DNA of 64,000 nucleotides, from the NCBI GenBank assembly GCA_022793335.1, contig JAAWCQ010000010.1, positions 84,278-148,277 of the forward strand. The letters run 5' to 3'. This stretch comes from Clostridia bacterium. GTDB taxonomy: Bacteria > Bacillota > Clostridia > Christensenellales > UBA1242. The notes beneath the pieces are model-generated. The model did no database searches. It saw only the letters and a list, made by a program, of their open reading frames with translations, and was not told the DNA's origin. The position numbers and the translations under genes were made by a program. This document shows positions 1-64,000 of the stretch, one piece after another. How positions within the stretch are numbered: the stretch's first letter is position 1; each line of letters begins with the position of its first letter.

Positions 1-1068
1 TTCTTTTAACGCAATATGATCTTTTGTTATTGATTTATATATTATTCTGTAAAATTTATCGTACAAAACTCTAGACCAAAAGCAATAATAAGTATCTTTT
101 AATTTAAGCAATGGCCTTTTATTTATTGGCAATATTTTACTTGGAAAAAACGGATTGGGATCTGATGCAAAGTCTTTTTCTTCTCCAACACCATAGGATA
201 AATCATCTAATAATTTTCGAGGAAATTTTGAAACCTCACCAAAATCAAATAATCCATCTCCAAAAAGTATTCGATAAGCACGATTTACAACATCACACTT
301 GTGTAGTTCATCTCTAAATTTTTCTGGATTTTTATATCCGCTCTCTTGAAATTTCTCAAATGATTTTTCAAAAATTTCCTTGGCCTCCTGTAGTCCAAAT
401 GAAATAAACTTGTTGTAATTTTCTAATCCTAAAATCAACTCTTCTGCTGTGATACCATAAGTATTGTAGATTAGGTCGTTTTGTCCAGACATTAATATTT
501 CAAAATACTTTTTATGAAAACATTGATATCTGTTCCCTGTTACGATATTCATTAATTCTAAATACATCTTTAAACATAAGCTATCTTTATCTTCTACGAG
601 GTCGCTTGATGACATATATTTAATTCCAATATAGTACTTTTGATACAATTTTAACATATCACAAGTATTTTTTATTATAGTATCACAGGCAACTTCATAT
701 TCCTTATTATCTTCTAAAATCCCCAAATTACTATTTGATACGATTATACTTTGTAAATACATTATTGCATATCCTAGAAATATAGAGTCCTCATCCATCA
801 GCGATTCAGAATTTATAAAGAGATTACCGGCTAGTTCTTGCTGAGAAAGTGTTAATAATAAATATAGCGGGTCTACTTCTTTAAGATCAGTAACTATTTC
901 ATTAATTTTATCAATTAATTTTTCCTCTAATTTCGGCAACTCTTCTTTCAAATTATTTATACATTTTTGCCAATCCTCTTCATTCATTAGATTTCTCATA
1001 TAAACGAATTTGTCTTTTTGAAACATCTCTACAAAACCATTGTTAAAATAAGCTTCTTCTTTTCTCAC
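1..1068 (-). CDS. Hypothetical protein, C-terminus cut by window edge
   Basis: The minus-strand frame is open from a GTG at 1068-1066 to base 1, giving 356 codons without a stop, so the gene continues outside the window. The GTG is chosen because AGAGG lies six bases upstream (1079-1075); the next in-frame ATG has no such site. The protein is soluble-looking and mostly helical, with no signal peptide and no motif I can name. A stretch near residue 320 (FPSKILPINKRPLLKL, then a YYCFW segment) resembles segments I remember from large uncharacterised accessory proteins, but that is only an impression. It lies between the integrase and the off-window left part of the element, so it is probably cargo of that element. 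Confidence 0.75.
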   Translation of the reverse strand, partial: MRKEEAYFNNGFVEMFQKDKFVYMRNLMNEEDWQKCINNLKEELPKLEEKLIDKINEIVTDLKEVDPLYLLLTLSQQELAGNLFINSESLMDEDSIFLGYAIMYLQSIIVSNSNLGILEDNKEYEVACDTIIKNTCDMLKLYQKYYIGIKYMSSSDLVEDKDSLCLKMYLELMNIVTGNRYQCFHKKYFEILMSGQNDLIYNTYGITAEELILGLENYNKFISFGLQEAKEIFEKSFEKFQESGYKNPEKFRDELHKCDVVNRAYRILFGDGLFDFGEVSKFPRKLLDDLSYGVGEEKDFASDPNPFFPSKILPINKRPLLKLKDTYYCFWSRVLYDKFYRIIYKSITKDHIALKE

Positions 1069-1167
1069 ACAATACCTCTAACAAATTATACCATAAAAAT
1101 TAATTTTTGGATAGTTTTAGGACAATGTCGTAAAAAATATTTATCGTGAATCTACAATTATAGAGTA

Positions 1168-2562
1168 TTATTCGGCAAATATTTTGTTAATAATATCACT
1201 CGCATGAACATCGGAGTTCTTTATGAAGTGGCTATAAAAGTCACTGGTCGTTGATGCTTTGCTGTGTCCAGCGCGAGCAGAGACAGTTTTCATGTCTACA
1301 CCTGCTATTAATTGTAGAGTTATATTTGTATGGCGCAATGAGTGTAGGGACACTTTTGGCAAGCCCGCTTTTGTTAGCGTCTTTTGTAGCCATACTCTAA
1401 ATAGATCTGGGGAGATTGTTTTTCCATCTTCTGTGCAGAATAGTCTGTCAGTATCTTTCCAGCGATCGCCAAGATAATGCTTTTGATTGTTCCACCATAC
1501 TTGATATTCTTTCAAGTAAGTTATTAGTTTGTCTGGCATTGAGATTGTTCTTTTTGAGTTCTCAGTTTTTGGATCTTTGGTTATAAGTCCAAAGCCAACG
1601 ATGTCTTGCACCGACCTTTGAATTGTCATCGTCTTGTTTTCGTAGTCAATATCTTTCCATTCAAGTCCAGCAAGTTCGCCACGTCTTAATCCCATAAACA
1701 AGATTGTCAATAATACAATCTTCCAGCGAGGATTTGGTTCAGTATCCAAGTATTGCGCCAGTATCTTTGCCTCTTTATCATTAAGAATTTGTATCTCTTT
1801 TTTGTAGCCTTGTATTGGTGCAATATAGTCTCTGCTTGCAAAATTATGTTCAACAAGTCTTTGTCTTTTGGCTTCAGCCAGGATTGTTGCAAGTGTTCTT
1901 TTCAATTTCAATATTGTTTCTTTTGCATAAGGATGAGTTATAATTTCGGTCTTAAAATATTCGTCATATTTTAATCCCAACTCTTTACATATTCGTTCAG
2001 AATTTTCAACCCTTATCCCATGTCCGCTTGTTGCTGAGAAGAAGATTGACCTTGATATACCAGTTTTGTTTGTTGCGTCTACTAGTTTAATGCAATGCGA
2101 TTTTAGATATTGTGTTATATCTTTAATCATCACGGCACTTTTCTTTTCAACCTTTTTGAAACTCATTTCGTCTAAGAAGCCTTGCACCATAACTGGTGTT
2201 ATTTGATTAAGTTTAATGTTCCCAAAGTAGGCATAAAACTTTTTGATACTGTCTTTACCTTTAACATAGTAATTAAGTGACTTTGTATTTTTAACTTTCT
2301 CTAACCACTTGTTTGCATAGTCTATAAACAATATGTCATTATCTACTGCAAGCAAACCATTCATAGATTTGCGGAACTTATCTTCAAACTCAAATGCAAT
2401 TCTTTGTAGTTCTCGTTCATATTGCCTTTCTGTGAGTTCTGCTGGCTTTCTGCAAGTCATCACTTTGGCCTCAAACTTGCCTGTCCTTTCATTCTTGGCT
2501 TTGACTTGGATGCGATATGAAATCGCACCCGTGTCTAGCACATTTTTCTTAATACATGGCAT
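1168..2562 (-). CDS. Tyrosine-type site-specific integrase
   Basis: This is a 464-residue tyrosine recombinase that would integrate and excise the element ending at 6915. The N-terminal ~60 residues look like the arm-type DNA-binding domain, followed by a SAM-like core-binding domain. The catalytic domain shows the first Arg in GLRRGELAGLEW (about residue 290), the HxxR box in HSLRHTNI (His407, Arg410), the later His in AGHS (433) and the nucleophile Tyr443 in SDFYSHF. Between the core-binding and catalytic parts (about residues 145-225) is an extra HTH-like segment, so the protein is longer than the usual ~380-400 residues. RBS GGAGAAATG precedes the start. The xis-like gene lies 11 bp upstream on the same strand, so the two are probably cotranscribed. 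Confidence 0.96.
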   Translation of the reverse strand: MPCIKKNVLDTGAISYRIQVKAKNERTGKFEAKVMTCRKPAELTERQYERELQRIAFEFEDKFRKSMNGLLAVDNDILFIDYANKWLEKVKNTKSLNYYVKGKDSIKKFYAYFGNIKLNQITPVMVQGFLDEMSFKKVEKKSAVMIKDITQYLKSHCIKLVDATNKTGISRSIFFSATSGHGIRVENSERICKELGLKYDEYFKTEIITHPYAKETILKLKRTLATILAEAKRQRLVEHNFASRDYIAPIQGYKKEIQILNDKEAKILAQYLDTEPNPRWKIVLLTILFMGLRRGELAGLEWKDIDYENKTMTIQRSVQDIVGFGLITKDPKTENSKRTISMPDKLITYLKEYQVWWNNQKHYLGDRWKDTDRLFCTEDGKTISPDLFRVWLQKTLTKAGLPKVSLHSLRHTNITLQLIAGVDMKTVSARAGHSKASTTSDFYSHFIKNSDVHASDIINKIFAE

Positions 2563-2573
2563 AACATTTCTCC

Positions 2574-2792
2574 TTATCCTATGATGATTTGTTCCATTGG
2601 TAATTCATAACTTTTGCTTTGCAAGAACGCAATTAAAGAATCATAATCTATTAGCACTTTGTTGCCAGTTTTGATGGAACGAATTTTGTAGTTATTCGCA
2701 AGCTTCCTTATAAGAAACTCACTTAAACAAGTTTCTGGATCTTCTTTCTTCAACATTTGTAATGTCTCAGTAATAGTCCTTATTCTTTGCAT
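2574..2792 (-). CDS. Excisionase-like small DNA-binding protein
   Basis: A 72-residue protein immediately upstream of the integrase on the same strand. An upstream extension to 2885 is open, but I choose the ATG at 2792 because a clean GGAGG site sits just before it and the extension is Cys/Trp-rich and unlike a DNA-binding protein. The layout fits a MerR/excisionase-type wing-helix: a helical start, SEFLIRKLANNYKIRSIKTG, then KVLIDYDSLIAFLQ, the common pattern of entering a helix, a charged turn and a strand reading 'id'. Excisionases of this size normally sit beside the integrase and set recombination direction. The name is inferred from context and pattern, not from a decisive motif. Confidence 0.72.
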   Translation of the reverse strand: MQRIRTITETLQMLKKEDPETCLSEFLIRKLANNYKIRSIKTGNKVLIDYDSLIAFLQSKSYELPMEQIIIG

Positions 2793-2807
2793 TAATACCT
2801 CCAGTGT

Positions 2808-2882
2808 GCTGTTCACTCCTGGACTTGTACTTTTGCTAGTACAATACATACCGCAAAAACACAATAAAGTCCAGTGAACAGC
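2808..2882. repeat. Long inverted repeat upstream of the excisionase-like gene
   Basis: The arms are GCTGTTCACTCCTGGACTT (2808-2826) and AAGTCCAGTGAACAGC (2867-2882). They are complementary except for three extra bases in the left arm. A second smaller inverted repeat (TTGTAC/GTACAA, about 2825-2844) is nested inside. The structure covers the presumed promoter and 5' leader of the xis-int pair, so it may be an operator, an excisionase/integrase arm site or an RNA hairpin controlling expression. I cannot tell which. Confidence 0.7.
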
Positions 2883-3293
2883 CAAATAAAATAAAAGATT
2901 TTTCTTGTATCTTTGTATCCTTGAAACTTTGTTTTATTGTATTTTTGAAATTTTGTAGCTATGAATTCTTGTTTTATTGTCAAATCGCCTTAATTCTCGC
3001 AGAAATGCCCTTAAAATCTGTTTAAATCAATTTAATGATAATTTATCTAGTTTCATTTAAAACTTCAACAAATCGAAAAATATAGCTTATGCAAACAAAA
3101 AATTACCAAACAGGTTATTTTTTGATTACTTTTGATTTTATTTTGATTATATTTCTAACAACTAAAAAATCGTACATCCATTTATTTTTATAGCAAATAA
3201 GCCTTTCAGTTTTTATTTTTTAATTATTAGTCTGATTTTTGATTTTGCGATTTTCTGTATGCGACTGCTTGTCCGCTCTCTATTAAGGTTCAC
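2883..3293. other. AT-rich intergenic stretch, no gene seen
   Basis: About 410 bases between the xis-like gene and the replication-type gene. No open frame with a ribosome binding site, no tRNA and no strong terminator are visible. It must contain the promoter for the leftward xis-int genes. Confidence 0.5.
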
Positions 3294-3632
3294 TTAGAAA
3301 TTTGACTCCCCCTGGGGTAGGGTAAGCAACTTTTCCCAGTCAACGAAAAGATATACTTGATTTTTAAGTTGTGAAAACCTTTCAAGCACTCCTTTTTGCT
3401 CCAAACTGGTAATCAAGTTTCTCAATTGTCTTTCTTTAATGTGAAGAATGGGTAAATCGTTAAGCACCTGTTTATAACTAAGCCTGCAATAATATTTATC
3501 TCCTTTGTCTTTAGTCTTGATTTGTTCGTTTTTGAAGAATCTAAACATATATTCAAGCAATAGCAACTCTTTTAATTTTAAATTAAGTTGAACTACTTTC
3601 TCTTGTTCAAATTCAAAAATGAGATCTTTCAT
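3294..3632 (-). CDS. Winged-helix replication-initiator-type protein, short
   Basis: A 112-residue protein with RBS AAAGGAGC upstream of the ATG. After a helical start (LKLKELLLLEYMFRFF) it reads YCRLSYKQVLNDLPIL, then KERQLRNLITSLEQKGVLER. This is the pattern of the N-terminal winged helix of plasmid, phage and ICE replication or replisome-organiser proteins, where a recognition helix is followed by the wing 'kkGvLer'. Full-length members carry a further C-terminal domain. Here the protein stops right after the wing, so it is either a minimal DNA-binding version or truncated. It is probably part of the element's replication or regulatory module. A purely regulatory role is equally possible. 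Confidence 0.7.
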   Translation of the reverse strand: MKDLIFEFEQEKVVQLNLKLKELLLLEYMFRFFKNEQIKTKDKGDKYYCRLSYKQVLNDLPILHIKERQLRNLITSLEQKGVLERFSQLKNQVYLFVDWEKLLTLPQGESNF

Positions 3633-3855
3633 ATTTGCTCCTTTTAATTTTTGACTTTCGCTTAAAGTGATCGGTTTTAAGGTCGGTCTATATTTTAACG
3701 AGATCTCGAGTTCTCGATAAAACCAAGATTAATTTGGTTAATTGTAATGTAGCATTTTCGTGTGGACAGCATTTGTCCTCACGGGGAAATTTTTTTTTGT
3801 TATTTTAAAACTCTCGTTTAACACACATTGTGTGCTTCGGTAAATTTAAATAAAA

Positions 3856-3881
3856 AACAACCAACTATTTTGCTGGTTGTT
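3856..3881 (-). terminator. Hairpin with T-run on the minus strand
   Basis: AACAACCA (3856-3863) pairs with TGGTTGTT (3874-3881). Read leftwards the stem is followed by a run of T, as in an intrinsic terminator. No minus-strand gene lies directly upstream of it in this element, so it may insulate the replication-type gene or be left from a lost gene. Confidence 0.55.
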
Positions 3882-4022
3882 AAGAAGTATTTTGCCTATA
3901 ACTCTATTATATGGCAATTTTTTAATCATCCTTTAATCATTCATTTTCATAATTTATCAAAATTTAATCAATGTTTTCAGATTATATGATTTCTTCACGC
4001 GTAAAAAATTATTTGTCACACT

Positions 4023-4059
4023 GTCATCCTGTCATTTAGTGACGGAATGACAGGATGAC
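4023..4059. repeat. Perfect 14-bp inverted repeat
   Basis: GTCATCCTGTCATT (4023-4036) and AATGACAGGATGAC (4046-4059) are exact reverse complements around a 9-base loop. A T-run follows at about 4070-4076, so it could terminate rightward transcription, but no rightward gene precedes it. It may instead be a protein-binding or origin structure of the element. Confidence 0.75.
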
Positions 4060-4092
4060 GGATACATACTTTTTTTATTATATATAGGAAAA

Positions 4093-4106
4093 TCGCACGT
4101 GTGCGA
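4093..4106. repeat. Palindrome flanked by A- and T-runs
   Basis: TCGCACGTGTGCGA is a dyad with TCGCAC/GTGCGA arms, preceded by AAAA and followed within four bases by TTTTTT. It lies about 140 bases before the first rightward element gene and may be an operator or part of an origin. Confidence 0.5.
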
Positions 4107-4248
4107 GTAATTTTTTGCCTATAAAGTTAAGTGGATATACCTGTCACTTAGGAGGGGTTGCTTTATCTTTTTCTAATAATTTTAAAAAAAGACTTGCAAA
4201 ATATTTTTATTTACGGTAAAACACACAACAACCAAAGGAGGACAGGCT

Positions 4249-4617
4249 ATGAAAACACGGTTTTTGTGTGATATGCCTAATGCTAGGTTGTTGAGAAACA
4301 AGCTTGATAAAGGTAAAGGACAAAAAGTCGAATGTATCATTGAAAGAAATATTTATCTTGGTAAAGATGATTTTATTTACTTTCGAGAACATTTTCTAGA
4401 ACCAAATCCCAATATTATAACCAAATACAAAAATGAAATGTTTATTGACGATAAAGGCATTTGGCACGTTTTGATGCTTTGCAGTATGCGTTCAGATATT
4501 ATGTTGCTAGTTTTCTGCGATGGGTGCGATTATGCAAAATATGTTTCAATAAAAACTAATGGAGGTGAGAAAGTTGAACCACGTTTTACAACTAGTCAGA
4601 GATATACTAGAAAATGA
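4249..4617 (+). CDS. DUF6329-type small element protein
   Basis: A 122-residue soluble protein with a perfect AAAGGAGG ribosome binding site. The body reads KVECIIERNIYL, then FIDDKGIWHVLML and GCDYAKYVSI. This matches my memory of the DUF6329 family (Cys-x-x-x-Arg-x-x-Tyr-Leu, Val-Asp-x-x-Gly-Val-Trp-His, Tyr-Ala-Arg-Tyr), which is common on Clostridia plasmids, phages and conjugative elements and has no known function. It starts a short rightward operon with the next gene, whose start lies inside its 3' end. Family assignment is moderately sure. Confidence 0.75.
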   Translation: MKTRFLCDMPNARLLRNKLDKGKGQKVECIIERNIYLGKDDFIYFREHFLEPNPNIITKYKNEMFIDDKGIWHVLMLCSMRSDIMLLVFCDGCDYAKYVSIKTNGGEKVEPRFTTSQRYTRK

Positions 4618-4810
4618 AAAAATGACTGCTGAGATGCAGTTGCAATTATCCAAGATTTGCGAACTTGAAGATAAGTTTGTAAAGGACTTCTCAAAGGAAA
4701 AATGGAAAGAATATTTTGATTTAGACATAGAAAAATGTCAACTTCAAAACCTTGAAATTGACCATGTGATAGAGATTACTTATAAAATATGCAAAGAGTT
4801 ATTAAAATAA
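4574..4810 (+). CDS. Small helical protein of unknown function
   Basis: A 78-residue protein read from a TTG at 4574. That start is preferred over the ATG at 4559 because the optimal site GGAGGTGA (4561-4568) sits five bases before the TTG and would lie inside the longer version. It overlaps the preceding gene by 44 bases in another frame, so translation is probably coupled. The sequence is acidic and almost entirely helical (ELEDKFVKDFSKEKWKEYFDL), with one short Cys-containing segment. I do not recognise the family. Small helical partners of this kind are frequent in element backbones. Confidence 0.7.
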   Translation: MNHVLQLVRDILENEKMTAEMQLQLSKICELEDKFVKDFSKEKWKEYFDLDIEKCQLQNLEIDHVIEITYKICKELLK

Positions 4811-4851
4811 ACGAGAACTATGCTATAATGCAATTAAGGAGATAGCATAAT

Positions 4852-6051
4852 ATGAATAATGATACACATGACTATTTATATAAAACACATATTATAACTA
4901 AAATACTTGATATGGATCATGTAGAAGGCATTAAACTTTTTTTGGAAAATATTGATATTCTTCAAGATGTTAACTTTATTATCCCAAATCCATATATGGA
5001 CGGCATTAATTACATGGAAAAATTTAGAGCCTTAAATCTTAAAGGAATAGATGTAAATTATTTTTTTACTAATGAAGATTTATATGGTTTTAATGCAGAC
5101 TCTATAATGTCAATTATGGTTTTCAATAAAGACATTATTAAAACCGAAACGCTAATAAGTTTAGATACGCAAATTCAAAGTTATCTTTATAGAAGATATA
5201 AAAATGAAAAAAGCAGTATTCCAGAGAATATTGAAGAGGTTTTGAAACTTATAAAAGACAGAAAATGGGGAGTGGATTGCATGGCTTATATGTTTGAAAA
5301 TACGCTTTTTAATCCTGAATTTTCTAACAATCAACTATATCTAGACAATATGTATGCATTTGAGACTTATTTTTTCAATAGCCCTCGAAAGGCAAAATCA
5401 TATACAAAGAAGCTTTTAAAATTTGATAATAAATTGATAAATGATGATTTTTCAAATTGGTACCGTCGCCAATATAAATTATATTATTTAGAACTTTTAG
5501 TTATGGCAGATATTCAACTTAATAAATCTCATTTATCCCTATATGATAAAGAAAAAGAATTTGTTAAATTTTTTCATGAAAAAATAGGTCTTTTATCTGA
5601 TAGAGAAACCAATTTGGCTAAGTTATATTTCATGTATGGAACTAAAATAGGCTTTTTTAGCAAAATTCAAAAAGGTAATAAAAACATTATTAAAAATTTG
5701 AAAAATATGGCCTGGGATATCTTTCATATACATAACACAATTAATAACTTAGCAATTCAAACAAATAAAATTATAGATATTACTGTTCCATTGTTTGTAA
5801 CTTATGACAAACGCCTAAAAGATATTTTGCCTATTTACAAATTGAAAGCCGCTGCATTTATTAAAAATAGCTCGCAAAAATGGCTTAACTATGTCACAAA
5901 TATAATTGATCCTGTTATACAAAATGAGTATTTCGTATTACAAGCATATGAAAACAGATTAAATAGGATGAAAGAAAATAATGTCGATGAAAAATCTTTA
6001 CTAGCACTCACCAATTCTTATATTGAAAGTTATGAACAAAAATTTCTTTAA
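4852..6051 (+). CDS. Unknown element cargo protein with PIN-like acidic motifs
   Basis: A 399-residue soluble protein with its own extended -10 promoter (TGCTATAAT, 4821-4829) and RBS AAGGAGATAG. I do not recognise a named family. Four acidic positions fall in contexts like PIN-domain nucleases: SLDTQIQSYL (Asp105), WGVDCMAYMFEN (Asp142), MAWDIFHIHN (Asp289) and LFVTYDKRLKDIL (Asp319). The last resembles the 'tnDkrl' end of VapC-like nucleases, which use such residues to bind metal and cut RNA. Between them lies a long helical region rich in Tyr and Lys. It is followed by a membrane-anchored gene under a near-identical promoter, so the pair may act together. Nuclease activity is inference only. 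Confidence 0.72.
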   Translation: MNNDTHDYLYKTHIITKILDMDHVEGIKLFLENIDILQDVNFIIPNPYMDGINYMEKFRALNLKGIDVNYFFTNEDLYGFNADSIMSIMVFNKDIIKTETLISLDTQIQSYLYRRYKNEKSSIPENIEEVLKLIKDRKWGVDCMAYMFENTLFNPEFSNNQLYLDNMYAFETYFFNSPRKAKSYTKKLLKFDNKLINDDFSNWYRRQYKLYYLELLVMADIQLNKSHLSLYDKEKEFVKFFHEKIGLLSDRETNLAKLYFMYGTKIGFFSKIQKGNKNIIKNLKNMAWDIFHIHNTINNLAIQTNKIIDITVPLFVTYDKRLKDILPIYKLKAAAFIKNSSQKWLNYVTNIIDPVIQNEYFVLQAYENRLNRMKENNVDEKSLLALTNSYIESYEQKFL

Positions 6052-6149
6052 AGATACTTCTTCGTATTGCTTTTAGGTTATTTTTAAAAACTTGTATTTT
6101 AGTTGAGATTATGCTATAATACTTCTATTAAAAAGCAAGGAGATTATTT

Positions 6150-6677
6150 ATGGAAATTCTATCTATTGTTTTATCTACTATCGCATTAATTGTATCTGCA
6201 ATTGGTGTTACTGTATCAATAATCACAGCAAAGTTACAATATAAACGATCAGTGAATGTTGATGTGGAAAGTGATTCCGCAAATTTTGCTTTAGTAAATG
6301 GTAAAGAAAAAATGATTCCATCTTTTACCTACATCATAACAAATTCTTCTAATTTGCCTATCTTTATAAAAGAAATAGGTTTTATGGGCTTCACTGATGA
6401 TAGCAAAAAACTAGAAATGGTAGAAATTGGTCATTATGAGCCAAGTGATGATAGACAGCTTGTAAAATTGGAAGCGCAAAATAGTATTAATTATTTTATT
6501 TCTATGAAAGATATGAGCAGTTTAATAAAAAATTGCATCTTTAAGTATAACGTTAAAAATTTTATAACTTGCATAAGATGCTCCAATGGCAAAATATACA
6601 AGCATAATTTTGGTGATGCTAAAAAATTTTATAAAGCCTATTTTTATCAATTTGAAACAATGCCAGAATATTATTAA
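6150..6677 (+). CDS. Small membrane-anchored protein, unknown function
   Basis: A 175-residue protein with RBS AAGGAGATTATTT before the ATG and an extended -10 promoter (TGCTATAAT, about 6111-6119). Residues 3-26 form one hydrophobic segment (IVLSTIALIVSAIGVTVSII) followed by KLQYKR, so the N-terminus is a membrane anchor with a cytoplasmic or outward soluble part. The rest is beta-rich, with alternating strands such as SFTYIITNSSNLPIFIKEIG, which looks like an immunoglobulin-type sandwich. No enzyme motif is visible. It is the last gene before the attachment site, a usual position for cargo. Confidence 0.7.
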   Translation: MEILSIVLSTIALIVSAIGVTVSIITAKLQYKRSVNVDVESDSANFALVNGKEKMIPSFTYIITNSSNLPIFIKEIGFMGFTDDSKKLEMVEIGHYEPSDDRQLVKLEAQNSINYFISMKDMSSLIKNCIFKYNVKNFITCIRCSNGKIYKHNFGDAKKFYKAYFYQFETMPEYY

Positions 6678-6834
6678 ATCTTCAAATTGTACCCAAACGG
6701 CAAAACTGGGCAAAAAGTCACCATTTCTGTACCGTGGATTTATCAGAGTTTATGTTTATTGTGCAAAAGTTAGAGAAGTTGATTGTTTTTTTTTTGCAAA
6801 ATACTTGATATAATGTTTGTAAGAATTGCAAAAG

Positions 6835-6875
6835 GGAGCAATAGAAAAGTTAAAACAACTAGATTTTATTGCTCC
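6835..6875. repeat. Inverted repeat at the attachment core
   Basis: GGAGCAATA (6835-6843) and TATTGCTCC (6867-6875) are exact reverse complements. The right arm runs into the anticodon loop of the tRNA-Arg fragment. Integrase core-binding sites are normally short inverted repeats around the crossover, so this probably marks the attP-derived half of the junction. Confidence 0.6.
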
Positions 6876-6915
6876 TAAGGGTTAGTCACAGGTTCGATTC
6901 CTGTTGGGAACACCA
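6872..6915 (+). pseudogene. 3' fragment of tRNA-Arg(CCU), element attachment site
   Basis: From base 6872 the sequence reads as a tRNA from the anticodon loop to the 3' end: loop CTCCTAA with anticodon CCT at 6874-6876, stem strand GGGTT, T-arm ACAGG-TTCGATT-CCTGT (6888-6904), acceptor strand TGGGAAC, discriminator A and CCA (6913-6915). The 27-31 strand needed to pair with GGGTT and the whole 5' half are absent, so it is not a complete gene. Tyrosine integrases often target tRNA-Arg(CCU) and leave the intact gene at one end and a 3' copy at the other. The orientation says the element lies to the left and its other end is outside the window. Confidence 0.85.
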
Positions 6916-6920
6916 TGAAA

Positions 6921-6952
6921 AACGGTCATATTAAATTATGATCGTTTTTTTT
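6921..6952 (+). terminator. tRNA-type intrinsic terminator
   Basis: AACGGTCAT (6921-6929) pairs with ATGATCGTT (6938-6946), with one G-U pair, then eight T. It lies five bases after the CCA of the tRNA-Arg fragment and is probably the original terminator of the host tRNA gene, now separated from it by the element. Confidence 0.8.
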
Positions 6953-7267
6953 AGGCACGCAAGAATAATGAAAATGAAGCGAACATTTTCTTATAATATA
7001 TCGTTTAAAACTTTTAATAGTTTATTGCGTTTTAAATAATTTACAATAAGCTTCTAGTGTAAAGCAGAGTCGTTGTATCCCAGAAGTTGCTAACAGTTTG
7101 TATAGGGACATTTTGAGATAATAAACTTCAATAAGTGTGTCTAAGTTATGCCGCTCGTATGTTTGTTGTTGTGCTTTTAGGGAATAATTTTAAGTAAATA
7201 ACAGATTATTAAGAGGGTGTTTATTATAATAAAAAGGCAACTATTTAAAGTTTAAGTTTTTAAATAC
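6953..7267. other. Intergenic stretch, no gene seen
   Basis: About 315 AT-rich bases between the tRNA-Arg fragment terminator and the promoter of the next operon. I see no open frame with a ribosome binding site, no RNA gene and no clear repeat. Confidence 0.5.
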
Positions 7268-7296
7268 TTGACAAATTGCGAAATAAATATTACTAT
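7268..7296 (+). promoter_or_regulatory. Sigma-A-type promoter of the 7319 operon
   Basis: TTGACA at 7268-7273, then 17 bases, then TACTAT at 7291-7296. An overlapping TATAAA at 7294-7299 would give 20-base spacing. GGAGG at 7308-7312 follows before the Nudix start. Confidence 0.6.
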
Positions 7297-7318
7297 AAAT
7301 TATGAATGGAGGTAAATT

Positions 7319-7729
7319 ATGAGAAATAGTGCAAGAGGAATTATCATAAGAGATAATGCTGTTTTAACAATGTTTAGAAGAAAGGTTAAAGAAGGCAAGG
7401 TGACAGAATATTATGTATTGCCTGGTGGCGGAATTGAAGATGGAGAAAATAGCGAAGAAACTGTTGTGAGAGAACTTAAAGAGGAGATGTCTGTCGATAT
7501 TGAAATTCTTGGCTATTTAGGTAAAGATGAGACTGAACAAGGTGATGCAATCTACTATCATTGCAAAATTAAAAACGATGCTGACCCTAAACTTGGCGGA
7601 GAAGAACTTGAAAGAATGACTGAATCAAATTATTATGAACCACGTTTTGTTAGTATTGAGAATTTAGATAAGATAAACATTTATGGTGCTGATTATATAT
7701 ATAGGGCATTGAAAAAAGAGTATAAATAG
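7319..7729 (+). CDS. Nudix hydrolase
   Basis: A 136-residue Nudix protein that would hydrolyse a nucleoside diphosphate linked to another group. The Nudix box runs from GGIEDGENSEETVV into RELKEEMSV, with the metal-binding Glu residues present; the usual Gly after EE is Ser. Substrate cannot be read from the sequence. It is the first gene of a tight rightward operon: eight bases to the SDR gene, then GT2, then the NDK-like gene. The start has a strong GGAGG. In this setting the natural substrate could be a nucleotide-activated intermediate of the pathway rather than damaged dNTPs, which is inference. Confidence 0.9.
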   Translation: MRNSARGIIIRDNAVLTMFRRKVKEGKVTEYYVLPGGGIEDGENSEETVVRELKEEMSVDIEILGYLGKDETEQGDAIYYHCKIKNDADPKLGGEELERMTESNYYEPRFVSIENLDKINIYGADYIYRALKKEYK

Positions 7730-7736
7730 AATACGA

Positions 7737-8471
7737 ATGAAATTACTCAAAAAAAACATTTTAATAACTGGTGGAGCTGGTGGAATAGGTAGTGAACTTG
7801 TCAAAAAACTGGCAGTAAGAAACCAGGTTATTGTTTTGGATAAAAATTTAAAATCAATTCAAAAATTCGTTGATGATATTGAGGGTAAAAAGCTTAATGT
7901 TAAATTTTTTGCATGTGATATTTCAGATTTGACCAAAACAAATCAATTGTTAGAAGATATCAATTTAAAGTATGGTAAAATTGATGTATTAATCAATAAT
8001 GCCGCAATACAACGTGTTGGAGATTTTCTTGAAACAGAATTTATTGATGTCTTGAATACTAATATTATTGGTACAATGAATCTTACAAAATTGGTTGTCA
8101 AAAATATGATAAGTGGTGGAATGGTTTTTAATGTATTGTCTGTTCATGCATTTGTTACAAGAAGGCATAAGATTTCATATGATGTCAGCAAAGCAGCATT
8201 ACTAATGTTTACAAAAGAGTTGGCTCTTGAATTGGCACCAAAAGGTATAACAGTTAATGCCATTTCAATGGGAGCTTGTAAAACGAAAATGAATGATGAC
8301 TGGTTAAATAATGCTTCAGCAGTCGCAAATGTAAAACGGAAAATTCCTTTAGGAAAAATTGAAAGTGCAAGAGAAGTTGCCAAACAGATTGTTAATTTAC
8401 TAGAAAACTTTTGCAATCAGACAACAGGAAGTAACTTTGTGATTGATCAAGGGCGATCATTGAGAGGCTAA
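7737..8471 (+). CDS. Short-chain dehydrogenase/reductase (SDR)
   Basis: A 244-residue classical SDR. The Rossmann dinucleotide motif is TGGAGGIG (residues 11-18), Asp35 in VLDKN suggests NAD(H) preference, NNAA lies at 87-90, and the catalytic triad is Ser135, Tyr148 and Lys152 in YDVSK. It should oxidise or reduce an alcohol or carbonyl on a small substrate. There is no obvious Shine-Dalgarno sequence before the ATG, and the preceding gene ends only seven bases upstream, so translation probably depends on coupling. Neighbours (GT2, NDK-like, kinase) suggest a sugar or nucleotide-linked substrate, but the exact one is unknown. Confidence 0.93.
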   Translation: MKLLKKNILITGGAGGIGSELVKKLAVRNQVIVLDKNLKSIQKFVDDIEGKKLNVKFFACDISDLTKTNQLLEDINLKYGKIDVLINNAAIQRVGDFLETEFIDVLNTNIIGTMNLTKLVVKNMISGGMVFNVLSVHAFVTRRHKISYDVSKAALLMFTKELALELAPKGITVNAISMGACKTKMNDDWLNNASAVANVKRKIPLGKIESAREVAKQIVNLLENFCNQTTGSNFVIDQGRSLRG

Positions 8472-8474
8472 ATA

Positions 8475-9404
8475 ATGAGTTTTTCTTTCAGTATTATAGT
8501 ACCATATTTTAATAATAGCAAAACAGTTGACAAAACGATCAAATCAATAAAAAATCAAAATTATGAAAACTTTGAGGTCATTTTTGTTGATGATGGAAGT
8601 GCGCAGAGTGAGTTTGATTATTTAGAAAAAGCTACTAAAAAAATAAAGAACAAGCAAGTGTTAAAAATAGCTCATAGTGGTCTTTCATCTGCAAGAAATC
8701 ATGGAATAAAAGAATCAAAGAATGATTATATTCTATTTTTAGATTCAGATGATGAAATAAATGAAAATTTGCTTTCAAAACTAAATAAGTTTTTGATTAA
8801 AAATCAGGATGCAGATGTCATAAGATTCTTTGGACAAAGAATAAATGCCGATGGTGATATAACAGAAATATTAGATTTCCCTTTCTGTAAAAATGAGCAA
8901 GGTGAGGAGGTTATGAAAAAGGTTTTTACGACCGACTCAGATAAAGTGTTGGGGTTTGTTTGGCTGCTGGCTATAAAGAATGATTTTATTTTAAATAATG
9001 ATATTTCCTTTGAGGAAGGTGTATATCATGAAGACTATCTTTTCTTTTTTAAATATATGTTACTTGCACAGCATTTCTATACTTTTGATTTTATTGGTTA
9101 TAGATACTTTCAAAACCCTCACGGAATTATTAGGCGAAATGATTATGAATTAAAAAGAAAGAAAAGCTTTAATATGCTTTCAAATTCTGTTTATCTTATA
9201 GATTATTATAAAAAAATATCCAAAAATAATTCATTTAAACAGGTTGCGGAAAAATATTTTTCCTATTGTGCCTATAGAAAAATAAAATACTTAAATAAAG
9301 TTGATACAAAAGAATTTTTAAATGAGTTGAAGAAAAATAACATAAATTATAGGAAATATGTTGGTTTTGAGAATTATGGACATTCAATATCAAAATTTTT
9401 GTAA
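8475..9404 (+). CDS. Glycosyltransferase family 2
   Basis: A 309-residue GT-A fold glycosyltransferase. The N-terminus reads FSIIVPYFNNSKTVDKTI, followed by FEVIFVDDGS with the first Asp pair, SSARNHGIKES, and the DxD-type YILFLDSDDEIN near residue 90 that binds the metal and nucleotide-sugar. A later EEGVYHEDYLFFFKY carries the usual catalytic 'ED' segment. There is no membrane segment, so it is cytosolic or peripheral. The start is three bases after the SDR stop. GT2 enzymes of this size commonly build surface polysaccharide, but a single one beside an NDK-like protein and a small-molecule kinase could also glycosylate a soluble product. Confidence 0.93.
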   Translation: MSFSFSIIVPYFNNSKTVDKTIKSIKNQNYENFEVIFVDDGSAQSEFDYLEKATKKIKNKQVLKIAHSGLSSARNHGIKESKNDYILFLDSDDEINENLLSKLNKFLIKNQDADVIRFFGQRINADGDITEILDFPFCKNEQGEEVMKKVFTTDSDKVLGFVWLLAIKNDFILNNDISFEEGVYHEDYLFFFKYMLLAQHFYTFDFIGYRYFQNPHGIIRRNDYELKRKKSFNMLSNSVYLIDYYKKISKNNSFKQVAEKYFSYCAYRKIKYLNKVDTKEFLNELKKNNINYRKYVGFENYGHSISKFL

Positions 9405-9418
9405 AAGGAATTTTTAAT

Positions 9419-10060
9419 TTGAAAAGAAAAGCGGTTTTAATAATAAAACCAGATTTTATAACGAAGACTGGTTTAGATAAAATAGCAAAAGAGTTTGATG
9501 AACAAGGTCTTTTGTCTTGTATTGAAGGCACTTATAAAATAGATGGTTTTAAGATGTTTTCAAAATATCATAGAGAGCTTGAAATGCGTTTGTCTGATAA
9601 AGGTATGCTTGAGCAACAAAAAAAGTTGAAAGAGATGAACTTTACAATAGAGGCATATCCACAAGAGTATATTGATTATGGGATAATAGTTGTAATAAAA
9701 AATGACATGGAAGCAAGCGATGAAGAGTTTTTTCAAAAGGTTGATGCTGTAAAGAAGAATATACGAAATTTTATAAAGAAAGATGAGCTAGCTTCATTTG
9801 TGTTGAAACATGGTAAAACTTATAAGATTATTAAAGCACCAATAAGCCAGTGGCATGAGTGGAAAACGAGATATCAAGATAATCTTGGCTTTGCGTATTT
9901 TAATGGTGTCCATCTTGAAGACTATAGTCAATTTTTAGAACAACAAGATATAAGAATTTGTAAGCATCTTGGTGCTTTTGATGAGTGCAAAAAAATAAGG
10001 ATTTGCCAACTTCCTGTGTCTAGCGAAATAGAAATGGATGACCATGAGCTGGATATATAA
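9419..10060 (+). CDS. NDK-like domain protein of unknown role
   Basis: A 213-residue protein read from TTG at 9419 with AAAAGGAA upstream. The opening AVLIIKPDFITKTGLDKI matches the start of nucleoside diphosphate kinase (IKPD, residues 9-12). Near residue 165, YFNGVHLEDY resembles the NDK active-site segment N-x-x-H-x-x-D, with His165 in the place of the phosphorylated His. The middle differs from NDK: residues 55-130 hold an extra helical part, and the chain is about 60 residues longer than normal NDK (~150). It may transfer a phosphate to an unusual acceptor or only use the fold. It is the last gene of the operon. Its 3' end overlaps the convergent metallo-hydrolase gene by 41 bases. Confidence 0.8.
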   Translation: MKRKAVLIIKPDFITKTGLDKIAKEFDEQGLLSCIEGTYKIDGFKMFSKYHRELEMRLSDKGMLEQQKKLKEMNFTIEAYPQEYIDYGIIVVIKNDMEASDEEFFQKVDAVKKNIRNFIKKDELASFVLKHGKTYKIIKAPISQWHEWKTRYQDNLGFAYFNGVHLEDYSQFLEQQDIRICKHLGAFDECKKIRICQLPVSSEIEMDDHELDI

Positions 10061-10628
10061 ATATTTTTTTATCTTTGTATTTGCTCTTAAAATTGTTAAT
10101 ATTCTTTTTCCATAAGGCATTATTTGATGTAGGTAGGTCGGTATGAACTATTCTGTTATTAAAAATACTATCGCCAACAAAGAAATTATTCTCAATTTTA
10201 TATAAAACAGAACAGTCACTGTGTCCTTGAAAGGAAATGACCTCGATATTGATATCGCCAATTGTAATTATATCGTTGTTGGAAATAAAAAGGAGTTTTT
10301 CTTTTGGCAAATCAAAAGTCAAGTCTAGGTTGTGATTTTGTGAACAGTTAAGATAACTATCGTTTAATTTTTTAATTATATTTTCTGAACAATAAACTTT
10401 GCAATTATATTTAGCTGAGCACTCTGCGGTTGCAAGTAGGTGATCCCAATGCCCATGCGTGAGAAAAATTGCATTAAGCTTTTTGTTTTTAAGAAATCTT
10501 TTTATGGCTGCAGTGTCACAAGGGTCAATAGCTATATAAGATGAATTGGAAAAAATAATGTAGGAATTTATATCTATATTTCTGCTAGGTAAATTATAAG
10601 AATATTGCATTGTTTTAATGTTTATCAT
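10020..10628 (-). CDS. MBL-fold metallo-hydrolase
   Basis: A 202-residue metallo-beta-lactamase-fold enzyme of the glyoxalase II-like branch. The metal site is LTHGHWDH (His58, His60, Asp62, His63), a further ligand is in FQGHSD, and the chain ends with YPAHGHPF. It lacks any signal peptide. The start codon is one base after the stop of the upstream nucleotidyltransferase gene (read leftwards), so the two are one transcript. MBL enzymes cut esters, thioesters or phosphodiesters, and this sequence does not show which. Convergent overlap with the NDK-like gene hints that the two halves of the cluster evolved together. Confidence 0.92.
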   Translation of the reverse strand: MINIKTMQYSYNLPSRNIDINSYIIFSNSSYIAIDPCDTAAIKRFLKNKKLNAIFLTHGHWDHLLATAECSAKYNCKVYCSENIIKKLNDSYLNCSQNHNLDLTFDLPKEKLLFISNNDIITIGDINIEVISFQGHSDCSVLYKIENNFFVGDSIFNNRIVHTDLPTSNNALWKKNINNFKSKYKDKKIFIYPAHGHPFLFR

Positions 10629-10629
10629 T

Positions 10630-11277
10630 TTATAAATCCATATCTATTAAGTAGTTGTTTATAATTGAGTATAACTGGCAAACAGATAATTCTCTTCGCC
10701 TGTTGAATAATTCGCAAAGAGACACTTTGTCCTTTGGATAAAACTGTTTGATTGCGATGTCAATTTCTTTAAAATCATATTTTATTACGCTTTGGGCTTC
10801 TAATAATAATTTTTTTATTAAAACTAACTTTTTAAAAAGAGGTCGAAACTCATTGTAATTACTTCTTTTCACACTAATTATTGTTTTAGCAAGTTCACTT
10901 TTATAGTTTTGACACACATCTTCAATACTAACTATAGGAAGTTTTAATGTTTGTTCTTGAAATAAAATTTTGTTTTTGCCATTTGAAATTTCATAAAATG
11001 TAATTATGCATCTCTGCGGAATGAGCATTTTATCTAGTTCATTTTGAGTAAAAAAGGTTGTCCCAATATGAATTTTACAACTAGAAAAATAATTCAAAAA
11101 TTCTTGTATTTTTAAAAGATTGGTTGTTTTTGTGATTATTATATAGTCAAGGTCGCTCCAGTTTTCGATAAATTTGTTTTTGCCAGCACTTCCACAGAGA
11201 ATTATTCCAAGAAGGTCACTGAAAAACTCTTTGCTTTTTTCTAATATCTCAATGTTAATTTTATCAACAGTTTCCAT
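10630..11277 (-). CDS. Nucleotidyltransferase-fold (pol beta-type) protein
   Basis: A 215-residue protein with the minimal nucleotidyltransferase pattern: CGSAG (Gly29-Ser30) followed by WSDLDYIII (Asp42 and Asp44, metal ligands). A helical C-terminal half follows, as in antibiotic adenylyltransferases and KNTase-type proteins. It probably transfers a nucleotide to a small molecule or protein. There is no Shine-Dalgarno site. A promoter (11312-11284) places the transcription start at the ATG, so the mRNA should be leaderless. It leads the leftward pair with the metallo-hydrolase and is divergent from the HAD gene. Confidence 0.85.
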   Translation of the reverse strand: METVDKINIEILEKSKEFFSDLLGIILCGSAGKNKFIENWSDLDYIIITKTTNLLKIQEFLNYFSSCKIHIGTTFFTQNELDKMLIPQRCIITFYEISNGKNKILFQEQTLKLPIVSIEDVCQNYKSELAKTIISVKRSNYNEFRPLFKKLVLIKKLLLEAQSVIKYDFKEIDIAIKQFYPKDKVSLCELFNRRRELSVCQLYSIINNYLIDMDL

Positions 11278-11283
11278 AAAAAA

Positions 11284-11312
11284 ATTGTAATTAAAAATAG
11301 CAAATATGTCAA
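11284..11312 (-). promoter_or_regulatory. Promoter giving a leaderless mRNA
   Basis: On the minus strand: TTGACA (11312-11307), 17-base spacer, TACAAT (11289-11284), then six bases before the ATG at 11277. Transcription should start at or next to the start codon. Confidence 0.75.
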
Positions 11313-11332
11313 GTTATTTAGAGGGGAAATAT

Positions 11333-11992
11333 ATGATTTTAATTGATGCTGTCGGAGTTTTGATGTATAGCACAAAAACTGAAAAATTGATTAAAGATTA
11401 TCTTATTTCCTTAGATTTTGAGGAGATTTTTGTTGAAGAAGTGTTGAAATCTATGCACAAGTATGATTTTGGAGATTGTTTTACAACTAAAGAATGGTTT
11501 TCATCTTTTAAACAAGAGCTTGATTTTTATAATAATATATTGTCTGAAATTATAGATAAGATAGACCCTTCAAAACAAAAAATAATTTTCCAATCTTTAT
11601 ATAACTTTTTGCCATTTAATCAAAGAATATTGTACGATGATACAAAATTGTATTTGGAGAAATTAAGCAAACTTGACAAAGTTGTGCTAGTATCAAATGC
11701 CCATGCTTCAATGTTTCAACTGCTTGAAAAATTTGATATAAAAAGATACTTTTACAAAATTTACCTTTCTTGCGATTTGGCGTGTGCAAAGCCTAGCAGA
11801 ATCTTTTTTGAAAAAGTTTTAAGCGATTTAGGGGTGAAGGCAAAAAGTTGCTTTTATATTGATGATTGTAAGCAAAATATCATTGAGGCATCAAAACTTG
11901 AAATCAATTCTATTTTAATAGATAGGAAAACTGATAGTGCAGAAATTAAAAATTTAAAGGACTTTTATGAAAAGATTAGAACTGAATATTAG
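11333..11992 (+). CDS. HAD-superfamily hydrolase
   Basis: A haloacid-dehalogenase-type phosphatase of 219 residues from the ATG at 11333, chosen because GAGGGG lies just upstream; an upstream ATG at 11306 has no site. Motif I is LIDAVGVL: nucleophile Asp5 is present but the second Asp of DxD is Val, as sometimes in dehalogenase-type members. Motif II is VLVSNAH, motif III uses Lys in CAKPSRIFF, and motif IV is YIDDCKQN. The cap is helical and lies after motif I. It should act on a phosphorylated or halogenated small substrate. The next gene starts inside its 3' end, so it is coupled to the kinase-like protein. Confidence 0.9.
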   Translation: MILIDAVGVLMYSTKTEKLIKDYLISLDFEEIFVEEVLKSMHKYDFGDCFTTKEWFSSFKQELDFYNNILSEIIDKIDPSKQKIIFQSLYNFLPFNQRILYDDTKLYLEKLSKLDKVVLVSNAHASMFQLLEKFDIKRYFYKIYLSCDLACAKPSRIFFEKVLSDLGVKAKSCFYIDDCKQNIIEASKLEINSILIDRKTDSAEIKNLKDFYEKIRTEY

Positions 11993-12983
11993 AAAATTGA
12001 CAGAAAATATTACAGATAAAAATTCTTTTGGAATATGCAAGATAAATAGAAAAAAATATTTCTATAAAACTTTTCATCATTCAGAAGACTATCAAAATGA
12101 AATAGATTGCTATGATGTAATTGATGGTAAAATAAAAGCGCCTCGAAGATTTTTTTTGTTAGAGAATGAAAAGACAATTATATATGAACTTATTAAAAAT
12201 ATAAATAGAAAAAATCTTCATCATTATTTATATACGAGTTTGAAAAAACCCAACATCAGATTTTTAGATTACATGCAGGTGTTGCCTATAAAAAGAGAAG
12301 AACATCTTTGTAAAAATACAAAATTTTTCCGACAAAGAGTTGCAATTATTGATTCATATTTAAAAGGGATTGACTTGCTTAATAGAAAAATTTTTGTAGG
12401 TGGCAATGAGTTTGATTTAAGAAAAATATTAAAAGAAACAAAACAAAAAATAATTGAAGAAAAACTGCTTACTACAATTTTGTCACAAGGGGATCCTATC
12501 GACCTTAATCTTCTTAATGATGGAACAGTTGTTGATTTTGAAACCGCAGGAGAAAATTCACTAATAGGAGAAATTGCGATATTTATAAATAATATTTTAA
12601 TAAATGGATATTACTTTTTTATAAAATATGCAAAATCAGATTATAAAAACTACTTGAAAGACTATAAAAAAAACAAGAAGAATTTGAAATGCAGATATGA
12701 GATGAGCTCTGATATTGTCAATATCAACTTTGAAGTTTTTGTACCTAAAAAAAACAGATTTTTAATAAATGATTATATTGATTATTTTCAGTCGAGATTG
12801 AGCGTTGATGAGAAAAGGGAAATAGATAATTATTTAAAATACTATCTCATTTTTAGATTCATTTCACCTAAAAATTGGTTTGAATTTTCTGAAGAAGATT
12901 TAATATCAACATTTGCACTAATTTGTATTACTTACAAAAATATTTCAAGTATAGATGATGTTAAAAATTTTATTAACAAATAG
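11967..12983 (+). CDS. Aminoglycoside-phosphotransferase-like kinase
   Basis: A 338-residue protein with a choline/aminoglycoside kinase-like active site. Residues 172-181 read LSQGDPIDLN, where Gln174 replaces the usual His of HGD, Asp176 is the catalytic base and Asn181 a metal ligand. VVDFETAG (Asp190, Glu192) is the DFE-type metal motif. The N-lobe Lys is probably Lys34 in YKTF. It would phosphorylate a small molecule in the cytosol. The start overlaps the HAD gene by 26 bases. A kinase coupled to a phosphatase-fold enzyme suggests a phosphorylated intermediate in this cluster. The substrate is unknown. Confidence 0.82.
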   Translation: MKRLELNIRKLTENITDKNSFGICKINRKKYFYKTFHHSEDYQNEIDCYDVIDGKIKAPRRFFLLENEKTIIYELIKNINRKNLHHYLYTSLKKPNIRFLDYMQVLPIKREEHLCKNTKFFRQRVAIIDSYLKGIDLLNRKIFVGGNEFDLRKILKETKQKIIEEKLLTTILSQGDPIDLNLLNDGTVVDFETAGENSLIGEIAIFINNILINGYYFFIKYAKSDYKNYLKDYKKNKKNLKCRYEMSSDIVNINFEVFVPKKNRFLINDYIDYFQSRLSVDEKREIDNYLKYYLIFRFISPKNWFEFSEEDLISTFALICITYKNISSIDDVKNFINK

Positions 12984-13341
12984 TGTTGAGTAAATAGCGT
13001 AATTAAAAAGGGAATTTATCATATTAGAATGTTTACTTGATATTGCAAATATAATATAAATTAGCAAACAAATAGGATTAGGTGGTTAGTATTTCTTATC
13101 CACTAAACACAATTAAGCCTTTCGGGGCTTTTTTTATTTGCAAAATGTTTAAGTTTAGCAAGAATTAGCATAGATTGGAGAAAGTTAGACGGCATTAGAA
13201 TTTTGGCATTTTATAATTGAAAGTAGGAGGTAGTAACTTTGAATATTTTAAGTCGATAACATTAAAAAATAGCAAGATTATTAAAAATATGCCGAATTAA
13301 AAAATCAATAATAAATAGAAATTTAAGTTAAGGAGAATTAC
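12984..13341. other. Intergenic stretch with terminator and micro-ORF remnant
   Basis: A strong AGGAGG (13225-13230) is followed by a TTG (13239) that runs only six codons before a stop, which looks like the decayed start of a gene upstream of the phage tail remnant. A terminator lies at 13115-13135. I see nothing else. Confidence 0.5.
13115..13135 (+). terminator. Intrinsic terminator
   Basis: AAGCC (13115-13119) and GGCTT (13126-13130) form a short stem followed by a T-run. It closes the rightward half of the biosynthetic-type cluster or an overlying small transcript. Confidence 0.7.
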
Positions 13342-14742
13342 ATGGAAATAAAACAATTTAAAGACAGGCAATCGTTGCATCCTGGAAGAAAAAAGTTGAC
13401 TATAATAAATCAAGAAGCAAATACGCTTACGGTTGATGAAGAATGGGCAGATAGTCCTAGTGTTGAAGGCTCTTTGGTAAATGCTGCAGTGCTTACAGAG
13501 TTTCAAAATGGCATTGTTGAGGCAGGCAACAATTCCAAGAATGCGGAAGGGGCGGCAGCAAGTGCAAAAAGTATAGCACAAGGTGCCGAGACAAAGGCGA
13601 CAAATGCGCTTTCTACCGCGCAAAGTGCAAATACGACAGCTTCAAGTGCCAAAACAATTGCACAAGGTGCTGAAACAAAAGCCAGCAGTGCAAAAGCTAT
13701 TGCAGAAGATGCACTTAATAAAGTTGAAACTTTTAATGGAAATGTTGATAATGAATTGTCTTGGACAAGCATAAATCCTCTTCAAAACAGGGCGGTAACT
13801 ATTGCTATAAGCAATAGACTTCCCAAAAGTGGTGGAGATATTACTGGTACTTTAAGGGTTTTTAATGAAAATCCGGAGTGGGTGTTAATCAATGATGAGG
13901 TTGATGTCACTATTGCTCCTAAAACCGCTAAACAAGAATTTAAATACAATGCATCCACAGTTATATCACAAAATTCACCTATAAGATTTGTTGGGAAAAT
14001 TCAGTATGACAATGTAACTAAAGATATAGATATTAAAGGGGCTAATAGGAAAGATTATACTGTCACTATAGAAGGTGGATATTTTAGTTTAAGTTTTGAT
14101 TCTATTATCAATATGTCAAAACAAGTTGTATTAAATTACATAAATACTTCTACAAAGACAATAAAAGTGTCTGGAAAAATTTACCAATGCAAAAGTGATA
14201 TACATACAAAACATATCGAAACCGATAGCATTATTGCATCTTCAATTGCATACAGCAATTCAGGCAAATTATATCCTTTAGCTACTCAAGCGGATATGAA
14301 TAGTGCAGATAATAATTTAAAATCAAAAATAGAGAGTGAGAGTGCCAAATTAAGTGGAGATTTAACTCAGATTCAAAGCAATTTGCAGGGGCAAATTGAC
14401 AATATTGTGTCGCAGATCGCAAACATTGTAAGCAAGCAAGTTGACATTTCTGTTGAAGAGATTAAGTCTTATTACGCCACTTGGAAGGCAGAAATCGGCA
14501 ATTTGAAGATTATTGGTGGAGCGACTCCTGCAAGTGAAGGTAAGAAAAACATTTATTTCAAAATGAATGGTGACACTGAAAATGATGTTTTTGACAACAT
14601 TTGTTTAGGTCTTTGGAGTGCTGGAAGATGGAGAACAGAATGTACTGCAAATGGCTGGCAATACACCTATATCAACAGCAAAAGTGAAGGTTATATCTTG
14701 CAAATCGGAAACGGAAGTTATTGGTTTGCAATTGGAATTTAG
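13342..14742 (+). CDS. Phage tail fibre / baseplate-type protein
   Basis: A 466-residue protein with RBS AAGGAGAA. Residues ~55-125 are an Ala/Ser/Thr-rich repetitive coiled region with the phrase IAQGAETKA repeated twice, typical of trimeric tail-fibre shafts. SGGDITGTLRV near residue 165 is the common tail-fibre 'GGxxTG' turn. A beta-rich middle, a second coiled region (ESAKLSGDLTQIQSNLQGQI) and a C-terminal domain with GLWSAGRWRTECTANGW follow; this C-terminus looks like a receptor-binding or chaperone-recognised tip. The next gene encodes its presumed assembly chaperone. No head, portal or lysis genes lie nearby, so this is a remnant or a domesticated module. Confidence 0.88.
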   Translation: MEIKQFKDRQSLHPGRKKLTIINQEANTLTVDEEWADSPSVEGSLVNAAVLTEFQNGIVEAGNNSKNAEGAAASAKSIAQGAETKATNALSTAQSANTTASSAKTIAQGAETKASSAKAIAEDALNKVETFNGNVDNELSWTSINPLQNRAVTIAISNRLPKSGGDITGTLRVFNENPEWVLINDEVDVTIAPKTAKQEFKYNASTVISQNSPIRFVGKIQYDNVTKDIDIKGANRKDYTVTIEGGYFSLSFDSIINMSKQVVLNYINTSTKTIKVSGKIYQCKSDIHTKHIETDSIIASSIAYSNSGKLYPLATQADMNSADNNLKSKIESESAKLSGDLTQIQSNLQGQIDNIVSQIANIVSKQVDISVEEIKSYYATWKAEIGNLKIIGGATPASEGKKNIYFKMNGDTENDVFDNICLGLWSAGRWRTECTANGWQYTYINSKSEGYILQIGNGSYWFAIGI

Positions 14743-14751
14743 GAGGATGAT

Positions 14752-15096
14752 ATGTATTATTTCAATAAAGGTTTTTATAAAAATATGCCAAATGAAAATG
14801 CAAGATATTTGTCGGATGAGCTTTATTATCAAATTATGGAAGCGATCGGAGATGGCGGAGTTTTGCAAGAAGATGAAAATGGAACGCCTTATGTTTGCGA
14901 AACTGTGCAAATGAAAGAAAATCAAATCGAAAATTTAAGAATTAGGCGTCAAATTGAATGTTTTAACATCGTTGACAGGCCTTTATGGCTTGCAAGTCTT
15001 TCGCCAGAGCAATATCAAGAGATTGTTGCTTGGAGGCAGGCGTGGTTGAATGTGACTATTTCGGGCGAAATTCCACAAAAACCATTATGGCTTTAA
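14752..15096 (+). CDS. Tail fibre assembly chaperone-like protein
   Basis: A 114-residue protein nine bases after the tail-fibre gene with RBS AGGAGGATGAT. It starts MYYFNKGFYKNMP and contains DELYYQIMEAIGDGG. The last 30 residues (SPEQYQEIVAWRQAWLNV, then PQKPLWL) carry the Trp-Arg and Pro-rich ending typical of Tfa-type phage chaperones that bind the fibre tip. It is complete. In phages such proteins are encoded directly after the fibre gene, exactly as here. A terminator follows at once. Confidence 0.82.
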   Translation: MYYFNKGFYKNMPNENARYLSDELYYQIMEAIGDGGVLQEDENGTPYVCETVQMKENQIENLRIRRQIECFNIVDRPLWLASLSPEQYQEIVAWRQAWLNVTISGEIPQKPLWL

Positions 15097-15106
15097 TGAT
15101 TAAAAA

Positions 15107-15133
15107 AAAGATACTTTAATTAGTATCTTTTTT
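15107..15133 (+). terminator. Bidirectional intrinsic terminator
   Basis: AAAGATACT (15107-15115) pairs with AGTATCTTT (15122-15130); A-run on the left and T-run on the right. It closes the phage remnant and may also stop the leftward MutT gene. Confidence 0.85.
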
Positions 15134-15178
15134 AATTTTTAATAATTTTTGTTGTTTATAACATTATTTTCAGCTTTT

Positions 15179-15637
15179 TTAATCAAAATTGTAAGAAATA
15201 AGCTTAAAATTCTCATCAAATTTAACATCTCCAGAAAATTCTTCGCCATCAAACATCTTTTTCATCCAGATTTTATCGGCAGCAAACATGTTGTCATAAG
15301 GAATTTCATCAAATTCAAACCAGCGTGGTTTCATTTCGTCAGACTCGCTGACAGTGCCTTCATAATCAGAAGCAACATAAACATGCATAATTTCATAGGT
15401 GGGCTCACCTTTTAAAAACATATCAAAATTGATAACTGCCTTTTTTGTATAATTTTTTGGAGTGACGCCAATTTCTTCTTGAGTTTCTCTTATCATAGCA
15501 TGCTCAATTTCTTCATCTTTTTCGACTTTGCCACCAATGCCATTGTAAAGCCCCATGCCAAAGCCTCTCTTTTTTTCTGCAAGCAATATTTTGTTGTCTT
15601 TGATAATTAAAAGCAGGGTGGTATTTAATGTTTTCAT
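15179..15637 (-). CDS. Nudix hydrolase, MTH1/MutT-like (8-oxo-dGTP type)
   Basis: A 152-residue Nudix enzyme with RBS AAGGAGAG. The segment KKRGFGMGLYNGIGGK before and into the Nudix box, then EEIEHAMIRETQEEIGV, matches the MTH1 branch that hydrolyses oxidised purine dNTPs. All Nudix-box residues are present. PRWFEFDEIPYDNMFAADK near the C-terminus is also MTH1-like: it holds the Trp and the acidic residue used for oxidised base recognition. It is monocistronic and sits between the phage remnant and tRNA-Trp. It probably sanitises the nucleotide pool. Confidence 0.93.
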   Translation of the reverse strand: MKTLNTTLLLIIKDNKILLAEKKRGFGMGLYNGIGGKVEKDEEIEHAMIRETQEEIGVTPKNYTKKAVINFDMFLKGEPTYEIMHVYVASDYEGTVSESDEMKPRWFEFDEIPYDNMFAADKIWMKKMFDGEEFSGDVKFDENFKLISYNFD

Positions 15638-15783
15638 ATTCTCTCCTTAGTAATTTATTTTCTCTTATTATTTTAGCTTTCTTGGGACTGTAAGTCAAAT
15701 ATTTATCAAGCATTTAATTGGGCTGTTAAACTAAAGATTTTGCTTGTAAGGATTAAACATTATCATAAAATTAAAAAAAATGT

Positions 15784-15812
15784 TTGACTTGAATGGAAAA
15801 GTGTGATAAACT
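15784..15812 (+). promoter_or_regulatory. Promoter of tRNA-Trp
   Basis: TTGACT (15784-15789), 17 bases, TAAACT (15807-15812), ending 15 bases before the tRNA. Confidence 0.7.
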
Positions 15813-15827
15813 AGCATAGTATTTTAT

Positions 15828-15901
15828 AGGGGTGTAGTTCATCGGTAGAATGAGAGTCTCCAAAACTCCAGAGGAGGGTTCAACTCCTTCCACCCCTGCC
15901 A
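15828..15901 (+). tRNA. tRNA-Trp (anticodon CCA)
   Basis: A 74-base cloverleaf: acceptor AGGGGTG/CACCCCT, D-arm GTTC/GAAT, anticodon loop CTCCAAA with anticodon CCA, T-arm GAGGG-TTCAACT-CCTTC, discriminator G (usual for bacterial tRNA-Trp) and an encoded CCA. The first anticodon-stem pair is an A-C mismatch. Confidence 0.95.
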
Positions 15902-15908
15902 ATTTTTA

Positions 15909-15965
15909 AATACGCCATGTAAGTGTTTTGTTATAAGCATTATCACTGTATGGTGTATTTTTTTT
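15909..15965 (+). terminator. Terminator after tRNA-Trp
   Basis: AATACGCCAT (15909-15918) pairs with ATGGTGTATT (15950-15959), with one G-U pair, followed by a long T-run. The loop is about 30 bases. Confidence 0.75.
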
Positions 15966-16160
15966 GTTTTGTCACTTTTTGGTCACAAATTATTCAAATT
16001 TGTGTTGATTTTTTCGTCCAAAAGAGCGATTGCTTTGTTTTTGGCGTTTGGTTAAAGGTGACCATAAGTTTTGATAGGATATACTAAAAAGGGTGTTTAG
16101 TGTAAGTTTGCTTGAAATATTTTTTTGACTGTGATATAATATTGGCAATGTGAGGTACAA

Positions 16161-16775
16161 ATGATTATTGGAGTAGACATTGATGGGGTACTTACCAAGC
16201 TTTATGCTTATTGTGTAAAGAAAAGCAAAGAGTTTTTTAAAAAAGAGAAGTCAAAAGGTGAAAAGTTTAAAAAATCAACCTGTCTTTATCAGCTGTTAGG
16301 GATGACCAAAGAGCAAGATAAGCGCTTTTGGAAGGAATACATTTGGGATTATTCTAAAGAGGTTAAGTTTTACAAGCATGCTTCAAAATTTCTTAATAAA
16401 TTGAGAGAGGCAGGGCATCAAATATATATTATTACTCTTAGGCAATATTTTGGAACAGGGGATGAAAACAGTGTTTTGATGGAAAACATTATCAAAGAGA
16501 CTTTTGCAAACAATGGAATTGTTTATGACAAGTTGTTTGGGCTTTATGGAAAGCGTGAAAAATTGACTTGCGTGCTTGAAAATAATGTGGATGTCATGAT
16601 TGATGACAGTTTTGAAAATCTTAGTGTAATTTCGCCACATGTTCCTTGCATTTGTTTTGATGCAAAATATAATCATGGCATTAAGCTTGATAATATGACA
16701 AGATGTAAAAATTGGAAGCAAGTTTATAAAGCTTTAAAGGTATTAGAAGAAAGCAAATTAAATGAGGTGAAATAA
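16161..16775 (+). CDS. HAD-family 5'-nucleotidase-like protein
   Basis: A 204-residue HAD protein of the 5'(3')-deoxyribonucleotidase-like (NT5C) group. Motif I is IIGVDIDGVLT at the very N-terminus with both Asp, motif II is YIITLRQ, and motif IV is VDVMIDDSFENL. A helical cap with many Lys residues lies between motifs I and II. Such proteins dephosphorylate (deoxy)nucleoside monophosphates. The start has GTGAGGT upstream. Its stop overlaps the start of the metallo-hydrolase gene by one base (TAATG), so the two are cotranslated and perhaps act on related substrates. Confidence 0.87.
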   Translation: MIIGVDIDGVLTKLYAYCVKKSKEFFKKEKSKGEKFKKSTCLYQLLGMTKEQDKRFWKEYIWDYSKEVKFYKHASKFLNKLREAGHQIYIITLRQYFGTGDENSVLMENIIKETFANNGIVYDKLFGLYGKREKLTCVLENNVDVMIDDSFENLSVISPHVPCICFDAKYNHGIKLDNMTRCKNWKQVYKALKVLEESKLNEVK

Positions 16776-17389
16776 TGCAAATAGAAAATATTATATCAGA
16801 CATCTTAGAATCGAATACATATATCTTGAAAAAGGATGGAGAAGCTTTGATTGTTGACTGCGGTTGCACTCTTGACATAGTAGAAAATGCAGTTGGAGAA
16901 AATAAGGTGGTTGGTGTGCTTTTAACTCATGGGCATTATGACCACAGCATAAATTGCAATGAGTATGCTAAAAAGTTTGGTTGCAAGATTTATGCAAATG
17001 CTAAGGTGGAAGAAACGGTGACAGATTTTGAAGCAAACTATAGTGATGACAAGAGCGTTATTGAAGACCTTTCAAATTTTGTTTTTATTGAAAAAGATAT
17101 GACTTTATCTTTAGGAAATTTTCAAGTCGAATGCATATCTGCGCCTGGGCATTGTCATTGCTGTGAATGCTATTTGGTGGAAGGAAACTTGTTTGCAGGA
17201 GATGTGTTATTTGCAAGAGGCGTTGGACGAATGGACTTGAAAAGCTCAAGCAAAGAAGATATGTATTCTTCATTATTGAAACTTGAAAAGCTTGATTTTG
17301 ATAAAGTTTTTAGTGGGCATGGGGAGAGCACATTAAGAGACGCTCAACTTAAAAATATCAATATTTTCAAGAAGTTCCTTAGTAGATAG
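16775..17389 (+). CDS. MBL-fold hydrolase, glyoxalase II-like
   Basis: A 204-residue metallo-beta-lactamase-fold enzyme. LTHGHYDHS gives the HxHxDH metal site, APGHCHCCECY another His ligand, LFAGDVLFARGVGRMDL the bridging Asp and the GRxD segment of the hydroxyacylglutathione-hydrolase-like group, and VFSGHGEST the last His. It has no signal peptide. An unusual Cys-rich HCHCCEC lies where other members read HTPGS. It is translationally coupled to the nucleotidase-like gene. The substrate is unknown; thioester hydrolysis is the family norm. Confidence 0.92.
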   Translation: MQIENIISDILESNTYILKKDGEALIVDCGCTLDIVENAVGENKVVGVLLTHGHYDHSINCNEYAKKFGCKIYANAKVEETVTDFEANYSDDKSVIEDLSNFVFIEKDMTLSLGNFQVECISAPGHCHCCECYLVEGNLFAGDVLFARGVGRMDLKSSSKEDMYSSLLKLEKLDFDKVFSGHGESTLRDAQLKNINIFKKFLSR

Positions 17390-17485
17390 TAATTTTATTA
17401 TAACTATTTAATTATAATTATTAAAAAATATTTATTTTAAAATAGATATTAAAAAATAACTTAAATTGATATGCGTTTTAAAATA

Positions 17486-17518
17486 AAAAAGTGGCTTATT
17501 AAGTAAGTCACTTTTTTT
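17486..17518. terminator. Bidirectional terminator
   Basis: An A-run, AAAGTGgCTTA paired with TAAGtCACTTT, and a T-run, between converging genes 16775-17389 and 17528-18433. Confidence 0.85.
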
Positions 17519-17527
17519 ATAAAATTA

Positions 17528-18433
17528 TTAAAATTTTTTATGTCTTAAATCTTCACCTTGAATATAAACGCAAATTGACTGTGATTGGTCTGCAATTCTG
17601 CTTGAAATTCGCTCGTCATAATATTCGTTTATGTCGGCTAGGGTGAGATTTGAGGTGATTATGGTAGGACGCTTTTTCATCTTTCTTTCATTTAAAACTT
17701 GATAAAGATAGTTTACTGTTACATTTGGGTTTCGAAGCTCTGTGCCAAGGTCATCAATAAAAAGAATTTCAGCGTCAATATATTTTGAAATGATGTTTTG
17801 CTTTTCTTCGGCATCTCGAGTTGAAAAACTCCTTACAAAATCTTGATGCATTGCAAAAGAGGTGGTAAGAAGGACGAGTTTATGTCTTTTGATAAGCTCA
17901 TTTGCCATGCATTTGATTAGGTGGGTTTTTCCTACGCCAGTTTCGCCACCAAGATATACAATTGTTTTTGCAAAATTTGAATTGCACCACTGTTGCATTT
18001 TGGCGTAAAGGGTTTTCATTTGACTGTTTGCTTCAAATATGTCAAGCTTTGTATTTTCAAAGTCTTCAAGCTCTAAAAAGCCACTTTCTGCTTTTAAAAG
18101 TTTGTTGACTTCATCAATAAAACAATCGCAATATTTTCCATCATGAGTAAGCCCGTTATCTTTGCATTTTTGGCAATAATATTCTGGCTCGACCGAGCCG
18201 AGTTTAAGCTCTTTCAATCTTTTTTCGACAGCCTTTTTCAGCTTTTTTTCTTCTTCTGGATTTTCTTCTCCAGTTTTTGCACTTTCGATTATGTTGTTTA
18301 TATAGGCAAGATATAGTTTTTTAAATTCGGGGTCTTTTAAAGCTTCTTCTTTGTTGCTTAAAGCTTCTCGTTCTGCCTCATAATGTTTGTTTTCAATAAT
18401 CTTTTTTGCCTTTTCTATTATACTTGATTTCAT
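17528..18433 (-). CDS. DnaC/DnaI-type helicase loader ATPase
   Basis: A 301-residue AAA+ ATPase that would load the replicative helicase. The N-terminal ~80 residues are helical and charged. A Cys cluster follows (YYCQKCKDNGL, then YCDCF, residues ~87-108), the zinc-binding site of Bacillus DnaI. Walker A is GGETGVGKTHL, Walker B ILFIDDLGTE, sensor 1 TIITSNL, and the Arg finger/box VII region is RISSRIADQS. RBS AGGAGTTT precedes the ATG. It is cotranscribed with the DnaD-like gene 26 bases upstream, the usual Bacillota pairing of the primosome genes. Confidence 0.95.
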   Translation of the reverse strand: MKSSIIEKAKKIIENKHYEAEREALSNKEEALKDPEFKKLYLAYINNIIESAKTGEENPEEEKKLKKAVEKRLKELKLGSVEPEYYCQKCKDNGLTHDGKYCDCFIDEVNKLLKAESGFLELEDFENTKLDIFEANSQMKTLYAKMQQWCNSNFAKTIVYLGGETGVGKTHLIKCMANELIKRHKLVLLTTSFAMHQDFVRSFSTRDAEEKQNIISKYIDAEILFIDDLGTELRNPNVTVNYLYQVLNERKMKKRPTIITSNLTLADINEYYDERISSRIADQSQSICVYIQGEDLRHKKF

Positions 18434-18459
18434 TTATAAACTCCTATTTGTTGGCTTAA

Positions 18460-19911
18460 TTAAACATCAATATCGCCGATTGATTGGAATAGTGCATTGA
18501 TTTGGTTGTCAGAATAGCTTCTTCCAGCAAAGTTTTTCTTTTGAAGAGAATTTTGTGAGACTTTCTCGATTGGTGCAGTATTTTTTGCTTCTTGAGCGGT
18601 CTTTATACCTTTTTCATGCCAATCGGCAAGTATTCTGCTCAAATATTTAAGCGGACTTTCTTTGCCTTTTGCAAGGGTGGTCGCATATTCTATGAGCTCT
18701 TCATTAAGTTTCCAATCTATTGTCCAAATTTTATAATTTTCGCGGTCAATATAATTTACAACTCTTTTTATTCCAAGACTGTCAAGTATATTTTGAATTT
18801 TATCATCAGCGGCAATGATTTCGCCGATATATTCGTTTAATGCCTCGATTGAAATAAGACCAAGTTTATAGAATTTTGCGATAGTCTTATCCATTCCTTC
18901 AAGGTTGCGGATGGAGTTTTTAAAACAATATCTTGCAATTTCAAGCAAAATTTCTTCATCATAACCAAGGTTTGTCCATTTGAGAATGTAGTTTTCAACA
19001 ATGGTTTCAAGATTTTCATAATAAAGACCAAGCTCTTTATTGATTTCTTTTGCGAGTAGGAAGGCTTCCTTTTTATTCTTTTCAAAGTAGTCAATTTCTT
19101 GGGTTGAGAAAAGCTTTGATTCATAATACTTTTTAATAAGAGTGTCCGCTTTTTCCATCGAAAATCTATTTTTGCCTTTAAAAGATTTGCAGATGTGCAA
19201 GATTACTTCAAGAGAAAAGCCATATTCGCTCAGCCATTTGTTTACAAGTGTGCGTTCTTCTACATAAGGGGCTCTTTTTATGCCAGCACATTTGAAAATT
19301 TCAGAAAGCTCTGGTGATTTTTCTTCAAATTTAGTCAGACGTTCTTCAACTTGAATGGTGCTGGTTATGCCTTCTGCAGCCCAGTTTTTTGCAACAGTGA
19401 GGATATAGTTGTAGCCCACAGCGCTCTGTTTTGTTTCGACGCAATATTTCATAATCATCAAAAGGGCTTCTTGCTCTACATGATATCTTTCTAAAAAGTC
19501 ATAATATTCGCCATATTCATGCTTGGAAATTGCGCGTTTGCCTTGAAAGATTTCTTGAGCCTGTTGATTGAACACCTCATATTTGTCAGGTTTGTAAAGT
19601 TTATTTGCCGACAGCACATTTTTTAGGGGAATATAAGTCACTTCCAAAGGGTTTACTCTAAGAAGTCTTACAAGCCCTTGCTCTTCCCAATATTCATAGG
19701 CAGAAATGACCTCTTCTTCACTTAAATTCAATACATGAGAAATGTTTGACAGGGTGTTGTCGAATGCATTGCTTGAGCATAAATAGAGACCATATAGATA
19801 TACAACCACATGTTCTGGCTCTGCAAAAGGAAGATAGTCATTGATGAAAATATTGTCGATTTCTGTCTTAGAGCTTGCTATGTATTCAGTTGAAAATTTG
19901 CAAAATGCCAT
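18460..19911 (-). CDS. DnaD-domain replication initiation protein
   Basis: A 483-residue DnaD/DnaB-type primosome protein. Residues ~1-115 form a winged-helix oligomerisation domain with VISAYEYWEEQGLVRL. After it come repeated DnaD-like helical units, each with a YxxxxG/YCxxN pattern: LLMIMKYCVE, VILHICKSF, LLEIARYCFKNS. The last one has NYKIWTIDW and WHEKGIKTAQEA, the DNA-binding YxxxIxxxW motif of DnaD C-terminal domains. It is longer than B. subtilis DnaD (~230), as in Clostridia where one protein often covers DnaB and DnaD roles. RBS AGGAG precedes the ATG. It is the first gene of the leftward dnaD-dnaI operon. Confidence 0.93.
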   Translation of the reverse strand: MAFCKFSTEYIASSKTEIDNIFINDYLPFAEPEHVVVYLYGLYLCSSNAFDNTLSNISHVLNLSEEEVISAYEYWEEQGLVRLLRVNPLEVTYIPLKNVLSANKLYKPDKYEVFNQQAQEIFQGKRAISKHEYGEYYDFLERYHVEQEALLMIMKYCVETKQSAVGYNYILTVAKNWAAEGITSTIQVEERLTKFEEKSPELSEIFKCAGIKRAPYVEERTLVNKWLSEYGFSLEVILHICKSFKGKNRFSMEKADTLIKKYYESKLFSTQEIDYFEKNKKEAFLLAKEINKELGLYYENLETIVENYILKWTNLGYDEEILLEIARYCFKNSIRNLEGMDKTIAKFYKLGLISIEALNEYIGEIIAADDKIQNILDSLGIKRVVNYIDRENYKIWTIDWKLNEELIEYATTLAKGKESPLKYLSRILADWHEKGIKTAQEAKNTAPIEKVSQNSLQKKNFAGRSYSDNQINALFQSIGDIDV

Positions 19912-20049
19912 TGTTTCTCCTATTTAAGAATTAAAAATTTCTTTTTTATTGTAACATAAAGCCTTTCTTTTTTCAACCAATTTTGCTTTCTTAAAAAATT
20001 TATCTTTATTGTCAGTCATGAATATCATTTAAAGTCAGTATTATATTGT

Positions 20050-21564
20050 ATGAAAACTTTAATAAAAAGAAAATATGTGAAATTTTTGTTGTTTGGTTTA
20101 GTAGTTGCTGTTATTGCCGCCACCATTCTTTTTTTCTGTCTGACAAATGAAAGTGAAGAAATCAAAGGACTAAACAGCTATAAGCTTAATTTAAGTTATG
20201 ATGATGACAAGCATAAACTTAGTGGAAGTGAAGAAATTAGCTATTTCAACAGCAGTGATAATTCTTTTGAAAATATCTTGTTTCATCTATATCCAAACGC
20301 GTTCAGAGAGGGGGCAAAGGCTAAGGTTGTAAGTGAGCCAAATAAAGAGGATGCTTATCCAAATGGTGAAAGTTATGGCGAAATTAAAATATTAAAAGTT
20401 TTTAATAAAGCCAAAGATTTAAGTTTTGAAGTGACAGGAGAAGATGAGAACATATTGTCAGTTAAGCTGGAGGAAGAGCTTTATCCTAATGAAACTGCCG
20501 AAATATCTATCCAATTTGAAGTGTGCTTGCCAAATATCAATCATAGATTTGGTTATGGTAACAATACTGTCAATTTTGGCAATTTCTATCCTATTGCCTG
20601 CAAGTATGAAGAGGGTGTGGGCTTTATGCAAGAGCTATATCATTCAAATGGAGACCCTTTTTATAGTGATGTGTCAAACTATGAGGTTGAAATAGCTTAT
20701 AATTCAAGTTTTATGATTGCAGCAAGTGGAGAAGAAATTTCATCAAGCTCTGAAGCTGGCATTACAACAAGCAAATTTAAAGCTGATAAAGTGAGAGATT
20801 TTTGTTTTGTGCTGAGTGATAAATTTGAAAAGGTTTCAAAAAACTGGAAGGGTGTTCAAGTAAATTATTACGGTTATCAAAATGACGATAATCTTGAAAA
20901 ATGTTTGCAAACTGCGGTGGCGGCTCTGTCAACTTTCAACGATATGATTGGTGACTATCCTTACAGTCAGCTTTCAGTTGTTAAGGCAAATTTTGTGCAC
21001 GGCGGCATGGAATTTCCAAATATCGTGCTTGTAAGTGATAAGGTAGAAGAAAATGTTGATCTTGACTATGTGATTATTCATGAAATTGCACACCAGTGGT
21101 GGTATGGACTGGTTGGCAATGACCAGTATAATCACGCATGGATTGATGAAGGGCTTGCCGAGTATAGCACTTTGTTATTCTTCGAAAAGCATAAAGAGTA
21201 TGGTGAGAATTTTAATGAGCTTATAAAAAATGCCAACAATAATTATATATTTTTTGAAGAGCTTTTTAAAAGAGTGACAGGCGAGGTGGATGGCAGAATG
21301 GATAGACCGCTTGACCAGTTTGAAACAGAGCCAGAATATACCAATTGCACTTATACAAAGGGTGTGCTTATGTTTAATTCATTTAGGCAACTTATAGGGA
21401 AGAACAAATTTGAAAAAACTCTTAAAAATATCTATGATGATTTCAAATATAAAAACATTTCGCCAGCGCAGCTTATAGCAGAATTTAGAAAATATGGCGG
21501 TAGGGAAACGGAAAGCTTTTTTAATAATTGGCTTCAAGGAAAGGTTGTGCTTACAAAATTGTAA
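20050..21564 (+). CDS. M1-family zinc metallopeptidase, membrane-anchored
   Basis: A 504-residue aminopeptidase N-like protein. Residues 9-31 form one hydrophobic segment without a lipobox Cys context, so it is probably an N-terminal anchor with the enzyme outside. The substrate motif GGMEFPN corresponds to GxMEN, and the zinc site is IIHEIAHQWWYG with the third ligand in WIDEGLAEY, i.e. HExxH-x18-E. An upstream beta-sandwich domain (residues ~45-230) is present. It lacks the long C-terminal helical domain of classical APN, so it is a short bacterial form. The start has no clear Shine-Dalgarno site. It trims peptides at the cell surface, by family. Confidence 0.94.
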   Translation: MKTLIKRKYVKFLLFGLVVAVIAATILFFCLTNESEEIKGLNSYKLNLSYDDDKHKLSGSEEISYFNSSDNSFENILFHLYPNAFREGAKAKVVSEPNKEDAYPNGESYGEIKILKVFNKAKDLSFEVTGEDENILSVKLEEELYPNETAEISIQFEVCLPNINHRFGYGNNTVNFGNFYPIACKYEEGVGFMQELYHSNGDPFYSDVSNYEVEIAYNSSFMIAASGEEISSSSEAGITTSKFKADKVRDFCFVLSDKFEKVSKNWKGVQVNYYGYQNDDNLEKCLQTAVAALSTFNDMIGDYPYSQLSVVKANFVHGGMEFPNIVLVSDKVEENVDLDYVIIHEIAHQWWYGLVGNDQYNHAWIDEGLAEYSTLLFFEKHKEYGENFNELIKNANNNYIFFEELFKRVTGEVDGRMDRPLDQFETEPEYTNCTYTKGVLMFNSFRQLIGKNKFEKTLKNIYDDFKYKNISPAQLIAEFRKYGGRETESFFNNWLQGKVVLTKL

Positions 21565-21633
21565 ATTGCTTTATATTTAAAGATGTTTTGTTTGAAGAGA
21601 GATAAAAATATTTTGTTAATCTTTTAAATATGG

Positions 21634-21662
21634 TTGACAAAATATTTTTTTTATCTTATAAT
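21634..21662 (+). promoter_or_regulatory. Consensus promoter upstream of tRNA-Lys
   Basis: TTGACA (21634-21639), 17 bases, TATAAT (21657-21662): a perfect sigma-A match. A 130-base leader with a perfect palindrome ATGTTTAAACAT (about 21698-21709) separates it from the tRNA. Confidence 0.85.
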
Positions 21663-21793
21663 ACCTAAGTAAATTTTTAGATTTGACCCAAGTTGTGTAT
21701 GTTTAAACATGTTTATTGAGGAGACAATTTTAAAAATTAAATAAAGCATTTTTGAAAATAAGGTGCACTAAAAAATATTTCAATATCAAATAT

Positions 21794-21869
21794 GGACTGC
21801 TAGCTCAGTTGGTAGAGCATTCGACTCTTAATCGAAGGGTCCGGGGTTCGAGCCCCCGGCAGTCCACCA
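21794..21869 (+). tRNA. tRNA-Lys (anticodon CUU)
   Basis: A 76-base cloverleaf: acceptor GGACTGC/GCAGTCC, GCTCAGTTGGTAGAGC D-arm, anticodon loop CTCTTAA, T-arm CCGGG-GTTCGAG-CCCCCGG type and an encoded CCA at 21867-21869. Confidence 0.97.
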
Positions 21870-21872
21870 GAT

Positions 21873-21898
21873 AAGGCGGAAACGACCGTCTTTTTTTT
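21873..21898 (+). terminator. Repeated terminator, copy 1 (after tRNA-Lys)
   Basis: AAGGCGG (21873-21879), loop AAACGA, CCGTCTT (21886-21892) and eight T. It stops tRNA-Lys three bases after its CCA. The same sequence recurs at 22109 and 23200. Confidence 0.9.
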
Positions 21899-21900
21899 AT

Positions 21901-22070
21901 GCCGTGGGGCTCTGCTAGCTGTCGCTAGCCATGGCGTCTGCCATGCAACCCCGGACCAGTCTGGGTCGAAATTCCGACTTTAATGCATAGAACGCGGAAT
22001 TTGGCCATTCGGCTTCCTCCGAAGTAAGCCTCATAACGAGCGCCCAACCGTCCACCAACACAAACGCTGT
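21901..22070. ncRNA. Hairpin-rich GC-rich segment, possible structured RNA
   Basis: This ~170-base segment is much richer in G and C than its surroundings and has no open frame. It holds consecutive perfect hairpins: GCTAGC-TGTC-GCTAGC (21914-21929) directly followed by CATGGC-GTCT-GCCATG (21930-21945), then GTCG/CGAC (21965-21978), a longer AAATTCCG/CGGAATTT pair (21969-21976 with 21995-22002) and TTCGG/CCGAA (22008-22023). It lies between copies 1 and 2 of the repeated terminator. It may be a small RNA, a mobile repeat or tRNA-derived debris. Confidence 0.4.
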
Positions 22071-22108
22071 TAAAAAGAGAAAAAATTCGGGAAGCAGATA
22101 TATCTTAA

Positions 22109-22132
22109 AAGGCGGAAACGACTGTCTTTTTT
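22109..22132 (+). terminator. Repeated terminator, copy 2
   Basis: AAGGCGG, loop AAACGA, CTGTCTT and a T-run, followed by ATGCCGTGG as in copy 1. It ends the hairpin-rich segment, about 95 bases before the DUF1848 gene. Confidence 0.85.
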
Positions 22133-22227
22133 ATGCCGTGGCTGCTAGATGATGCAAAATTTTAAGTTTAAACATTTTGAAATTTTGGATGGAAATGGTA
22201 TCATTATTTGTGGAGAAAGTTAAATAA

Positions 22228-23166
22228 ATGATATTAAGTGTTTCAAGGCGGACTGATATCCCTGCATTTTATTCTAATTGGTTTTTTGATAGATTGAAAG
22301 ATGGATATGTGCTGGTTCCAAATCCGATCAACCCTTCAAAAATTGCAAGAATAAAACTTGAATCTATAAGTATAAAAAATATTGAAATAGATTTAATAGG
22401 TCAAAAGAAAGTTGAGATGCAAGGAAATATTGAAGGGATTGTTTTTTGGACTAAAAATCCGATGCCTATGTTTGATAAATTACATTTACTAGAAGATATC
22501 CCATTTTATTTTCTTTACACATTAAATGCTTATCCTGATAATGTTGAGGCTAATTTGCCAAGTTTGCAAAAGAGAATAGAAAGTTTTAAAGAGCTGTCTA
22601 GACATTGTCCAGTCATTTGGAGATATGATCCGATTTTGCTTGCTGAAGGGATAGATGTTGAATGGCACAAACAAAAATTCGAAATGCTTTGTAATGAATT
22701 AAAAGGTCACACAAAGCATTGCAAAATCAGTTTTGTAATTGAAAGTTATAGAGGGTGCTCAAAAAAAGTATGGGCTCCAAATTTAGCACAAAAGAATGAA
22801 ATACTTTTAGCATTTTCAAATATTGCAAAAGAAAATAATGTTCAAATTGAAGCATGTGCAGAAAGTGGTGATTGGTCAAAGTATGGAATTGCAACAAGCA
22901 AGTGTATTGATAGGGAAATATTTGAACAGTTGCTCTCAGAAAAGTATAAAGATCAAAATATTATTGTAACACGAAAAAATAACAAACTGGATGGCCAAAG
23001 AAAATATTGTGGTTGTATGCCAGCGATTGATATCGGAAGATATGATACTTGCAAGCATGGCTGTAATTATTGTTATGCTCGTAAAAATACTCCGAAAAAT
23101 ATGTATGACATTCTTAACGGAGAGATTTATGAAAGAAAAACCGAGCTCGAGTTTGAATATAAATAA
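22228..23166 (+). CDS. DUF1848-family protein (radical-SAM-like)
   Basis: A 312-residue DUF1848 protein. The start MILSVSRRTDIPAFYSNWF and the segments GIVFWTKNP, IWRYDPILL and ACAESGDW are diagnostic of this family. The C-terminal Cys cluster (YCGCMPAIDIGRYDTCKHGC followed by NYCYA) resembles an Fe-S site and the spore-photoproduct-lyase group, though the classical CxxxCxxC is not at the N-terminus. Function is unknown. It is probably a cytosolic Fe-S enzyme. It is single and enclosed by copies of the repeated terminator, so it may have arrived as a cassette next to tRNA-Lys. RBS GGAG is 12 bases before the ATG, a long spacing. Confidence 0.9.
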   Translation: MILSVSRRTDIPAFYSNWFFDRLKDGYVLVPNPINPSKIARIKLESISIKNIEIDLIGQKKVEMQGNIEGIVFWTKNPMPMFDKLHLLEDIPFYFLYTLNAYPDNVEANLPSLQKRIESFKELSRHCPVIWRYDPILLAEGIDVEWHKQKFEMLCNELKGHTKHCKISFVIESYRGCSKKVWAPNLAQKNEILLAFSNIAKENNVQIEACAESGDWSKYGIATSKCIDREIFEQLLSEKYKDQNIIVTRKNNKLDGQRKYCGCMPAIDIGRYDTCKHGCNYCYARKNTPKNMYDILNGEIYERKTELEFEYK

Positions 23167-23199
23167 TATTCGATTTAGAAATATTACGCTCCACTAGAA

Positions 23200-23224
23200 A
23201 AGGCGGAAACGACCGTCTTTTTTT
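23200..23224 (+). terminator. Repeated terminator, copy 3
   Basis: AAGGCGG, loop AAACGA, CCGTCTT and a T-run. Similarity to copy 1 extends to both sides (TCCAC-AGA before, ATGC--TGGG after), including the end of the tRNA-Lys 3' sequence. It terminates the DUF1848 gene. Confidence 0.88.
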
Positions 23225-23384
23225 ATGCTATGGGTTATTAAGTGTTGTTGCTTAAAGCAATATTTTTTGAGTGTTTTATTTTTTTATAACCTTGAATGGC
23301 GTTTTTATTAAATTTCGACTTTATTCTTGACTTATTTTTCGTAAAATATTACACTTGTCAGTGTTATGATAGGGGGATATTGAT

Positions 23385-23933
23385 ATGGAACATGAGCTTA
23401 TTGATTTATTGGATGATAATGGAAAAGTGGTTGGCACTGTTGATAAGGCTATTGCGCATAGGGATGGGCTGTGGCATAGAAGTGTGCATGTTTGGATTAT
23501 AAATGACAATTCTGAAATACTTTTACAGCACAGGTGCAGTGAGAAATCGTTTTTTCCGAATGTATGGGATTGTTCATTTGCAGGCCATATTGGTGCAGGT
23601 GAAGGCTCTTTAGAAACGGCAGTTAGGGAAGGTAAGGAAGAAATAGGCCTTGACATTGATGTCAGCGAGCTTGATTTTGTCTTCACAAACAAAGAAAAAC
23701 TTGTTTATGGAAAAACTGTAAGCAATGAATTTGTTGACATTTATCTTTTAAAGAAAAACATTGATTTAAGTAAGCAAGAGTTGCAAGCAGAAGAGGTTGA
23801 TGGTCTTAAATGGATAAAGCTTCAGCAATTTTTTGAGATGATTGAAGAGGGCGATGAAAGCTTGCTTCCTCATGACAAGAATGAATATTTTGCATTAAAG
23901 AACAAGCTTGATAGTTTGGAATTGGATTTGTAA
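23385..23933 (+). CDS. Nudix hydrolase, IDI-like
   Basis: A 182-residue Nudix protein of the isopentenyl-diphosphate-isomerase-like/YfcD group. The start ELIDLLDDNGKVVGT and AIAHRDGLWHRSVHVWIIN are typical: the HRDG-LWHR segment sits just before the Nudix fold. The Nudix box is GHIGAGEGSLETAV then REGKEEIGL. It probably hydrolyses a nucleotide derivative rather than isomerising IPP. RBS AGGGGGAT precedes the ATG; a small inverted repeat ACACT-TGTC-AGTGT lies at about 23351-23364 near the promoter and could be an operator. It is monocistronic and ends in a strong terminator. Confidence 0.92.
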   Translation: MEHELIDLLDDNGKVVGTVDKAIAHRDGLWHRSVHVWIINDNSEILLQHRCSEKSFFPNVWDCSFAGHIGAGEGSLETAVREGKEEIGLDIDVSELDFVFTNKEKLVYGKTVSNEFVDIYLLKKNIDLSKQELQAEEVDGLKWIKLQQFFEMIEEGDESLLPHDKNEYFALKNKLDSLELDL

Positions 23934-23935
23934 AG

Positions 23936-23964
23936 AAAAAGCACTTTTGTTAGAGTGCTTTTTT
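23936..23964. terminator. Intrinsic terminator, probably bidirectional
   Basis: AAGCACT (23939-23945) and AGTGCTT (23954-23960) between an A-run and a T-run. It ends the IDI-like Nudix gene and may also stop leftward transcripts from the DegV gene. Confidence 0.85.
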
Positions 23965-24073
23965 GTTTGTTTAAATGATTATTTATATATTATTATATTT
24001 GATTTAAAACCTATCAAATTAAAAACTTACTATAATAAAAATCTACTATATTAAATTTGAATGCTATTTTGTG

Positions 24074-24910
24074 TTAGTCTTTTACAAAATAAGAAAAGCC
24101 ATAGCATTTTGCGCCGACATGAGAGCCTACAACGCAGCCTATTTCACCAACAAGTTTCTCTTGAGCAGGGGAAAGTTTGGTTTTGGTCTTTTCAATCAAT
24201 TTGTTTGCGCCTTCTTCATAGCCTGAATGGGCAAAATAAAAACCTTTCGTCTCATCTACATTTTCTATTTTATCAATGATATAGCTCTCAGCTTTATTTG
24301 TTCCAGCACATTTGCCTATGTTTGTTACTTTTCCGTCAAGTATGCTTACAATAGGTTTAACATTAAGCATGCTGCCAATAACTGCGCTTGCACCATTAAG
24401 TCTTCCACTTTGCTTGAGATATTTAAGGTCGTTGATGATGAAATAGCAATTTACAGCTTTCCTCAAACGATAAAATTCCTCTTTTATTTTTTCAATGTCT
24501 TTTTCTTTTTCAATAAACTTGCAAAGCTCGGCTATGATTGCACCTTGAGCAATCGTTGTATAAGCACTTTCTTCAATAAACACATTTTTCATACCAAGAT
24601 TGTTGGCGGCAGATTGTGCTTGAATTTTTGTTGTGCTCATTTCCATTGAAATAACTATGGTGATGACGAAGACATCATCCTTGTTTGCATAATCTTTATA
24701 GAAGTTTTCAAATTTGTATGCGTTTGGCATGGCTGTTTTTGGAATAAGCCCTTCCTTTGCAAGTTTTGAATAAAACTCTTTTGTCTCAAGTCCTTCAGGA
24801 TAGACCTCTTCTCCAAACATAACCTCAATTGGAATGATGGTTATGTCATATTTTTCCATAATTTCTTTAGGCAAATCGCATGATGCGTCTGCTACAATTT
24901 TAAACTTCAT
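24074..24910 (-). CDS. DegV-family fatty-acid-binding protein
   Basis: A 278-residue DegV protein. The N-terminus KIVADASCDLPKEIMEKY and the pattern TAMPNAYKFENFY (equivalent to TSQPS, with Met-Pro in place of Gln-Pro), then VVISMEMSTT-type and GRLNGASAVIGSMLNVKPI, are characteristic. DegV/FakB proteins bind a fatty acid and present it to the kinase FakA. FakA is not in the window. RBS AAGGAG precedes the ATG; a TATAAT (about 24936) lies upstream. It is monocistronic. Confidence 0.93.
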   Translation of the reverse strand: MKFKIVADASCDLPKEIMEKYDITIIPIEVMFGEEVYPEGLETKEFYSKLAKEGLIPKTAMPNAYKFENFYKDYANKDDVFVITIVISMEMSTTKIQAQSAANNLGMKNVFIEESAYTTIAQGAIIAELCKFIEKEKDIEKIKEEFYRLRKAVNCYFIINDLKYLKQSGRLNGASAVIGSMLNVKPIVSILDGKVTNIGKCAGTNKAESYIIDKIENVDETKGFYFAHSGYEEGANKLIEKTKTKLSPAQEKLVGEIGCVVGSHVGAKCYGFSYFVKD

Positions 24911-25103
24911 AATTACTCCTTAACTTATTATAACACACTGTTTAAAATAAGCAAAATGATTGAATAAGTTTAGAAAAATGCCCAATTTTCTGATTTTTGT
25001 AAAATTTTGTAAAAAATTCGGAGTTTTTGCGAAAAAATCATTTCTTTTAGTTTACTTTTAAATTTCTCTATGTATAATGTATGTTATTGAGGTATTAAAA
25101 ATC

Positions 25104-25520
25104 ATGTTGGAAGAGCAAGAAGATATAATTGATGAAAGAATAAGCGTCTATTTGATGATGCTGAAAATTATGCCAAATTTAAATGGCTATAACTTTATAA
25201 AGGAGTGTGCAAAGTTGATTTTGAAAGATTCTACTCTCAAATTCAATATTCACAACAGGCTCTTCAATGAAGTCGGGGATATGTTTGATGTCAAAGCGGA
25301 TATTGTTGACCGTTCTTTAAGGCACGCGATTGATGTCAGCATCAAACACAACGGCATTAAAGATTTTCAAAAGTTTGTAAAGGTTGAATTTTACAACGAC
25401 AGACCTTCTCCAAGAGAGCTGCTATGTGTATTGGTTGAAAGGGCTGTTGTTGAAAGCAACAAACTTTTGTCGGCAAAGTCTTCAATACGCAATAAGTGGG
25501 AGACAATGAAAATTAAGTAA
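25104..25520 (+). CDS. Stand-alone Spo0A-type effector (C-terminal) domain
   Basis: A protein of about 138 residues. An upstream ATG at 25077 overlaps a TATAAT-like -10 (about 25070-25076), so I prefer ATG 25104. The body matches the DNA-binding domain of Spo0A: KIMPNLNGYNFIKECAKLIL, then FNEVGDMFDVKADIVDRSLRHAIDVS, where the helix-turn-helix ends in the RAIRHAIEVA-like recognition helix. There is no phosphoreceiver domain and no upstream gene for one. It may be a constitutive regulator or respond otherwise. Spo0A normally controls sporulation entry; what this paralog regulates cannot be seen. It is upstream of lexA but on its own transcript. Confidence 0.82.
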   Translation: MLEEQEDIIDERISVYLMMLKIMPNLNGYNFIKECAKLILKDSTLKFNIHNRLFNEVGDMFDVKADIVDRSLRHAIDVSIKHNGIKDFQKFVKVEFYNDRPSPRELLCVLVERAVVESNKLLSAKSSIRNKWETMKIK

Positions 25521-25662
25521 ATTTTGCTTGAGCTTATTTTGCTTTTAAAGTAAAATTTGTTTCAACACAAGACTTTATTTTACTTAAAAAATTATTGAAT
25601 ATTACGATATTTATTTTCGACAAATAAAGACAAAATTTTTATAAAAAAATTGGCACAAACAC

Positions 25663-25691
25663 TTGCATTCTTAAAGCAGGTGTTTTATAAT
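25663..25691 (+). promoter_or_regulatory. lexA promoter
   Basis: TTGCAT (25663-25668), 17 bases, TATAAT (25686-25691). Confidence 0.85.
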
Positions 25692-25699
25692 AGTTGCAT

Positions 25700-25720
25700 A
25701 AAAGAACGTGCTGTTCTTTT
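25700..25720 (+). promoter_or_regulatory. LexA-type operator (SOS box candidate)
   Basis: A perfect inverted repeat AAAAGAAC-GTGCT-GTTCTTTT begins nine bases after the lexA -10, at the transcription start. It resembles the Bacillota SOS box GAAC-N4-GTTC but with five central bases. Position and symmetry point to autorepression of lexA. Confidence 0.75.
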
Positions 25721-25740
25721 AAAACAAGATTGGAGCCATT

Positions 25741-26337
25741 ATGAAAAACATAAATGAAAAATTCGCTCAAGAGCTGCTTGATTATATTAAAACTTATCAG
25801 ATAGAGAATGGCAGAAGCCCTTCTTATCGTAATATAATGAAGCGTTTTAAGCTTTCAAGTTTGTCAGTTGTATGCCGTTATGTAGAGCTGCTTCATCAAA
25901 GAGGGCAGATAGGCAAGGATAAGCTTGGCGGAATTGAAATTTCAAACAATCTGTGTTGTGACCGCACAATAATTGCCCCTATTGTCGGCACTGTTACCTG
26001 TGGCAAACCAATCTTGGCACAAGAGAATATTGAGGGGGTTTTTCAACTTCCAGCTGCTATTTTTGGCAGTGATGAGCTGTTTCTTCTTCGTGCTGAAGGG
26101 GATAGTATGGCTGGAGTTGGCATTCAAAGCGGTGATATACTGGCGGTCAAAAAATGCGAAACTGCTGAAAATGGTCAGATAGTTGTTGCGTTGCTTGATG
26201 ATGAGGCTACTGTTAAGACCTTTTACAGAAAGAAAGAACATGTGGTGCTTCACCCAGAAAATCCTCGATATGACGATATAATAACTAAAGATGTAAAAAT
26301 ACTAGGCATAGTAGAACATTTTATTCATAAGCTTTAA
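25741..26337 (+). CDS. lexA: LexA repressor
   Basis: A 198-residue LexA. The N-terminal winged helix (residues 1-65) includes NGRSPSYRNIMKRF. The S24 peptidase fold follows, with the autocleavage bond at Cys87-Gly88 in VGTVTCGKP, Ser122 in EGDSMAG and Lys159 in ATVKTF. Most LexA proteins cleave Ala-Gly; Cys-Gly is known from UmuD-type proteins. It represses SOS genes until RecA-ssDNA stimulates self-cleavage. RBS is weak (TTGGAG); a promoter and a candidate operator lie upstream. A small zinc-ribbon gene follows after 12 bases and is probably in the same transcript. Confidence 0.95.
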   Translation: MKNINEKFAQELLDYIKTYQIENGRSPSYRNIMKRFKLSSLSVVCRYVELLHQRGQIGKDKLGGIEISNNLCCDRTIIAPIVGTVTCGKPILAQENIEGVFQLPAAIFGSDELFLLRAEGDSMAGVGIQSGDILAVKKCETAENGQIVVALLDDEATVKTFYRKKEHVVLHPENPRYDDIITKDVKILGIVEHFIHKL

Positions 26338-26349
26338 GGAGGCAAAAAA

Positions 26350-26538
26350 GTGCAAATGAAAGTGTTTTGTCCACATTGTGGTAGATGTCTTGGAGAGTGC
26401 AATTCTTCAAACAATGAGGCAAGCTGCAAAGTATTGGTATCAAAGCCAAGTAGGGCAGGCAAAAAATATTTTATACATGACATGAAATGTATGAAATGCA
26501 AAAATGAAATATTTATTTTGATGGAATTTAAAGATTAA
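26350..26538 (+). CDS. Small zinc-ribbon protein
   Basis: A 62-residue protein read from GTG at 26350 with RBS AAGGAGG seven bases upstream. Two Cys pairs, CPHC near residue 7 and CMKC near residue 48, with CLGEC between, form a zinc ribbon. It starts 12 bases after lexA and ends before a terminator, so it is probably part of the LexA regulon. No known family could be named. It resembles small Com-like/zinc-ribbon proteins carried by phages. Its role is unknown. Confidence 0.78.
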   Translation: MQMKVFCPHCGRCLGECNSSNNEASCKVLVSKPSRAGKKYFIHDMKCMKCKNEIFILMEFKD

Positions 26539-26611
26539 AATTAAGCGGACCTAAGCGTTCCATAATTCTGAATTAAGATTTAAGGAAATGCTTGGGTCAT
26601 TTTTATTTAAT

Positions 26612-26643
26612 AAAAGACCCCAACATTTTGCTGGGGCTTTTTT
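26612..26643 (+). terminator. Terminator after the lexA operon
   Basis: AAAGACCCCA pairs with TGGGGCTTT (one bulged A) before a T-run. An upstream GGGTC (about 26594-26598) could instead pair with GACCC inside the left arm, which would compete with this stem. Confidence 0.8.
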
Positions 26644-26754
26644 ATTGAATTTTTAATGTAATCAATTATTAAAAGTTAATTTAAGAGTAGGGTTAAATTG
26701 GGTTGGAATAAGTGCAGTAATAAAAAAATAAAACCTAGATGAATAATAAAAATT

Positions 26755-26895
26755 AAACATTTGGTTTTATTTATAACTATGTAGTCGTCAAACATTTGGT
26801 TTGCAGTCAAACATCTGGTTTGTAAAACATTTGGTTTTATTTATAACTATGTGTTTAATAGTCGTCAAACATTTGGTTTGTCAAACATTTGGTTT
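26755..26895. repeat. Six copies of a 13-base repeat
   Basis: AAACATTTGGTTT occurs at 26755, 26790, 26809 (one mismatch), 26825, 26867 and 26883. Copies 1 and 4 share a 27-base extension (…TTATTTATAACTATGT), and both blocks are followed by GTCGTC before the next copy, so a ~70-base block has been duplicated. The unit is a partial palindrome (AAAC/GTTT). It lies just downstream of tRNA-Leu. Spacing is irregular and there are no cas genes, so it is not a CRISPR. Confidence 0.9.
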
Positions 26896-26902
26896 GTTGG
26901 TA

Positions 26903-26988
26903 TGGTGCCGATGGTGGGAGTCGAACCCACATGAAGTTGCCCTCAACGGATTTTGAGTCCGTCGCGTCTGCCATTCCGCCACATCGGC
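26903..26988 (-). tRNA. tRNA-Leu (anticodon CAA)
   Basis: An 86-base class II tRNA on the minus strand: acceptor GCCGATG/CATCGGC, anticodon loop CTCAAAA, long variable arm, T-arm with GGTTCGACTCC, and an encoded CCA (26905-26903). Confidence 0.96.
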
Positions 26989-27033
26989 ATATTTTGAAGT
27001 TGTTTTTTATGGCACCAGCCATAGACAAACATT

Positions 27034-27062
27034 ATTCTATCACATTTCATTTATGATTGCAA
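27034..27062 (-). promoter_or_regulatory. Promoter of tRNA-Leu
   Basis: On the minus strand TTGCAA (27062-27057), 17 bases, TAGAAT (27039-27034). A perfect ATGGC-ACCA-GCCAT hairpin lies in the leader at about 27009-27022. The remaining gap to 27290 shows nothing else. Confidence 0.7.
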
Positions 27063-27290
27063 CTGTTTTAATTATATTTTATTGATTTTATGGCACTCTT
27101 GCGTCTTTTATTTGCTTTTACATAAGTTATTTAAAGCTGGATTATTGCTATAAATGTCTAAATTTGTCATCTATAAAACAAAATTCGACACCATTTTTGT
27201 AAAAAAATAGCGAATTTTGTAAAAAAATGTCAGTCATCATTGACTATAAGGAAAATTAAAAATTATAATCGCTAAAGTAAGGAGTAAAGA

Positions 27291-27830
27291 ATGAAAACAA
27301 ACGAATGGGCAAAAACGATTTTGTATGTATATAAATATCTGGAGACTGTGTCTGAAGGGATTGATAAGCTTATCAATCAAAATGCTTTAAATTCCTTTTA
27401 TACGAGGGGAGAAAAGCAAGCTGAAAATGGGGTTATGGCTGTGGCAAACAGAATTATCGATTTAAGCGGAAGGAAGGCAAAGCTTATCAATATTAAAGTG
27501 CTTGCAGATAAAGCACTTCAAAAAATTGATAAAATAGGGGCTCAAATTTTAATTGAGAGATATATTGACAATTTTGAAGCTTTTGAGATTGCTGAGCATC
27601 ACAATTTGAATATAAGAACATATTTTAGACGCTTGTATCAAGCGGAAGTGAATTTTAGTCAGGCTATGGCTAGACTGGGCTTCAGTGAAGCTAAACTTGC
27701 AAAATATCTTGAAAAAGAAGCTTGGATTTTGGAAGTTTATCAAAAATTCAAAAATGAAAAGCAGGAAGGCAAAAGGGTAATTGAAGAGGATTTACAAGAG
27801 GAAATTGAAGAATGTCTTATGGTGTGCTGA
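27291..27830 (+). CDS. Sigma-70-like / ArpU-type phage regulator
   Basis: A 179-residue soluble helical protein with RBS AAGGAG. The C-terminal half reads LIERYIDNFEAFEIAEHHNL, then RTYFRRLYQAEVNFSQAMARLG. This is the sigma-region-4-like helix-turn-helix seen in ArpU-type late-gene regulators of Gram-positive phages, normally encoded next to the terminase genes. A terminase large subunit gene does lie 880 bases downstream, with a leftward secreted-protein gene between. The match is by pattern only. It may be a phage relic kept by the host. Confidence 0.7.
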   Translation: MKTNEWAKTILYVYKYLETVSEGIDKLINQNALNSFYTRGEKQAENGVMAVANRIIDLSGRKAKLINIKVLADKALQKIDKIGAQILIERYIDNFEAFEIAEHHNLNIRTYFRRLYQAEVNFSQAMARLGFSEAKLAKYLEKEAWILEVYQKFKNEKQEGKRVIEEDLQEEIEECLMVC

Positions 27831-27836
27831 GTAATA

Positions 27837-28625
27837 TTAAGTAAGGTCGCTTTCGTCAAATTCAAAGTAATCTTTGTTTTTGCGACGCTTGAGTTTGACT
27901 TTTGAGCCACCTTCACTTTGAAGAGAAGGTTTTACTAAAAGAAGCAATACGATAAGACAGGGAAGGCTTACGCCCACAATAATAAATCCCATTGCGACAG
28001 AGGTGAGCTCGGTTGGAGACTGAGCTTTCAAAAAAGGTGTATCTATTACTTCAAAACGCTCTGTATTAGTGGTAATTGGTGGCAGTTTGTCGCAGAAAAC
28101 TGAGTATACATAGCCGTGTGCTGAGGTGTCAAAGCTGTATTTGCAATAAATCCACATATTGCTTTTGTCGGGCACGGCTTCTTGACCTGTTCTTGTTCCA
28201 TAATAGGTGAGATTGTCTGTCAGGAAGGGAATGGTTGCTTTTTTATATTGTTCTGAAAAGACAGGTGTGGAATAAAGTCCAAGCCCTTCTGGTGCATATA
28301 CGCGAAAGTTTGCTTCTACAAATGGATTGACAGGTGTGCCTTTCATGGCGATTACATCATTTTTTTGAACATAACCAAATATGTCTTTGTAGGCACAATA
28401 GTAAAAGTTGTTTCCAGCATCTTCAATAAGTCTTACAAAATAGCTGTTTGGGATTTCAAAAATCTTGCCTGTTTCATCAGCTTTTGGTGAGGAATATATG
28501 AAGGTGTCATTTTTTTCCACCTTGGCATAGATAGAGGAATTTTCAGCGGCAAAGACATTGACATTACAAAAAGAGAATGGTGTCAGCAATAAAAATATAA
28601 TTGAAAATAAGATGAATTTTTTCAT
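27837..28625 (-). CDS. Secreted membrane-anchored SH3-like protein
   Basis: A 262-residue protein. It begins with a signal peptide (KKFILFSIIFLLLTPF, cut likely near AAEN). The outer part has two beta-rich SH3-like units: one with FIYSSPKADETGKIF and GYVQKNDV, the other with GLYSTPVFSEQYKKA and HGYVYSVF; both show the '(Y/F)SxP ... GYV' pattern. A transmembrane helix (about 210-232) and a basic cytoplasmic tail KLKRRKNKDYFEFDESD follow. Such proteins sense or bind cell wall. It is divergent from the terminase gene and has no obvious partner. Confidence 0.85.
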   Translation of the reverse strand: MKKFILFSIIFLLLTPFSFCNVNVFAAENSSIYAKVEKNDTFIYSSPKADETGKIFEIPNSYFVRLIEDAGNNFYYCAYKDIFGYVQKNDVIAMKGTPVNPFVEANFRVYAPEGLGLYSTPVFSEQYKKATIPFLTDNLTYYGTRTGQEAVPDKSNMWIYCKYSFDTSAHGYVYSVFCDKLPPITTNTERFEVIDTPFLKAQSPTELTSVAMGFIIVGVSLPCLIVLLLLVKPSLQSEGGSKVKLKRRKNKDYFEFDESDLT

Positions 28626-28713
28626 GACTTTATTTTAATTGGTTTATGCGTTTAAGGGCAAAACATATTTTGTCGAAATGGTGCGAATAAAAAACAAATT
28701 TGGCAGGTGAATA

Positions 28714-30144
28714 TTGATAGAAAGTAAAGATGAATTGAAATATAAGTTGAAGCTTGTGAAAACCGAGTTGGATATGAGAAAAAAGGGGGATAATCTTGCG
28801 AGATATAACTCTGGAAAGCTTGTTCATAAAAAACAACTTGAATTTCATAAATGCAAAAAGAAAAACAGGTGGGTGTTTGGCGGAAATCGTTCTGGAAAGA
28901 CAGAATGCGGCGCTGTCGAAACGGTTTGGTTGGCGCGTGGCATTCATCCATATAAGAAAAACAAACCAGTATCTTGTTGGGTGGTGAGTTTGTCAAAGCA
29001 GGTGCAGCGTGATGTTGCACAAAATAAAGTGCTTCATTATCTTAGAAAAGATTGGATTGAGGCAATTGTTATGGCAAGTGGTCGCGCCGATAGTGCCGAT
29101 AATGGAATAATAGATTTTATTTTAGTTCGCAATGTTTTTGGCTCACTTTCTCGAATAGGCTTTAAAAGTTGCGACCAGGGCAGAGAAAAGTTTCAAGGCT
29201 CTTCACTTGATTTTGTATGGTTTGATGAAGAGCCGCCTTTTGACATTTATCAAGAGTGCCGAATGCGTGTGCTTGACCGAAAGGGTGAAATTTTTGGCAC
29301 AATGACACCATTGAAGGGCTTGACTTGGGTTTATAATGAAATCTATCTCAACACAGCACATGACGATAATGTTTGGCATATCGAAATGGAATGGGCTGAC
29401 AATCCTTATCTTGATAAAAACGAAATTGAAATGATGACAAAGTCAATGTCGCAGGAAGAGCTTGAAAGCAGGCGTTATGGAAAGTTTATGATGTGTGGAG
29501 GCTTGGTTTACAATGAGTTTGATGAAAATCTGCATGTTATCGAGCCCTTTGATGTGCCGAAAGAATGGCAAGACAATATTTCCATAGACCCGGGCTTGAA
29601 TAATCCTTTATCTGCACACTGGTACGCTAGAGATTTTGATGGAAATGTTTATGTTATAGCCGAGCATTTTGATAAAGGAAAGGATGTTGCTTATCATTCT
29701 GAGCGAATAAAAGCAATTTCAAAAAGGCTTGATTGGCATTATTATAATGGTAAACTTAGGGCGCTTATTGACAGCGCAGCTATGCAACGCACACTTGCAA
29801 GCAGTAAAAGCGTGGTAGAGCTGTTTGCAGAGAACAATATTTTAGTTAATCCAAAAGTCAATAAAGACATGTTTAGCGGAATAAATCGTGTAAAAAGATT
29901 TTTGAAAGACGGGGAAGGAAAACCGCATTTGTTTATATTTAAAAACTGCATAAATCTGATTGAGGAAATCAAATCATATTGGTGGGGAGAGCAAGACCTG
30001 CCCATTAAAAAAGACGACCACTGTCTTGACGAAATGAGATATTATTTGATGAGTTTGAATTTAAACGAAAATAAAAAGCAGGAAAAGTCTGCGCTTGAAA
30101 AGGAAAAAGAGAGGCTTATTAAAAAGTATTCTAAACTAAGATGA
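28714..30144 (+). CDS. Phage terminase large subunit, orphan
   Basis: A 476-residue terminase ATPase/nuclease that packages phage DNA. Walker A is VFGGNRSGKTE, the Walker B/catalytic Glu is FVWFDEEPPFD, and the coupling motif is GTMTPLKG. The nuclease domain has SIDPGLNNPLSAHW with the first Asp, ALIDSAAMQR in the middle and DDHCLDEMRYYL at the end, so all RNase H-like acidic residues remain. It starts at TTG 28714 with AGGTGA close upstream. No portal, capsid or small terminase gene is adjacent, so it stands alone between two surface-protein genes. The intact motifs argue it is not simply decaying. Confidence 0.93.
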   Translation: MIESKDELKYKLKLVKTELDMRKKGDNLARYNSGKLVHKKQLEFHKCKKKNRWVFGGNRSGKTECGAVETVWLARGIHPYKKNKPVSCWVVSLSKQVQRDVAQNKVLHYLRKDWIEAIVMASGRADSADNGIIDFILVRNVFGSLSRIGFKSCDQGREKFQGSSLDFVWFDEEPPFDIYQECRMRVLDRKGEIFGTMTPLKGLTWVYNEIYLNTAHDDNVWHIEMEWADNPYLDKNEIEMMTKSMSQEELESRRYGKFMMCGGLVYNEFDENLHVIEPFDVPKEWQDNISIDPGLNNPLSAHWYARDFDGNVYVIAEHFDKGKDVAYHSERIKAISKRLDWHYYNGKLRALIDSAAMQRTLASSKSVVELFAENNILVNPKVNKDMFSGINRVKRFLKDGEGKPHLFIFKNCINLIEEIKSYWWGEQDLPIKKDDHCLDEMRYYLMSLNLNENKKQEKSALEKEKERLIKKYSKLR

Positions 30145-30167
30145 TTTCTTTAAGAATACTTTTTTTA
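30123..30167 (+). terminator. Terminator overlapping the terminase 3' end
   Basis: AAAGTATTCT (30123-30132) pairs with AGAATACTTT (30153-30162), followed by T-run; the left arm is inside the coding end. Confidence 0.8.
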
Positions 30168-30335
30168 TTGTCAACATTGCGCACAAGAACAAATTTGAAA
30201 GCATTATTTTAATAAAATTCAAAAAAACAAGAAAAATAAAAATATTTTGCAATTTGTTTGGAAAAAATATGATTATATGTTAAATTTAAAGTAAGTATAT
30301 ATTTATAATATATAGTCTATATAAAGTGGTGAGAG

Positions 30336-32645
30336 ATGAAAAAATTTTTAATTTGTATTTTATCTTTTGTATTTTTGATTTGTGGCAGTGGAGTGATGGC
30401 TTCATCTTTTTTAAGTGATGCTGCTGTTTCAAAGACAACTAAATCTATTTCAAATGCTGATGAATTTGTTAAGACAATGTCTGACCCAACCGTGTTTAAT
30501 GATGCAGGGGTCGAGCTTGTGCTTGAAGCTGACATTGATTTTGAAGGTGCGACTATTGTTTCGCCTGAGACAACCAAAAAATTCATGGGCATTTTTAATG
30601 GAAATGGCTATACGCTTTCAAATTTTGTTTTATCATCTACAAATCAATATTTCGGTCTTTTACCTCAGGCAAGTGGTGCGACAATTAAAAATCTGCGCAT
30701 TGCTGGCAGTATCGGCTATGAAATTGATCCAGCAAATATACGAGACTTATATATGGGTGTTTTGGTCGGTTATGGCGAAAATGTCATCTTTTCAAATTGC
30801 GAGTTTGACAATACTATAATAAACCGCGCTGGAGAGCTTGTTGACAACAATATTAAATTCTCAGTTTATTCAAATGTCTATTTTGGTACACTTGCTGGAA
30901 GAATACGCAATGACAGAACAAGCAAGATTGAAAACTATATCAGAAATTGCATCAACTATTATGGCACTGATATTGACATGGCAAAGGATACAAATGTATT
31001 TATTGGCGGACTTGTAGGCTATGTTCAACATGCTTACATCTTTGGAAGTTTAAGCTATGGCAATATAAACATGACAAACTCAATTGCTGGATTAAGCACT
31101 TCAAAGAGGGCGCTCAACAATATCTATGTAGGAGGCGTTCTTGGCTCTGCAAACGGAAGTATGACAAATGTAAGAAACTCAATCTATGGGGGAGAAATGC
31201 AGTTGCCAAGCTCATCAACAGGGCTTAACATTTCAAAAGGCGCTATTGTTGGCACCGTTTCAAGTCAGGTGAAAAGAGAAAATATCAACTTTGTTTATTA
31301 CTCAAGCAAACTTTTGAAGCCAAGCGGTGATGATTATATTACTCAAAGTGCAATGGTTTCGCAAAAAGACAATATCAACAGAGATTTCTTGACAACTGCG
31401 TCAAACTTTGACCCTGCAAATGAAGCTTGGGATTTTGAGCTTGTTTGGACGCTTATAAATTCTCGTTTCCACCTTCAAAACTTTCAAGATTTTACATTTG
31501 GTTTTAATAATATTTTGGATAGCACAAGAATATTAGAGCGCGCCACATTTAAAGTTGCAGGCGGTGAGGAAAACACTACACTGACTGCTAAATATAATGA
31601 TGATATTGTCATTACCATCTATTTAAAGGAAGAATTTCAAGGTTTTTATCTTTTGAATGATGTGCTTCTTAGAGGGGCGTCAATCAGCGGAAAATATACT
31701 AAGCAAGAAGTGATTAATGACGAAAATGAAATTTCAGGTTATCAAATTTTCTTGAAAGCAAATTCAACAACCGAAGGCACAGCTTATTCGTTTAATATTA
31801 TTCAAAGAGAATATAAGTGTGTCATAACTGTTTCAGATGAGGCTCAAAGCACTCAACATGGCGGCGTTTTGATTGACAACGGAACAAGCCCAAGTTTCAC
31901 TGATGTAAATATAACCTTCTATGGCAATTCTCGCGAAAGAAAGATTGTTGCTGAAGGTCAAGATATATTCATATTTGACCATTGGGAAATGTATTATCGT
32001 GACGAAAATGGCAATTTTACAGTCAAGTCTGACTTTGAAAGTGGAGACAGCGACCTGTCAATCGCCTTTGGAAACAAGCCTTTTGACAGAGAATTTAAAC
32101 TTGTTGCCTTCTTCACAGATAAAGATGCAATTAAGGTTGACTTTGGCACTTACAGACAAAATATAATCAAATCTATTGTCTTTGGTGGAAAAGTTTTTGA
32201 AGGCCAACCATTATCAGTTTCTCCAAACAATTCTCAAACTTTGGAAGTGGTGATTGCAAAAGGCTATGAGATTGATATTGATGCTTTCACAAGAGATATT
32301 AAAAATCTCTATGGAGATAATCCAACTACTACGCTTGTCACAAGCGAGCCTAAAGTCGACGAGACAACAGGTGATAAGACTTATAGGTTTAACATAAATA
32401 TGCGTTATATCACCGAATTTGAAGACAATAGTTTAAAGCTTTCTTTCCTTACTAAAGAGGAGGGGGCTGACAGCAAAAATAGTTTGCTTTGGCTTTATAT
32501 TACTCTGCCAATAGCTGCAGTAGTTGTTGCAGCAGTTGTGCTTATAATTTTTCTTAGAAGAAGACGCCGCGGCGGTGGAGATGACAATTTCGGCGGCAGC
32601 GGAAAGGTTAAAGAAAAGAAGGTAAGCTATAAAGATTATTATTAA
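30336..32645 (+). CDS. Large surface protein with GLUG-like repeats
   Basis: A 769-residue protein with a signal peptide (KKFLICILSFVFLICGSG). Residues ~35-330 are a right-handed beta-helix-like region with repeats such as FMGIFNGNGYTLSNF, FGLLPQASG and GGLVGYVQHAYIFGS, typical of GLUG-type and adhesin passenger repeats. Later come Ig-like beta domains (about 380-700). A transmembrane helix (LYITLPIAAVVVAAVVLII) and an Arg/Gly-rich tail anchor it in the membrane, with no LPxTG. It is probably an adhesin or wall-exposed protein. A weakly related signal/anchor layout is seen in the 27837 protein. RBS is GGTGAGAG. Confidence 0.88.
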   Translation: MKKFLICILSFVFLICGSGVMASSFLSDAAVSKTTKSISNADEFVKTMSDPTVFNDAGVELVLEADIDFEGATIVSPETTKKFMGIFNGNGYTLSNFVLSSTNQYFGLLPQASGATIKNLRIAGSIGYEIDPANIRDLYMGVLVGYGENVIFSNCEFDNTIINRAGELVDNNIKFSVYSNVYFGTLAGRIRNDRTSKIENYIRNCINYYGTDIDMAKDTNVFIGGLVGYVQHAYIFGSLSYGNINMTNSIAGLSTSKRALNNIYVGGVLGSANGSMTNVRNSIYGGEMQLPSSSTGLNISKGAIVGTVSSQVKRENINFVYYSSKLLKPSGDDYITQSAMVSQKDNINRDFLTTASNFDPANEAWDFELVWTLINSRFHLQNFQDFTFGFNNILDSTRILERATFKVAGGEENTTLTAKYNDDIVITIYLKEEFQGFYLLNDVLLRGASISGKYTKQEVINDENEISGYQIFLKANSTTEGTAYSFNIIQREYKCVITVSDEAQSTQHGGVLIDNGTSPSFTDVNITFYGNSRERKIVAEGQDIFIFDHWEMYYRDENGNFTVKSDFESGDSDLSIAFGNKPFDREFKLVAFFTDKDAIKVDFGTYRQNIIKSIVFGGKVFEGQPLSVSPNNSQTLEVVIAKGYEIDIDAFTRDIKNLYGDNPTTTLVTSEPKVDETTGDKTYRFNINMRYITEFEDNSLKLSFLTKEEGADSKNSLLWLYITLPIAAVVVAAVVLIIFLRRRRRGGGDDNFGGSGKVKEKKVSYKDYY

Positions 32646-32730
32646 AATTTGACATATTGAAAAGATTTAAACAATTTTTTTAGAAAGCAAAAAAATAATA
32701 AGATTTATTTTAAAATTGAAGGAAATAAAT

Positions 32731-32759
32731 AAAAAATGCGGAATTTTCCGCATTTTTTT
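32731..32759. terminator. Bidirectional terminator
   Basis: AATGCGGAA pairs with TTCCGCATT between an A-run and a T-run; separates the surface-protein gene from the leftward lipoprotein gene. Confidence 0.88.
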
Positions 32760-32807
32760 GTTGAAAAAGATTAAATATAAATCATTTTTTTTTAGCAACT
32801 TTCATAT

Positions 32808-33818
32808 TTAAGCGATTTTGCTTGCAATGGTTGTGTTTACAAGGTCAGCATAGTTTGGATTGTAGGTGTGACCGCTTGAGTTGTTGAGAACGCTTAAAAG
32901 GTTGTTGAAAGATTGTTCGCTCATCACAGGGCTTTCGCACCATGCGTCAATTGCCAGGTACTGAGAAACAGCTATTTTAAGCTCTTCAGTTGTCATGCCT
33001 GTAAAAGATGCTTTAAGTGCGGCTGCTGACTTTTCATGAGTTTCTGTTGCTATATATTGATATCCACGATATACTGCTTTCAAGAATTTCTCTGCCTGCT
33101 CACTATGATTTTTGAGGAAGCTTGATTTTGCTGTAAAGCAGGTGTATGGGATATACCCAGAAAGGTCACCAACAGCTTTTAAGACAAAGCCATTTCCAGC
33201 ATTTTGAAGGGTGGTAGCTGTAGGCTCAAACAGGGTGCAATATTCGTTGTTTGAAGTGATAAATTCACTTGCAATGTTTGCAAAAGCAACATCAGTACGA
33301 AGATTTACCTCGCCTTTTGCTGCGTCTGTGCCAATTTTAAGTCCAGCTTTTTCAATGACATATTGAAGTGTCATTGCAGGCATTCCGCCAGCTCTTCCGC
33401 CAATGATTGTCTTGCCTTTGAGGTCATTGATTGAGAAGTTTGATGTATTTTGTTTGCCAACGATAAAAGAGCCGTCTTTTTGTGTCAGCTGACCAAACAC
33501 CATTGGTCTGTCATTGACTTCTTCTGCATATACAACTTGCTCTGGGCCTGCCAAAATTATGTCGGCACTGCCGCTTATGAGAGTTGTCATAGAAGAGTCA
33601 GATCCACTTGCACTTTCAAGTGTTACATCAAGCCCTTCGTCTTCAAAGAAACCAAGATTGAGTGCAACATACAGTGGTGCATAGAAGATGCTGTGTGTCA
33701 CTTCGTTGAGTCTTATCTTGTTTGGGTCTTTTTCGCCACATCCGACAAACATAAATGATGCCGAGAAAATAAGCATAAGACACACGACAAAGAGTGATAG
33801 TTTTTTAAGTTTTTGCAT
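32808..33818 (-). CDS. ABC transporter substrate-binding lipoprotein, NMT1/SsuA-like
   Basis: A 336-residue lipoprotein. The signal peptide ends at the lipobox FVGC (Cys27). The mature part follows the NMT1/SsuA-like pattern: HSIFYAPLYVALNLGFFEDEGL, then GSADIILAGPEQ, LKGKTIIGGRAGGMP, and FLKNHSEQAEKFLKAVYRG. Such proteins deliver thiamine precursors, sulfonates or similar compounds to an ABC importer. No permease or ATPase gene is next to it in the window, so its partners are elsewhere. The ligand cannot be read from the sequence. RBS AGGAGG precedes the ATG. Confidence 0.92.
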   Translation of the reverse strand: MQKLKKLSLFVVCLMLIFSASFMFVGCGEKDPNKIRLNEVTHSIFYAPLYVALNLGFFEDEGLDVTLESASGSDSSMTTLISGSADIILAGPEQVVYAEEVNDRPMVFGQLTQKDGSFIVGKQNTSNFSINDLKGKTIIGGRAGGMPAMTLQYVIEKAGLKIGTDAAKGEVNLRTDVAFANIASEFITSNNEYCTLFEPTATTLQNAGNGFVLKAVGDLSGYIPYTCFTAKSSFLKNHSEQAEKFLKAVYRGYQYIATETHEKSAAALKASFTGMTTEELKIAVSQYLAIDAWCESPVMSEQSFNNLLSVLNNSSGHTYNPNYADLVNTTIASKIA

Positions 33819-33928
33819 TTTTCCTCCTTACACTAGTCAATTTATGAGAGAAAGGCCACACTTGTGAAAGAATATTTGTTTGAAGCTAAGTTTGTCCAGC
33901 GTAGGCAGTGACAAAATTGAACAAAATA

Positions 33929-33957
33929 TTGACATTAAAATGTTTATCAATTATAAT
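33929..33957 (+). promoter_or_regulatory. Perfect promoter giving leaderless rsmD mRNA
   Basis: TTGACA (33929-33934), 17 bases, TATAAT (33952-33957). Only seven bases separate the -10 from the ATG at 33965, so transcription should begin at the start codon. Confidence 0.85.
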
Positions 33958-33964
33958 TTTTTAT

Positions 33965-34498
33965 ATGAAAGTGACTTCAGGAAAATTTGGTGGAAGAAGA
34001 CTTGTTGAAAATACCTATCAGCATATTCGTCCAACGGCTGACATGGTGAAACAGGCGGTTTTTAATAAACTGACTTATCTTTTGAATGGTGCAAGAGTGC
34101 TTGACCTATTTTGTGGAACGGGCGCACTTGGCATAGAGGCATTAAGCCGTGGCGCAAAAGAGGCTGTCTTTGTTGATATGGATAAAAGAAGCATAGCCCT
34201 TACAAACACCAACTTGAAAAATTTGAATATATCAGCTGAGGTTTATTGTGAAAGCTTTGAAAGTGCTTTAGCAAAACTTAAAGGTAGACAATTTGATTTA
34301 ATTTTACTTGACCCACCATATAAGGCAGGGTTATACGAAAAAGCATTCAAACTTGTTTCAGAATATGGCTGCTTAAGTGAAAATGGGGTTATTGTTTGCG
34401 AGCATGAAAAAGCTTTAAAGCCTGATTTTTCGCCTTTTGAGTGCTTTGATCAGCGCTCGTATGGCATTAAAATGATAAGCTATCTTAAAAACCTATGA
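33965..34498 (+). CDS. rsmD: 16S rRNA (guanine966-N2)-methyltransferase RsmD
   Basis: A 177-residue RsmD from ATG 33965; a 19-codon upstream extension would lie inside the promoter. MKVTSGKFGGRRL and IRPTADMVKQAVFNKL are the family N-terminus. The SAM-binding motif is VLDLFCGTGALGIEALSRGA, and the catalytic motif is LLDPPYKAGL. It methylates G966 of 16S rRNA in the 30S subunit. There is no Shine-Dalgarno site and the promoter implies a leaderless mRNA. The usual partner coaD is not downstream; unknown genes follow. Confidence 0.95.
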   Translation: MKVTSGKFGGRRLVENTYQHIRPTADMVKQAVFNKLTYLLNGARVLDLFCGTGALGIEALSRGAKEAVFVDMDKRSIALTNTNLKNLNISAEVYCESFESALAKLKGRQFDLILLDPPYKAGLYEKAFKLVSEYGCLSENGVIVCEHEKALKPDFSPFECFDQRSYGIKMISYLKNL

Positions 34499-34536
34499 GT
34501 TTTATCAATATTATTTAAAGAAAAGGAGGGCAAATT

Positions 34537-34836
34537 TTGAAAGAGTTTAAAATAGTGGAGCTTTTGCCCTATGGACAATATGTTTTACAAGATGAGAAAG
34601 GTGAAAAACAAAGTTTAATCATGGAGTTTTATATTGATGAACAGCCTGCTGTGGGAGATAAACTGATTATGCATGAAATGCTGCTTGATAGAACATCACC
34701 AAGTTTTTGCCAACCATACGCTTTTGGAAAGCTGGAAGACGAGCATGGAAGAAGGGAAAAACAGCTGCAAGAGAGCGAGCTTATTGCCCTTCATACTAAG
34801 TCAGGAGATTTTGTTTTAAAAAGAATATATGGATAA
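34537..34836 (+). CDS. Hypothetical small protein
   Basis: A 99-residue protein from TTG 34537 with a strong AAGGAGGG upstream. It is beta-rich at the start (FKIVELLPYGQYVLQDEKGE), then QPAVGDKLIMHE and CQPYAFGKLEDE, a 'value-then-hold' pattern of small OB- or SH3-like domains. I do not recognise the family. Its last codons overlap the start of the next gene by eight bases, so the two are coupled. It may be a partner of the LRR protein. No function can be given. Confidence 0.75.
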   Translation: MKEFKIVELLPYGQYVLQDEKGEKQSLIMEFYIDEQPAVGDKLIMHEMLLDRTSPSFCQPYAFGKLEDEHGRREKQLQESELIALHTKSGDFVLKRIYG

Positions 34837-36433
34837 AAGTTATGACCTTAAAATAATTAAAAAGCATTATGGCGAGTCTTTTGCACATCTGTGCAGAAAT
34901 CTTTTTCCAACTATTTTGGATAAGCCAGGTTTGCTTTCAAATATAATTTTTTCAAAGTTTGATGCAAGCCGTTCACTTTATGGCGAGGTCTTGAAGGACC
35001 TTGAAGGTTTTAGAGATTTTATAAAAAATTGTGCTTATGGCACAGAACAGCAAACTTTTGCACCAAACAGTGAAAATTTGTCACCAAAGCAGCTTCTTGA
35101 AAAAGCTGGCTATGAATTATATGAAGAGTGCAAAACCACAGAAGAGCTTTTATCTTTTAAAAAATATTATGCCCCAGGGGAAGAGCTTTGCTCGTTTAAT
35201 GAAGGAAAGCTTCGTCTCAAAAACTGCAGGGTTTGGTTTGCTGTCAAAAAGGATGTTGAAAAACTAAATCGTGAAGACTTTTTAAACCCTTCGCGTCAGG
35301 ATGAATATGGAACAAGTGTAATAAGCATACAAGTGGCAAAAGCAGACGGCTCTATTTCTATAAAAAATCGTTATAACCATAAGGTAGAAAATCCAGATGC
35401 GACTTTTGGCAACAATCTTGATAAGATAATTCCAGGCCTTGCAATCGCCTTTGAAGAGACTTTTAATTTTAAAATGGATAAGAGAAAGGTGAGCAATATG
35501 ACTCTTGAAAATTATGAGCTTGGCCCTGACGGAAAATATTATTTTGTTCAGGCAAGACTTAATAATGAGACTTATTGTGAAAACAACACGGTTTTGGGCT
35601 TTGGGAGAGTGGCTAAATATGACAGTGGTCGTTATCTGCTGCTGGATAACTATCTTATAGATTTTGAGGAAAAGACGATAAGACCGCACATGAATTTTTT
35701 TAGCGGTGAAGACAGCTTTGTAAAAAGTATTGGCGAAATTGAAACTATGACGCAAACTCGAAATGAAAATGGTCATAAAGTGGTTGTTATAAAGCCAAAA
35801 AATGGTGAAAATGTTGAGATAATCGCCAATGATTCCAATGCCATTATAGGTTATAAAAATCCAAATGTAACCGAAATTGGTGACAATTTTATGCGTGCGA
35901 ATTTTTCGCTTAAATGTTTACGCTTACCAAAGCTTAAAAAAGCAGGTTTCAATTTCTTATCTGAAAATCGAGTAATTGAAGAAGTTATGCTAGAAAATCT
36001 TGAAGAAGTAGGTGAATGCTTCATTGAAAAGGCAAATGCGAGAAGGGTTGTTATGCCAAAACTTAAAAATGCTTACAGCTGTTTCATGAAGTCCAATACG
36101 ACACTTAAGGAAGCCTCTTTTCCAAGCCTTGAAAACATCGGCTCTGAATTTTTCAGGGATAATATTTCAATGAGAAGAGTTTATCTTCCAAAGGCGGTCG
36201 ATATTGAAACCGATTTTATGATAAGCAATACTGTAATGGAAGAAATTTCGCTTCCAAATGCTGTCTGGCTGGCACCTGGTTTTCTAAAATCAAATAATGT
36301 GCTAAAAAGACTTTATGCACCAAAAGCTATGGTTAGTGAAAATATTATGAATAGATTTGGAAATGCTTTGATAAATAATGAAGGTGAACATCAACTTTGG
36401 GATGATGAATTATTTGAATACGAAACCGAGTAA
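34829..36433 (+). CDS. Leucine-rich-repeat (BspA-like) protein with unknown N-domain
   Basis: A 534-residue cytoplasmic-looking protein without signal peptide. The N-terminal 330 residues contain KIIKKHYGESFAHLCRNLFP and NRYNHKVENPDATFGNNLDK, a domain I have seen in uncultured gut Bacillota but cannot name. Residues ~345-510 are LRR_5/BspA-type repeats of ~23 residues: EIGDNFMRANFSLKCLRLPK, AGFNFLSENRVIEEVMLEN, NIGSEFFRDNISMRRVYLP. BspA repeats usually occur in secreted proteins; here nothing directs export. It may bind proteins inside the cell. It is coupled to the small protein upstream and ends in a strong terminator. Confidence 0.8.
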   Translation: MDKSYDLKIIKKHYGESFAHLCRNLFPTILDKPGLLSNIIFSKFDASRSLYGEVLKDLEGFRDFIKNCAYGTEQQTFAPNSENLSPKQLLEKAGYELYEECKTTEELLSFKKYYAPGEELCSFNEGKLRLKNCRVWFAVKKDVEKLNREDFLNPSRQDEYGTSVISIQVAKADGSISIKNRYNHKVENPDATFGNNLDKIIPGLAIAFEETFNFKMDKRKVSNMTLENYELGPDGKYYFVQARLNNETYCENNTVLGFGRVAKYDSGRYLLLDNYLIDFEEKTIRPHMNFFSGEDSFVKSIGEIETMTQTRNENGHKVVVIKPKNGENVEIIANDSNAIIGYKNPNVTEIGDNFMRANFSLKCLRLPKLKKAGFNFLSENRVIEEVMLENLEEVGECFIEKANARRVVMPKLKNAYSCFMKSNTTLKEASFPSLENIGSEFFRDNISMRRVYLPKAVDIETDFMISNTVMEEISLPNAVWLAPGFLKSNNVLKRLYAPKAMVSENIMNRFGNALINNEGEHQLWDDELFEYETE

Positions 36434-36438
36434 AAAAA

Positions 36439-36468
36439 TAAAAACTCACAGAAATGTGAGTTTTTTTT
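36439..36468. terminator. Bidirectional terminator
   Basis: AAAACTCACA-GAAA-TGTGAGTTTT between A-run and T-run; separates converging genes. Confidence 0.9.
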
Positions 36469-36558
36469 GTTTAAATTGTTAAGTTGTTTTTTTATTTTTT
36501 ATTGTTTTATTTTGTTTAAGTTTTGCTCAAAAATATTTGAATTTTAAATAAGTGCAAC

Positions 36559-37287
36559 CTAAATCATCGGCTCAAAGTCTTCAAAGATGACATTATCACA
36601 ATGTTTTACCACTTTCAAATATTCGCTTTGGCTTCTTACTGTCCAAGCAAGAAGGGGAAGGTCTTTATATTTTCTAGTAAAACGATTTGGCAGACGCTTT
36701 GCTTCATAACTTAAAAAGTCAGGATGGCTTACTCGTTTGTTGAGCATCATTCTTTTAAGTGCATATTTTTTGAAGAATGAAAGTTTGACATCTCTGAAAT
36801 AGCTTGAAAGTTGACCTCTAGGAATTTCTGGTGCATGCTTATAAAAATATTCAAGCACATAAGGATTGAAAGATTGAATGGCAAACTCGCCCTTATAATC
36901 AGCAAGAAGCTCAAGCACTCCCTTTTCAAGCTCGCCAACTTTGCCTTCATTTTTGATTTCAATAAGAAGAGGCACTTTTCCGTCAACAAAGTTTAAAACT
37001 TCTTCAAAGGTAGGAATTTTTTCATTGCTGCCAGCAAGAGAAAGATATTTCAAATCTTCCTTATTTAAAAATTTTACATATCCATCATTGTCAGTAAGTC
37101 GTGAGAGACTGTCATCATGAAAAACCACGATTGTTCCGTCTGCAATAAGCTGGACATCAAGCTCAATTGGATAGCCAGCTTCGATTGCCTTGGCAAAAGC
37201 AGTCAATGAATTTTCAGGGACTTTGCTGTCGTGCAAACCTCTATGTGCGATTGGCTGTTCAATAAGCCAAGAATTAAATAAATTCAT
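36559..37287 (-). CDS. Glycerophosphodiester phosphodiesterase
   Basis: A 242-residue GDPD TIM-barrel enzyme. PIAHRGLHDSKVPENSLTAF holds the catalytic His and Glu context, IELDVQLIADGTIVVFHDD gives ELD and the second catalytic His, LIEIKNEG the next metal ligand, and PLLAWTVRS the C-terminal Trp. It cleaves glycerophosphodiesters to glycerol-3-phosphate and an alcohol. It has no signal peptide, so it is intracellular. RBS GAGGTATT precedes the ATG. It is monocistronic and faces lepA back to back. Confidence 0.94.
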   Translation of the reverse strand: MNLFNSWLIEQPIAHRGLHDSKVPENSLTAFAKAIEAGYPIELDVQLIADGTIVVFHDDSLSRLTDNDGYVKFLNKEDLKYLSLAGSNEKIPTFEEVLNFVDGKVPLLIEIKNEGKVGELEKGVLELLADYKGEFAIQSFNPYVLEYFYKHAPEIPRGQLSSYFRDVKLSFFKKYALKRMMLNKRVSHPDFLSYEAKRLPNRFTRKYKDLPLLAWTVRSQSEYLKVVKHCDNVIFEDFEPMI

Positions 37288-37476
37288 AATACCTCAATTT
37301 AAAGCATAATTTGTCTATCTGTTATTAAAAAACTTTAGTTTAATTTTGCCTTAATAATAATATATTTTAACATATATATTTTAACATAACTAAATCAGAA
37401 AATAAAGTAAATTTTAAATGATTTTTGATTAAAATCTATAAATTTATACAATATTTTCATTAAACTAGAAAATAGT

Positions 37477-37504
37477 TTGATTTTTTTTAGAATTTTGATA
37501 TAAT
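37477..37504 (+). promoter_or_regulatory. lepA promoter, leaderless mRNA
   Basis: TTGATT (37477-37482), 16 bases, TATAAT (37499-37504), then seven bases to the ATG at 37512; no Shine-Dalgarno site. Confidence 0.75.
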
Positions 37505-37511
37505 TCCAATC

Positions 37512-39317
37512 ATGGAAAGATTAAAGAAAATAAGAAACTTTTGTATAGTTGCACATATTGATCATGGAAAGTCAACACTTGCCGACAGGCTTATTGAAAA
37601 AACAGGAACGCTTGCAAAGAGAGATATGCAAGAGCAGCTTCTTGACAGCATGGAGCTTGAACGCGAAAAGGGAATAACCATTAAGCTTACGCCAACTCGA
37701 ATGAATTATACCTTTGAGGGTGAGGAATATGAGCTTAACCTTATTGATACGCCTGGACATGTCGATTTTACCTATGAGGTATCACGCTCACTTGCTGCTT
37801 GTGAGGGTGCTATTTTGATTGTGGATGCTTCTCAAGGGGTGGAGGCTCAGACGCTTGCCAATGCCTATCTCGCCATTGACAACAATCTTGAAATTCTGCC
37901 TGTCATCAATAAAATAGACCTGCCATCTGCAAGACCTGATGAGGTGAAAAAAGAAATAGAGGATATTGTGGGCGTGCCTGCTATGCACGCACCATGTATT
38001 TCTGCCAAAGATGGCACCAATATTGAGTCAGTGCTTGAGATGATTGTCAAAGAATTTCCTTGCCCTAAGGGTGATGATGAAAAGCCACTTAAGTGTTTGA
38101 TTTTTGACAGTTATTATGACAATTTTAAGGGTGCAATTTGTCTTATTCGTGTCTTTGACGGAGAGCTGCGGGTAGGTGATAAAATAAAGATGATGCAGAC
38201 TGGCAAGATTTATGATGTCACTGAGGTGGGAATTTTTGTGCCAAATCCGAAGTCTGTTGAGGTGCTAAGGTCGGGTGATGTTGGCTATCTTGCCTGTTCG
38301 ATTAAAACGATAAGCGATGTCGCGGTTGGTGATACTGTGACAAATGCGCTAAACCCAGCACAAGAGGCATTGCCAGGTTATAAAAAGGTGCAGCCTGTTG
38401 TATTCTGCGGAATTTTCCCAGTGGATGGAGCCAAATATAACGAACTTAAAGACAGTCTTGAAAAATTGAAACTCAATGATGCTTCACTTGAATATCAACC
38501 AGAAGTGTCGCAAGCGCTTGGCTATGGCTTCCGATGCGGCTTTTTGGGACTTTTGCATCTTGAGATTATTACAGAGCGTCTTGAGCGCGAATTTAATCTT
38601 GATATAATCACCACAGCACCGAGTGTGTTTTATCATGTTTACAAAACTGATGGCGAGATGATTGAGCTTTCAAATCCATCGTCATTGCCTCCAGCAGTAG
38701 AGATTGAATATATAGAAGAGCCCATTGTCAAGGCAAGTATATTTGCACCACCTCAATATGTGGGTGCGATTATGGAGCTTTGTCAAGACAAGAGAGGTGT
38801 CTATAAAGACCTTTCCTATATTGATGAAGGCAGAGTTAAAATCAATTACACCTTGCCACTTGGCGAGATTATCTATGACTTTTTTGACAGCTTGAAATCA
38901 AGGACGAAGGGTTATGCAAGTTTTGATTATGAGCTTGCTGGTTATGAAAGAAGTGACCTTGTAAGAGTGGATGTTCTTCTTAATGGTGAAAAATGTGACG
39001 CTCTTTCAATAATTGTTCATAAAGACAGGGCTTATACAAGAGGACGCGCTTTGACTGAAAAGCTTAAGAAAATAATTCCTCGCCAGCTTTTTGAAGTGCC
39101 TGTTCAGGCAGCAATCGGTGGAAAGATTATTGCAAGAGAGACCATCTCGGCTATGAGAAAGGATGTGCTTGCAAAATGTTATGGCGGCGATATTACAAGA
39201 AAGCGAAAACTGCTTGAGAAACAAAAGGAAGGCAAAAAGAGAATGAGAAAAATTGGGTCGGTGGAAATCCCATCTGAAGCTTTTATGTCAATCTTAAAAC
39301 TTGAGGATGAGGACTGA
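37512..39317 (+). CDS. lepA: Elongation factor 4 (LepA)
   Basis: A 601-residue translation GTPase. G1 is [10 protein letters not shown]2 EREKGITI, G3 DTPGHVDF, G4 NKIDLPSA. LepA-specific parts follow: no domain IV of [23 protein letters not shown], and the C-terminal [20 protein letters not shown] unique to EF4. It acts on stalled or mistranslocated ribosomes and influences initiation. The mRNA appears leaderless. The stop overlaps the start of hemW by one base (TGATG), the common lepA-hemW operon. Confidence 0.97.
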
Positions 39318-40438
39318 TGCTGGGCGTTTATGTTCACATTCCATTTTGCGAAAGGAAATGCTGTTATTGCGGCTTTTCCTCTTTTGTTGCTAGCGATGAA
39401 GAAAAAAACAGATATATTGATTTCTTAATTGAAGAAATTAAAAACTTTCATAAAAAATATCCGCAGGAAAAATATCGCAAGATTGATACCATTTATTTTG
39501 GTGGCGGTACGCCAAGCCTGCTTTCTTCACTTTTGTTTGAAAAACTCGCTGTGGCCATAAAAGATAATTTCGAGTTTGCCAAAGATTATGAATGGACGGT
39601 TGAATGCAATCCAAATTCTTTGACTGAAGAAAAGCTTGAAAGCTTTAAAAAAGTTGGTGTAAATCGTATTTCGCTTGGAGTGCAGAGTTTAGATGACGAT
39701 AAACTTAAGTTTGTTGGAAGACTGCATAATAGCGAGGAGGCTAAAAAAGCAATTGTTTTGGCAAAAAAATATTTTGATAATGTCTCATGTGATATGCTGA
39801 TTGGGCTTGCAGGAATGGACAAGGAAAAACTGATAGACGAAGTTGATAAACTTTTAAAGTTTGGAATTAAACATATTTCAACTTATATGTTGCAAGTTGA
39901 AAGAAATACGCCGCTTGAAAGAATGGTTGAAAAACAACCAGCTCTGCTTCCGGATGATGATGAATGCGTGGATGCTTATGAAGAGGTGGCGAGTTTTCTT
40001 GATAAAAGAGGCTTTGAAAGATATGAAGTCTCAAACTTTGCTTTAAGAGGTTTTGAAAGCAGACATAACCTTAAATATTGGATAGGTGAGGAATATGTCG
40101 GCTTTGGGCTGTCGGCGCACAGTTATTTAGGGAATATACGCTCCTCTTGCGCCGACGGATTGAGTGACTTTTATGCACACAAGCGGTCATTATTTGAAAA
40201 GCTTGGCAATACTGAGTTGATTGAAGAACATGTTATGCTTGGTCTTAGGTGCAAAATGGGAATAAGCAAAAACTATCTTGCCTCTCTTGGCTTTGACCTT
40301 TCAAATAATAAAAACCTTGCTTCTTTCCTTCAAAGAGGGGTGATTTTTCAAAAGCCAGAAGAAGACGATAGATTATATTTAAATCCAAAGTTTTATGGCG
40401 TAAACAATTATATTATTGCCTCAATTCTTGCAGATTGA
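39317..40438 (+). CDS. hemW: HemW radical-SAM haem chaperone-like protein
   Basis: A 373-residue radical SAM protein. The cluster motif is CERKCCYC near the N-terminus, followed by IDTIYFGGGTPSLLS, RISLGVQSLDDDKLKFVGRLH and SCDMLIGLAG, all typical of HemW (coproporphyrinogen III oxidase-like). HemW inserts haem; it lacks the first Cys of the HemN CxxxCxxCxC fourth-Cys pattern (here CCYCGF). It overlaps lepA by one base. A terminator follows at 40443. Confidence 0.95.
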   Translation: MLGVYVHIPFCERKCCYCGFSSFVASDEEKNRYIDFLIEEIKNFHKKYPQEKYRKIDTIYFGGGTPSLLSSLLFEKLAVAIKDNFEFAKDYEWTVECNPNSLTEEKLESFKKVGVNRISLGVQSLDDDKLKFVGRLHNSEEAKKAIVLAKKYFDNVSCDMLIGLAGMDKEKLIDEVDKLLKFGIKHISTYMLQVERNTPLERMVEKQPALLPDDDECVDAYEEVASFLDKRGFERYEVSNFALRGFESRHNLKYWIGEEYVGFGLSAHSYLGNIRSSCADGLSDFYAHKRSLFEKLGNTELIEEHVMLGLRCKMGISKNYLASLGFDLSNNKNLASFLQRGVIFQKPEEDDRLYLNPKFYGVNNYIIASILAD

Positions 40439-40442
40439 AATT

Positions 40443-40471
40443 AAAGTTTGAATTTAGGTCAAACTTTTTTT
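40443..40471 (+). terminator. Terminator of lepA-hemW
   Basis: AAAGTTTGA pairs with TCAAACTTT, then a T-run. Confidence 0.85.
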
Positions 40472-40506
40472 AATAAATCTTTTTTTTAATTTTTTAATTA
40501 AAACGC

Positions 40507-40560
40507 TTGCAATATTCAAATTGATGTGCTATTATATTGTGTAAAGCAAAAATGCTTTAC
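40507..40560 (+). promoter_or_regulatory. ylxM promoter and 5' UTR hairpin
   Basis: TTGCAA (40507-40512), 17 bases, TATTAT (40530-40535). In the leader GTAAAGC (40541-40547) pairs with GCTTTAC (40554-40560). The ylxM start has no Shine-Dalgarno sequence, so the hairpin may affect initiation. Confidence 0.65.
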
Positions 40561-40571
40561 AAATAAATGTT

Positions 40572-40862
40572 ATGAAAGTAGAAGAAAATATCAAACTTAT
40601 GTCGCTTTTTGATGCGTATGGCTTGCTTTTAAGTGAAGGGCAACAAAGTATACTTACAAATTATCTTTATGATGATTTGACGGTTACTGAGATTGCTCAA
40701 AATCTTGGTGTGTCAAGACAGGCTGTAATGGACAGTGTCACAAAGGCAGAAAAACGACTTTATGAGCTGGAAGAGAAGCTTGAGTTTCGAAAGAAATTTG
40801 ATGCTCTGGCGGCAGAAAATGAAAAACTTAAGAAAGAGATTGAAAGACTGAAAAATAAATAA
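40572..40862 (+). CDS. ylxM: YlxM/p13-type SRP-associated DNA-binding protein
   Basis: A 96-residue UPF0122 protein with a sigma-region-4-like helix-turn-helix. LFDAYGLLLSEGQQSILTNY and YDDLTVTEIAQNLGVSRQAV, then a coiled C-terminus (EEKLEFRKKFDALAAENEKL), are diagnostic. It sits before ffh, as in most Bacillota, and in streptococci was shown to aid SRP function. No Shine-Dalgarno site precedes the ATG. ffh begins 41 bases later. Confidence 0.93.
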   Translation: MKVEENIKLMSLFDAYGLLLSEGQQSILTNYLYDDLTVTEIAQNLGVSRQAVMDSVTKAEKRLYELEEKLEFRKKFDALAAENEKLKKEIERLKNK

Positions 40863-40903
40863 AAAATTGATTTTATATAAAATCTAGTTAAAAGGAGGGA
40901 AAT

Positions 40904-42214
40904 TTGGCACTTTTTTCATCATTATCAGAAAAATTTAACCATATTTTTTCCAAACTTACAAAGAAAGGGCGCCTTACAGAGCTTGAAATAAAAGAAGCTA
41001 TGAGAGAGGTAAGAATTGCATTATTGGAAGCGGATGTCAACTATATGGTTGCGAAAGATTTTGTCAAGACCGTTTCAGAAAAGGCGGTTGGAGATGAGGT
41101 TTTAAAAAGTCTCACCCCAGCACAGCAGGTCATTAAGATTGTAAAAGACGAGCTTACCACTCTTATGAGCTCAAATAATCAGAAACTGGCAATTTCACCA
41201 GCGCCACCTACAATTATTATGATGTGTGGTCTTCAAGGTGCTGGAAAAACCACCATGTGTGCAAAGCTTGGTGCACATCTAAAAAAATCTGGAAAGAAAG
41301 TCTTGCTTGTTGCCTGCGATATTTACAGACCTGCGGCAATCAATCAGCTTCAAGTTGTTGGAAAACAGGCCAATGTTGAAGTTTTTGAGAAAGGCACGCA
41401 AAACCCAGTTAAAACTTCAAAACAGGCTGTCGAACACGCTAAAAAACAGGGCTTTGACACAGTTATTATTGATACAGCAGGAAGACTTCATATAAATGAA
41501 GAGCTGATGAAGGAGCTTCAAGACATAAAGAAAGAGGTTAAGCCAAGCGAAATTTTGCTTGTTGTTGACTCAATGACAGGTCAAGATGCTGTCACTGTTG
41601 CTGAAAGCTTTAATCGCGACCTTGATGTGACTGGAATTGTGCTTACAAAACTTGATGGTGACACTCGTGGCGGTGCGGCACTTTCAATCAAAGCAATTAC
41701 TGGCAAGCCAATTAAATTCACTGGCGTTGGCGAAAAGATTGGTGATATAGAGCCTTTCTATCCTGACCGCATTGCCAGCAGAATACTTGGAATGGGTGAT
41801 GTGCTTTCTTTAATTGAAAAGGCACAAGAGGCAGTGACTGAAGAGGAAGCCAAGGCTCTTGAAAAGAAATTTAGAGAAAATTCTTTCACTTTTGATGATT
41901 ATCTTGTGCAAATAGAAAGCATCAAAAAAATGGGGAATATTAAAGACATTTTGGGCATGATTCCAGGAGTTGGAAACAAAGTCAGAAATCTTGACATTGA
42001 TGAAAATCAAATGCTTGTTAATAAGGCAATTATTCAATCAATGACCCCAAAAGAGAGAAGAAACCCAGAGATTATTAAGGCAAGTCGTCGTCAACGCATT
42101 GCAAATGGAAGCGGCACTTCAATTCAACAGGTAAATCAACTTCTCAAATCTTTTGAACAATCGAAAGAAATGATGAAACAACTCAAAAGCGGAAAATTTA
42201 AAAATATGTTTTAA
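40904..42214 (+). CDS. ffh: Signal recognition particle protein Ffh
   Basis: A 436-residue SRP54 GTPase. The start is TTG at 40904, with AAAGGAGGG upstream. The N domain is helical (LSEKFNHIFSKLTKKGRLTE). The G domain has GLQGAGKTTM, DTAGRLH and TKLDGDTRGGAAL. The M domain includes the long helical methionine-rich part IKKMGNIKDILGMIPGVG and RRQRIANGSGTSIQQVNQLL, where 4.5S RNA binds. It targets signal peptides to FtsY at the membrane. It is cotranscribed with ylxM. Confidence 0.97.
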   Translation: MALFSSLSEKFNHIFSKLTKKGRLTELEIKEAMREVRIALLEADVNYMVAKDFVKTVSEKAVGDEVLKSLTPAQQVIKIVKDELTTLMSSNNQKLAISPAPPTIIMMCGLQGAGKTTMCAKLGAHLKKSGKKVLLVACDIYRPAAINQLQVVGKQANVEVFEKGTQNPVKTSKQAVEHAKKQGFDTVIIDTAGRLHINEELMKELQDIKKEVKPSEILLVVDSMTGQDAVTVAESFNRDLDVTGIVLTKLDGDTRGGAALSIKAITGKPIKFTGVGEKIGDIEPFYPDRIASRILGMGDVLSLIEKAQEAVTEEEAKALEKKFRENSFTFDDYLVQIESIKKMGNIKDILGMIPGVGNKVRNLDIDENQMLVNKAIIQSMTPKERRNPEIIKASRRQRIANGSGTSIQQVNQLLKSFEQSKEMMKQLKSGKFKNMF

Positions 42215-42227
42215 ATAAGAGGCAAGC

Positions 42228-42303
42228 TTGGGGCAGTCGGCAGACGAAAAATGCAGATATAAATTTTGCATAGCCCCAAAAAATATGCGAATTTATATTC
42301 GCA
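42228..42303 (+). promoter_or_regulatory. Structured intergenic element before rpsP
   Basis: TTGGGGC (42228-42234) pairs with GCCCCAA (42273-42279), enclosing GTC-GGCA-GAC and ATGCA…TGCAT hairpins, like a three-way junction. A second stem TGCGAAT/ATTCGCA (42286-42303) follows. It lies 150 bases before rpsP. Neither a terminator nor a known riboswitch fits. It could be an S16-type leader. Confidence 0.4.
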
Positions 42304-42457
42304 AAAAACTTTGGTATAACATTACAAGTTTTAATAAATTCTGCTTAATTTAATAAAAAATGTTGAAAATCACGAAAAAAAACAATAAAATTTCAATAAA
42401 TTAAGCAAATTTTAATTAAATTTAGTAATTTTATATAAATATTTTAAGGAGGAAAAA

Positions 42458-42706
42458 ATGGCAGTTAAAATCAGACTTACAAGAATGGGAGATAAAAAAG
42501 CACCTTTCTATAGAGTAATTGTTGCTGACTCAAGGGCTCCAAGAGATGGAAAGTTTATCGATATTATCGGAACTTACAATCCTCTTACAAACCCAGCTGA
42601 AATCAAAATCGACAGCGACAAAGCTAAAAAATGGCTCTCAAATGGCGCTACACCTACAGATACAGCAAAGCAACTTCTTGTAAAAAGTGGCGTTATTGAA
42701 AAATAA
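42458..42706 (+). CDS. rpsP: 30S ribosomal protein S16
   Basis: An 82-residue S16. It starts [20 protein letters not shown], and [20 protein letters not shown] is the family signature. It assembles early in the 30S body. RBS is AAGGAGG. It heads the rpsP-khpA-rimM-trmD operon: khpA starts nine bases later. Confidence 0.98.
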
Positions 42707-42715
42707 AGGAGATTT

Positions 42716-42952
42716 ATGAAAGAATTAGTTGAATATATCGTTAAATGCCTCGTGAAAGATAAAGACAGTGTTCAAGTGCGTGAAGCTGAAGAAAATGACG
42801 AGCTTGTGCTTTATGTTTCTGTTGCAGAAGACGATATGGGACGAGTTATCGGACGAAAAGGCAAAATTGCTTCAAGCATCAGGGCAATATTAAAGTCCGT
42901 ATCTTCAAGAGAAAACAAAAAAGTTTATGTTAAATTTGGAGATAATGAGTGA
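42716..42952 (+). CDS. khpA: KhpA, KH-domain RNA-binding protein
   Basis: A 78-residue single KH-domain protein. MKELVEYIVKCLVKDKDSV starts it, and the GxxG loop is VIGRKGKIASSIRAIL. KhpA with KhpB binds RNA in cell-wall control. It lies between rpsP and rimM as usual. Its stop overlaps the rimM GTG start (GTGA). Confidence 0.95.
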   Translation: MKELVEYIVKCLVKDKDSVQVREAEENDELVLYVSVAEDDMGRVIGRKGKIASSIRAILKSVSSRENKKVYVKFGDNE

Positions 42953-43434
42953 TTGAAATCGCGAAAATTGTCAAACCACAAGGGATAAAGGGCGAGGTGA
43001 AAGCCCAGCCTTTTACAAATGTGGTTAAAATTTTTGATGTTTTGACAGAATGTCTTGTCGGAAATAAGGTTATGCATTTGCAGCATATCTCTTTCAGGCA
43101 AGGCTTTTTGTATATAAAATTTGCAGAAATTGTTGACAGAAATGATGCAGAAAATTATCGTAATCAAAGCATTTTAGTTGAAAAAAGCCTGCTTGAAGAG
43201 GTTAAAGATGAAGATGACTTTTTGGTGGATGACCTTATTGGCATGGTGCTTTATGATGAAAAAGGTAATCTTGTAGGGCAGATTATTGACATTTTAAATT
43301 ATGGTGCGAGCGATATTGTCGTGCTTGAAAAAGAGGGCAGGCAGGTGGAAGTGCCATACATTGATGAAGTATTTATGGCTGAAAATGGCAAACTTATTGT
43401 AAACAGTGAAAAACTTTTAGAGGTTATGATATGA
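42949..43434 (+). CDS. rimM: Ribosome maturation factor RimM
   Basis: A 161-residue RimM from GTG 42949. IAKIVKPQGIKGEVKAQPFT is the RimM N-terminal strand-Gly motif. The C-terminal PRC-barrel has DDFLVDDLIGMVLYDEKGNL and VEVPYIDEVFM. It matures the 30S head near S19. It overlaps khpA by four bases and trmD by four, so translation is coupled. Confidence 0.96.
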   Translation: MIEIAKIVKPQGIKGEVKAQPFTNVVKIFDVLTECLVGNKVMHLQHISFRQGFLYIKFAEIVDRNDAENYRNQSILVEKSLLEEVKDEDDFLVDDLIGMVLYDEKGNLVGQIIDILNYGASDIVVLEKEGRQVEVPYIDEVFMAENGKLIVNSEKLLEVMI

Positions 43435-44111
43435 TTATCGACATTCTCACACTTTTTCCAGAAAGTTTCAGTTATCTTAATTCAAGCATTTTAAAAAGGG
43501 CTCAAGAAAGCGGAAATCTTGAAATCAATCTCATTGATATCCGACAGTTTTCAAAGGATAAACACAAAAAGTGTGATGACTATCCTTTTGGTGGTGGCGC
43601 AGGTATGCTGATGACTATTCAGCCTATTTTTGATGCTGTAAAAAGCGTGCAAAAAGAAAATTCTCACATTGTTTTTCCAAGCCCAAGCGGAAAAGTGCTT
43701 ACTGCTGAGAAGGCAAAAGAGCTTTCAAAACAAGAACACCTCATTTTTATCTGTGGGCATTATGAGGGAATCGACCAAAGAGTAATTGACCTGTTAAAGC
43801 CAGAGGAAATCTCAATAGGTGACTATGTGCTTACAGGCGGTGAGCTTCCAACAATGGTGATTGTCGATTGCCTTTCACGCTTTATTGAAGGTGTGATAAC
43901 AAGAGAAAGCCTTGATGAAGAGAGTTTTTCATGCGGCGGACTTGAATATCCACAGTATACTCGACCACAGGTTTTTGAAGGGCTGGAAGTGCCAAGCGTG
44001 CTTGTATCTGGAAATCATCAAGAGATCGCCTTATGGCGAAAAAATGAAGCTTTAAAAAGAACGATAGCTATAAGGCCAGACCTACTTGACAGAGAAAATT
44101 CAACCAAGTAA
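43431..44111 (+). CDS. trmD: tRNA (guanine37-N1)-methyltransferase TrmD
   Basis: A 226-residue TrmD. IDILTLFPESFSYLNSSIL starts it. The trefoil-knot region is ISIGDYVLTGGELP, CDDYPFGGGAGML is the active-site loop, and IFICGHYEGIDQRV the substrate loop. It methylates G37 of tRNAs read at proline and arginine codons and prevents frameshifts. It ends the rpsP operon; rplS, often next, is not here. A 170-base AT-rich gap follows. Confidence 0.97.
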   Translation: MIIDILTLFPESFSYLNSSILKRAQESGNLEINLIDIRQFSKDKHKKCDDYPFGGGAGMLMTIQPIFDAVKSVQKENSHIVFPSPSGKVLTAEKAKELSKQEHLIFICGHYEGIDQRVIDLLKPEEISIGDYVLTGGELPTMVIVDCLSRFIEGVITRESLDEESFSCGGLEYPQYTRPQVFEGLEVPSVLVSGNHQEIALWRKNEALKRTIAIRPDLLDRENSTK

Positions 44112-44277
44112 AATAAAAATAATCAGAAAATAAATATTATGAAAGGTTTGTTTTTTAACCTAAAAATTTTTAATAATAGCATAAAAAGCTTAAAAAACAT
44201 TTAAAAAACATGAAAAAACCTTTAAAATATTAAAAAAACTTAAAAAATATGAAGAATTTAATAAATTTGGAGTAGTT

Positions 44278-45093
44278 ATGAAGATAAATTGGTTTCCTGG
44301 TCACATGAAAAAGACCATGGCAGAGATAAGAGAGAAACTTAAAAATATTGATGTTGTAATTTATGTGCTCGACAGTCGCGCGCCTATTTCTTCAATAAAT
44401 CCAAGTTTATCAAAACTCACTCAAGACAAGCCTGTGCTTTATGTGTTCAACAAAATAGACCTTGCTGATGAAGGGCGAGTTAGAACGCTTGCGCAAAAAT
44501 ATAAGAGTGCAAATTCAGATTATTGTTTGCTTAATGGAACAAATGCAAACTCAGTCAAACTTATAAGGCAAAAGCTTATCAATCTGACTAAAGCCAAAAT
44601 TGACAAAATGAAAAACAAGGGGCTTAGGGCGGTAATTCGTTCAATAGTGGTTGGCGTGCCAAACTCTGGCAAAAGCACACTGGTAAACAGCTTATGCGGA
44701 AAGGCAAAGGCAGTGACTGGAAACCGTGCTGGCGTGACAAAACAAACTCAGTGGGTGTCGATTGGGGATAATATCGAGCTTTGTGATACCCCAGGCACTC
44801 TTTATCCAAACCTTGAAAATCAAGATGTTGCAAAGAAGCTTTTCTTTATTGGAAGCATTAAAGATGAGGTGGTCGCTGACAATTTGGAGCTTGCGCTCGA
44901 GCTTATCGCAATGCTTGAAAAGAAATATCCAAAATATCTTCAAAATCGATATGGCGATGGCCGGTCGTTAGAAGAAATCGCCGCTTCACGCTCGTTTATT
45001 ATAAGCGGAGGCGAGCTGGACATAGACAGGGCTGCTTGTGCTGTGATTGATGATTTTAGAAAGGGAAGAATTGGAAAGATTACCCTTGATTAA
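44278..45093 (+). CDS. rbgA: Ribosome biogenesis GTPase YlqF/RbgA
   Basis: A 271-residue circularly permuted GTPase. Motif order is G4 (YVFNKIDLAD), G5-like, G1 (GVPNSGKSTLVN), G2/G3 (GVTKQTQWV, then LCDTPGTLYP). INWFPGHMKKTMAEIREKL at the start is typical of YlqF/RbgA. It is needed for late 50S assembly. RBS TTTGGAG is seen. It precedes yraN, a common Bacillota order. Confidence 0.95.
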   Translation: MKINWFPGHMKKTMAEIREKLKNIDVVIYVLDSRAPISSINPSLSKLTQDKPVLYVFNKIDLADEGRVRTLAQKYKSANSDYCLLNGTNANSVKLIRQKLINLTKAKIDKMKNKGLRAVIRSIVVGVPNSGKSTLVNSLCGKAKAVTGNRAGVTKQTQWVSIGDNIELCDTPGTLYPNLENQDVAKKLFFIGSIKDEVVADNLELALELIAMLEKKYPKYLQNRYGDGRSLEEIAASRSFIISGGELDIDRAACAVIDDFRKGRIGKITLD

Positions 45094-45111
45094 AAAGAAG
45101 AGGTTGAGTTT

Positions 45112-45462
45112 ATGAGAAAACAGCTGAATAAGGTAGGTGGCTTAAAGGGCGAGACTAAGGCGCGTGAATTTTTAAAGAAGAAAAAATATAAAATTTTGGC
45201 TGAAAACTATAAAAATAGAATGGGTGAGATTGATATTATTGCTTCTTTTAAAAAAATGATCATATTTGTTGAAGTCAAGCAACGCGAGACGCTTGCTTTT
45301 GGCAGACCAAGCGAAGCGGTAAACGAACAAAAGCGGTTTAAAATAAAAAATACGGCTTCACTTTATCTGCTTCAAAACGATTTGCAAAATTCTCAAGTAA
45401 GGTTTGATGTAATTGAAATTTTAGGAGAAGATTATTTAAACCATATTGAAAACGCCTTTTAA
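45112..45462 (+). CDS. YraN-family endonuclease-like protein
   Basis: A 116-residue UPF0102/YraN protein, 19 bases after rbgA. KGETKAREFLKKKKYKIL, MGEIDIIASF and IIFVEVKQRE show the restriction-endonuclease-like E-D-ExK core (Asp in EIDI, Glu and Lys in EVK). Biochemical role is unclear; a DNA-processing function is presumed. RBS AGAGGT. It is the last gene of the operon before a perfect terminator. Confidence 0.93.
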   Translation: MRKQLNKVGGLKGETKAREFLKKKKYKILAENYKNRMGEIDIIASFKKMIIFVEVKQRETLAFGRPSEAVNEQKRFKIKNTASLYLLQNDLQNSQVRFDVIEILGEDYLNHIENAF

Positions 45463-45523
45463 CAAGCAATGCTTGACTATAATTGACATATTTTTAAAAG
45501 GGTGAAAACTGAATATTAAAAAA

Positions 45524-45566
45524 GAGTATAAACGAAAAGCATGAGGTTTATACTCCTTTTTTTTTG
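45524..45566 (+). terminator. Terminator of rbgA-yraN
   Basis: GAGTATAAAC (45524-45533) and GTTTATACTC (45546-45555), ten perfect pairs, then C and a T-run. Confidence 0.92.
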
Positions 45567-45625
45567 TTTAAAACAACTTATATTTGTCCATAATAAATTT
45601 GATAATTTAAATTTCAGGAGAATTT

Positions 45626-46135
45626 ATGAAAAAAGGTTTGATTTGCGTTTTACTTATTGGGCTTATTGTATGTGGCACTATGCTGGGCTGCGAAAAAGCC
45701 ACTCAAATTCGCACAGCTTATATAAGTGAAATTACTGCTGCAGGAAGCAAAAACTTTGGTGTAAAGGTGTGCTATGCCGAAGATAAGCGTCTGGAAGGCA
45801 AGGGCACTGATGTTCAAATTAAATTCAGCAAAATGGGCACAATCAAGATTGGCAAAGAGAATGAAGAAAAGTTTGAATATGAAATTGAGGATTATGACGA
45901 GTGGTATTCGCTTACTCATATTTTCAACGAAGCTGATGAAAATAATGAAAAAGGTGACAAGTTTGAAAAGTATGAGGACGCCTTGAATAAAACCTATCTC
46001 TTTAATTATAATGGCGATATAAGGGTGACCTTCCGAGTAGTTGTAGGCGAGATTGAACAAAACAGTCAAGAAAACGGTGAAATTCTTGTGGGAAGTCAGG
46101 CTGTTTCTGATAATTTTACATTAAAAATCAAATAA
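45626..46135 (+). CDS. Small lipoprotein, unknown function
   Basis: A 169-residue lipoprotein with RBS CAGGAG. The signal peptide KKGLICVLLIGLIVCGT ends in the lipobox MLGC (Cys22). The mature part is beta-rich and acidic: VKVCYAEDKRLEGKGTDVQI, then YNGDIRVTFRVVVGEIE. No family is recognised. It is anchored outside the membrane. A 65-base gap separates it from the ABC-like gene, so the two may be cotranscribed, and the lipoprotein may be the ligand-side partner of that protein. Function unknown. Confidence 0.82.
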   Translation: MKKGLICVLLIGLIVCGTMLGCEKATQIRTAYISEITAAGSKNFGVKVCYAEDKRLEGKGTDVQIKFSKMGTIKIGKENEEKFEYEIEDYDEWYSLTHIFNEADENNEKGDKFEKYEDALNKTYLFNYNGDIRVTFRVVVGEIEQNSQENGEILVGSQAVSDNFTLKIK

Positions 46136-46200
46136 TGGCATATTTTTGCTTTTATTTTTTTGTTAAATATTGTAAAATGATTGTGGAGAATGTGACTTAA

Positions 46201-46854
46201 ATGCTGAGAGTAAAGAATTTATATTTGAGATATACCAGAGAATTTTATGCACTTTACAATATCAATATGGAAATTGCTGATAATGAAAGAGTTGCTTTTG
46301 TTGGAGAGGATGAAAGTGGAAAAACCAGTCTTCTTCGCATTTTTTCAAAACTTGAAAAACTGACAAAAGGCGAAGTTTTTATCAAAGATATCCCACTTGA
46401 AAAACTTGACTATAAAACCGATTTAAGCGCAGGCTATGTGCCAGCTTCACCAGTTTTTATTGAAAAAAAGACGGTTTATGAAAATTTTAAATATATTTTG
46501 AAAGGCTGGGGTTATAGTGATAACGAAATTGAAAGCAAGATAAACAATGCAATCATCACATATTCACTTGAGAAAATTAAAGATACAAAGATGAAAGATT
46601 TGTCACTTGAAGAAAAATATGTGCTTTCACTTATCAGATTGTCTTTCCGCGAGCTTGATTTACTGATGGTTGACAATATCTTTGATAAGCTTAGCGAAAC
46701 CACTTTTGAAGTTGTTATGAGACTTATTAAAGAGCTTACAAGCAAAAAGACAACACTTATTGTTGCGACCACAAAAGAAAATATTGCGGACATGCTTTGC
46801 AAGAGAAAACTCTATTTTAAATATGGTTCGATTGTCAAAAGCTTAGACGATTAA
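46201..46854 (+). CDS. Degenerate ABC-type ATPase
   Basis: A 217-residue ABC ATPase-like protein. Walker A is GEDESGKTSLL (intact Lys-Thr), the D-loop/Walker B region reads LLMVDNIFDK, so the catalytic Glu after the Walker B Asp is Asn, and the signature LSGGQ is LSLEEKY. Binding of ATP is possible, but hydrolysis is probably weak or lost. The Q-loop region has AGYVPASPVF. There is no permease gene nearby. It may be a regulatory or scaffold relative of ABC proteins. RBS is GGAG at a long spacing of 12 bases. Confidence 0.85.
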   Translation: MLRVKNLYLRYTREFYALYNINMEIADNERVAFVGEDESGKTSLLRIFSKLEKLTKGEVFIKDIPLEKLDYKTDLSAGYVPASPVFIEKKTVYENFKYILKGWGYSDNEIESKINNAIITYSLEKIKDTKMKDLSLEEKYVLSLIRLSFRELDLLMVDNIFDKLSETTFEVVMRLIKELTSKKTTLIVATTKENIADMLCKRKLYFKYGSIVKSLDD

Positions 46855-46888
46855 AAAGGCTTGAAATTGAATATCAATAAAAAAAAGA

Positions 46889-46919
46889 AAAAGTTGTGTA
46901 ATAAAGGCACAACTTTTTT
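46889..46919. terminator. Bidirectional terminator
   Basis: AAAAGTTGTG pairs with CACAACTTTT between A-run and T-run. Confidence 0.88.
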
Positions 46920-46922
46920 GTT

Positions 46923-47531
46923 TTATAAAAGTATTTCATCATCGGGGCAGGCTTCTTGCATTTCAGTCTGATTTTGGGCTGGCTCCTGCGATGAATTGCT
47001 TTTTGCTTGCGAAAATATTTCGGCAAGCGGATTTCCGCCCTTAGAAAACATTGACATTAAGAAGGGCATGATATTGTTGTCTTGAAATCCAAAAGGGCTG
47101 GGGTTTTGATTGAAACCAAATGCCTGATTATTTTGAAAGTTTTGACTGTTTTGAAAATTTTGATTGCTTTGATAATTCTGAGCATTTTGATTATTTTGAA
47201 AACTTTGATTATTCTGGTTTTGATTGTATGAATTTTGCTGTGAGGCTTGCTGAAAGGCTTCATTTGGATAATACGAATAATTCCCATTTTGATTGAAGGC
47301 ACTATTTTGTGCATTTTGGCCATATTGACTACTGTTGGAATTTTGTGAAGCTTGATTGTAATAGCCGTTATTTTGGCTGTAGTTGCCATTTTGATAGCCA
47401 TACCCATTTGTGCTTTGATTGTAATTGTTGGCATTTGAGAAATTTTGTTGTGGCTGAGAAAAAAGCTGCGCAAACGGGTTTTGCCCCATGCCACTGAAGA
47501 GTTTTAACATTTCAAATATAGATGTATTCAT
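46923..47531 (-). CDS. Gln/Asn-rich low-complexity (prion-like) protein
   Basis: A 202-residue protein. Residues ~25-150 are almost only Asn, Gln, Ser, Tyr, Gly and Phe, with short repeats of the NQNFQNNQ kind and Tyr-rich parts such as NGYGYQNGNY, like prion or phase-separating domains. The flanking ends are not low-complexity: MNTSIFEMLKLFSGMG (N-terminal helix) and MPFLMSMFSKGGNPLAEIFS (C-terminal helix), and the last 25 are acidic; both helices share a 'GxNPxAxxFS' phrase. It has no signal peptide. A promoter TTGTAA/GAATAT ends eight bases before the ATG, so the mRNA is near-leaderless. It is divergent from the small gene at 47626. Confidence 0.85.
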   Translation of the reverse strand: MNTSIFEMLKLFSGMGQNPFAQLFSQPQQNFSNANNYNQSTNGYGYQNGNYSQNNGYYNQASQNSNSSQYGQNAQNSAFNQNGNYSYYPNEAFQQASQQNSYNQNQNNQSFQNNQNAQNYQSNQNFQNSQNFQNNQAFGFNQNPSPFGFQDNNIMPFLMSMFSKGGNPLAEIFSQAKSNSSQEPAQNQTEMQEACPDDEILL

Positions 47532-47625
47532 ATAAATTTATATTCTTTTAAATTGATAATGTTTACAAAAAAAGCTGTGTATTTTTCTTTTATCATTTCA
47601 TATATTGAATTGAAGGAGAAAAATA

Positions 47626-47892
47626 ATGGGAAGATTATCGCAGTTTCAGCCCGCAGCTGAAGGGCAGAGAAACAATCAAACTCAGGAGCAGCAGCTTCGC
47701 GAAAAATATGAGACTTACAAAAATATGGATCAGTCTCAACTTCAGTCAAGCCTGTTTCAAGAAGTCGCTCGCCAAAAGGCTTCTGGCACCTTTGACTTTT
47801 ATGCACTATCAAATATGGTGGAAAGCATGAGAGGCAGTCTCAGTGAAAATGAATATAACAATATAAAAAGGATTTTAGAAAGCTTAAGATGA
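47626..47892 (+). CDS. Small helical protein coupled to subtilase
   Basis: An 88-residue protein with RBS GAAGGAG. It starts with a polar Gln-rich part (LSQFQPAAEGQRNNQTQEQQ) and continues as helices (LFQEVARQKASGTFDFYALS, then ENEYNNIKRILESL). No signal peptide and no motif known to me. Its stop overlaps the ATG of the subtilase gene (ATGA), so the two are translationally coupled. It may be an inhibitor, chaperone or substrate of the peptidase. It shares with its divergent neighbour a taste for Gln, which may be coincidence. Confidence 0.78.
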   Translation: MGRLSQFQPAAEGQRNNQTQEQQLREKYETYKNMDQSQLQSSLFQEVARQKASGTFDFYALSNMVESMRGSLSENEYNNIKRILESLR

Positions 47893-49046
47893 ATTTCAAC
47901 AAGATAGATAAAGCACTTTTGTCACTTGCTTTAAGTTTGGAAGAAGGAAAAAAGTGGGAATGTATTGTCCGTTCTTATGACTATCAGCGGACAAAAAACA
48001 GCATGATACATAAAAATATTAAGATTTTAAATGAATATTTATTCATAAATTCTTTTCGTGTTTTGGCTGACCGTCATCAACTTGAACAGCTTTCAAATAT
48101 GTCGCAAGTCAAATTTGTTTCGTCAGTGAGCAAAGCTTCAACACTTATGCATGTTGCGAAAAAGATAATGGGAGTGGAAGAACAAAACCTCAGCGGCAGT
48201 GGAGTGACCATTGCTTTTATCGATACTGGCATAGAAAAACATTGCGATTTTTGTCTGGGTGGAAACAGAATTATTGAATTTAAAGACTTTGTAAATGAAA
48301 GAGAAAACTGTTATGATGACAATGGACATGGCACCTTTGTTGCAGGAGTATGCTCTGGCAATGGAGCCCTTTCATGCGGCAGAAATTCTGGTATAGCACC
48401 AAAGGCAAATATAGTTTCTCTCAAAGCTCTCAACAAACATGGTGAGGCGTCTGCTGATAAAATTTTGGACGCTATGGAGTGGGTCTACAACAACCATCAT
48501 CAATATGATATCAAGGTGGTCTGCATGAGCTTTGGAAGTGAGCCGCTTGGTTTTAACGACCCAATCATGCTTGGCGCAGAAGCTCTTTGGAGAGCTGGTG
48601 TGATTGTTGTCGCAGCAGCAGGAAACAGCGGCCCTGAATTTCAGACTATCAAAAGCCCTGGCGTTTCAAATCAGATTATCACAGTGGGTGGCTTCAACGA
48701 CAATCGTTTGGAAGAAGAGGAGGTTAATGAAAACTTTTTCGAGATTGCCGAGTTTTCTTCTCGTGGGCCAGCCTTCCAACGCTTTAAACCAGACCTTGTT
48801 GCACCATCAGTTGATATCCTTTCATGCGGACTTAAAAACAGCTATTGCAAACTCAGCGGCACCTCTGTTGCGACGCCAATGATTGCAGGACTATGCGCTC
48901 TTTTGATAGAACAAAATCCAAAAATAACCCCAATGGAAATAAAGAGAATATTGCTCTCTTCCTGCAAACCGATTACCTTCAATCGCAATTTAGAAGGCTT
49001 TGGCTATCCAAATTTAAACAATATAAAAAATAGAAATAGATTTTAA
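47889..49046 (+). CDS. Subtilisin-family (S8) serine peptidase, cytoplasmic type
   Basis: A 385-residue S8 peptidase. The catalytic triad is Asp in IAFIDTGIEKHCDF, His in DDNGHGTFVAG and Ser in LSGTSVATPMIAGL; the oxyanion Asn is in VAAAGNSGPEF. Residues ~1-90 look like an I9-type propeptide. There is no signal peptide or membrane anchor, so it resembles intracellular subtilisins (ISP) or a secreted type exported otherwise. It is coupled to the 88-residue gene upstream. It could process cytoplasmic proteins. A strong terminator follows. Confidence 0.94.
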   Translation: MNFNKIDKALLSLALSLEEGKKWECIVRSYDYQRTKNSMIHKNIKILNEYLFINSFRVLADRHQLEQLSNMSQVKFVSSVSKASTLMHVAKKIMGVEEQNLSGSGVTIAFIDTGIEKHCDFCLGGNRIIEFKDFVNERENCYDDNGHGTFVAGVCSGNGALSCGRNSGIAPKANIVSLKALNKHGEASADKILDAMEWVYNNHHQYDIKVVCMSFGSEPLGFNDPIMLGAEALWRAGVIVVAAAGNSGPEFQTIKSPGVSNQIITVGGFNDNRLEEEEVNENFFEIAEFSSRGPAFQRFKPDLVAPSVDILSCGLKNSYCKLSGTSVATPMIAGLCALLIEQNPKITPMEIKRILLSSCKPITFNRNLEGFGYPNLNNIKNRNRF

Positions 49047-49050
49047 AAAC

Positions 49051-49089
49051 AAAAAGACATTTATCGAGAAAATAAATGTCTTTTTTTTG
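49051..49089. terminator. Bidirectional terminator
   Basis: AAAGACATTTAT pairs with ATAAATGTCTTT around a short loop, flanked by A-run and T-run. Confidence 0.88.
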
Positions 49090-49102
49090 TATGTAGTTTG
49101 CT

Positions 49103-49309
49103 TTAAAAAGTTAAGTAAAACAATCTGGTTTTAATATTGCTGTGTTTGAATTTTAATGTTAGTTTATCAACGATTTGTGCATCAAAACTTTCTCTGATGA
49201 CTGAGTTTATATAAACCTTAAAATCTTTTTCATCTCTTAATAAAAGTTTGTTTATCTCCTTATCTTTAAATTTAAAATCGTGATTTAAAACATAAATTTC
49301 ACTGTCCAT
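49103..49309 (-). CDS. Small hypothetical protein
   Basis: A 68-residue basic protein with AAAGGAG upstream of the ATG. The sequence has a strand-rich start (SEIYVLNHDFKFKDKEI) and a charged middle (LLRDEKDFKVYINSVIRES). I recognise no family. It lies 19 bases after a 49-residue gene on the same strand, and both face away from two double-HTH regulators across an operator region. It may be the effector or partner controlled by those regulators. Confidence 0.65.
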   Translation of the reverse strand: MDSEIYVLNHDFKFKDKEINKLLLRDEKDFKVYINSVIRESFDAQIVDKLTLKFKHSNIKTRLFYLTF

Positions 49310-49328
49310 TTTTTTTCTCCTTTATTTT

Positions 49329-49478
49329 TTAATCATTAAGAAATTTTGCTGAAAGTCTTATGAATTTTCCATTTGCAAGCTCAATTTCAATGTAGTCACG
49401 TTCCAATCTTATGTTGTTTGCAAGTTCCAACTTAAAAATTGAATATAGAGTGTTAAGTACTAATAGATTACTTACCAT
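49329..49478 (-). CDS. Small hypothetical protein (49 residues)
   Basis: An open frame of 49 residues starting at the ATG at 49478 with a perfect AAGGAGG five bases upstream. It reads MVSNLLVLNTLYSIF, ANNIRLERDYIEIELANG and KFIRLSAKFLND. There is no match I know. The start is 20 bases from the first ACGAATT operator half-site, so it is probably the first gene of a leftward two-gene operon (49 and 68 residues) controlled by the regulators on the other side. Confidence 0.65.
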   Translation of the reverse strand: MVSNLLVLNTLYSIFKLELANNIRLERDYIEIELANGKFIRLSAKFLND

Positions 49479-49497
49479 AATTTACCTCCTTTTGAAT

Positions 49498-49587
49498 GCT
49501 AATTCGTAGCATATAGGCATTATACAGCACCTATATATCTAAAATCAACGAATTAGCAGTCAATTATTTTAATATTATAAACGAATT
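49498..49587. promoter_or_regulatory. Shared operator with three ACGAATT half-sites
   Basis: GCTAATTCGT (49498-49507) and ACGAATTAGC (49548-49557) form a perfect inverted repeat; a third ACGAATT lies at 49581-49587 just before the RBS of the rightward gene. It lies between two divergent transcription units, probably binding one of the double-HTH proteins. Confidence 0.75.
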
Positions 49588-49597
49588 GAGGAGTTAT

Positions 49598-50023
49598 ATG
49601 TCTAATTTTGTCGAAATGATTAAAGAAGTATTGATAGAAAAGAATAAATCTTTAATAGATTTAGAAGATAGTAGAGTATTGGGTAAAAATACATTTTATA
49701 TTTATTCAAATTCTATGCCTAGTTTAAGGACGGCATTAAAAATCTGTAACTTTTTAGAAGTTTCAATAGATTATTTGTTGGATAAATCTAATGAAGTAAA
49801 TTTTAAGAAATACGATTTAATGAATATAGGTTTTTACCAAAATTTGAATAGACTTATGAATTTTTATCAAATTTCGCAATATAAAATTTGTTTTGACATT
49901 GGAATTTCAAGGACTAATTTTTCAAGATGGAAAAATGGTACATTGCCTAGTTTAGAGATTTTAGAAAAAATTTCTCAATATTTAAATTGCAGCATAGATG
50001 AATTATTAAATCATGAGGTGTAA
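49598..50023 (+). CDS. Double-HTH (XRE-like) regulator A
   Basis: A 141-residue protein from ATG 49598 with GAGGAG upstream. It contains two XRE-type helix-turn-helix units: residues ~1-60 (IEKNKSLIDLEDSRVLGKN, then LRTALKICNFLEVSIDYLL) and ~75-140 (MNFYQISQYKICFDIGISR, then LEILEKISQYLNCSIDELL). Both end in the same 'xxxxSIDxLL' phrase, so they arose by internal duplication. The first unit has lost the typical turn Gly. Next is a second protein of the same architecture. It probably represses from the ACGAATT operators. Confidence 0.85.
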   Translation: MSNFVEMIKEVLIEKNKSLIDLEDSRVLGKNTFYIYSNSMPSLRTALKICNFLEVSIDYLLDKSNEVNFKKYDLMNIGFYQNLNRLMNFYQISQYKICFDIGISRTNFSRWKNGTLPSLEILEKISQYLNCSIDELLNHEV

Positions 50024-50024
50024 A

Positions 50025-50462
50025 GTGACATTTGGAGAGCATTTTGTTGATATTATGAAAGAACAGAAACTGACAAATTCTGAGATTTCTAGGAAGACAG
50101 GGATACCAACTTCAAGGATAAGTAATTTTGCTAAGAATATAAATCTGCCTAGTGTTGATAACTCAATATTACTAGCGAATTGTTTTCATTGCAGTTTGGA
50201 CTTTTTATTTGGAAGGGAGAAAAGAAAAGATTATATAATAGAAACAAGAGTTTTTGATTTAGAGACATTTTTATCTAAATATAAAGAATTATTAGATATT
50301 CATAAAATGTCTAATAGAAAATTATCGGATGAAATAAATATAAATAAGTCGGGCTTATTTCATTGGCAAAGTGGACAAAAGCCTCAAATAAAAATTGCTT
50401 TAAAAATTGTTGATTATTTTAATTGCTCACTTGATTATTTATTATGTAAATCAATTTGGTAA
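50025..50462 (+). CDS. Double-HTH (XRE-like) regulator B
   Basis: A 145-residue protein. I prefer GTG 50025, with GAGGTG just upstream, over an ATG at 50013 that overlaps the previous gene's end. Again two HTH units: ISRKTGIPTSRISNFAKN followed by LLANCFHCSLDFLFG, and HKMSNRKLSDEININKSGLF followed by LKIVDYFNCSLDYLL. It is a tandem paralog of the preceding regulator, so the region holds four HTH units. The pair is very AT-rich compared with murG beside it, which suggests transfer. A terminator ends the unit. Confidence 0.85.
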   Translation: MTFGEHFVDIMKEQKLTNSEISRKTGIPTSRISNFAKNINLPSVDNSILLANCFHCSLDFLFGREKRKDYIIETRVFDLETFLSKYKELLDIHKMSNRKLSDEININKSGLFHWQSGQKPQIKIALKIVDYFNCSLDYLLCKSIW

Positions 50463-50493
50463 AAAATAGAGATGATTATTTCTCTATTTTTTT
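50462..50493. terminator. Bidirectional terminator
   Basis: AAAAATAGAGA pairs with TCTCTATTTTT, A-run left and T-run right; shared by the regulator pair and murG. Confidence 0.85.
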
Positions 50494-51555
50494 AATTATT
50501 GTTATTATTCGGTCACATGCGTTGTTTTGTGCTGCTTTTTTCATGTTTTCCTTGAATATTTTGTCGTTTTTCATTAAATTATCAAGTTTTTCCAAAAATA
50601 TTTGCTTATTATAGTCTTCCTCTTCAAGCATTTGGCAATAGCCCAGTTTGTTAAATAATTTTGCATTTTCTATTTGGTCGCCTCTTGAACAGCTCTTTGA
50701 AAGGGGGATAAGAAACATTGGTTTTGCAAGTGACAAAAACTCATTGATTGCGCCAGAGCCAGCTCTTGATAAAACAATGTCGGCAAGGGCAAGAAAGTCA
50801 CCCATATTTTCGGCATAGTCCACTTGAACATAACCATTTATTCTCTGTGTTTTTTCATCGCTTTTTCCTTTTCCTGTGATGTGAATAACATTAAATCTTT
50901 TTACAAGCTCGTCAAGGTTTTCTTCAACTTTTTCATTCAAAAACTTTGCTCCGCTTGAGCCGCCAACTACCAAAAGATTTGGTTTTGACTTATCAAGTTT
51001 TGGCAGAAATGTCAGGTTATATTTGTTGCCACTCAGCACCTTATTTCTTATTGGCTGACCTGTAAAAATAAATTTGTCATTATTTTTTGCAGTCTCTTCA
51101 AAAGAGGTGCACATATAGTCACAGTAGTGAAAGATGATTTTATTTGCAAGCCCCATTGATAAATCGCTTTCATGGCTGACAATTGGAATGCCCAGTTTTT
51201 TGCCAGCTATCACGACAGGCAGAGCAACAAAGCCACCTTTAGAAAATATCACATTTGGTTTTACAGTCTTTAAAATCTTTTTAGCAGTGCGAATTGAAGA
51301 GAAAAGTTTAAAGGGAATTGCAAGGTTTTTCAGCGTCAGTTTTCTTGCAAGTTTGACAGCATCAATCTCATGATAGGTTATCTCTCTTTCCTTTTTTACA
51401 ATGTCTTTTTCCATTCCGCTTCCGCCTATGTAATGAATGTCATAATCTTTTTCAAGTTTCTCTTTGACGGCAAGTGCAGGATAGACATGGCCAGCTGTTC
51501 CTCCTCCTGTAAGCACAATTCTTTTCTTTCTGTTTGATGCCAATATATCGTTCAT
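50476..51555 (-). CDS. murG: MurG UDP-GlcNAc:lipid I transferase
   Basis: A 359-residue GT28 enzyme. The N-terminal glycine loop VLTGGGTAGHVYPALAV is the MurG hallmark, then IHYIGGSGMEKDIV and FSKGGFVALPVVI. In the C-domain VVGGSSGAKFLNE and LSRAGSGAINEFLSLAKPM bind UDP-GlcNAc. It makes lipid II at the inner membrane face. It stands alone here, outside any cell-wall cluster. The gene starts with two ATGs nearby; the used one lacks a strong site. Promoter elements lie in the following AT-rich gap. Confidence 0.96.
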   Translation of the reverse strand: MNDILASNRKKRIVLTGGGTAGHVYPALAVKEKLEKDYDIHYIGGSGMEKDIVKKEREITYHEIDAVKLARKLTLKNLAIPFKLFSSIRTAKKILKTVKPNVIFSKGGFVALPVVIAGKKLGIPIVSHESDLSMGLANKIIFHYCDYMCTSFEETAKNNDKFIFTGQPIRNKVLSGNKYNLTFLPKLDKSKPNLLVVGGSSGAKFLNEKVEENLDELVKRFNVIHITGKGKSDEKTQRINGYVQVDYAENMGDFLALADIVLSRAGSGAINEFLSLAKPMFLIPLSKSCSRGDQIENAKLFNKLGYCQMLEEEDYNKQIFLEKLDNLMKNDKIFKENMKKAAQNNACDRIITIIKKIEK

Positions 51556-51742
51556 ATTAAATACCTCTATCAGTATTATATGTATTTTGAAGTAAATTTA
51601 TTTTTATAATTTTCTATGAATAATTATACAATATTATGTATAAATATGCCATATTTCAAAAAAGTAATGAAGCGTGTAGATTTTGCTGTTTTAAGCGTAA
51701 GAAAAAAATCGACAAAAACTCTTTATAAATATAAAAAATTTA
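51556..51742. other. AT-rich gap, no gene seen
   Basis: Between murG (leftward) and the topoisomerase promoter. It must hold the murG promoter; nothing else is visible. Confidence 0.4.
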
Positions 51743-51771
51743 TTGTTTAAATAAAAAAAATATGGTATAAT
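51743..51771 (+). promoter_or_regulatory. Promoter of the topoisomerase B gene
   Basis: TTGTTT (51743-51748), 17 bases, TATAAT (51766-51771); the leader to the ATG is about 140 bases. Confidence 0.75.
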
Positions 51772-51912
51772 TGATTGTAACAAGAGTTTACATTTTCTCA
51801 AATTCAGAGAAATTAAACCAAAATTGAAATTAAAATAAAAAAATACTTTCAAAAGTTTTCAAAAGGCTTTTCTAGTATTTTTTGTGATTTACTTTTAATA
51901 GGAGACATGATA

Positions 51913-53874
51913 ATGGAAGAAAAGAATAAGAGTTATGACGCGAAGGATATAGTTGTTCTTGAAGGGCTTGATGCGGTTAGACTGCGTCCTGGTATGTACA
52001 TTGGCACAACTGGCTCTAAGGGTATGCACCATCTTTTATGGGAAATTGTTGACAATGCCATTGATGAAATTTCAAACGGGCATGGTGACACAATCAAAAT
52101 CACCTTAAACACTGATGGCTCTGCAACTGTTGAAGATAATGGGCGTGGTATTCCTGTTGACATGCATCCAACTCTTCACAAGTCTGGCGTTGAAGTTGTT
52201 TATACTACTTTGCATGCGGGCGGAAAGTTTAACAATGAAAATTATAAATTTTCGGGCGGTCTTCATGGCGTGGGTGCTTCGGTCACCAATGCTCTTTCTA
52301 AGTGGTGTAATGTCACAGTTTATAAAGATGGCAAAGAGTATTACATTGGTTTCCATTCGTATATGGATGATAAGGGAAAAATGCATAGTGGTATTCCTGT
52401 TGAGCCTCTTAAAATGGTTGGCAAGACCAAGAAAAGCGGAACAATGGTGACTTTCCTTCCTGACAGTGATATGTTTGGAAATTTAAAATTCAATTTTGAC
52501 ACAATCTGCACTCGCGCAAGAGAGCTTGCCTTCTTAAATAAGGGGTTGAAAATTCAGCTCATTGACAATATCAACAATTTGGAAGAGACCTATCATTATG
52601 AGGGCGGCATTGCTGACTTTGCAGAATATTTGGTTGAAGGAAAAAGCAAACTTTTCTCAAAGCCAATATACTTTCATGCTGAAGACAAAAATTTCGACCT
52701 TGAAGTTGCATTTGTTTATACAGACAGTTATACAGAAAACTCTTTCTCATTTGTCAACAACATTCCAACAATTGAAGGTGGAACGCACGAAACTGGTTTT
52801 AAAACTGCCTATACAAAGGTCATGAACGACTTTGCAAGAAATAATAATTTCCTCAAAGAAAAAGAGTCAAATTTCCTTGGCGAAGATTTTAGAGAAGGTT
52901 TGACGGTGGTGCTTAGCATCAAAATGACAAATGTTCAATTTGAAGGCCAGACTAAGACAAAGCTTGGCAATCCAGAAGCTAAAACTTTGGTGGAAAGTTT
53001 GACAACAAGAGAGCTTACAAGAATTTTCACCGAGAAAAAGAACATATCTGTCGGTGAGATTATCATTGGCAAGGCTAAAGGTGCTGCTAAGGTTAGAGAA
53101 AGTGCCAAGAAAGCCAAAGAGCTTGCCAGAGCAAAAAACAATGCTGAAAATTTCAACCTTGTCGGCAAACTTGCCGCAGCTTCCTCAAAGAAGAGTGAAC
53201 AATGCGAATTGTTTATCGTCGAAGGAGATTCTGCGGGTGGTACAGCCAAGCAGGGCAGAGATAGACGCTTTCAGGCTATCTTGCCTCTTCGTGGAAAGCC
53301 ACTCAATGCTGAAAAGAAGAGAATTGACCAGGTGCTTGCAAACGAGGAAATAAGAACGATTATTTCAGCGTTAAATGCTGGTATTGGCGACGATATGGAT
53401 TTGTCTTCTCTGCGTTATAACAAAGTTATCATCCTAAGCGATGCCGACCAAGACGGTGCTCATATAAGAGCAATACTTTTGACATTCTTCTATCGTTATA
53501 TGAGGTCACTCATCAATGATGGTCATGTCTATATTGGTCTGCCACCACTTTATAAAATTTATAAAAAAGATTACATCGAATATGTTTATTCTGATTTAGA
53601 GCTTCCAGAGGCTATTGCAAGGGCAGGCCGCAGTTATGGTTTGCAACGCTATAAAGGTCTTGGTGAAATGAATGCCGAGCAGCTTTGGGAGACTACGCTT
53701 GACCCTGCCAGACGCAGTCTCATTCAAGTGACCATTGATGACGCAGCAGAAGCTGAAAAGATGGTGACAACTTTGATGGGTGATGACATTGAAGCAAGAA
53801 AGAAATATATCAATAAGCATGCAAACTTTGATAAAGAAGATGAATTTTTCAAAAATTACAAAAAATCAATATAA
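51913..53874 (+). CDS. Type IIA topoisomerase subunit B (GyrB/ParE)
   Basis: A 653-residue ATPase subunit. I choose ATG 51913: GGAG then lies eight bases upstream; the ATG at 51907 is too near. GHKL ATPase: EIVDNAIDEISNG (catalytic Glu and Asn), VEDNGRGIPVDMHP, SGGLHGVGASVTNALS. Transducer: QFEGQTKTKLGNPE. TOPRIM: VEGDSAGGTAKQGRDRRFQA, LSDADQDGAHIRAILL. C-terminal RYKGLGEMNAEQLWETTLDP. With the next gene it forms a topoisomerase that cuts and passes duplex DNA. GyrB and ParE cannot be separated by this sequence alone. The A subunit lacks a GyrA box, which favours a topo IV-like role. Confidence 0.93.
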   Translation: MEEKNKSYDAKDIVVLEGLDAVRLRPGMYIGTTGSKGMHHLLWEIVDNAIDEISNGHGDTIKITLNTDGSATVEDNGRGIPVDMHPTLHKSGVEVVYTTLHAGGKFNNENYKFSGGLHGVGASVTNALSKWCNVTVYKDGKEYYIGFHSYMDDKGKMHSGIPVEPLKMVGKTKKSGTMVTFLPDSDMFGNLKFNFDTICTRARELAFLNKGLKIQLIDNINNLEETYHYEGGIADFAEYLVEGKSKLFSKPIYFHAEDKNFDLEVAFVYTDSYTENSFSFVNNIPTIEGGTHETGFKTAYTKVMNDFARNNNFLKEKESNFLGEDFREGLTVVLSIKMTNVQFEGQTKTKLGNPEAKTLVESLTTRELTRIFTEKKNISVGEIIIGKAKGAAKVRESAKKAKELARAKNNAENFNLVGKLAAASSKKSEQCELFIVEGDSAGGTAKQGRDRRFQAILPLRGKPLNAEKKRIDQVLANEEIRTIISALNAGIGDDMDLSSLRYNKVIILSDADQDGAHIRAILLTFFYRYMRSLINDGHVYIGLPPLYKIYKKDYIEYVYSDLELPEAIARAGRSYGLQRYKGLGEMNAEQLWETTLDPARRSLIQVTIDDAAEAEKMVTTLMGDDIEARKKYINKHANFDKEDEFFKNYKKSI

Positions 53875-54152
53875 TTTTCAAGTTAAAACGCTTTTTAAGC
53901 ATAACTTTGCTGCAAAAAAGGTTTAAAAATTGATAATTTAATAAAGTTTTATTAAAAAAATATGTCTTTTAAGAAAGATTAAAAAAAAATTATTTGAATT
54001 AAATTTAATTGTTATAATTTGCGGTGTGAAAAACACTTAATTTAACAAAAATTTGAAATAATAGTAAAAAAACTAAGAAAAAAGTGCTTAAAAGTATAAA
54101 AATCATTTGAAGCACACAAAAATTGGTGCCTTTGGCACAAGGGAGCCTTGCT

Positions 54153-56648
54153 ATGAAAAACGAAAACGAAGAAAGCTTTGAACAAGCAAAAATGGATATG
54201 GGTGACGAGCCTGAAAATGTAGATGAAAGCGAAAAAGCTGTTGCAAGTTATGGCAATGGTGAAGGCGGTGGAATAATCTACAAAAACATGAGTGATGTCA
54301 TCCATGAGTCTATGATACCATACACCGAACATGTCGTTATGGACAGAGCCCTTCCTCGTGTTGAGGACGGCTTAAAGCCTGTTCAGCGCCGTATTCTTTA
54401 TGCTATGATGGAGCTTGGGGTTACACCAGACAAGCCTTACAGAAAGTCTGCCAGAATTGTAGGTGACTGTCTTGGTAAATATCATCCACATGGAGATACT
54501 TCAGTTTATGATGCAATGTGTCGTATGGCGCAGGAGTGGGTTTTGAGAGCTCCGCTTGTTGACGGCCATGGAAACTTTGGCTCGGTTGACGGTGACAGTC
54601 CAGCGGCTATGCGTTATACAGAAGCAAAAATGACACCGCTTGCAATGGAGCTTATGCGTGACCTTGAGAAAGATACTGTAAGATGGAGCCTCAACTTTGA
54701 TGACTCTTTGAAAGAGCCTGACATGCTTCCGGGCAGATTTCCAAACCTTCTTATCAATGGTGCGTATGGAATTGCGGTGGGTGTTGCGACAAATATTCCG
54801 CCTCACAATGTAGGCGAGACGATTGACGGCGTAGTTGCTTATATAAATAATCCAAACATTAAAATTGAAGAGATGATGAAAATCATCAAAGCCCCAGATT
54901 TTCCATCTGGTGGAATTATCATTTCCCCAGACGGTGGGCTTGAACAGGCATACAAGACTGGAAAGGGAAAGATAATCATTCGTGCCAAGGTGGGCATTGA
55001 AAAGAATGGTGATAAAAGCTCGCTTATTATCACTGAAATACCTTATCAGGTAAACAAGGCACAACTTCTTCAGAAGATTGCCGAGCTTAAGGAAAATAAT
55101 AAGGACAAACTTGCCGCTATTACGGAAATTCGTGATGAGTCAGACAGAAATGGAATGCGTGGTGTGATAAGGCTTAAAAAAGACGCTGACCCACAGAAAA
55201 TTTTGGAATACCTTTTCAAATCAACAAATCTTCAAGTCTCTTATGGCATAAACATGGTCGCAATTGCTGACGGCAAGCCAAAACTTATGAGCTTGCTTGA
55301 AATAATTTCCTATTATGCTCAATATCAAAGAGAGATTATTGTAAGAAGAACAAAATATGAGCTTAATGTTGCAAAAGAGAGAGCTCACATTGTCGAAGGA
55401 CTGTTGGTCGCTATTAAAAACATTGATGACGTAATTAAGATTATCAAAAAATCGGCGACCACTTCAGAGGCTAAACAGCGTCTGCGTGATAAGTTTAATT
55501 TGTCTGAGAAGCAGGCGCAAGCCATTCTTGATATGCGTCTTGCAAGACTTGTGCATTTGGAAGTGAACAAGCTTGAGGAAGAACTTAAAGAACTTAAAGC
55601 AAAAATTAAAGAGTTTGAGGCTATTCTTGCTTCTAAAAAGCTTCAATATGAAATTGTCAAGAAAGAACTTTTGGATATCAAAAGAAGTTTCAATTCTCAC
55701 AGAAAAACCCAAATTTTGTCAAATAGTGCAATCAAACTTGAAAAGATAAAGGATGAAGAAGAGGTTGATACCAGAAACTTCGTCTTTGCAATTTCGGCAG
55801 AGGGCACGCTTAAGAAAGTTACAAACAAAAATTACGCAATGTCTCAAAAGACAATTGGTGAAAATACGGTAATCAGTGACCTTCCAAAGCAGGTGACAAA
55901 TTTTGCTGCAAACGACATTATTCTCATCTTTACAAGTCAAGGGAATGTAATTAAACGCATGGCTGGAGAGATTAAAGAATGCAAATGGAGAGACAAAGGT
56001 TGCAGCTTGCTTTCTATTGACAATAATATTTCCCTCAATGAGCAGCCAATTGCAATCATGAAGGCAAGCGAAGAGGGCAGTGTGCTTATCATGACTAAGA
56101 AGGGCATGGTCAAGAAGAGTGAAGCAAAAGAGCTTATCGTTTCAAAACCTTTCTATCAAGTTTGCAAACTTGGCGAGGAAGACGAAGTTATCTCGGTTGA
56201 AATGGATAAGAAAGACAGCTCAATTTTGATGCTTACAAGAAATGGAATGTCACTCAATTTTGAGAAGACTGATATTCCAACACAAGGCCGAATTTCTGGC
56301 GGAGTGAGAGGTATCAACCTTGACGATGACGACTTTGTAATTTTCGCCTCTCAAATCGATTTTACACATGTTGTGGTTGTCACTGAAAACGGATATATCA
56401 AGAAGATGCAAGTTTCACAATTCCCAGTTTCAGCAAGATATCGCAAGGGGCTTAAATATGTAAACTTTGCCAAAAACGCAAAGACAGTCGCATATGCAAC
56501 ATCTGCAAACGGCGATGTAACTCTTGCTGTTGACTTTGGTCTAAAAATACTTCCACTTGAAACTAAAAAGTTGCCAAACAGCGAACGCACTGCAAGCGGA
56601 AATGAAATAATAAAGAAAAATTTCTTATCAATCAATAAGCTTATTTAA
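54153..56648 (+). CDS. Type IIA topoisomerase subunit A (GyrA/ParC)
   Basis: An 831-residue A subunit from ATG 54153 with AAGGGAG upstream; a TTG at 54123 would be an unlikely start. The N-terminal ~40 residues are an acidic extension. [34 protein letters not shown] (quinolone region, with Thr-Ser then Asp) and [10 protein letters not shown] (catalytic Tyr) are intact. The C-terminal beta-pinwheel is present, but where GyrA has QRRGGxG this protein has only a [12 protein letters not shown]-type stretch, so no GyrA box. Without the box a gyrase cannot wrap DNA, and decatenation is more likely. [16 protein letters not shown] occurs in a second clostridial topoisomerase pair, as I recall. Confidence 0.93.
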
Positions 56649-56661
56649 TTATATAGAAAAG

Positions 56662-56692
56662 AAAAAAGTCCTTTGTTTAAAAGGGCTTTTTT
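56662..56692 (+). terminator. Terminator of the topoisomerase genes
   Basis: AAAAAAGTCCTTT pairs with AAAGGGCTTTTTT, with one G-U pair, then T-run. Confidence 0.85.
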
Positions 56693-56987
56693 AAAAGGAC
56701 AAATCAATTGACATTTTTTTGAATTTTTCTTATAATTTAAACAATTGAAAACTTGAATTTATCAAATTTACAATTGAGAAAATAAGCTTGTGAAAATAAT
56801 TTTTATGTGCTTTTATCGCCATTCTCGCGAAAAAAAATCATTAAGTTTGTTCTTTTTTATTACAAATGCAAATATAAATATTGCATGTGAGGAATTTTTG
56901 CTTTTTTCAACAAAATTCGTCATAAAAATACAAATTTCTTATTTGATTTTTTGAAAATTTAAATTATCATTAAAAGCGAGGTTGGTA
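56693..56987. other. AT-rich gap, no gene seen
   Basis: About 295 bases before the deacetylase gene. I see no RNA gene or open frame. A TTGACA at about 56709 with TATAAT-like bases downstream may be its promoter. Confidence 0.4.
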
Positions 56988-57752
56988 ATGCCATTTTGTG
57001 TTATCAAATCAAAAACAATCAAAATTATTTTAGCTATGGTTACCGTTGTTGTGCTTTTGGCGCTTTCCATTGAGGGCAATGCTGCCGCACTTGTGTGGTT
57101 TGGCAATTCGTCGAGACTTGTGCCTGTTTACCGAGTTGATACTCAAGAAAAACAGGTTGCAATATCCTTTGATGCAGCTTGGGGTGCTGACAAGACTGAA
57201 GAGATAATTGAGGTGCTTAAAGAATATAATGCAACTGCAACTTTCTTCCTTGTCGGATTTTGGGTTGATAAATATCCAGAAATGGTCAAGGCAATCGATG
57301 AGGCAGGGCTTGAAATAGGCACGCACTCAAATACTCATCCTGATATGGCTAAATTAAACAAAGAAACGATTAAGAGCGAACTTGAGACTTCTATGGCAAA
57401 AATTACCGCCATTACAAACAAGAAAATCGAAGTGTTCCGCCCGCCATACGGCTCTTACAACAATACTCTTCTTTCCACTTGCTCTGAGCTTGGGCTTATT
57501 GCAATTCAATGGGATGTCGACTCTCTTGATTGGAAAGGTTTGTCTGCCGCGGAAGTGACAAACAGGGTTATGAAAAAGGCGGAAAACGGCTCTATAATCT
57601 TAATGCACAACAATGCCGATCATGTGGTTGACTCTGTGAGGTTGACCTTAGACTATCTGACAAAAAATGGATATAAAGTGACTTCGGTGGGAGATTTGAT
57701 TTATAAAGAAGGCTTCTCAATAGATGCAAATGGTGTACAACACAAAAAGTGA
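56988..57752 (+). CDS. Polysaccharide deacetylase, PdaB-like
   Basis: A protein of about 254 residues from ATG 56988, with GAGG just upstream. A hydrophobic N-terminal segment (IKIILAMVTVVVLLALSIEG) anchors or exports it. The NodB fold has ISFDAAWGADKTEEIIEVL (first Asp), GLEIGTHSNTHPDMAKL (zinc His-x-x-x-His), VFRPPYGSYNNTLL (RPPxG), QWDVDSLDW and SIILMHNNADH. FDAAWG with the anchor resembles PdaB of spore-formers. It would deacetylate peptidoglycan or a related glycan outside the membrane. It is followed closely by ssb. Confidence 0.93.
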   Translation: MPFCVIKSKTIKIILAMVTVVVLLALSIEGNAAALVWFGNSSRLVPVYRVDTQEKQVAISFDAAWGADKTEEIIEVLKEYNATATFFLVGFWVDKYPEMVKAIDEAGLEIGTHSNTHPDMAKLNKETIKSELETSMAKITAITNKKIEVFRPPYGSYNNTLLSTCSELGLIAIQWDVDSLDWKGLSAAEVTNRVMKKAENGSIILMHNNADHVVDSVRLTLDYLTKNGYKVTSVGDLIYKEGFSIDANGVQHKK

Positions 57753-57794
57753 TAAATTCACTTTGTGAATAAATAAAAGGAGAACTACAAGAAA

Positions 57795-58469
57795 ATGAAC
57801 AATAATGTTACGACAGCAATCGCACAACCAAACAATAAAGGAAAAATCAAGGGCAGTTTGCTGGAAAAGGCTGTTATAGAATATAAGGTCGAGGATGAAA
57901 ACTTTTATGAGGGAAAAATTGTAGTGGAAAGATTGTCTGAAGCAAATGACATTTTGCCATTTACTATTTCTGAAAAACTTGTAAAAGCTTACAATCTGTC
58001 TCTTGAAGGTGGGGATAAGGTTTGCTTTTTGGGAGAACTTCGCTCTTACAACAAGATGATTGATGGAAAAAGCCGTTTAATTTTATCTTTTTTCGTCAAA
58101 GAAGTGCTTGAAGTGGAGGAGAGTGCTGAAGACATCAATGAGCTTACACTTGTTGGTTTCATTTGCAAAGAACCAGTTTTTAGAACTACACCATTCAATC
58201 GCCAAATTTGTGATGTGCTCTTGGCTGTAAACCGCACTTCATTCAATAAATCAGATTATATCCCTTGCATTCTTTGGGGAAGAAATGCGAAATTTATTCA
58301 AAACCAAAAGATTGGCACAAAGGTGTGCCTCACTGGCAGAATACAATCACGCCCATACAAGAAAGAGCTTGCTGGCGGTCAAATAGAAGAGCGTGTGGCT
58401 TATGAAGTTTCTTGTCAAAGAATTGAAATTGTTGAAAAAGAGGGAAACGAGGCTCAAGACCTTGCTTAA
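57795..58469 (+). CDS. Single-stranded DNA-binding protein with two OB folds
   Basis: A 224-residue protein. The N-terminal half (residues ~18-115) is a degenerate OB-like domain (GDKVCFLGELRSYNKM). The C-terminal half is a clear SSB OB fold: ELTLVGFICKEPVFRTTPF, FLL-type VLLAVNRTS, DYIPCILWGRNAKFIQNQKI and GTKVCLTGRIQSRPYKK. It is longer than E. coli SSB and lacks the typical acidic tail DDDIPF (ends EAQDLA). It binds ssDNA. It is like the tandem-OB SSBs of Clostridia. It starts 42 bases after pda. Confidence 0.88.
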   Translation: MNNNVTTAIAQPNNKGKIKGSLLEKAVIEYKVEDENFYEGKIVVERLSEANDILPFTISEKLVKAYNLSLEGGDKVCFLGELRSYNKMIDGKSRLILSFFVKEVLEVEESAEDINELTLVGFICKEPVFRTTPFNRQICDVLLAVNRTSFNKSDYIPCILWGRNAKFIQNQKIGTKVCLTGRIQSRPYKKELAGGQIEERVAYEVSCQRIEIVEKEGNEAQDLA

Positions 58470-58483
58470 ATTATATAAAACAA

Positions 58484-58514
58484 AAAACCTTGCACTTTAA
58501 GCAAGGCTTTTTTA
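58484..58514 (+). terminator. Terminator after ssb
   Basis: CCTTGC pairs with GCAAGG, with A-run before and T-run after. Confidence 0.88.
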
Positions 58515-58682
58515 TGATTTGAATATTTAAATATCAACTTTATTGATTTTTTATCTTAAATTATAATATTGTTTTTTTATTTCGATATAATGTTACATTT
58601 TTATTTAATTACATTATTATTTAAATAAAATATTGATTTATATATAATAATTTAATAATTATTTTTTGTTTGCAAATTTAAG

Positions 58683-59456
58683 TTATTTTTTAATCTTATT
58701 TAAGAAATTTGAATAATTTGACAATGCTTCTAAATATCGATATTTAAGATGAGAAGAATAAGTTTGAGTTTTATTTGTACGCTCGTCTGTTGCGAGAGCT
58801 TGACTGAGTTTAATTATAGATTTTAAATAAGCATTGACCTCTTTCAATGGGCTTATGATAGGACTTGGGTATATGGTGTCGAAATTGGCATAAATGGTTG
58901 AGATATTGTTGCAAGTACCATTTACTGACAGCTTAGCAGAGATTTCATTTATCACACCAGTGTCAAGACTTACTGCAATGTCATATATGGAAGTGTAGAA
59001 AATCTGAGCGGCAGCAAGTGAACGAGTAAGCACCTTTTTTTCCTCTTGGTCAAAAGAGCCTTTAAGTAGGCAGTTTGAAAATTTTACAGTAAAGATTTCA
59101 CTTTCAAGATTTTGATTGAGTTTTATGCTGTTTTTGACAAGCTCTGCATCATTTTTGTTTATATAACAACTTGCAATCACATGAAAATAGTCATCATTTT
59201 TCCAGATAAACCCGCCAGCGCCAATTTCTTGAAAGTCGGGAGCAATTGATTTGGCTTCATTTTCAAGTTTCGATTTTGAAAGAGACAGCATATAAACTTC
59301 AAAGCCAGCATTTTCCACCTCTTCAGTTTTGGTGTCAACTTGAATGATATAGAGAGAAATAAAGTTTGCAACAATCAAACATGCCACAAATACAATGGCA
59401 AGAATGACCGAAATCAAAGTTTTTTTGTTTTTTATAAAAATTTTTGTCAGTGACAC
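58683..59456 (-). CDS. Membrane-anchored SPOR-like protein, unknown function
   Basis: A protein of about 257 residues from GTG 59456, chosen because AAAAGGA lies eight bases upstream; a TTG at 59510 has none. One transmembrane helix (LISVILAIVFVACLIVANFI) follows a short basic N-terminus. The outer part FEVYMLSLSKSKLENEA, then GGFIWKNDDYFHVIASCYI resembles a SPOR domain, which binds bare glycan strands at septa. The rest is helical. No partner genes are close. Function is unknown beyond likely membrane location. Confidence 0.78.
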   Translation of the reverse strand: MSLTKIFIKNKKTLISVILAIVFVACLIVANFISLYIIQVDTKTEEVENAGFEVYMLSLSKSKLENEAKSIAPDFQEIGAGGFIWKNDDYFHVIASCYINKNDAELVKNSIKLNQNLESEIFTVKFSNCLLKGSFDQEEKKVLTRSLAAAQIFYTSIYDIAVSLDTGVINEISAKLSVNGTCNNISTIYANFDTIYPSPIISPLKEVNAYLKSIIKLSQALATDERTNKTQTYSSHLKYRYLEALSNYSNFLNKIKK

Positions 59457-59629
59457 TTGATTTTTCCTTTTAATATGTAATATTGTTTTAGTGTAGTTTT
59501 GTTTTGTCAATAATTATCATGCAAGATTTTTAAAGGGAATTTTTGTCTTTCACTGCTTTGAAAAAATTCAAATTAAAAAAATCTTTCTGATAGGATATTG
59601 TATGACAAAAAGATGCAATCTATGAGCCA

Positions 59630-59675
59630 AATAAGCTTGAAAATATTTTGCTTATTCTGAAAAAGGTTGTATAAT
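59630..59675 (+). promoter_or_regulatory. groESL promoter with inverted repeat
   Basis: TTGCTT (59648-59653), 16 bases, TATAAT (59670-59675). AATAAGC (59630-59636) and GCTTATT (59650-59656) form an inverted repeat over the -35. No CIRCE (TTAGCACTC/GAGTGCTAA) is present. Confidence 0.7.
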
Positions 59676-59717
59676 ATTATTGCAAAAAAAAGTTAAAGGT
59701 GAATTTAAGGAGGAATT

Positions 59718-60002
59718 ATGAAAATTAAACCTTTGTTTGACAGAGTTGTGCTTCTGCCAATCGAAAACGAAAGCGAAACAAAAGGGGGAATACTTCTTCC
59801 AATGGCAGCACAAGAGAAATCTCAACTTGCAACCGTGGTTGCTGTTGGCAGCGGTGAAAATGTTGATGGCAAACAGATTGGCATGCAGGTTAAAGTGGGA
59901 GATAAGGTGCTTTACGGAAAATTTACTGGCACAGAAATCACTGTTGACGAAGTCAAATATGTTGTCATTCGCCAGCCTGATATATTGGCGATTATCGAAT
60001 AA
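59718..60002 (+). CDS. groES: GroES co-chaperonin
   Basis: A 94-residue Gro[23 protein letters not shown] is the family start, with GGILLPMAA of the mobile loop and [17 protein letters not shown]. It caps GroEL. RBS AAGGAGG. groEL begins 17 bases later. Confidence 0.97.
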
Positions 60003-60010
60003 AAAAGTAG

Positions 60011-61639
<1,629 letters not shown>

Positions 61640-61643
61640 AAGT

Positions 61644-61676
61644 AAAAAAAGACCGAAAAATAAAACGGTCTTTTTT
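61644..61676 (+). terminator. groESL terminator
   Basis: AAAAAGACCG pairs with CGGTCTTTTT, ten perfect pairs; T-run. Confidence 0.92.
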
Positions 61677-61793
61677 AGTTAAGTTAATTTTGCTTTTAAG
61701 ATGTCATTTGGCGTTTTATTGATGATATATAACTTTTTAAAAACTTATAAAAACTTTAAATAGTTGAGTTGGGTTTATTTTTTTTGCAAAACT

Positions 61794-62069
61794 TTAATTC
61801 CAACCTAAAAATTCAGATGAAAAATTATCATCATCTAAAAATTCACTTACTGTCATTCCAAGGCCATTGGCAAGCATAATAACAGTCTTTAAGCTGATGT
61901 TTTTGGTCTGTTTTTTCATGATTGATTTGATTGTTTCAATAGGCACACCACTAAGTTGAGAAAGCTTATATCTTGATAAGTCAAGCTCTCCCATGTATTT
62001 ATTTAGCCTCGCAACTATTACATCAACCAAAGAAGGTTGTTTTGAATTATTAGCACTTTTCATAGTCAT
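61794..62069 (-). CDS. XRE-family HTH regulator
   Basis: A protein of about 91 residues from ATG 62069 (or 62063); the frame is open to 62111 but that part overlaps a palindrome. The HTH reads LSRYKLSQLSGVPIETIKSI, then MKKQTKNISLKTVIMLANGL and GMTVSEFLDDDNF. It is a small Cro/C1-type repressor. No Shine-Dalgarno is visible; a TATAGA ends seven bases before the ATG, so it may be leaderless. It is divergent from another XRE gene (62194), and the palindrome 62099-62112 lies between. Confidence 0.85.
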   Translation of the reverse strand: MTMKSANNSKQPSLVDVIVARLNKYMGELDLSRYKLSQLSGVPIETIKSIMKKQTKNISLKTVIMLANGLGMTVSEFLDDDNFSSEFLGWN

Positions 62070-62098
62070 AGTTTGATCTATAAATTTAAAAATATTAG

Positions 62099-62146
62099 GG
62101 TGATATATCACCTTTTATTGACAAACACATTTTTTTAAGATATAAT
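62099..62146. promoter_or_regulatory. Palindrome and perfect promoter between two XRE genes
   Basis: GGTGATATATCACC (62099-62112) is a perfect 14-bp palindrome. Five bases later a consensus promoter starts: TTGACA (62118-62123), 17 bases, TATAAT (62141-62146), directed rightward. The palindrome also overlaps the presumed leftward promoter and is a candidate operator of one of the two regulators. Confidence 0.8.
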
Positions 62147-62193
62147 ATGATTATATTCTACATAGGATAATCTTTTTAATACTAGGAGGAAAA

Positions 62194-62442
62194 ATGGAAG
62201 ATTTGAAATTTTTAGAAGCAGTCAGCCAAAGAATAAAAGATTTGCTTGAGCGTAAGCAGATGAGAGTTAAAGATTTGGCAGAAAAATCAGGTGTAGGAAT
62301 GACCACCATTTATTACATAATTGGTGCAAAAAAAAGAATTAAAGCAGATATTATTTATCTTATTGCAAGGGCTTTTGGAATGAATTTAAGTGAATTTTTC
62401 AATGATCCAATGTTTGATGATAGAAGATTAAAACAGGAATAA
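62194..62442 (+). CDS. XRE-family HTH regulator
   Basis: An 82-residue regulator with RBS AGGAGG. RIKDLLERKQMRVKDLAEKS, then GVGMTTIYYIIGAKKRIKAD and AFGMNLSEFFNDPMFDD. Its ending LSEFF-NDP-F-D matches the partner's VSEFLDDDNF, so the two are paralogs. It is complete and short, without an effector domain. It is ended by an intrinsic terminator overlapping its last codons. Confidence 0.87.
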   Translation: MEDLKFLEAVSQRIKDLLERKQMRVKDLAEKSGVGMTTIYYIIGAKKRIKADIIYLIARAFGMNLSEFFNDPMFDDRRLKQE

Positions 62443-62458
62443 AAGTCCTGTTTTTTTT
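62431..62458 (+). terminator. Terminator
   Basis: AAACAGGA (62431-62438) pairs with TCCTGTTT (62446-62453), followed by T-run; overlaps the end of the XRE gene. Confidence 0.85.
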
Positions 62459-62498
62459 AATTTAAAATATATATAATTTAATATTTTAAACAAAAACA

Positions 62499-62526
62499 TT
62501 GACTTTGAATATAAATATGATAAACT
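62499..62526 (+). promoter_or_regulatory. Promoter of the 62552 operon
   Basis: TTGACT (62499-62504), 16 bases, TAAACT (62521-62526), very similar to the tRNA-Trp promoter. Confidence 0.65.
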
Positions 62527-62551
62527 TAAATAAACAGGAGACTTTGATTTT

Positions 62552-63637
62552 ATGTCTGAAAATAAAAACCTTTACAAAGTATGCTATATCGACCAAAATT
62601 TTGCAAAAGTGATGGATTTAGAGGATGGCTTGTTTGAAACTGCAAATATTTCACAACTTGAAAAAGGTGCTGACTTAGGTGATTTGCTGCGTTTGGATTT
62701 TGATGAAAATCAAGATAAATTTTTTAAACTTTATAAAAAATCAAATGACAGTGTTTTCAAGCTTGAACAATTGTGTTTAATAGAAAATATTGACACATAT
62801 CACATCTATCTTATACGCAATGGCGGGCAGAAACTTAAACTTAAAAAAACAGGAGAAGAATTTCAACCACTTGAGCTTGTCTATCTCTCAGAAGATGGCG
62901 TCAATTTGATAAAAGTTGATAATTCATATTTAGAAAAGTCAATGCAAATGTTTGGAAAAGAAAACAAAGCAAAAGGCAAGTTTTCTATTTCAAGGGTGGT
63001 TTTAGAAGAATTTCATGAAAATGCGGTAAGCTTTTGCAAGCTTGATGATTTAAATAGATATTATATAGAACATTCGACAAAATTCTTGCCAAATATGAAT
63101 TATGGTGATTTATATTATGAAATTTGTCTCGGAAAAGAAAAATTTTACATTTTTGATGAAGAAAATTCAAAGGACTTAAGTGGCAATTATAGTGCTGTTC
63201 TCAGCCGAAAAATCATCCTTTCACCAAATCCAAATGCCCAAGAAGTCAAAGATAAGACCAAAGAATTACTTAAATATTATCAAGATAAACAGAGCGCCAT
63301 GGAAAAGGTGAGCAGCAAAACACAAGTTAAACTGCCTTTTGAAAAAGAAGCGGTGCTGGGAGAGTTTTATCTTGAAGAGTGTGAAGAGGATAATTCTGGC
63401 AAATATTATCGCGCAATCAATTATAATGAAGACCAACTAAACAGTGAAATCAAAATTTATCTCAAAGACCTGCCAGCTGCTGCGAGAGAGGGTGACAGCG
63501 TGGTTATGACTAAAAATAACCAAAGTCAATTGGAGTTTTATTTTACAAACAAATTTATAAAAAGAAATTTGCAGGATAAAATTGACGCCGAAGAAAGACG
63601 CCTTGCCTATCTTAACAAGGGGGGCGTATGGAGATGA
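62552..63637 (+). CDS. DUF3006-like multi-domain protein
   Basis: A 361-residue protein. Two DUF3006-like ends frame it: residues ~8-60 (YIDQNFAKVMDLEDGLFE, then ADLGDLLRLDFDEN) and ~270-345 (EGDSVVMTKNNQ, then KRNLQDKIDAEERRLAYL). Normal DUF3006 proteins are ~80 residues and carry 'leDGxxxxxpxxxLPeGvkeGDvl' and 'ReRi'; here the C-terminal part reads KDLPAAAREGDSV, then EERRL. The middle is beta-rich and unknown. DUF3006 genes usually precede ComEC-type hydrolases, as here. The next start overlaps its stop (ATGA), so the two proteins probably work together. Confidence 0.78.
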   Translation: MSENKNLYKVCYIDQNFAKVMDLEDGLFETANISQLEKGADLGDLLRLDFDENQDKFFKLYKKSNDSVFKLEQLCLIENIDTYHIYLIRNGGQKLKLKKTGEEFQPLELVYLSEDGVNLIKVDNSYLEKSMQMFGKENKAKGKFSISRVVLEEFHENAVSFCKLDDLNRYYIEHSTKFLPNMNYGDLYYEICLGKEKFYIFDEENSKDLSGNYSAVLSRKIILSPNPNAQEVKDKTKELLKYYQDKQSAMEKVSSKTQVKLPFEKEAVLGEFYLEECEEDNSGKYYRAINYNEDQLNSEIKIYLKDLPAAAREGDSVVMTKNNQSQLEFYFTNKFIKRNLQDKIDAEERRLAYLNKGGVWR

Positions 63638-64000
63638 CAAAAAATAGAATAAGCGTCATCAAAAAGGCAGTTTCTCCTGATAAATTATCAATCTTTCGCG
63701 GAATTGATAATAGGGTGTTTGAATTTGACGAGCAGAGCATAACTTATTATGTGCCTTTTAAGAGCTTTTTCAAAGCGAATAATAATTGTTATAAAAGTTT
63801 CAATAAAGTCTACTTTTTTTCGCAAAAAAGTCGCGAACGTGTATTAAGAGCAAGAAATATCAAGAAGCCAGCTCACGACATTGGCTGTAATATTCACATA
63901 ATAAACTGCGGTCATGGTGACAGTATTTTGGTGGAAAATCATGGCGAATATGCCTTAATTGACTTTGGTGGAAGAGACAGTTATAAAAATGTCAGTGAAA
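63634..64000 (+). CDS. ComEC/Rec2-type metallo-hydrolase, cut by window edge
   Basis: The frame is open from ATG 63634 (or ATG 63628, in frame) to the window end, giving about 122 codons; the rest is outside. After an ~80-residue N-terminal part without a motif, it reads NIHIINCGHGDSILVENHGE, then ALIDFGGRDSY, the ComEC-type MBL start (hxhhDVGxGDShLI ... hLIDxG); the usual Asp is Asn here. The HxHxDH site is not yet reached. ComEC domains cut DNA strands during uptake, but stand-alone forms hydrolyse unknown substrates. Coupling to the DUF3006-like gene supports the call. Confidence 0.82.
   Translation, partial: MTKNRISVIKKAVSPDKLSIFRGIDNRVFEFDEQSITYYVPFKSFFKANNNCYKSFNKVYFFSQKSRERVLRARNIKKPAHDIGCNIHIINCGHGDSILVENHGEYALIDFGGRDSYKNVSE

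Follow-up and report, generated by a model that had tools for sequence, protein, structure and literature searches.

The region between positions 7319 and 12983 of the window, by which we mean the whole stretch of 64,000 nucleotides analyzed here, contains eight open reading frames, all of them unbroken (Table 1). A previous sequence-only reading had described an eight-gene enzyme cluster at this place, and its coordinates, folds and couplings were borne out by the intact frames, the Pfam matches and the spacing. The genes for the Nudix hydrolase, the short-chain dehydrogenase (SDR), the family 2 glycosyltransferase (GT2) and a protein resembling nucleoside diphosphate kinase (NDK-like) form an operon with gaps of 7, 3 and 14 bp. 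The NDK-like gene overlaps tail to tail by 41 bp with the gene of the metallo-beta-lactamase-fold (MBL) hydrolase, which is separated by 1 bp from the nucleotidyltransferase (NTase) gene. The NTase and HAD hydrolase genes diverge across 28 bp, and the latter overlaps the gene of the APH-like kinase by 26 bp. With a GC content of 27.9%, compared to 34.9% in the window right of 16 kb, the cluster is indeed AT-richer than its surroundings, and as proposed before it harbors no transporter gene. No bounding terminal repeat was present among the listed repeats (20 of 34 direct families and 25 of 77 inverted pairs). A consensus scan yielded 49 promoter-like sites in the cluster region versus 40.5 (sd 7.4) expected, and the site upstream of the Nudix gene is therefore weak; terminator-like hairpins numbered 3 versus 1.5 (sd 1.3) expected.

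Table 1. Genes and putative control signals of the cluster; positions refer to the window.
Feature	Size	Position	Strand	Status	Evidence
Nudix hydrolase	136 aa	7319..7729	+	core gene	PF00293, E 7e-13
SDR, classical	244 aa	7737..8471	+	core in own genome and G948	PF00106 (adh_short), E 8e-46
GT2	309 aa	8475..9404	+	addition	PF00535 (Glycos_transf_2), E 9e-29
NDK-like protein, TTG start	213 aa	9419..10060	+	core gene in two genomes	8-member alignment
MBL hydrolase, glyoxalase II-like	202 aa	10020..10628	-	addition	PF00753 (Lactamase_B), E 1.5e-15
NTase, Pol-beta type	215 aa	10630..11277	-	core gene	GSAGK and WSDxD invariant in 4 homologues
HAD hydrolase	228 aa	11306..11992	+	addition, fused to APH in G941	PF13419 (HAD_2), E 6e-12
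APH-like kinase	338 aa	11967..12983	+	core gene, in all four related loci	5-member alignment
Promoter-like site before Nudix-SDR-GT2-NDK-like operon		7268..7296	+		TTGACA-17-TACTAT, 10/12 matches, consensus scan
Promoter-like site before NTase-MBL		11284..11312	-		TTGACA-17-TACAAT, 11/12, best score of the region
Terminator-like hairpin 3' of cluster		13115..13130	+		consensus scan

The sequence-only reading had also placed the cluster directly behind a tRNA-Arg integration site. The site is real: an integrative element of 12.6 kb ends near position 6880, and its att core CTCCTAAGG is located at C11:78523 and at window position 6872. The intact tRNA-Arg(CCT) is located at C11:78491-78567, beyond the window, which itself holds only the displaced 3' end (6872-6915). 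The implied tie to the cluster found no support, since the start at 7319 is beyond both att sites and not between them; we therefore rejected the cluster as cargo of this element.

Comparison with other genomes of the same bacterial family revealed four related loci, L110 to L113. L110, from a genome of another genus (G948), contains the genes for Nudix, SDR and NDK-like protein on one strand, the NTase on the opposite strand and the APH-like kinase again on the first, in the same order and orientation as in the window and with 38-57% identity, and lacks GT2, MBL and HAD. In L111 (genome G941) HAD and APH are joined in a single protein of 552 aa, whose HAD part is 37% identical to the HAD of the window. 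In L112 and L113, which represent the type found in G036 and G098, the NTase is fused to a P-loop-kinase-like domain and has the APH and Nudix genes on either side, and a TIM-barrel gene replaces the SDR. The P-loop assignment is derived from GLDNVGKTTQ-type stretches, with weak PDB matches (nicotinamide riboside kinase, E 0.17), and the TIM-barrel proteins match the CbiR family weakly, below its cut-off. A further fusion, NTase-Nudix, occurs in a more distant protein of locus L131. APH, NTase and Nudix are thus the constant parts, whereas NDK-like protein and SDR are exchanged for the P-loop-kinase-like domain and the TIM barrel in G036 and G098. As no match to the NDK-like protein or the SDR was found in the G036/G098 stretches, these loci may serve a pathway different from that of the window cluster. 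The higher AT content was rejected as a constant mark of the cluster: the GC values of cluster and remaining stretch are 27.5/32.8% in L110 and 30.7/38.8% in L113, with no such difference in L112 (27.8/28.2%) and a reversed one in L111 (36.8/34.9%).

Because G948 carries the five genes alone and the other loci vary, the eight genes are, as judged by these comparisons, a five-gene core (Nudix, SDR, NDK-like, NTase, APH) with three additions (GT2, MBL, HAD). To regard all eight as one conserved unit is too strong; the three additions are missing from G948, HAD is present in one of the four loci, and GT2 gave no match in any of them (tblastn, E <= 0.001). For the same reason the proposed sugar- or nucleotide-linked product stands on its nucleotide and phosphate side, which is constant, while sugar transfer appears optional.

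The distribution is patchy: the APH-like gene was found in 5 of 197 family genomes and the core in 1 of 100 genus genomes, with chromosomal neighbors, as read from translations, that differ from genome to genome. A scatter of the genes over unrelated contexts was not observed. In four of the five APH-bearing genomes (the own genome, G948, G036 and G098) less than 1 kb separates the APH gene from the NTase gene, and a Nudix gene belongs to the same cluster; G941, the fifth, has a contig end 334 bp past the APH gene. The search for the gene combination in other genomes, suggested by the sequence-only reading, accordingly showed conserved synteny of the core in G948 and reshuffled versions elsewhere. 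A joined NDK-like and NTase query against 398 phylum genomes gave matches in 10 of them (E <= 0.05), the own genome included. Of regions fetched from five of the other nine, three had chance-like NDK-type matches (a NuoC-like frame, a 58-aa frame and a frame with a stop), and G826 and G529 showed no match to a cluster protein (E <= 0.01). G716, one of the remaining four, gave none on a second comparison.

A fortuitous accumulation of unrelated accessory genes beside an integration hotspot would account for the AT-richness, the adjoining integrative element and the position of GT2, MBL and HAD outside the core shared with G948. The recurrence of the core in another genus, with order, strands and 38-57% identity retained, shows that the cluster is more than chance, and HAD and APH recur as a fusion. 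We consider this explanation very improbable as a whole; it is contradicted for the core and may still apply to GT2 and MBL.

The more familiar enzymes of the cluster have wider relationships. The Nudix hydrolase shares 57% identity with its counterpart in the G948 cluster, and a paralogue elsewhere in its own genome, at C9, is 64% identical to it. The SDR, also 57% identical to its G948 counterpart, matched 12 loci of the genome contig collection at 25-32% identity. For GT2, 102 phage records were matched, every one below 60% identity. The MBL hydrolase reached E 7e-14 and 51.8 bits against TIGR03413, below the cut-off of 200.8, and part of the protein aligns at 26-42% identity with the MBL encoded in a neighboring block in congeners. 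Matches to the HAD hydrolase occur in 11 of 144 family genomes, own included; the others are weak (best E 1e-8).

The NDK-like proteins, with eight aligned sequences, constitute what appears from the alignment to be an undescribed family with the motifs KPD (IKPD) and NG[IV]HLED; invariant are K10, P11, D12, R52, R116, N162, G163, H165, L166, E167 and D168. The lysine of KPD and the phosphohistidine of N-x-x-H are functional residues of nucleoside diphosphate kinase, and both are retained (K10-P11-D12, N162/H165). As in that enzyme (PF00334), IKPD is located near the N-terminus and is followed later by N-x-[IV]-H. An Asp three residues after the motif is shared with most of eight canonical NDKs compared, and the predicted order of strands and helices is compatible with the NDK fold. 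In contrast, the protein is longer (213 versus about 140 aa), with an extra segment ahead of the His motif, and it remains below the Pfam cut-off (E 0.07, 13.4 bits, cut-off 27); one of the eight members matched PF00334 at E <= 1. A profile comparison with the eight NDKs aligned the N-terminal part only, over 51 columns with a probability of 53 for a 2-row profile and over 31 columns with a probability of 11 for the 8-row profile; for both, none of 200 column shuffles was as good. In a comparison with shuffles, the single window sequence took rank 12 of 2001. Its best PDB sequence matches were HipA/HipT (E 0.03) and not NDKs, the G948 copy matched PF08684 (E 0.02), and the best PDB match of the 8-member profile was NDK 6ay1 (E 0.16). 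An AlphaFold2 model from 2 alignment rows had a pLDDT of 57 and a pTM of 0.57. The suggested structure search was run with this model, and Foldseek gave no significant PDB match (E <= 1e-3), the best listed being a phage SAM lyase and PII/GlnK-type proteins; a model built from the single sequence likewise yielded no informative match. Taken together, the data are suggestive of a relationship to nucleoside diphosphate kinase.

Searches with the NDK-like protein returned only itself from 147 family genomes, itself and one chance match (a MiaA-like ORF) from 391 class genomes, and no match from the genome contig, viral contig, plasmid or phage collections. Other members in the genus have DUF402 and P-loop proteins as neighbors, as well as a protein in which a PRTase-like motif was recognized by reading. 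One member carries an additional PHP-type half (PF02811, E 0.0013, below cut-off), which had 13 matches in the plasmid collection, some annotated as RNase AM and YciV. These neighbors and the PHP-type half point to nucleotide chemistry.

Salvage or repair of damaged nucleotides or RNA ends, with phosphatases, kinases, NTase and Nudix trimming and rebuilding them, would fit this setting as well as the constant parts, which appear to handle phosphate or nucleotides. However, Pfam and NCBIfam scans of the window cluster revealed neither an RNA ligase nor a polynucleotide kinase nor an RNA-binding domain, SDR and GT2 do not suit such a role, and the rarity of the cluster does not suit a housekeeping function. 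We judge this explanation to be distinctly unlikely.

The NTase shares the GSAGK...SDxD version of the GS...DxD motif with Pol-beta nucleotidyltransferases (PF01909; MNT, ANT, CD-NTase). The NTase of L113 passes PF01909 (23.1 versus 21 bits) and that of L112 stays below (17.3 versus 21); those of the window and L110 gave no match to it, and the window protein matched no Pfam model at E <= 0.1. Differences from known Pol-beta enzymes are the P-loop-kinase-like or Nudix fusions of its relatives and H70, which is invariant in the four homologues and which the alignment places against an Asp of the L131 protein, at what may be the position of the third catalytic carboxylate. For the L113 fusion a single, weak match was obtained among plasmids (Lactococcus, E 4e-3); we rejected it as a related locus as its neighbors are unrelated.

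The APH-like proteins display the GDxxxxN...D signature and the upstream Lys and Glu of aminoglycoside/choline-kinase-like (APH) kinases. Invariant in the alignment are K34, E45, SQGDPxDxN (D176, N181), D190 and E192. In APH enzymes the GD...N...D residues are catalytic and the Lys and Glu bind ATP. Unlike known APH kinases, the window protein matches no Pfam (E <= 0.1) or NCBIfam family; its relatives gave only one sub-cut-off match, to DUF3685, and the 5-member profile found no PDB sequence up to E 1. Convincing scores were confined to one bacterial family in the genome samples searched; 348 phylum genomes returned the protein itself and one match in a frame with three stops, and a match in G1107 had an E of 2.2e-4. 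ACAD10-type proteins have a HAD-APH make-up, and the L111 protein, a HAD part followed by an APH kinase, resembles them in this respect; it differs in that no acyl-CoA dehydrogenase domain was seen.

Adjoining APH-type and aminoglycoside-NTase-like folds could indicate detoxification, in which a small toxic molecule would be inactivated by phosphorylation (APH) and nucleotidylation (NTase) and further modified by MBL and others. The G948 NTase matches ANT(4')-II weakly (E 0.039, 13.2 bits, cut-off 350) and the NTase profile the aminoglycoside NTase 4ebj (E 0.34). Against this, the window NDK-like protein, NTase and APH had no match in the plasmid collection and the L113 fusion only the weak one mentioned; NTases fused to P-loop-kinase-like or Nudix domains and accompanied by SDR or TIM barrel are unusual among resistance genes. 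Membership in the aminoglycoside resistance families (ANT/APH) was rejected, as window NTase and APH showed no NCBIfam resistance match and the G948 NTase is sub-threshold. A role in detoxification thus seems to us quite improbable.

A function in defense or biological conflict, with the NTase making or attaching a nucleotide on infection and the kinases and Nudix controlling or degrading it, would agree with the patchy distribution, the differing chromosomal neighbors, the reshuffled and fused parts and the adjoining integrative element. Weak matches were obtained for the Nudix protein to the PADLOC candidate PDC-S07, for the NTases of relatives to PDC-S09 and to oligonucleotide cyclases (best E 6e-5), and for the NTase profile to CdnD in the PDB (E 0.039). 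However, the PADLOC matches are generic superfamily matches; window NTase, NDK-like, APH, HAD, SDR, GT2 and MBL had none (E <= 0.1), and none of the clustered genes was recognized as effector-type. Beside the G948 cluster lies a membrane protein gene that is convergent with APH and overlaps the next, PrfA-like gene. The viral collection contained no relatives, in scans that reach mainly close relatives. CBASS membership was rejected because the window NTase lacks a PADLOC match, the cyclase matches of its relatives are weak and no effector was recognized. A defense role is, in our estimation, unlikely.

The explanation we tentatively prefer, at somewhat less than an even chance, is an accessory, reshuffled enzyme cassette for making, activating and recycling a nucleotide-linked small metabolite. 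Gene content, order, recurrence, fusions and motifs are observed; the reactions, substrates and their sequence are our proposal. The SDR, or an isomerase-like TIM-barrel enzyme in the other variant, would shape a small hydroxylated substrate, which the APH-like kinase would phosphorylate and the Pol-beta NTase would then link to an NMP. Nucleotides for this last step would be phosphorylated by the NDK-like protein or, in the other variant, by the P-loop-kinase-like part of the NTase fusion, and Nudix would cleave the linked product or by-products. HAD phosphatase, MBL hydrolase and GT2 could trim or transfer the product in the window.

For the metabolite cassette speak the order and strands of the core kept between genera, the constancy of APH, NTase and Nudix, fusions that tie the parts together, the nucleotide chemistry suggested by the surroundings of other NDK-like family members, the invariant catalytic-type residues of kinase and NTase, and the promoter-like site before the NTase in both the window and G948 (L110:10835-10806, also 11/12 and one of two tied for best there). 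Against it speak the lack of a transporter in the cluster and of a GT2 match in the related loci, and an NDK kinship that consists of an N-terminal segment and a shared motif. Moreover, sugar-phosphate activation does not usually employ a Pol-beta NTase. NDP-sugar activation, for example of heptose, likewise places kinase, HAD phosphatase and nucleotidyltransferase side by side; the heptose type uses a GHMP kinase and a GT-A nucleotidyltransferase, in contrast to APH and Pol-beta here, with HAD in one of four loci. The sequence-only reading knew of no named pathway with this gene set, and no description of the combination was found in the family libraries or in the literature searched at title and abstract level.

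A bolder reading, which we regard as speculative and unlikely to hold in full, takes the KPD...NG[IV]HLED proteins for a new family of phosphotransferases of the phosphohistidine type. Within one bacterial family they would serve two or more nucleotide-derived pathways that are undescribed and unrelated to each other, namely the Nudix-SDR-NTase-APH cassette of the window and a radical-SAM/PHP/DUF402 cluster of congeners, and the cassette product would represent a novel class of nucleotide-linked metabolites or signals.

The cluster now has a defined core of five genes, of which an alternative version exists; fusions show which parts belong together, and this definition is sufficient for biochemical testing. 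Three of its protein families, NDK-like, NTase and APH-like, are placed poorly or not at all by the family libraries used. Should the product prove to be a defense signal or a new metabolite linked to a nucleotide, this family of small genomes would hold chemistry that annotation misses.

All eight open reading frames that the sequence-only reading had described in the cluster are present and none is broken. The tight geometry it claimed was borne out by the measured spacings. In the plus-strand operon Nudix and SDR are 7 bp apart, SDR and GT2 3 bp, and GT2 and NDK-like 14 bp; the NDK-like and MBL genes overlap tail to tail by 41 bp. On the minus strand 1 bp separates MBL from the nucleotidyltransferase (NTase), which diverges from HAD over 28 bp, and the HAD and APH genes share 26 bp. 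The AT-richness was also as claimed, with a GC content of 27.9% in the cluster versus 34.9% in the window right of 16 kb.

The Nudix, SDR, GT2, MBL and HAD proteins have a clear Pfam placement, the NDK-like protein matches PF00334 far below the cut-off, and the NTase and the APH-like protein gave no Pfam match at E <= 0.1. Searches with the cluster proteins yielded superfamily-level matches in NCBIfam, nearly all below cut-off, generic matches in PHROGs and a single PADLOC match, of Nudix to PDC-S07. The APH-like proteins, which found no convincing match in family libraries, retain K34, E45, SQGDPxDxN, D190 and E192, and the NTase retains GSAGK and WSDxD. NTase residue H70 (codon at window 11068-11070) is invariant in four NTases and aligned to an Asp of the more distant NTase-Nudix fusion at locus L131; it is possibly at the third metal-ligand position. 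Downstream of that fusion we read a P-loop-like protein, another with Cys-pair motifs and a sugar-nucleotide dehydrogenase-like gene. The HAD protein contains D14-x-V16 and has no Asp two residues past the presumed nucleophile. A paralogue on contig C9 is 64% identical to the cluster Nudix.

The genome comprises 1.41 Mb in 17 contigs, with the window at C11:84278-148277. CTCCTAAGG, nine bases from the anticodon region of the intact tRNA-Arg(CCT), occurs a second time at window 6872, 12,626 bp from the first copy, and is followed there by another tRNA 3' end reaching window 6915. A related element end in genome G866 matches window 6701-6953 at 79%; read by eye, the match crosses the end of the element, then the displaced tRNA 3' end and the terminator-like stretch behind it, and goes no further. 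This puts the end of the element at the CTCCTAAGG core and places the cluster in chromosomal DNA outside it. To the right follow tail-fibre-like ORFs, a second Nudix gene, tRNA-Trp and a conserved block. One tail-fibre-like ORF and its small companion, which sit between tRNA-Trp and the cluster, may be a phage remnant. In the window the tRNA-Trp and the M1 peptidase gene of the block share a strand; in congeners they are on opposite strands in all six loci with a tRNA-Trp (seven scanned), and this difference suggests a local rearrangement. Congener copies of the MBL-fold gene in the block are 26-42% identical to part of the cluster MBL, so that the latter is possibly a local relative. When window 6700-22000 was searched as DNA against 21 genus genomes, the non-self cluster matches among those listed were to the Nudix gene.

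Location of features in the window, on contig C11 and at related loci
Feature	Position	Remark
Promoter-like site	before NTase	11/12 matches, best in cluster region
Promoter-like site	before Nudix	10/12 matches
Terminator-like hairpin	after APH	
Intact tRNA-Arg(CCT)	C11:78491-78567	left of window
Integrative element, 12.6 kb	window 1-6880 (C11:78523-91149)	inserted at 3' part of tRNA-Arg(CCT)
Tyrosine integrase	window 1168-2562	between the two CTCCTAAGG copies
Tail-fibre-like ORF and companion	window 13342-15096	
tRNA-Trp	window 15828-15901	
MBL-fold gene of neighbouring block	window 16775-17389	
NTase-Nudix fusion	L131:2227-3465	one 412-aa protein
GT4 glycosyltransferase-HAD fusion	L127:7323-9116	PF20706 (GT4-conflict) at cut-off, 26 bits
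Two-NDK-like cluster	L129:1545-12584; L127:9290-19328; L130:1-8865	conserved, undescribed

Single-protein queries revealed no convincing relative outside the own genome. A joined NTase and APH query identified 5 of 197 family genomes, namely the own genome, G941, G948, G036 and G098, and the surroundings of the latter four were retrieved for comparison. The proposed check for conserved synteny demonstrated that G948 keeps the order and strands of the core: Nudix, SDR and NDK-like run along one strand, NTase lies on the opposite one and APH diverges from NTase, as in the window without GT2, MBL and HAD. The spacings are 4, 10, 0 and 52 bp, and the identities to the window proteins are 57% (Nudix), 57% (SDR), 38% (NDK-like), 46% (NTase) and 38% (APH). 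Both clusters carry an 11/12 promoter-like site ahead of NTase. In G941, from the same genus as G948, HAD and APH form a single 552-aa protein, encoded 334 bp from a contig end, and its HAD part has the same D-x-V residues as the window HAD. G098 and G036 contain APH, a kinase-like-NTase fusion, Nudix and a TIM-barrel gene, all on a single strand and separated by -1 to 55 bp; the fused domain appears, in our reading, to be P-loop-kinase-like, and the TIM-barrel protein is xylose-isomerase-like (PF01261, E 4e-24 and 2e-22). The chromosomal neighbours, taken from unscored translations, differ among these loci, with rpoB/rpoC-like genes after the G036 locus and a PrfA-like gene near that of G948.

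The kinship of the NDK-like proteins to NDK was analyzed with a profile of eight canonical NDKs and a null of 200 column shuffles. Alignments of two and eight NDK-like sequences reached scores of 33.1 (probability 53) and 25.7 (probability 11), in each case with 0/200 shuffles as good, and the single window sequence ranked 12th of 2001 against shuffles; the match is confined to the N-terminal segment. The best PDB sequence was an NDK for the eight-row profile (E 0.16) and HipA/HipT for the single window protein (E 0.03). Two AlphaFold2 models (pLDDT 48 and 57) have a strand-helix order that fits NDK and also other ferredoxin-like folds, and Foldseek, run as the suggested structure comparison, found no match to them at E <= 1e-3. 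We call the protein NDK-like and withhold the label NDK. Canonical NDK was detected in 12/14 control genomes and 8/79 class genomes; it was not found in the other 71, among them the own genome (95.6% complete).

Eight NDK-like sequences share K10-P11-D12, R52, R116 and N162-G163-x-H165-L166-E167-D168. Three congeners (loci L127, L129 and L130) each possess one NDK-like N-terminal stretch and one stand-alone copy. The longer proteins have 495 aa (L127) and 488 aa (L129), and that of L130 is cut by a contig end after 279 aa. The second half of the L129 protein is PHP-like, with PF02811 at E 0.0013 and 19.6 bits against a cut-off of 26.4; this half matched 13 records of a plasmid collection, among which one is labelled RNase AM and another YciV. 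Domains were scored in L129, where two radical SAM, an aldo-keto reductase-type, an AAA_28, another P-loop-type and a DUF402 gene lie between and around the two NDK-like genes. Judged by protein ends, L127 and L130 repeat this order except for the AAA_28 gene. A 346-aa neighbour has, in our reading, a phosphoribosyltransferase-like motif; the protein had no Pfam match.

The APH profile matched 2/13 genomes in the genus of G948 and, among 161 order genomes, only the own genome and one weak match. A joined NDK-like, NTase and APH profile found all three among 100 own-genus genomes only in the own genome; NDK-like genes alone occurred in three, two apiece, and NTase in one. In a viral contig collection, where the search reaches mainly close relatives, the NDK-like, APH, NTase and GT2 queries found nothing related. 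Thus, across genome samples that were not chosen at random and are not exhaustive, the cassette is rare and so far seen within one bacterial family. A full-text search of the open-licence literature found no paper on the gene combination.

Taken together, APH, NTase and Nudix are the constant part of the cassette. Two further parts are exchangeable: the nucleotide-kinase-type partner is either NDK-like or P-loop, and the carbon-skeleton enzyme is either SDR or TIM barrel. HAD, MBL and GT2 are optional. A defence system, detoxification and nucleotide repair are open alternatives, and we infer the order of steps and every substrate. The constant, exchangeable and optional genes favour a pathway in which a small metabolite would be phosphorylated and nucleotidylated, with Nudix reversing the modification, over a glycan pathway.
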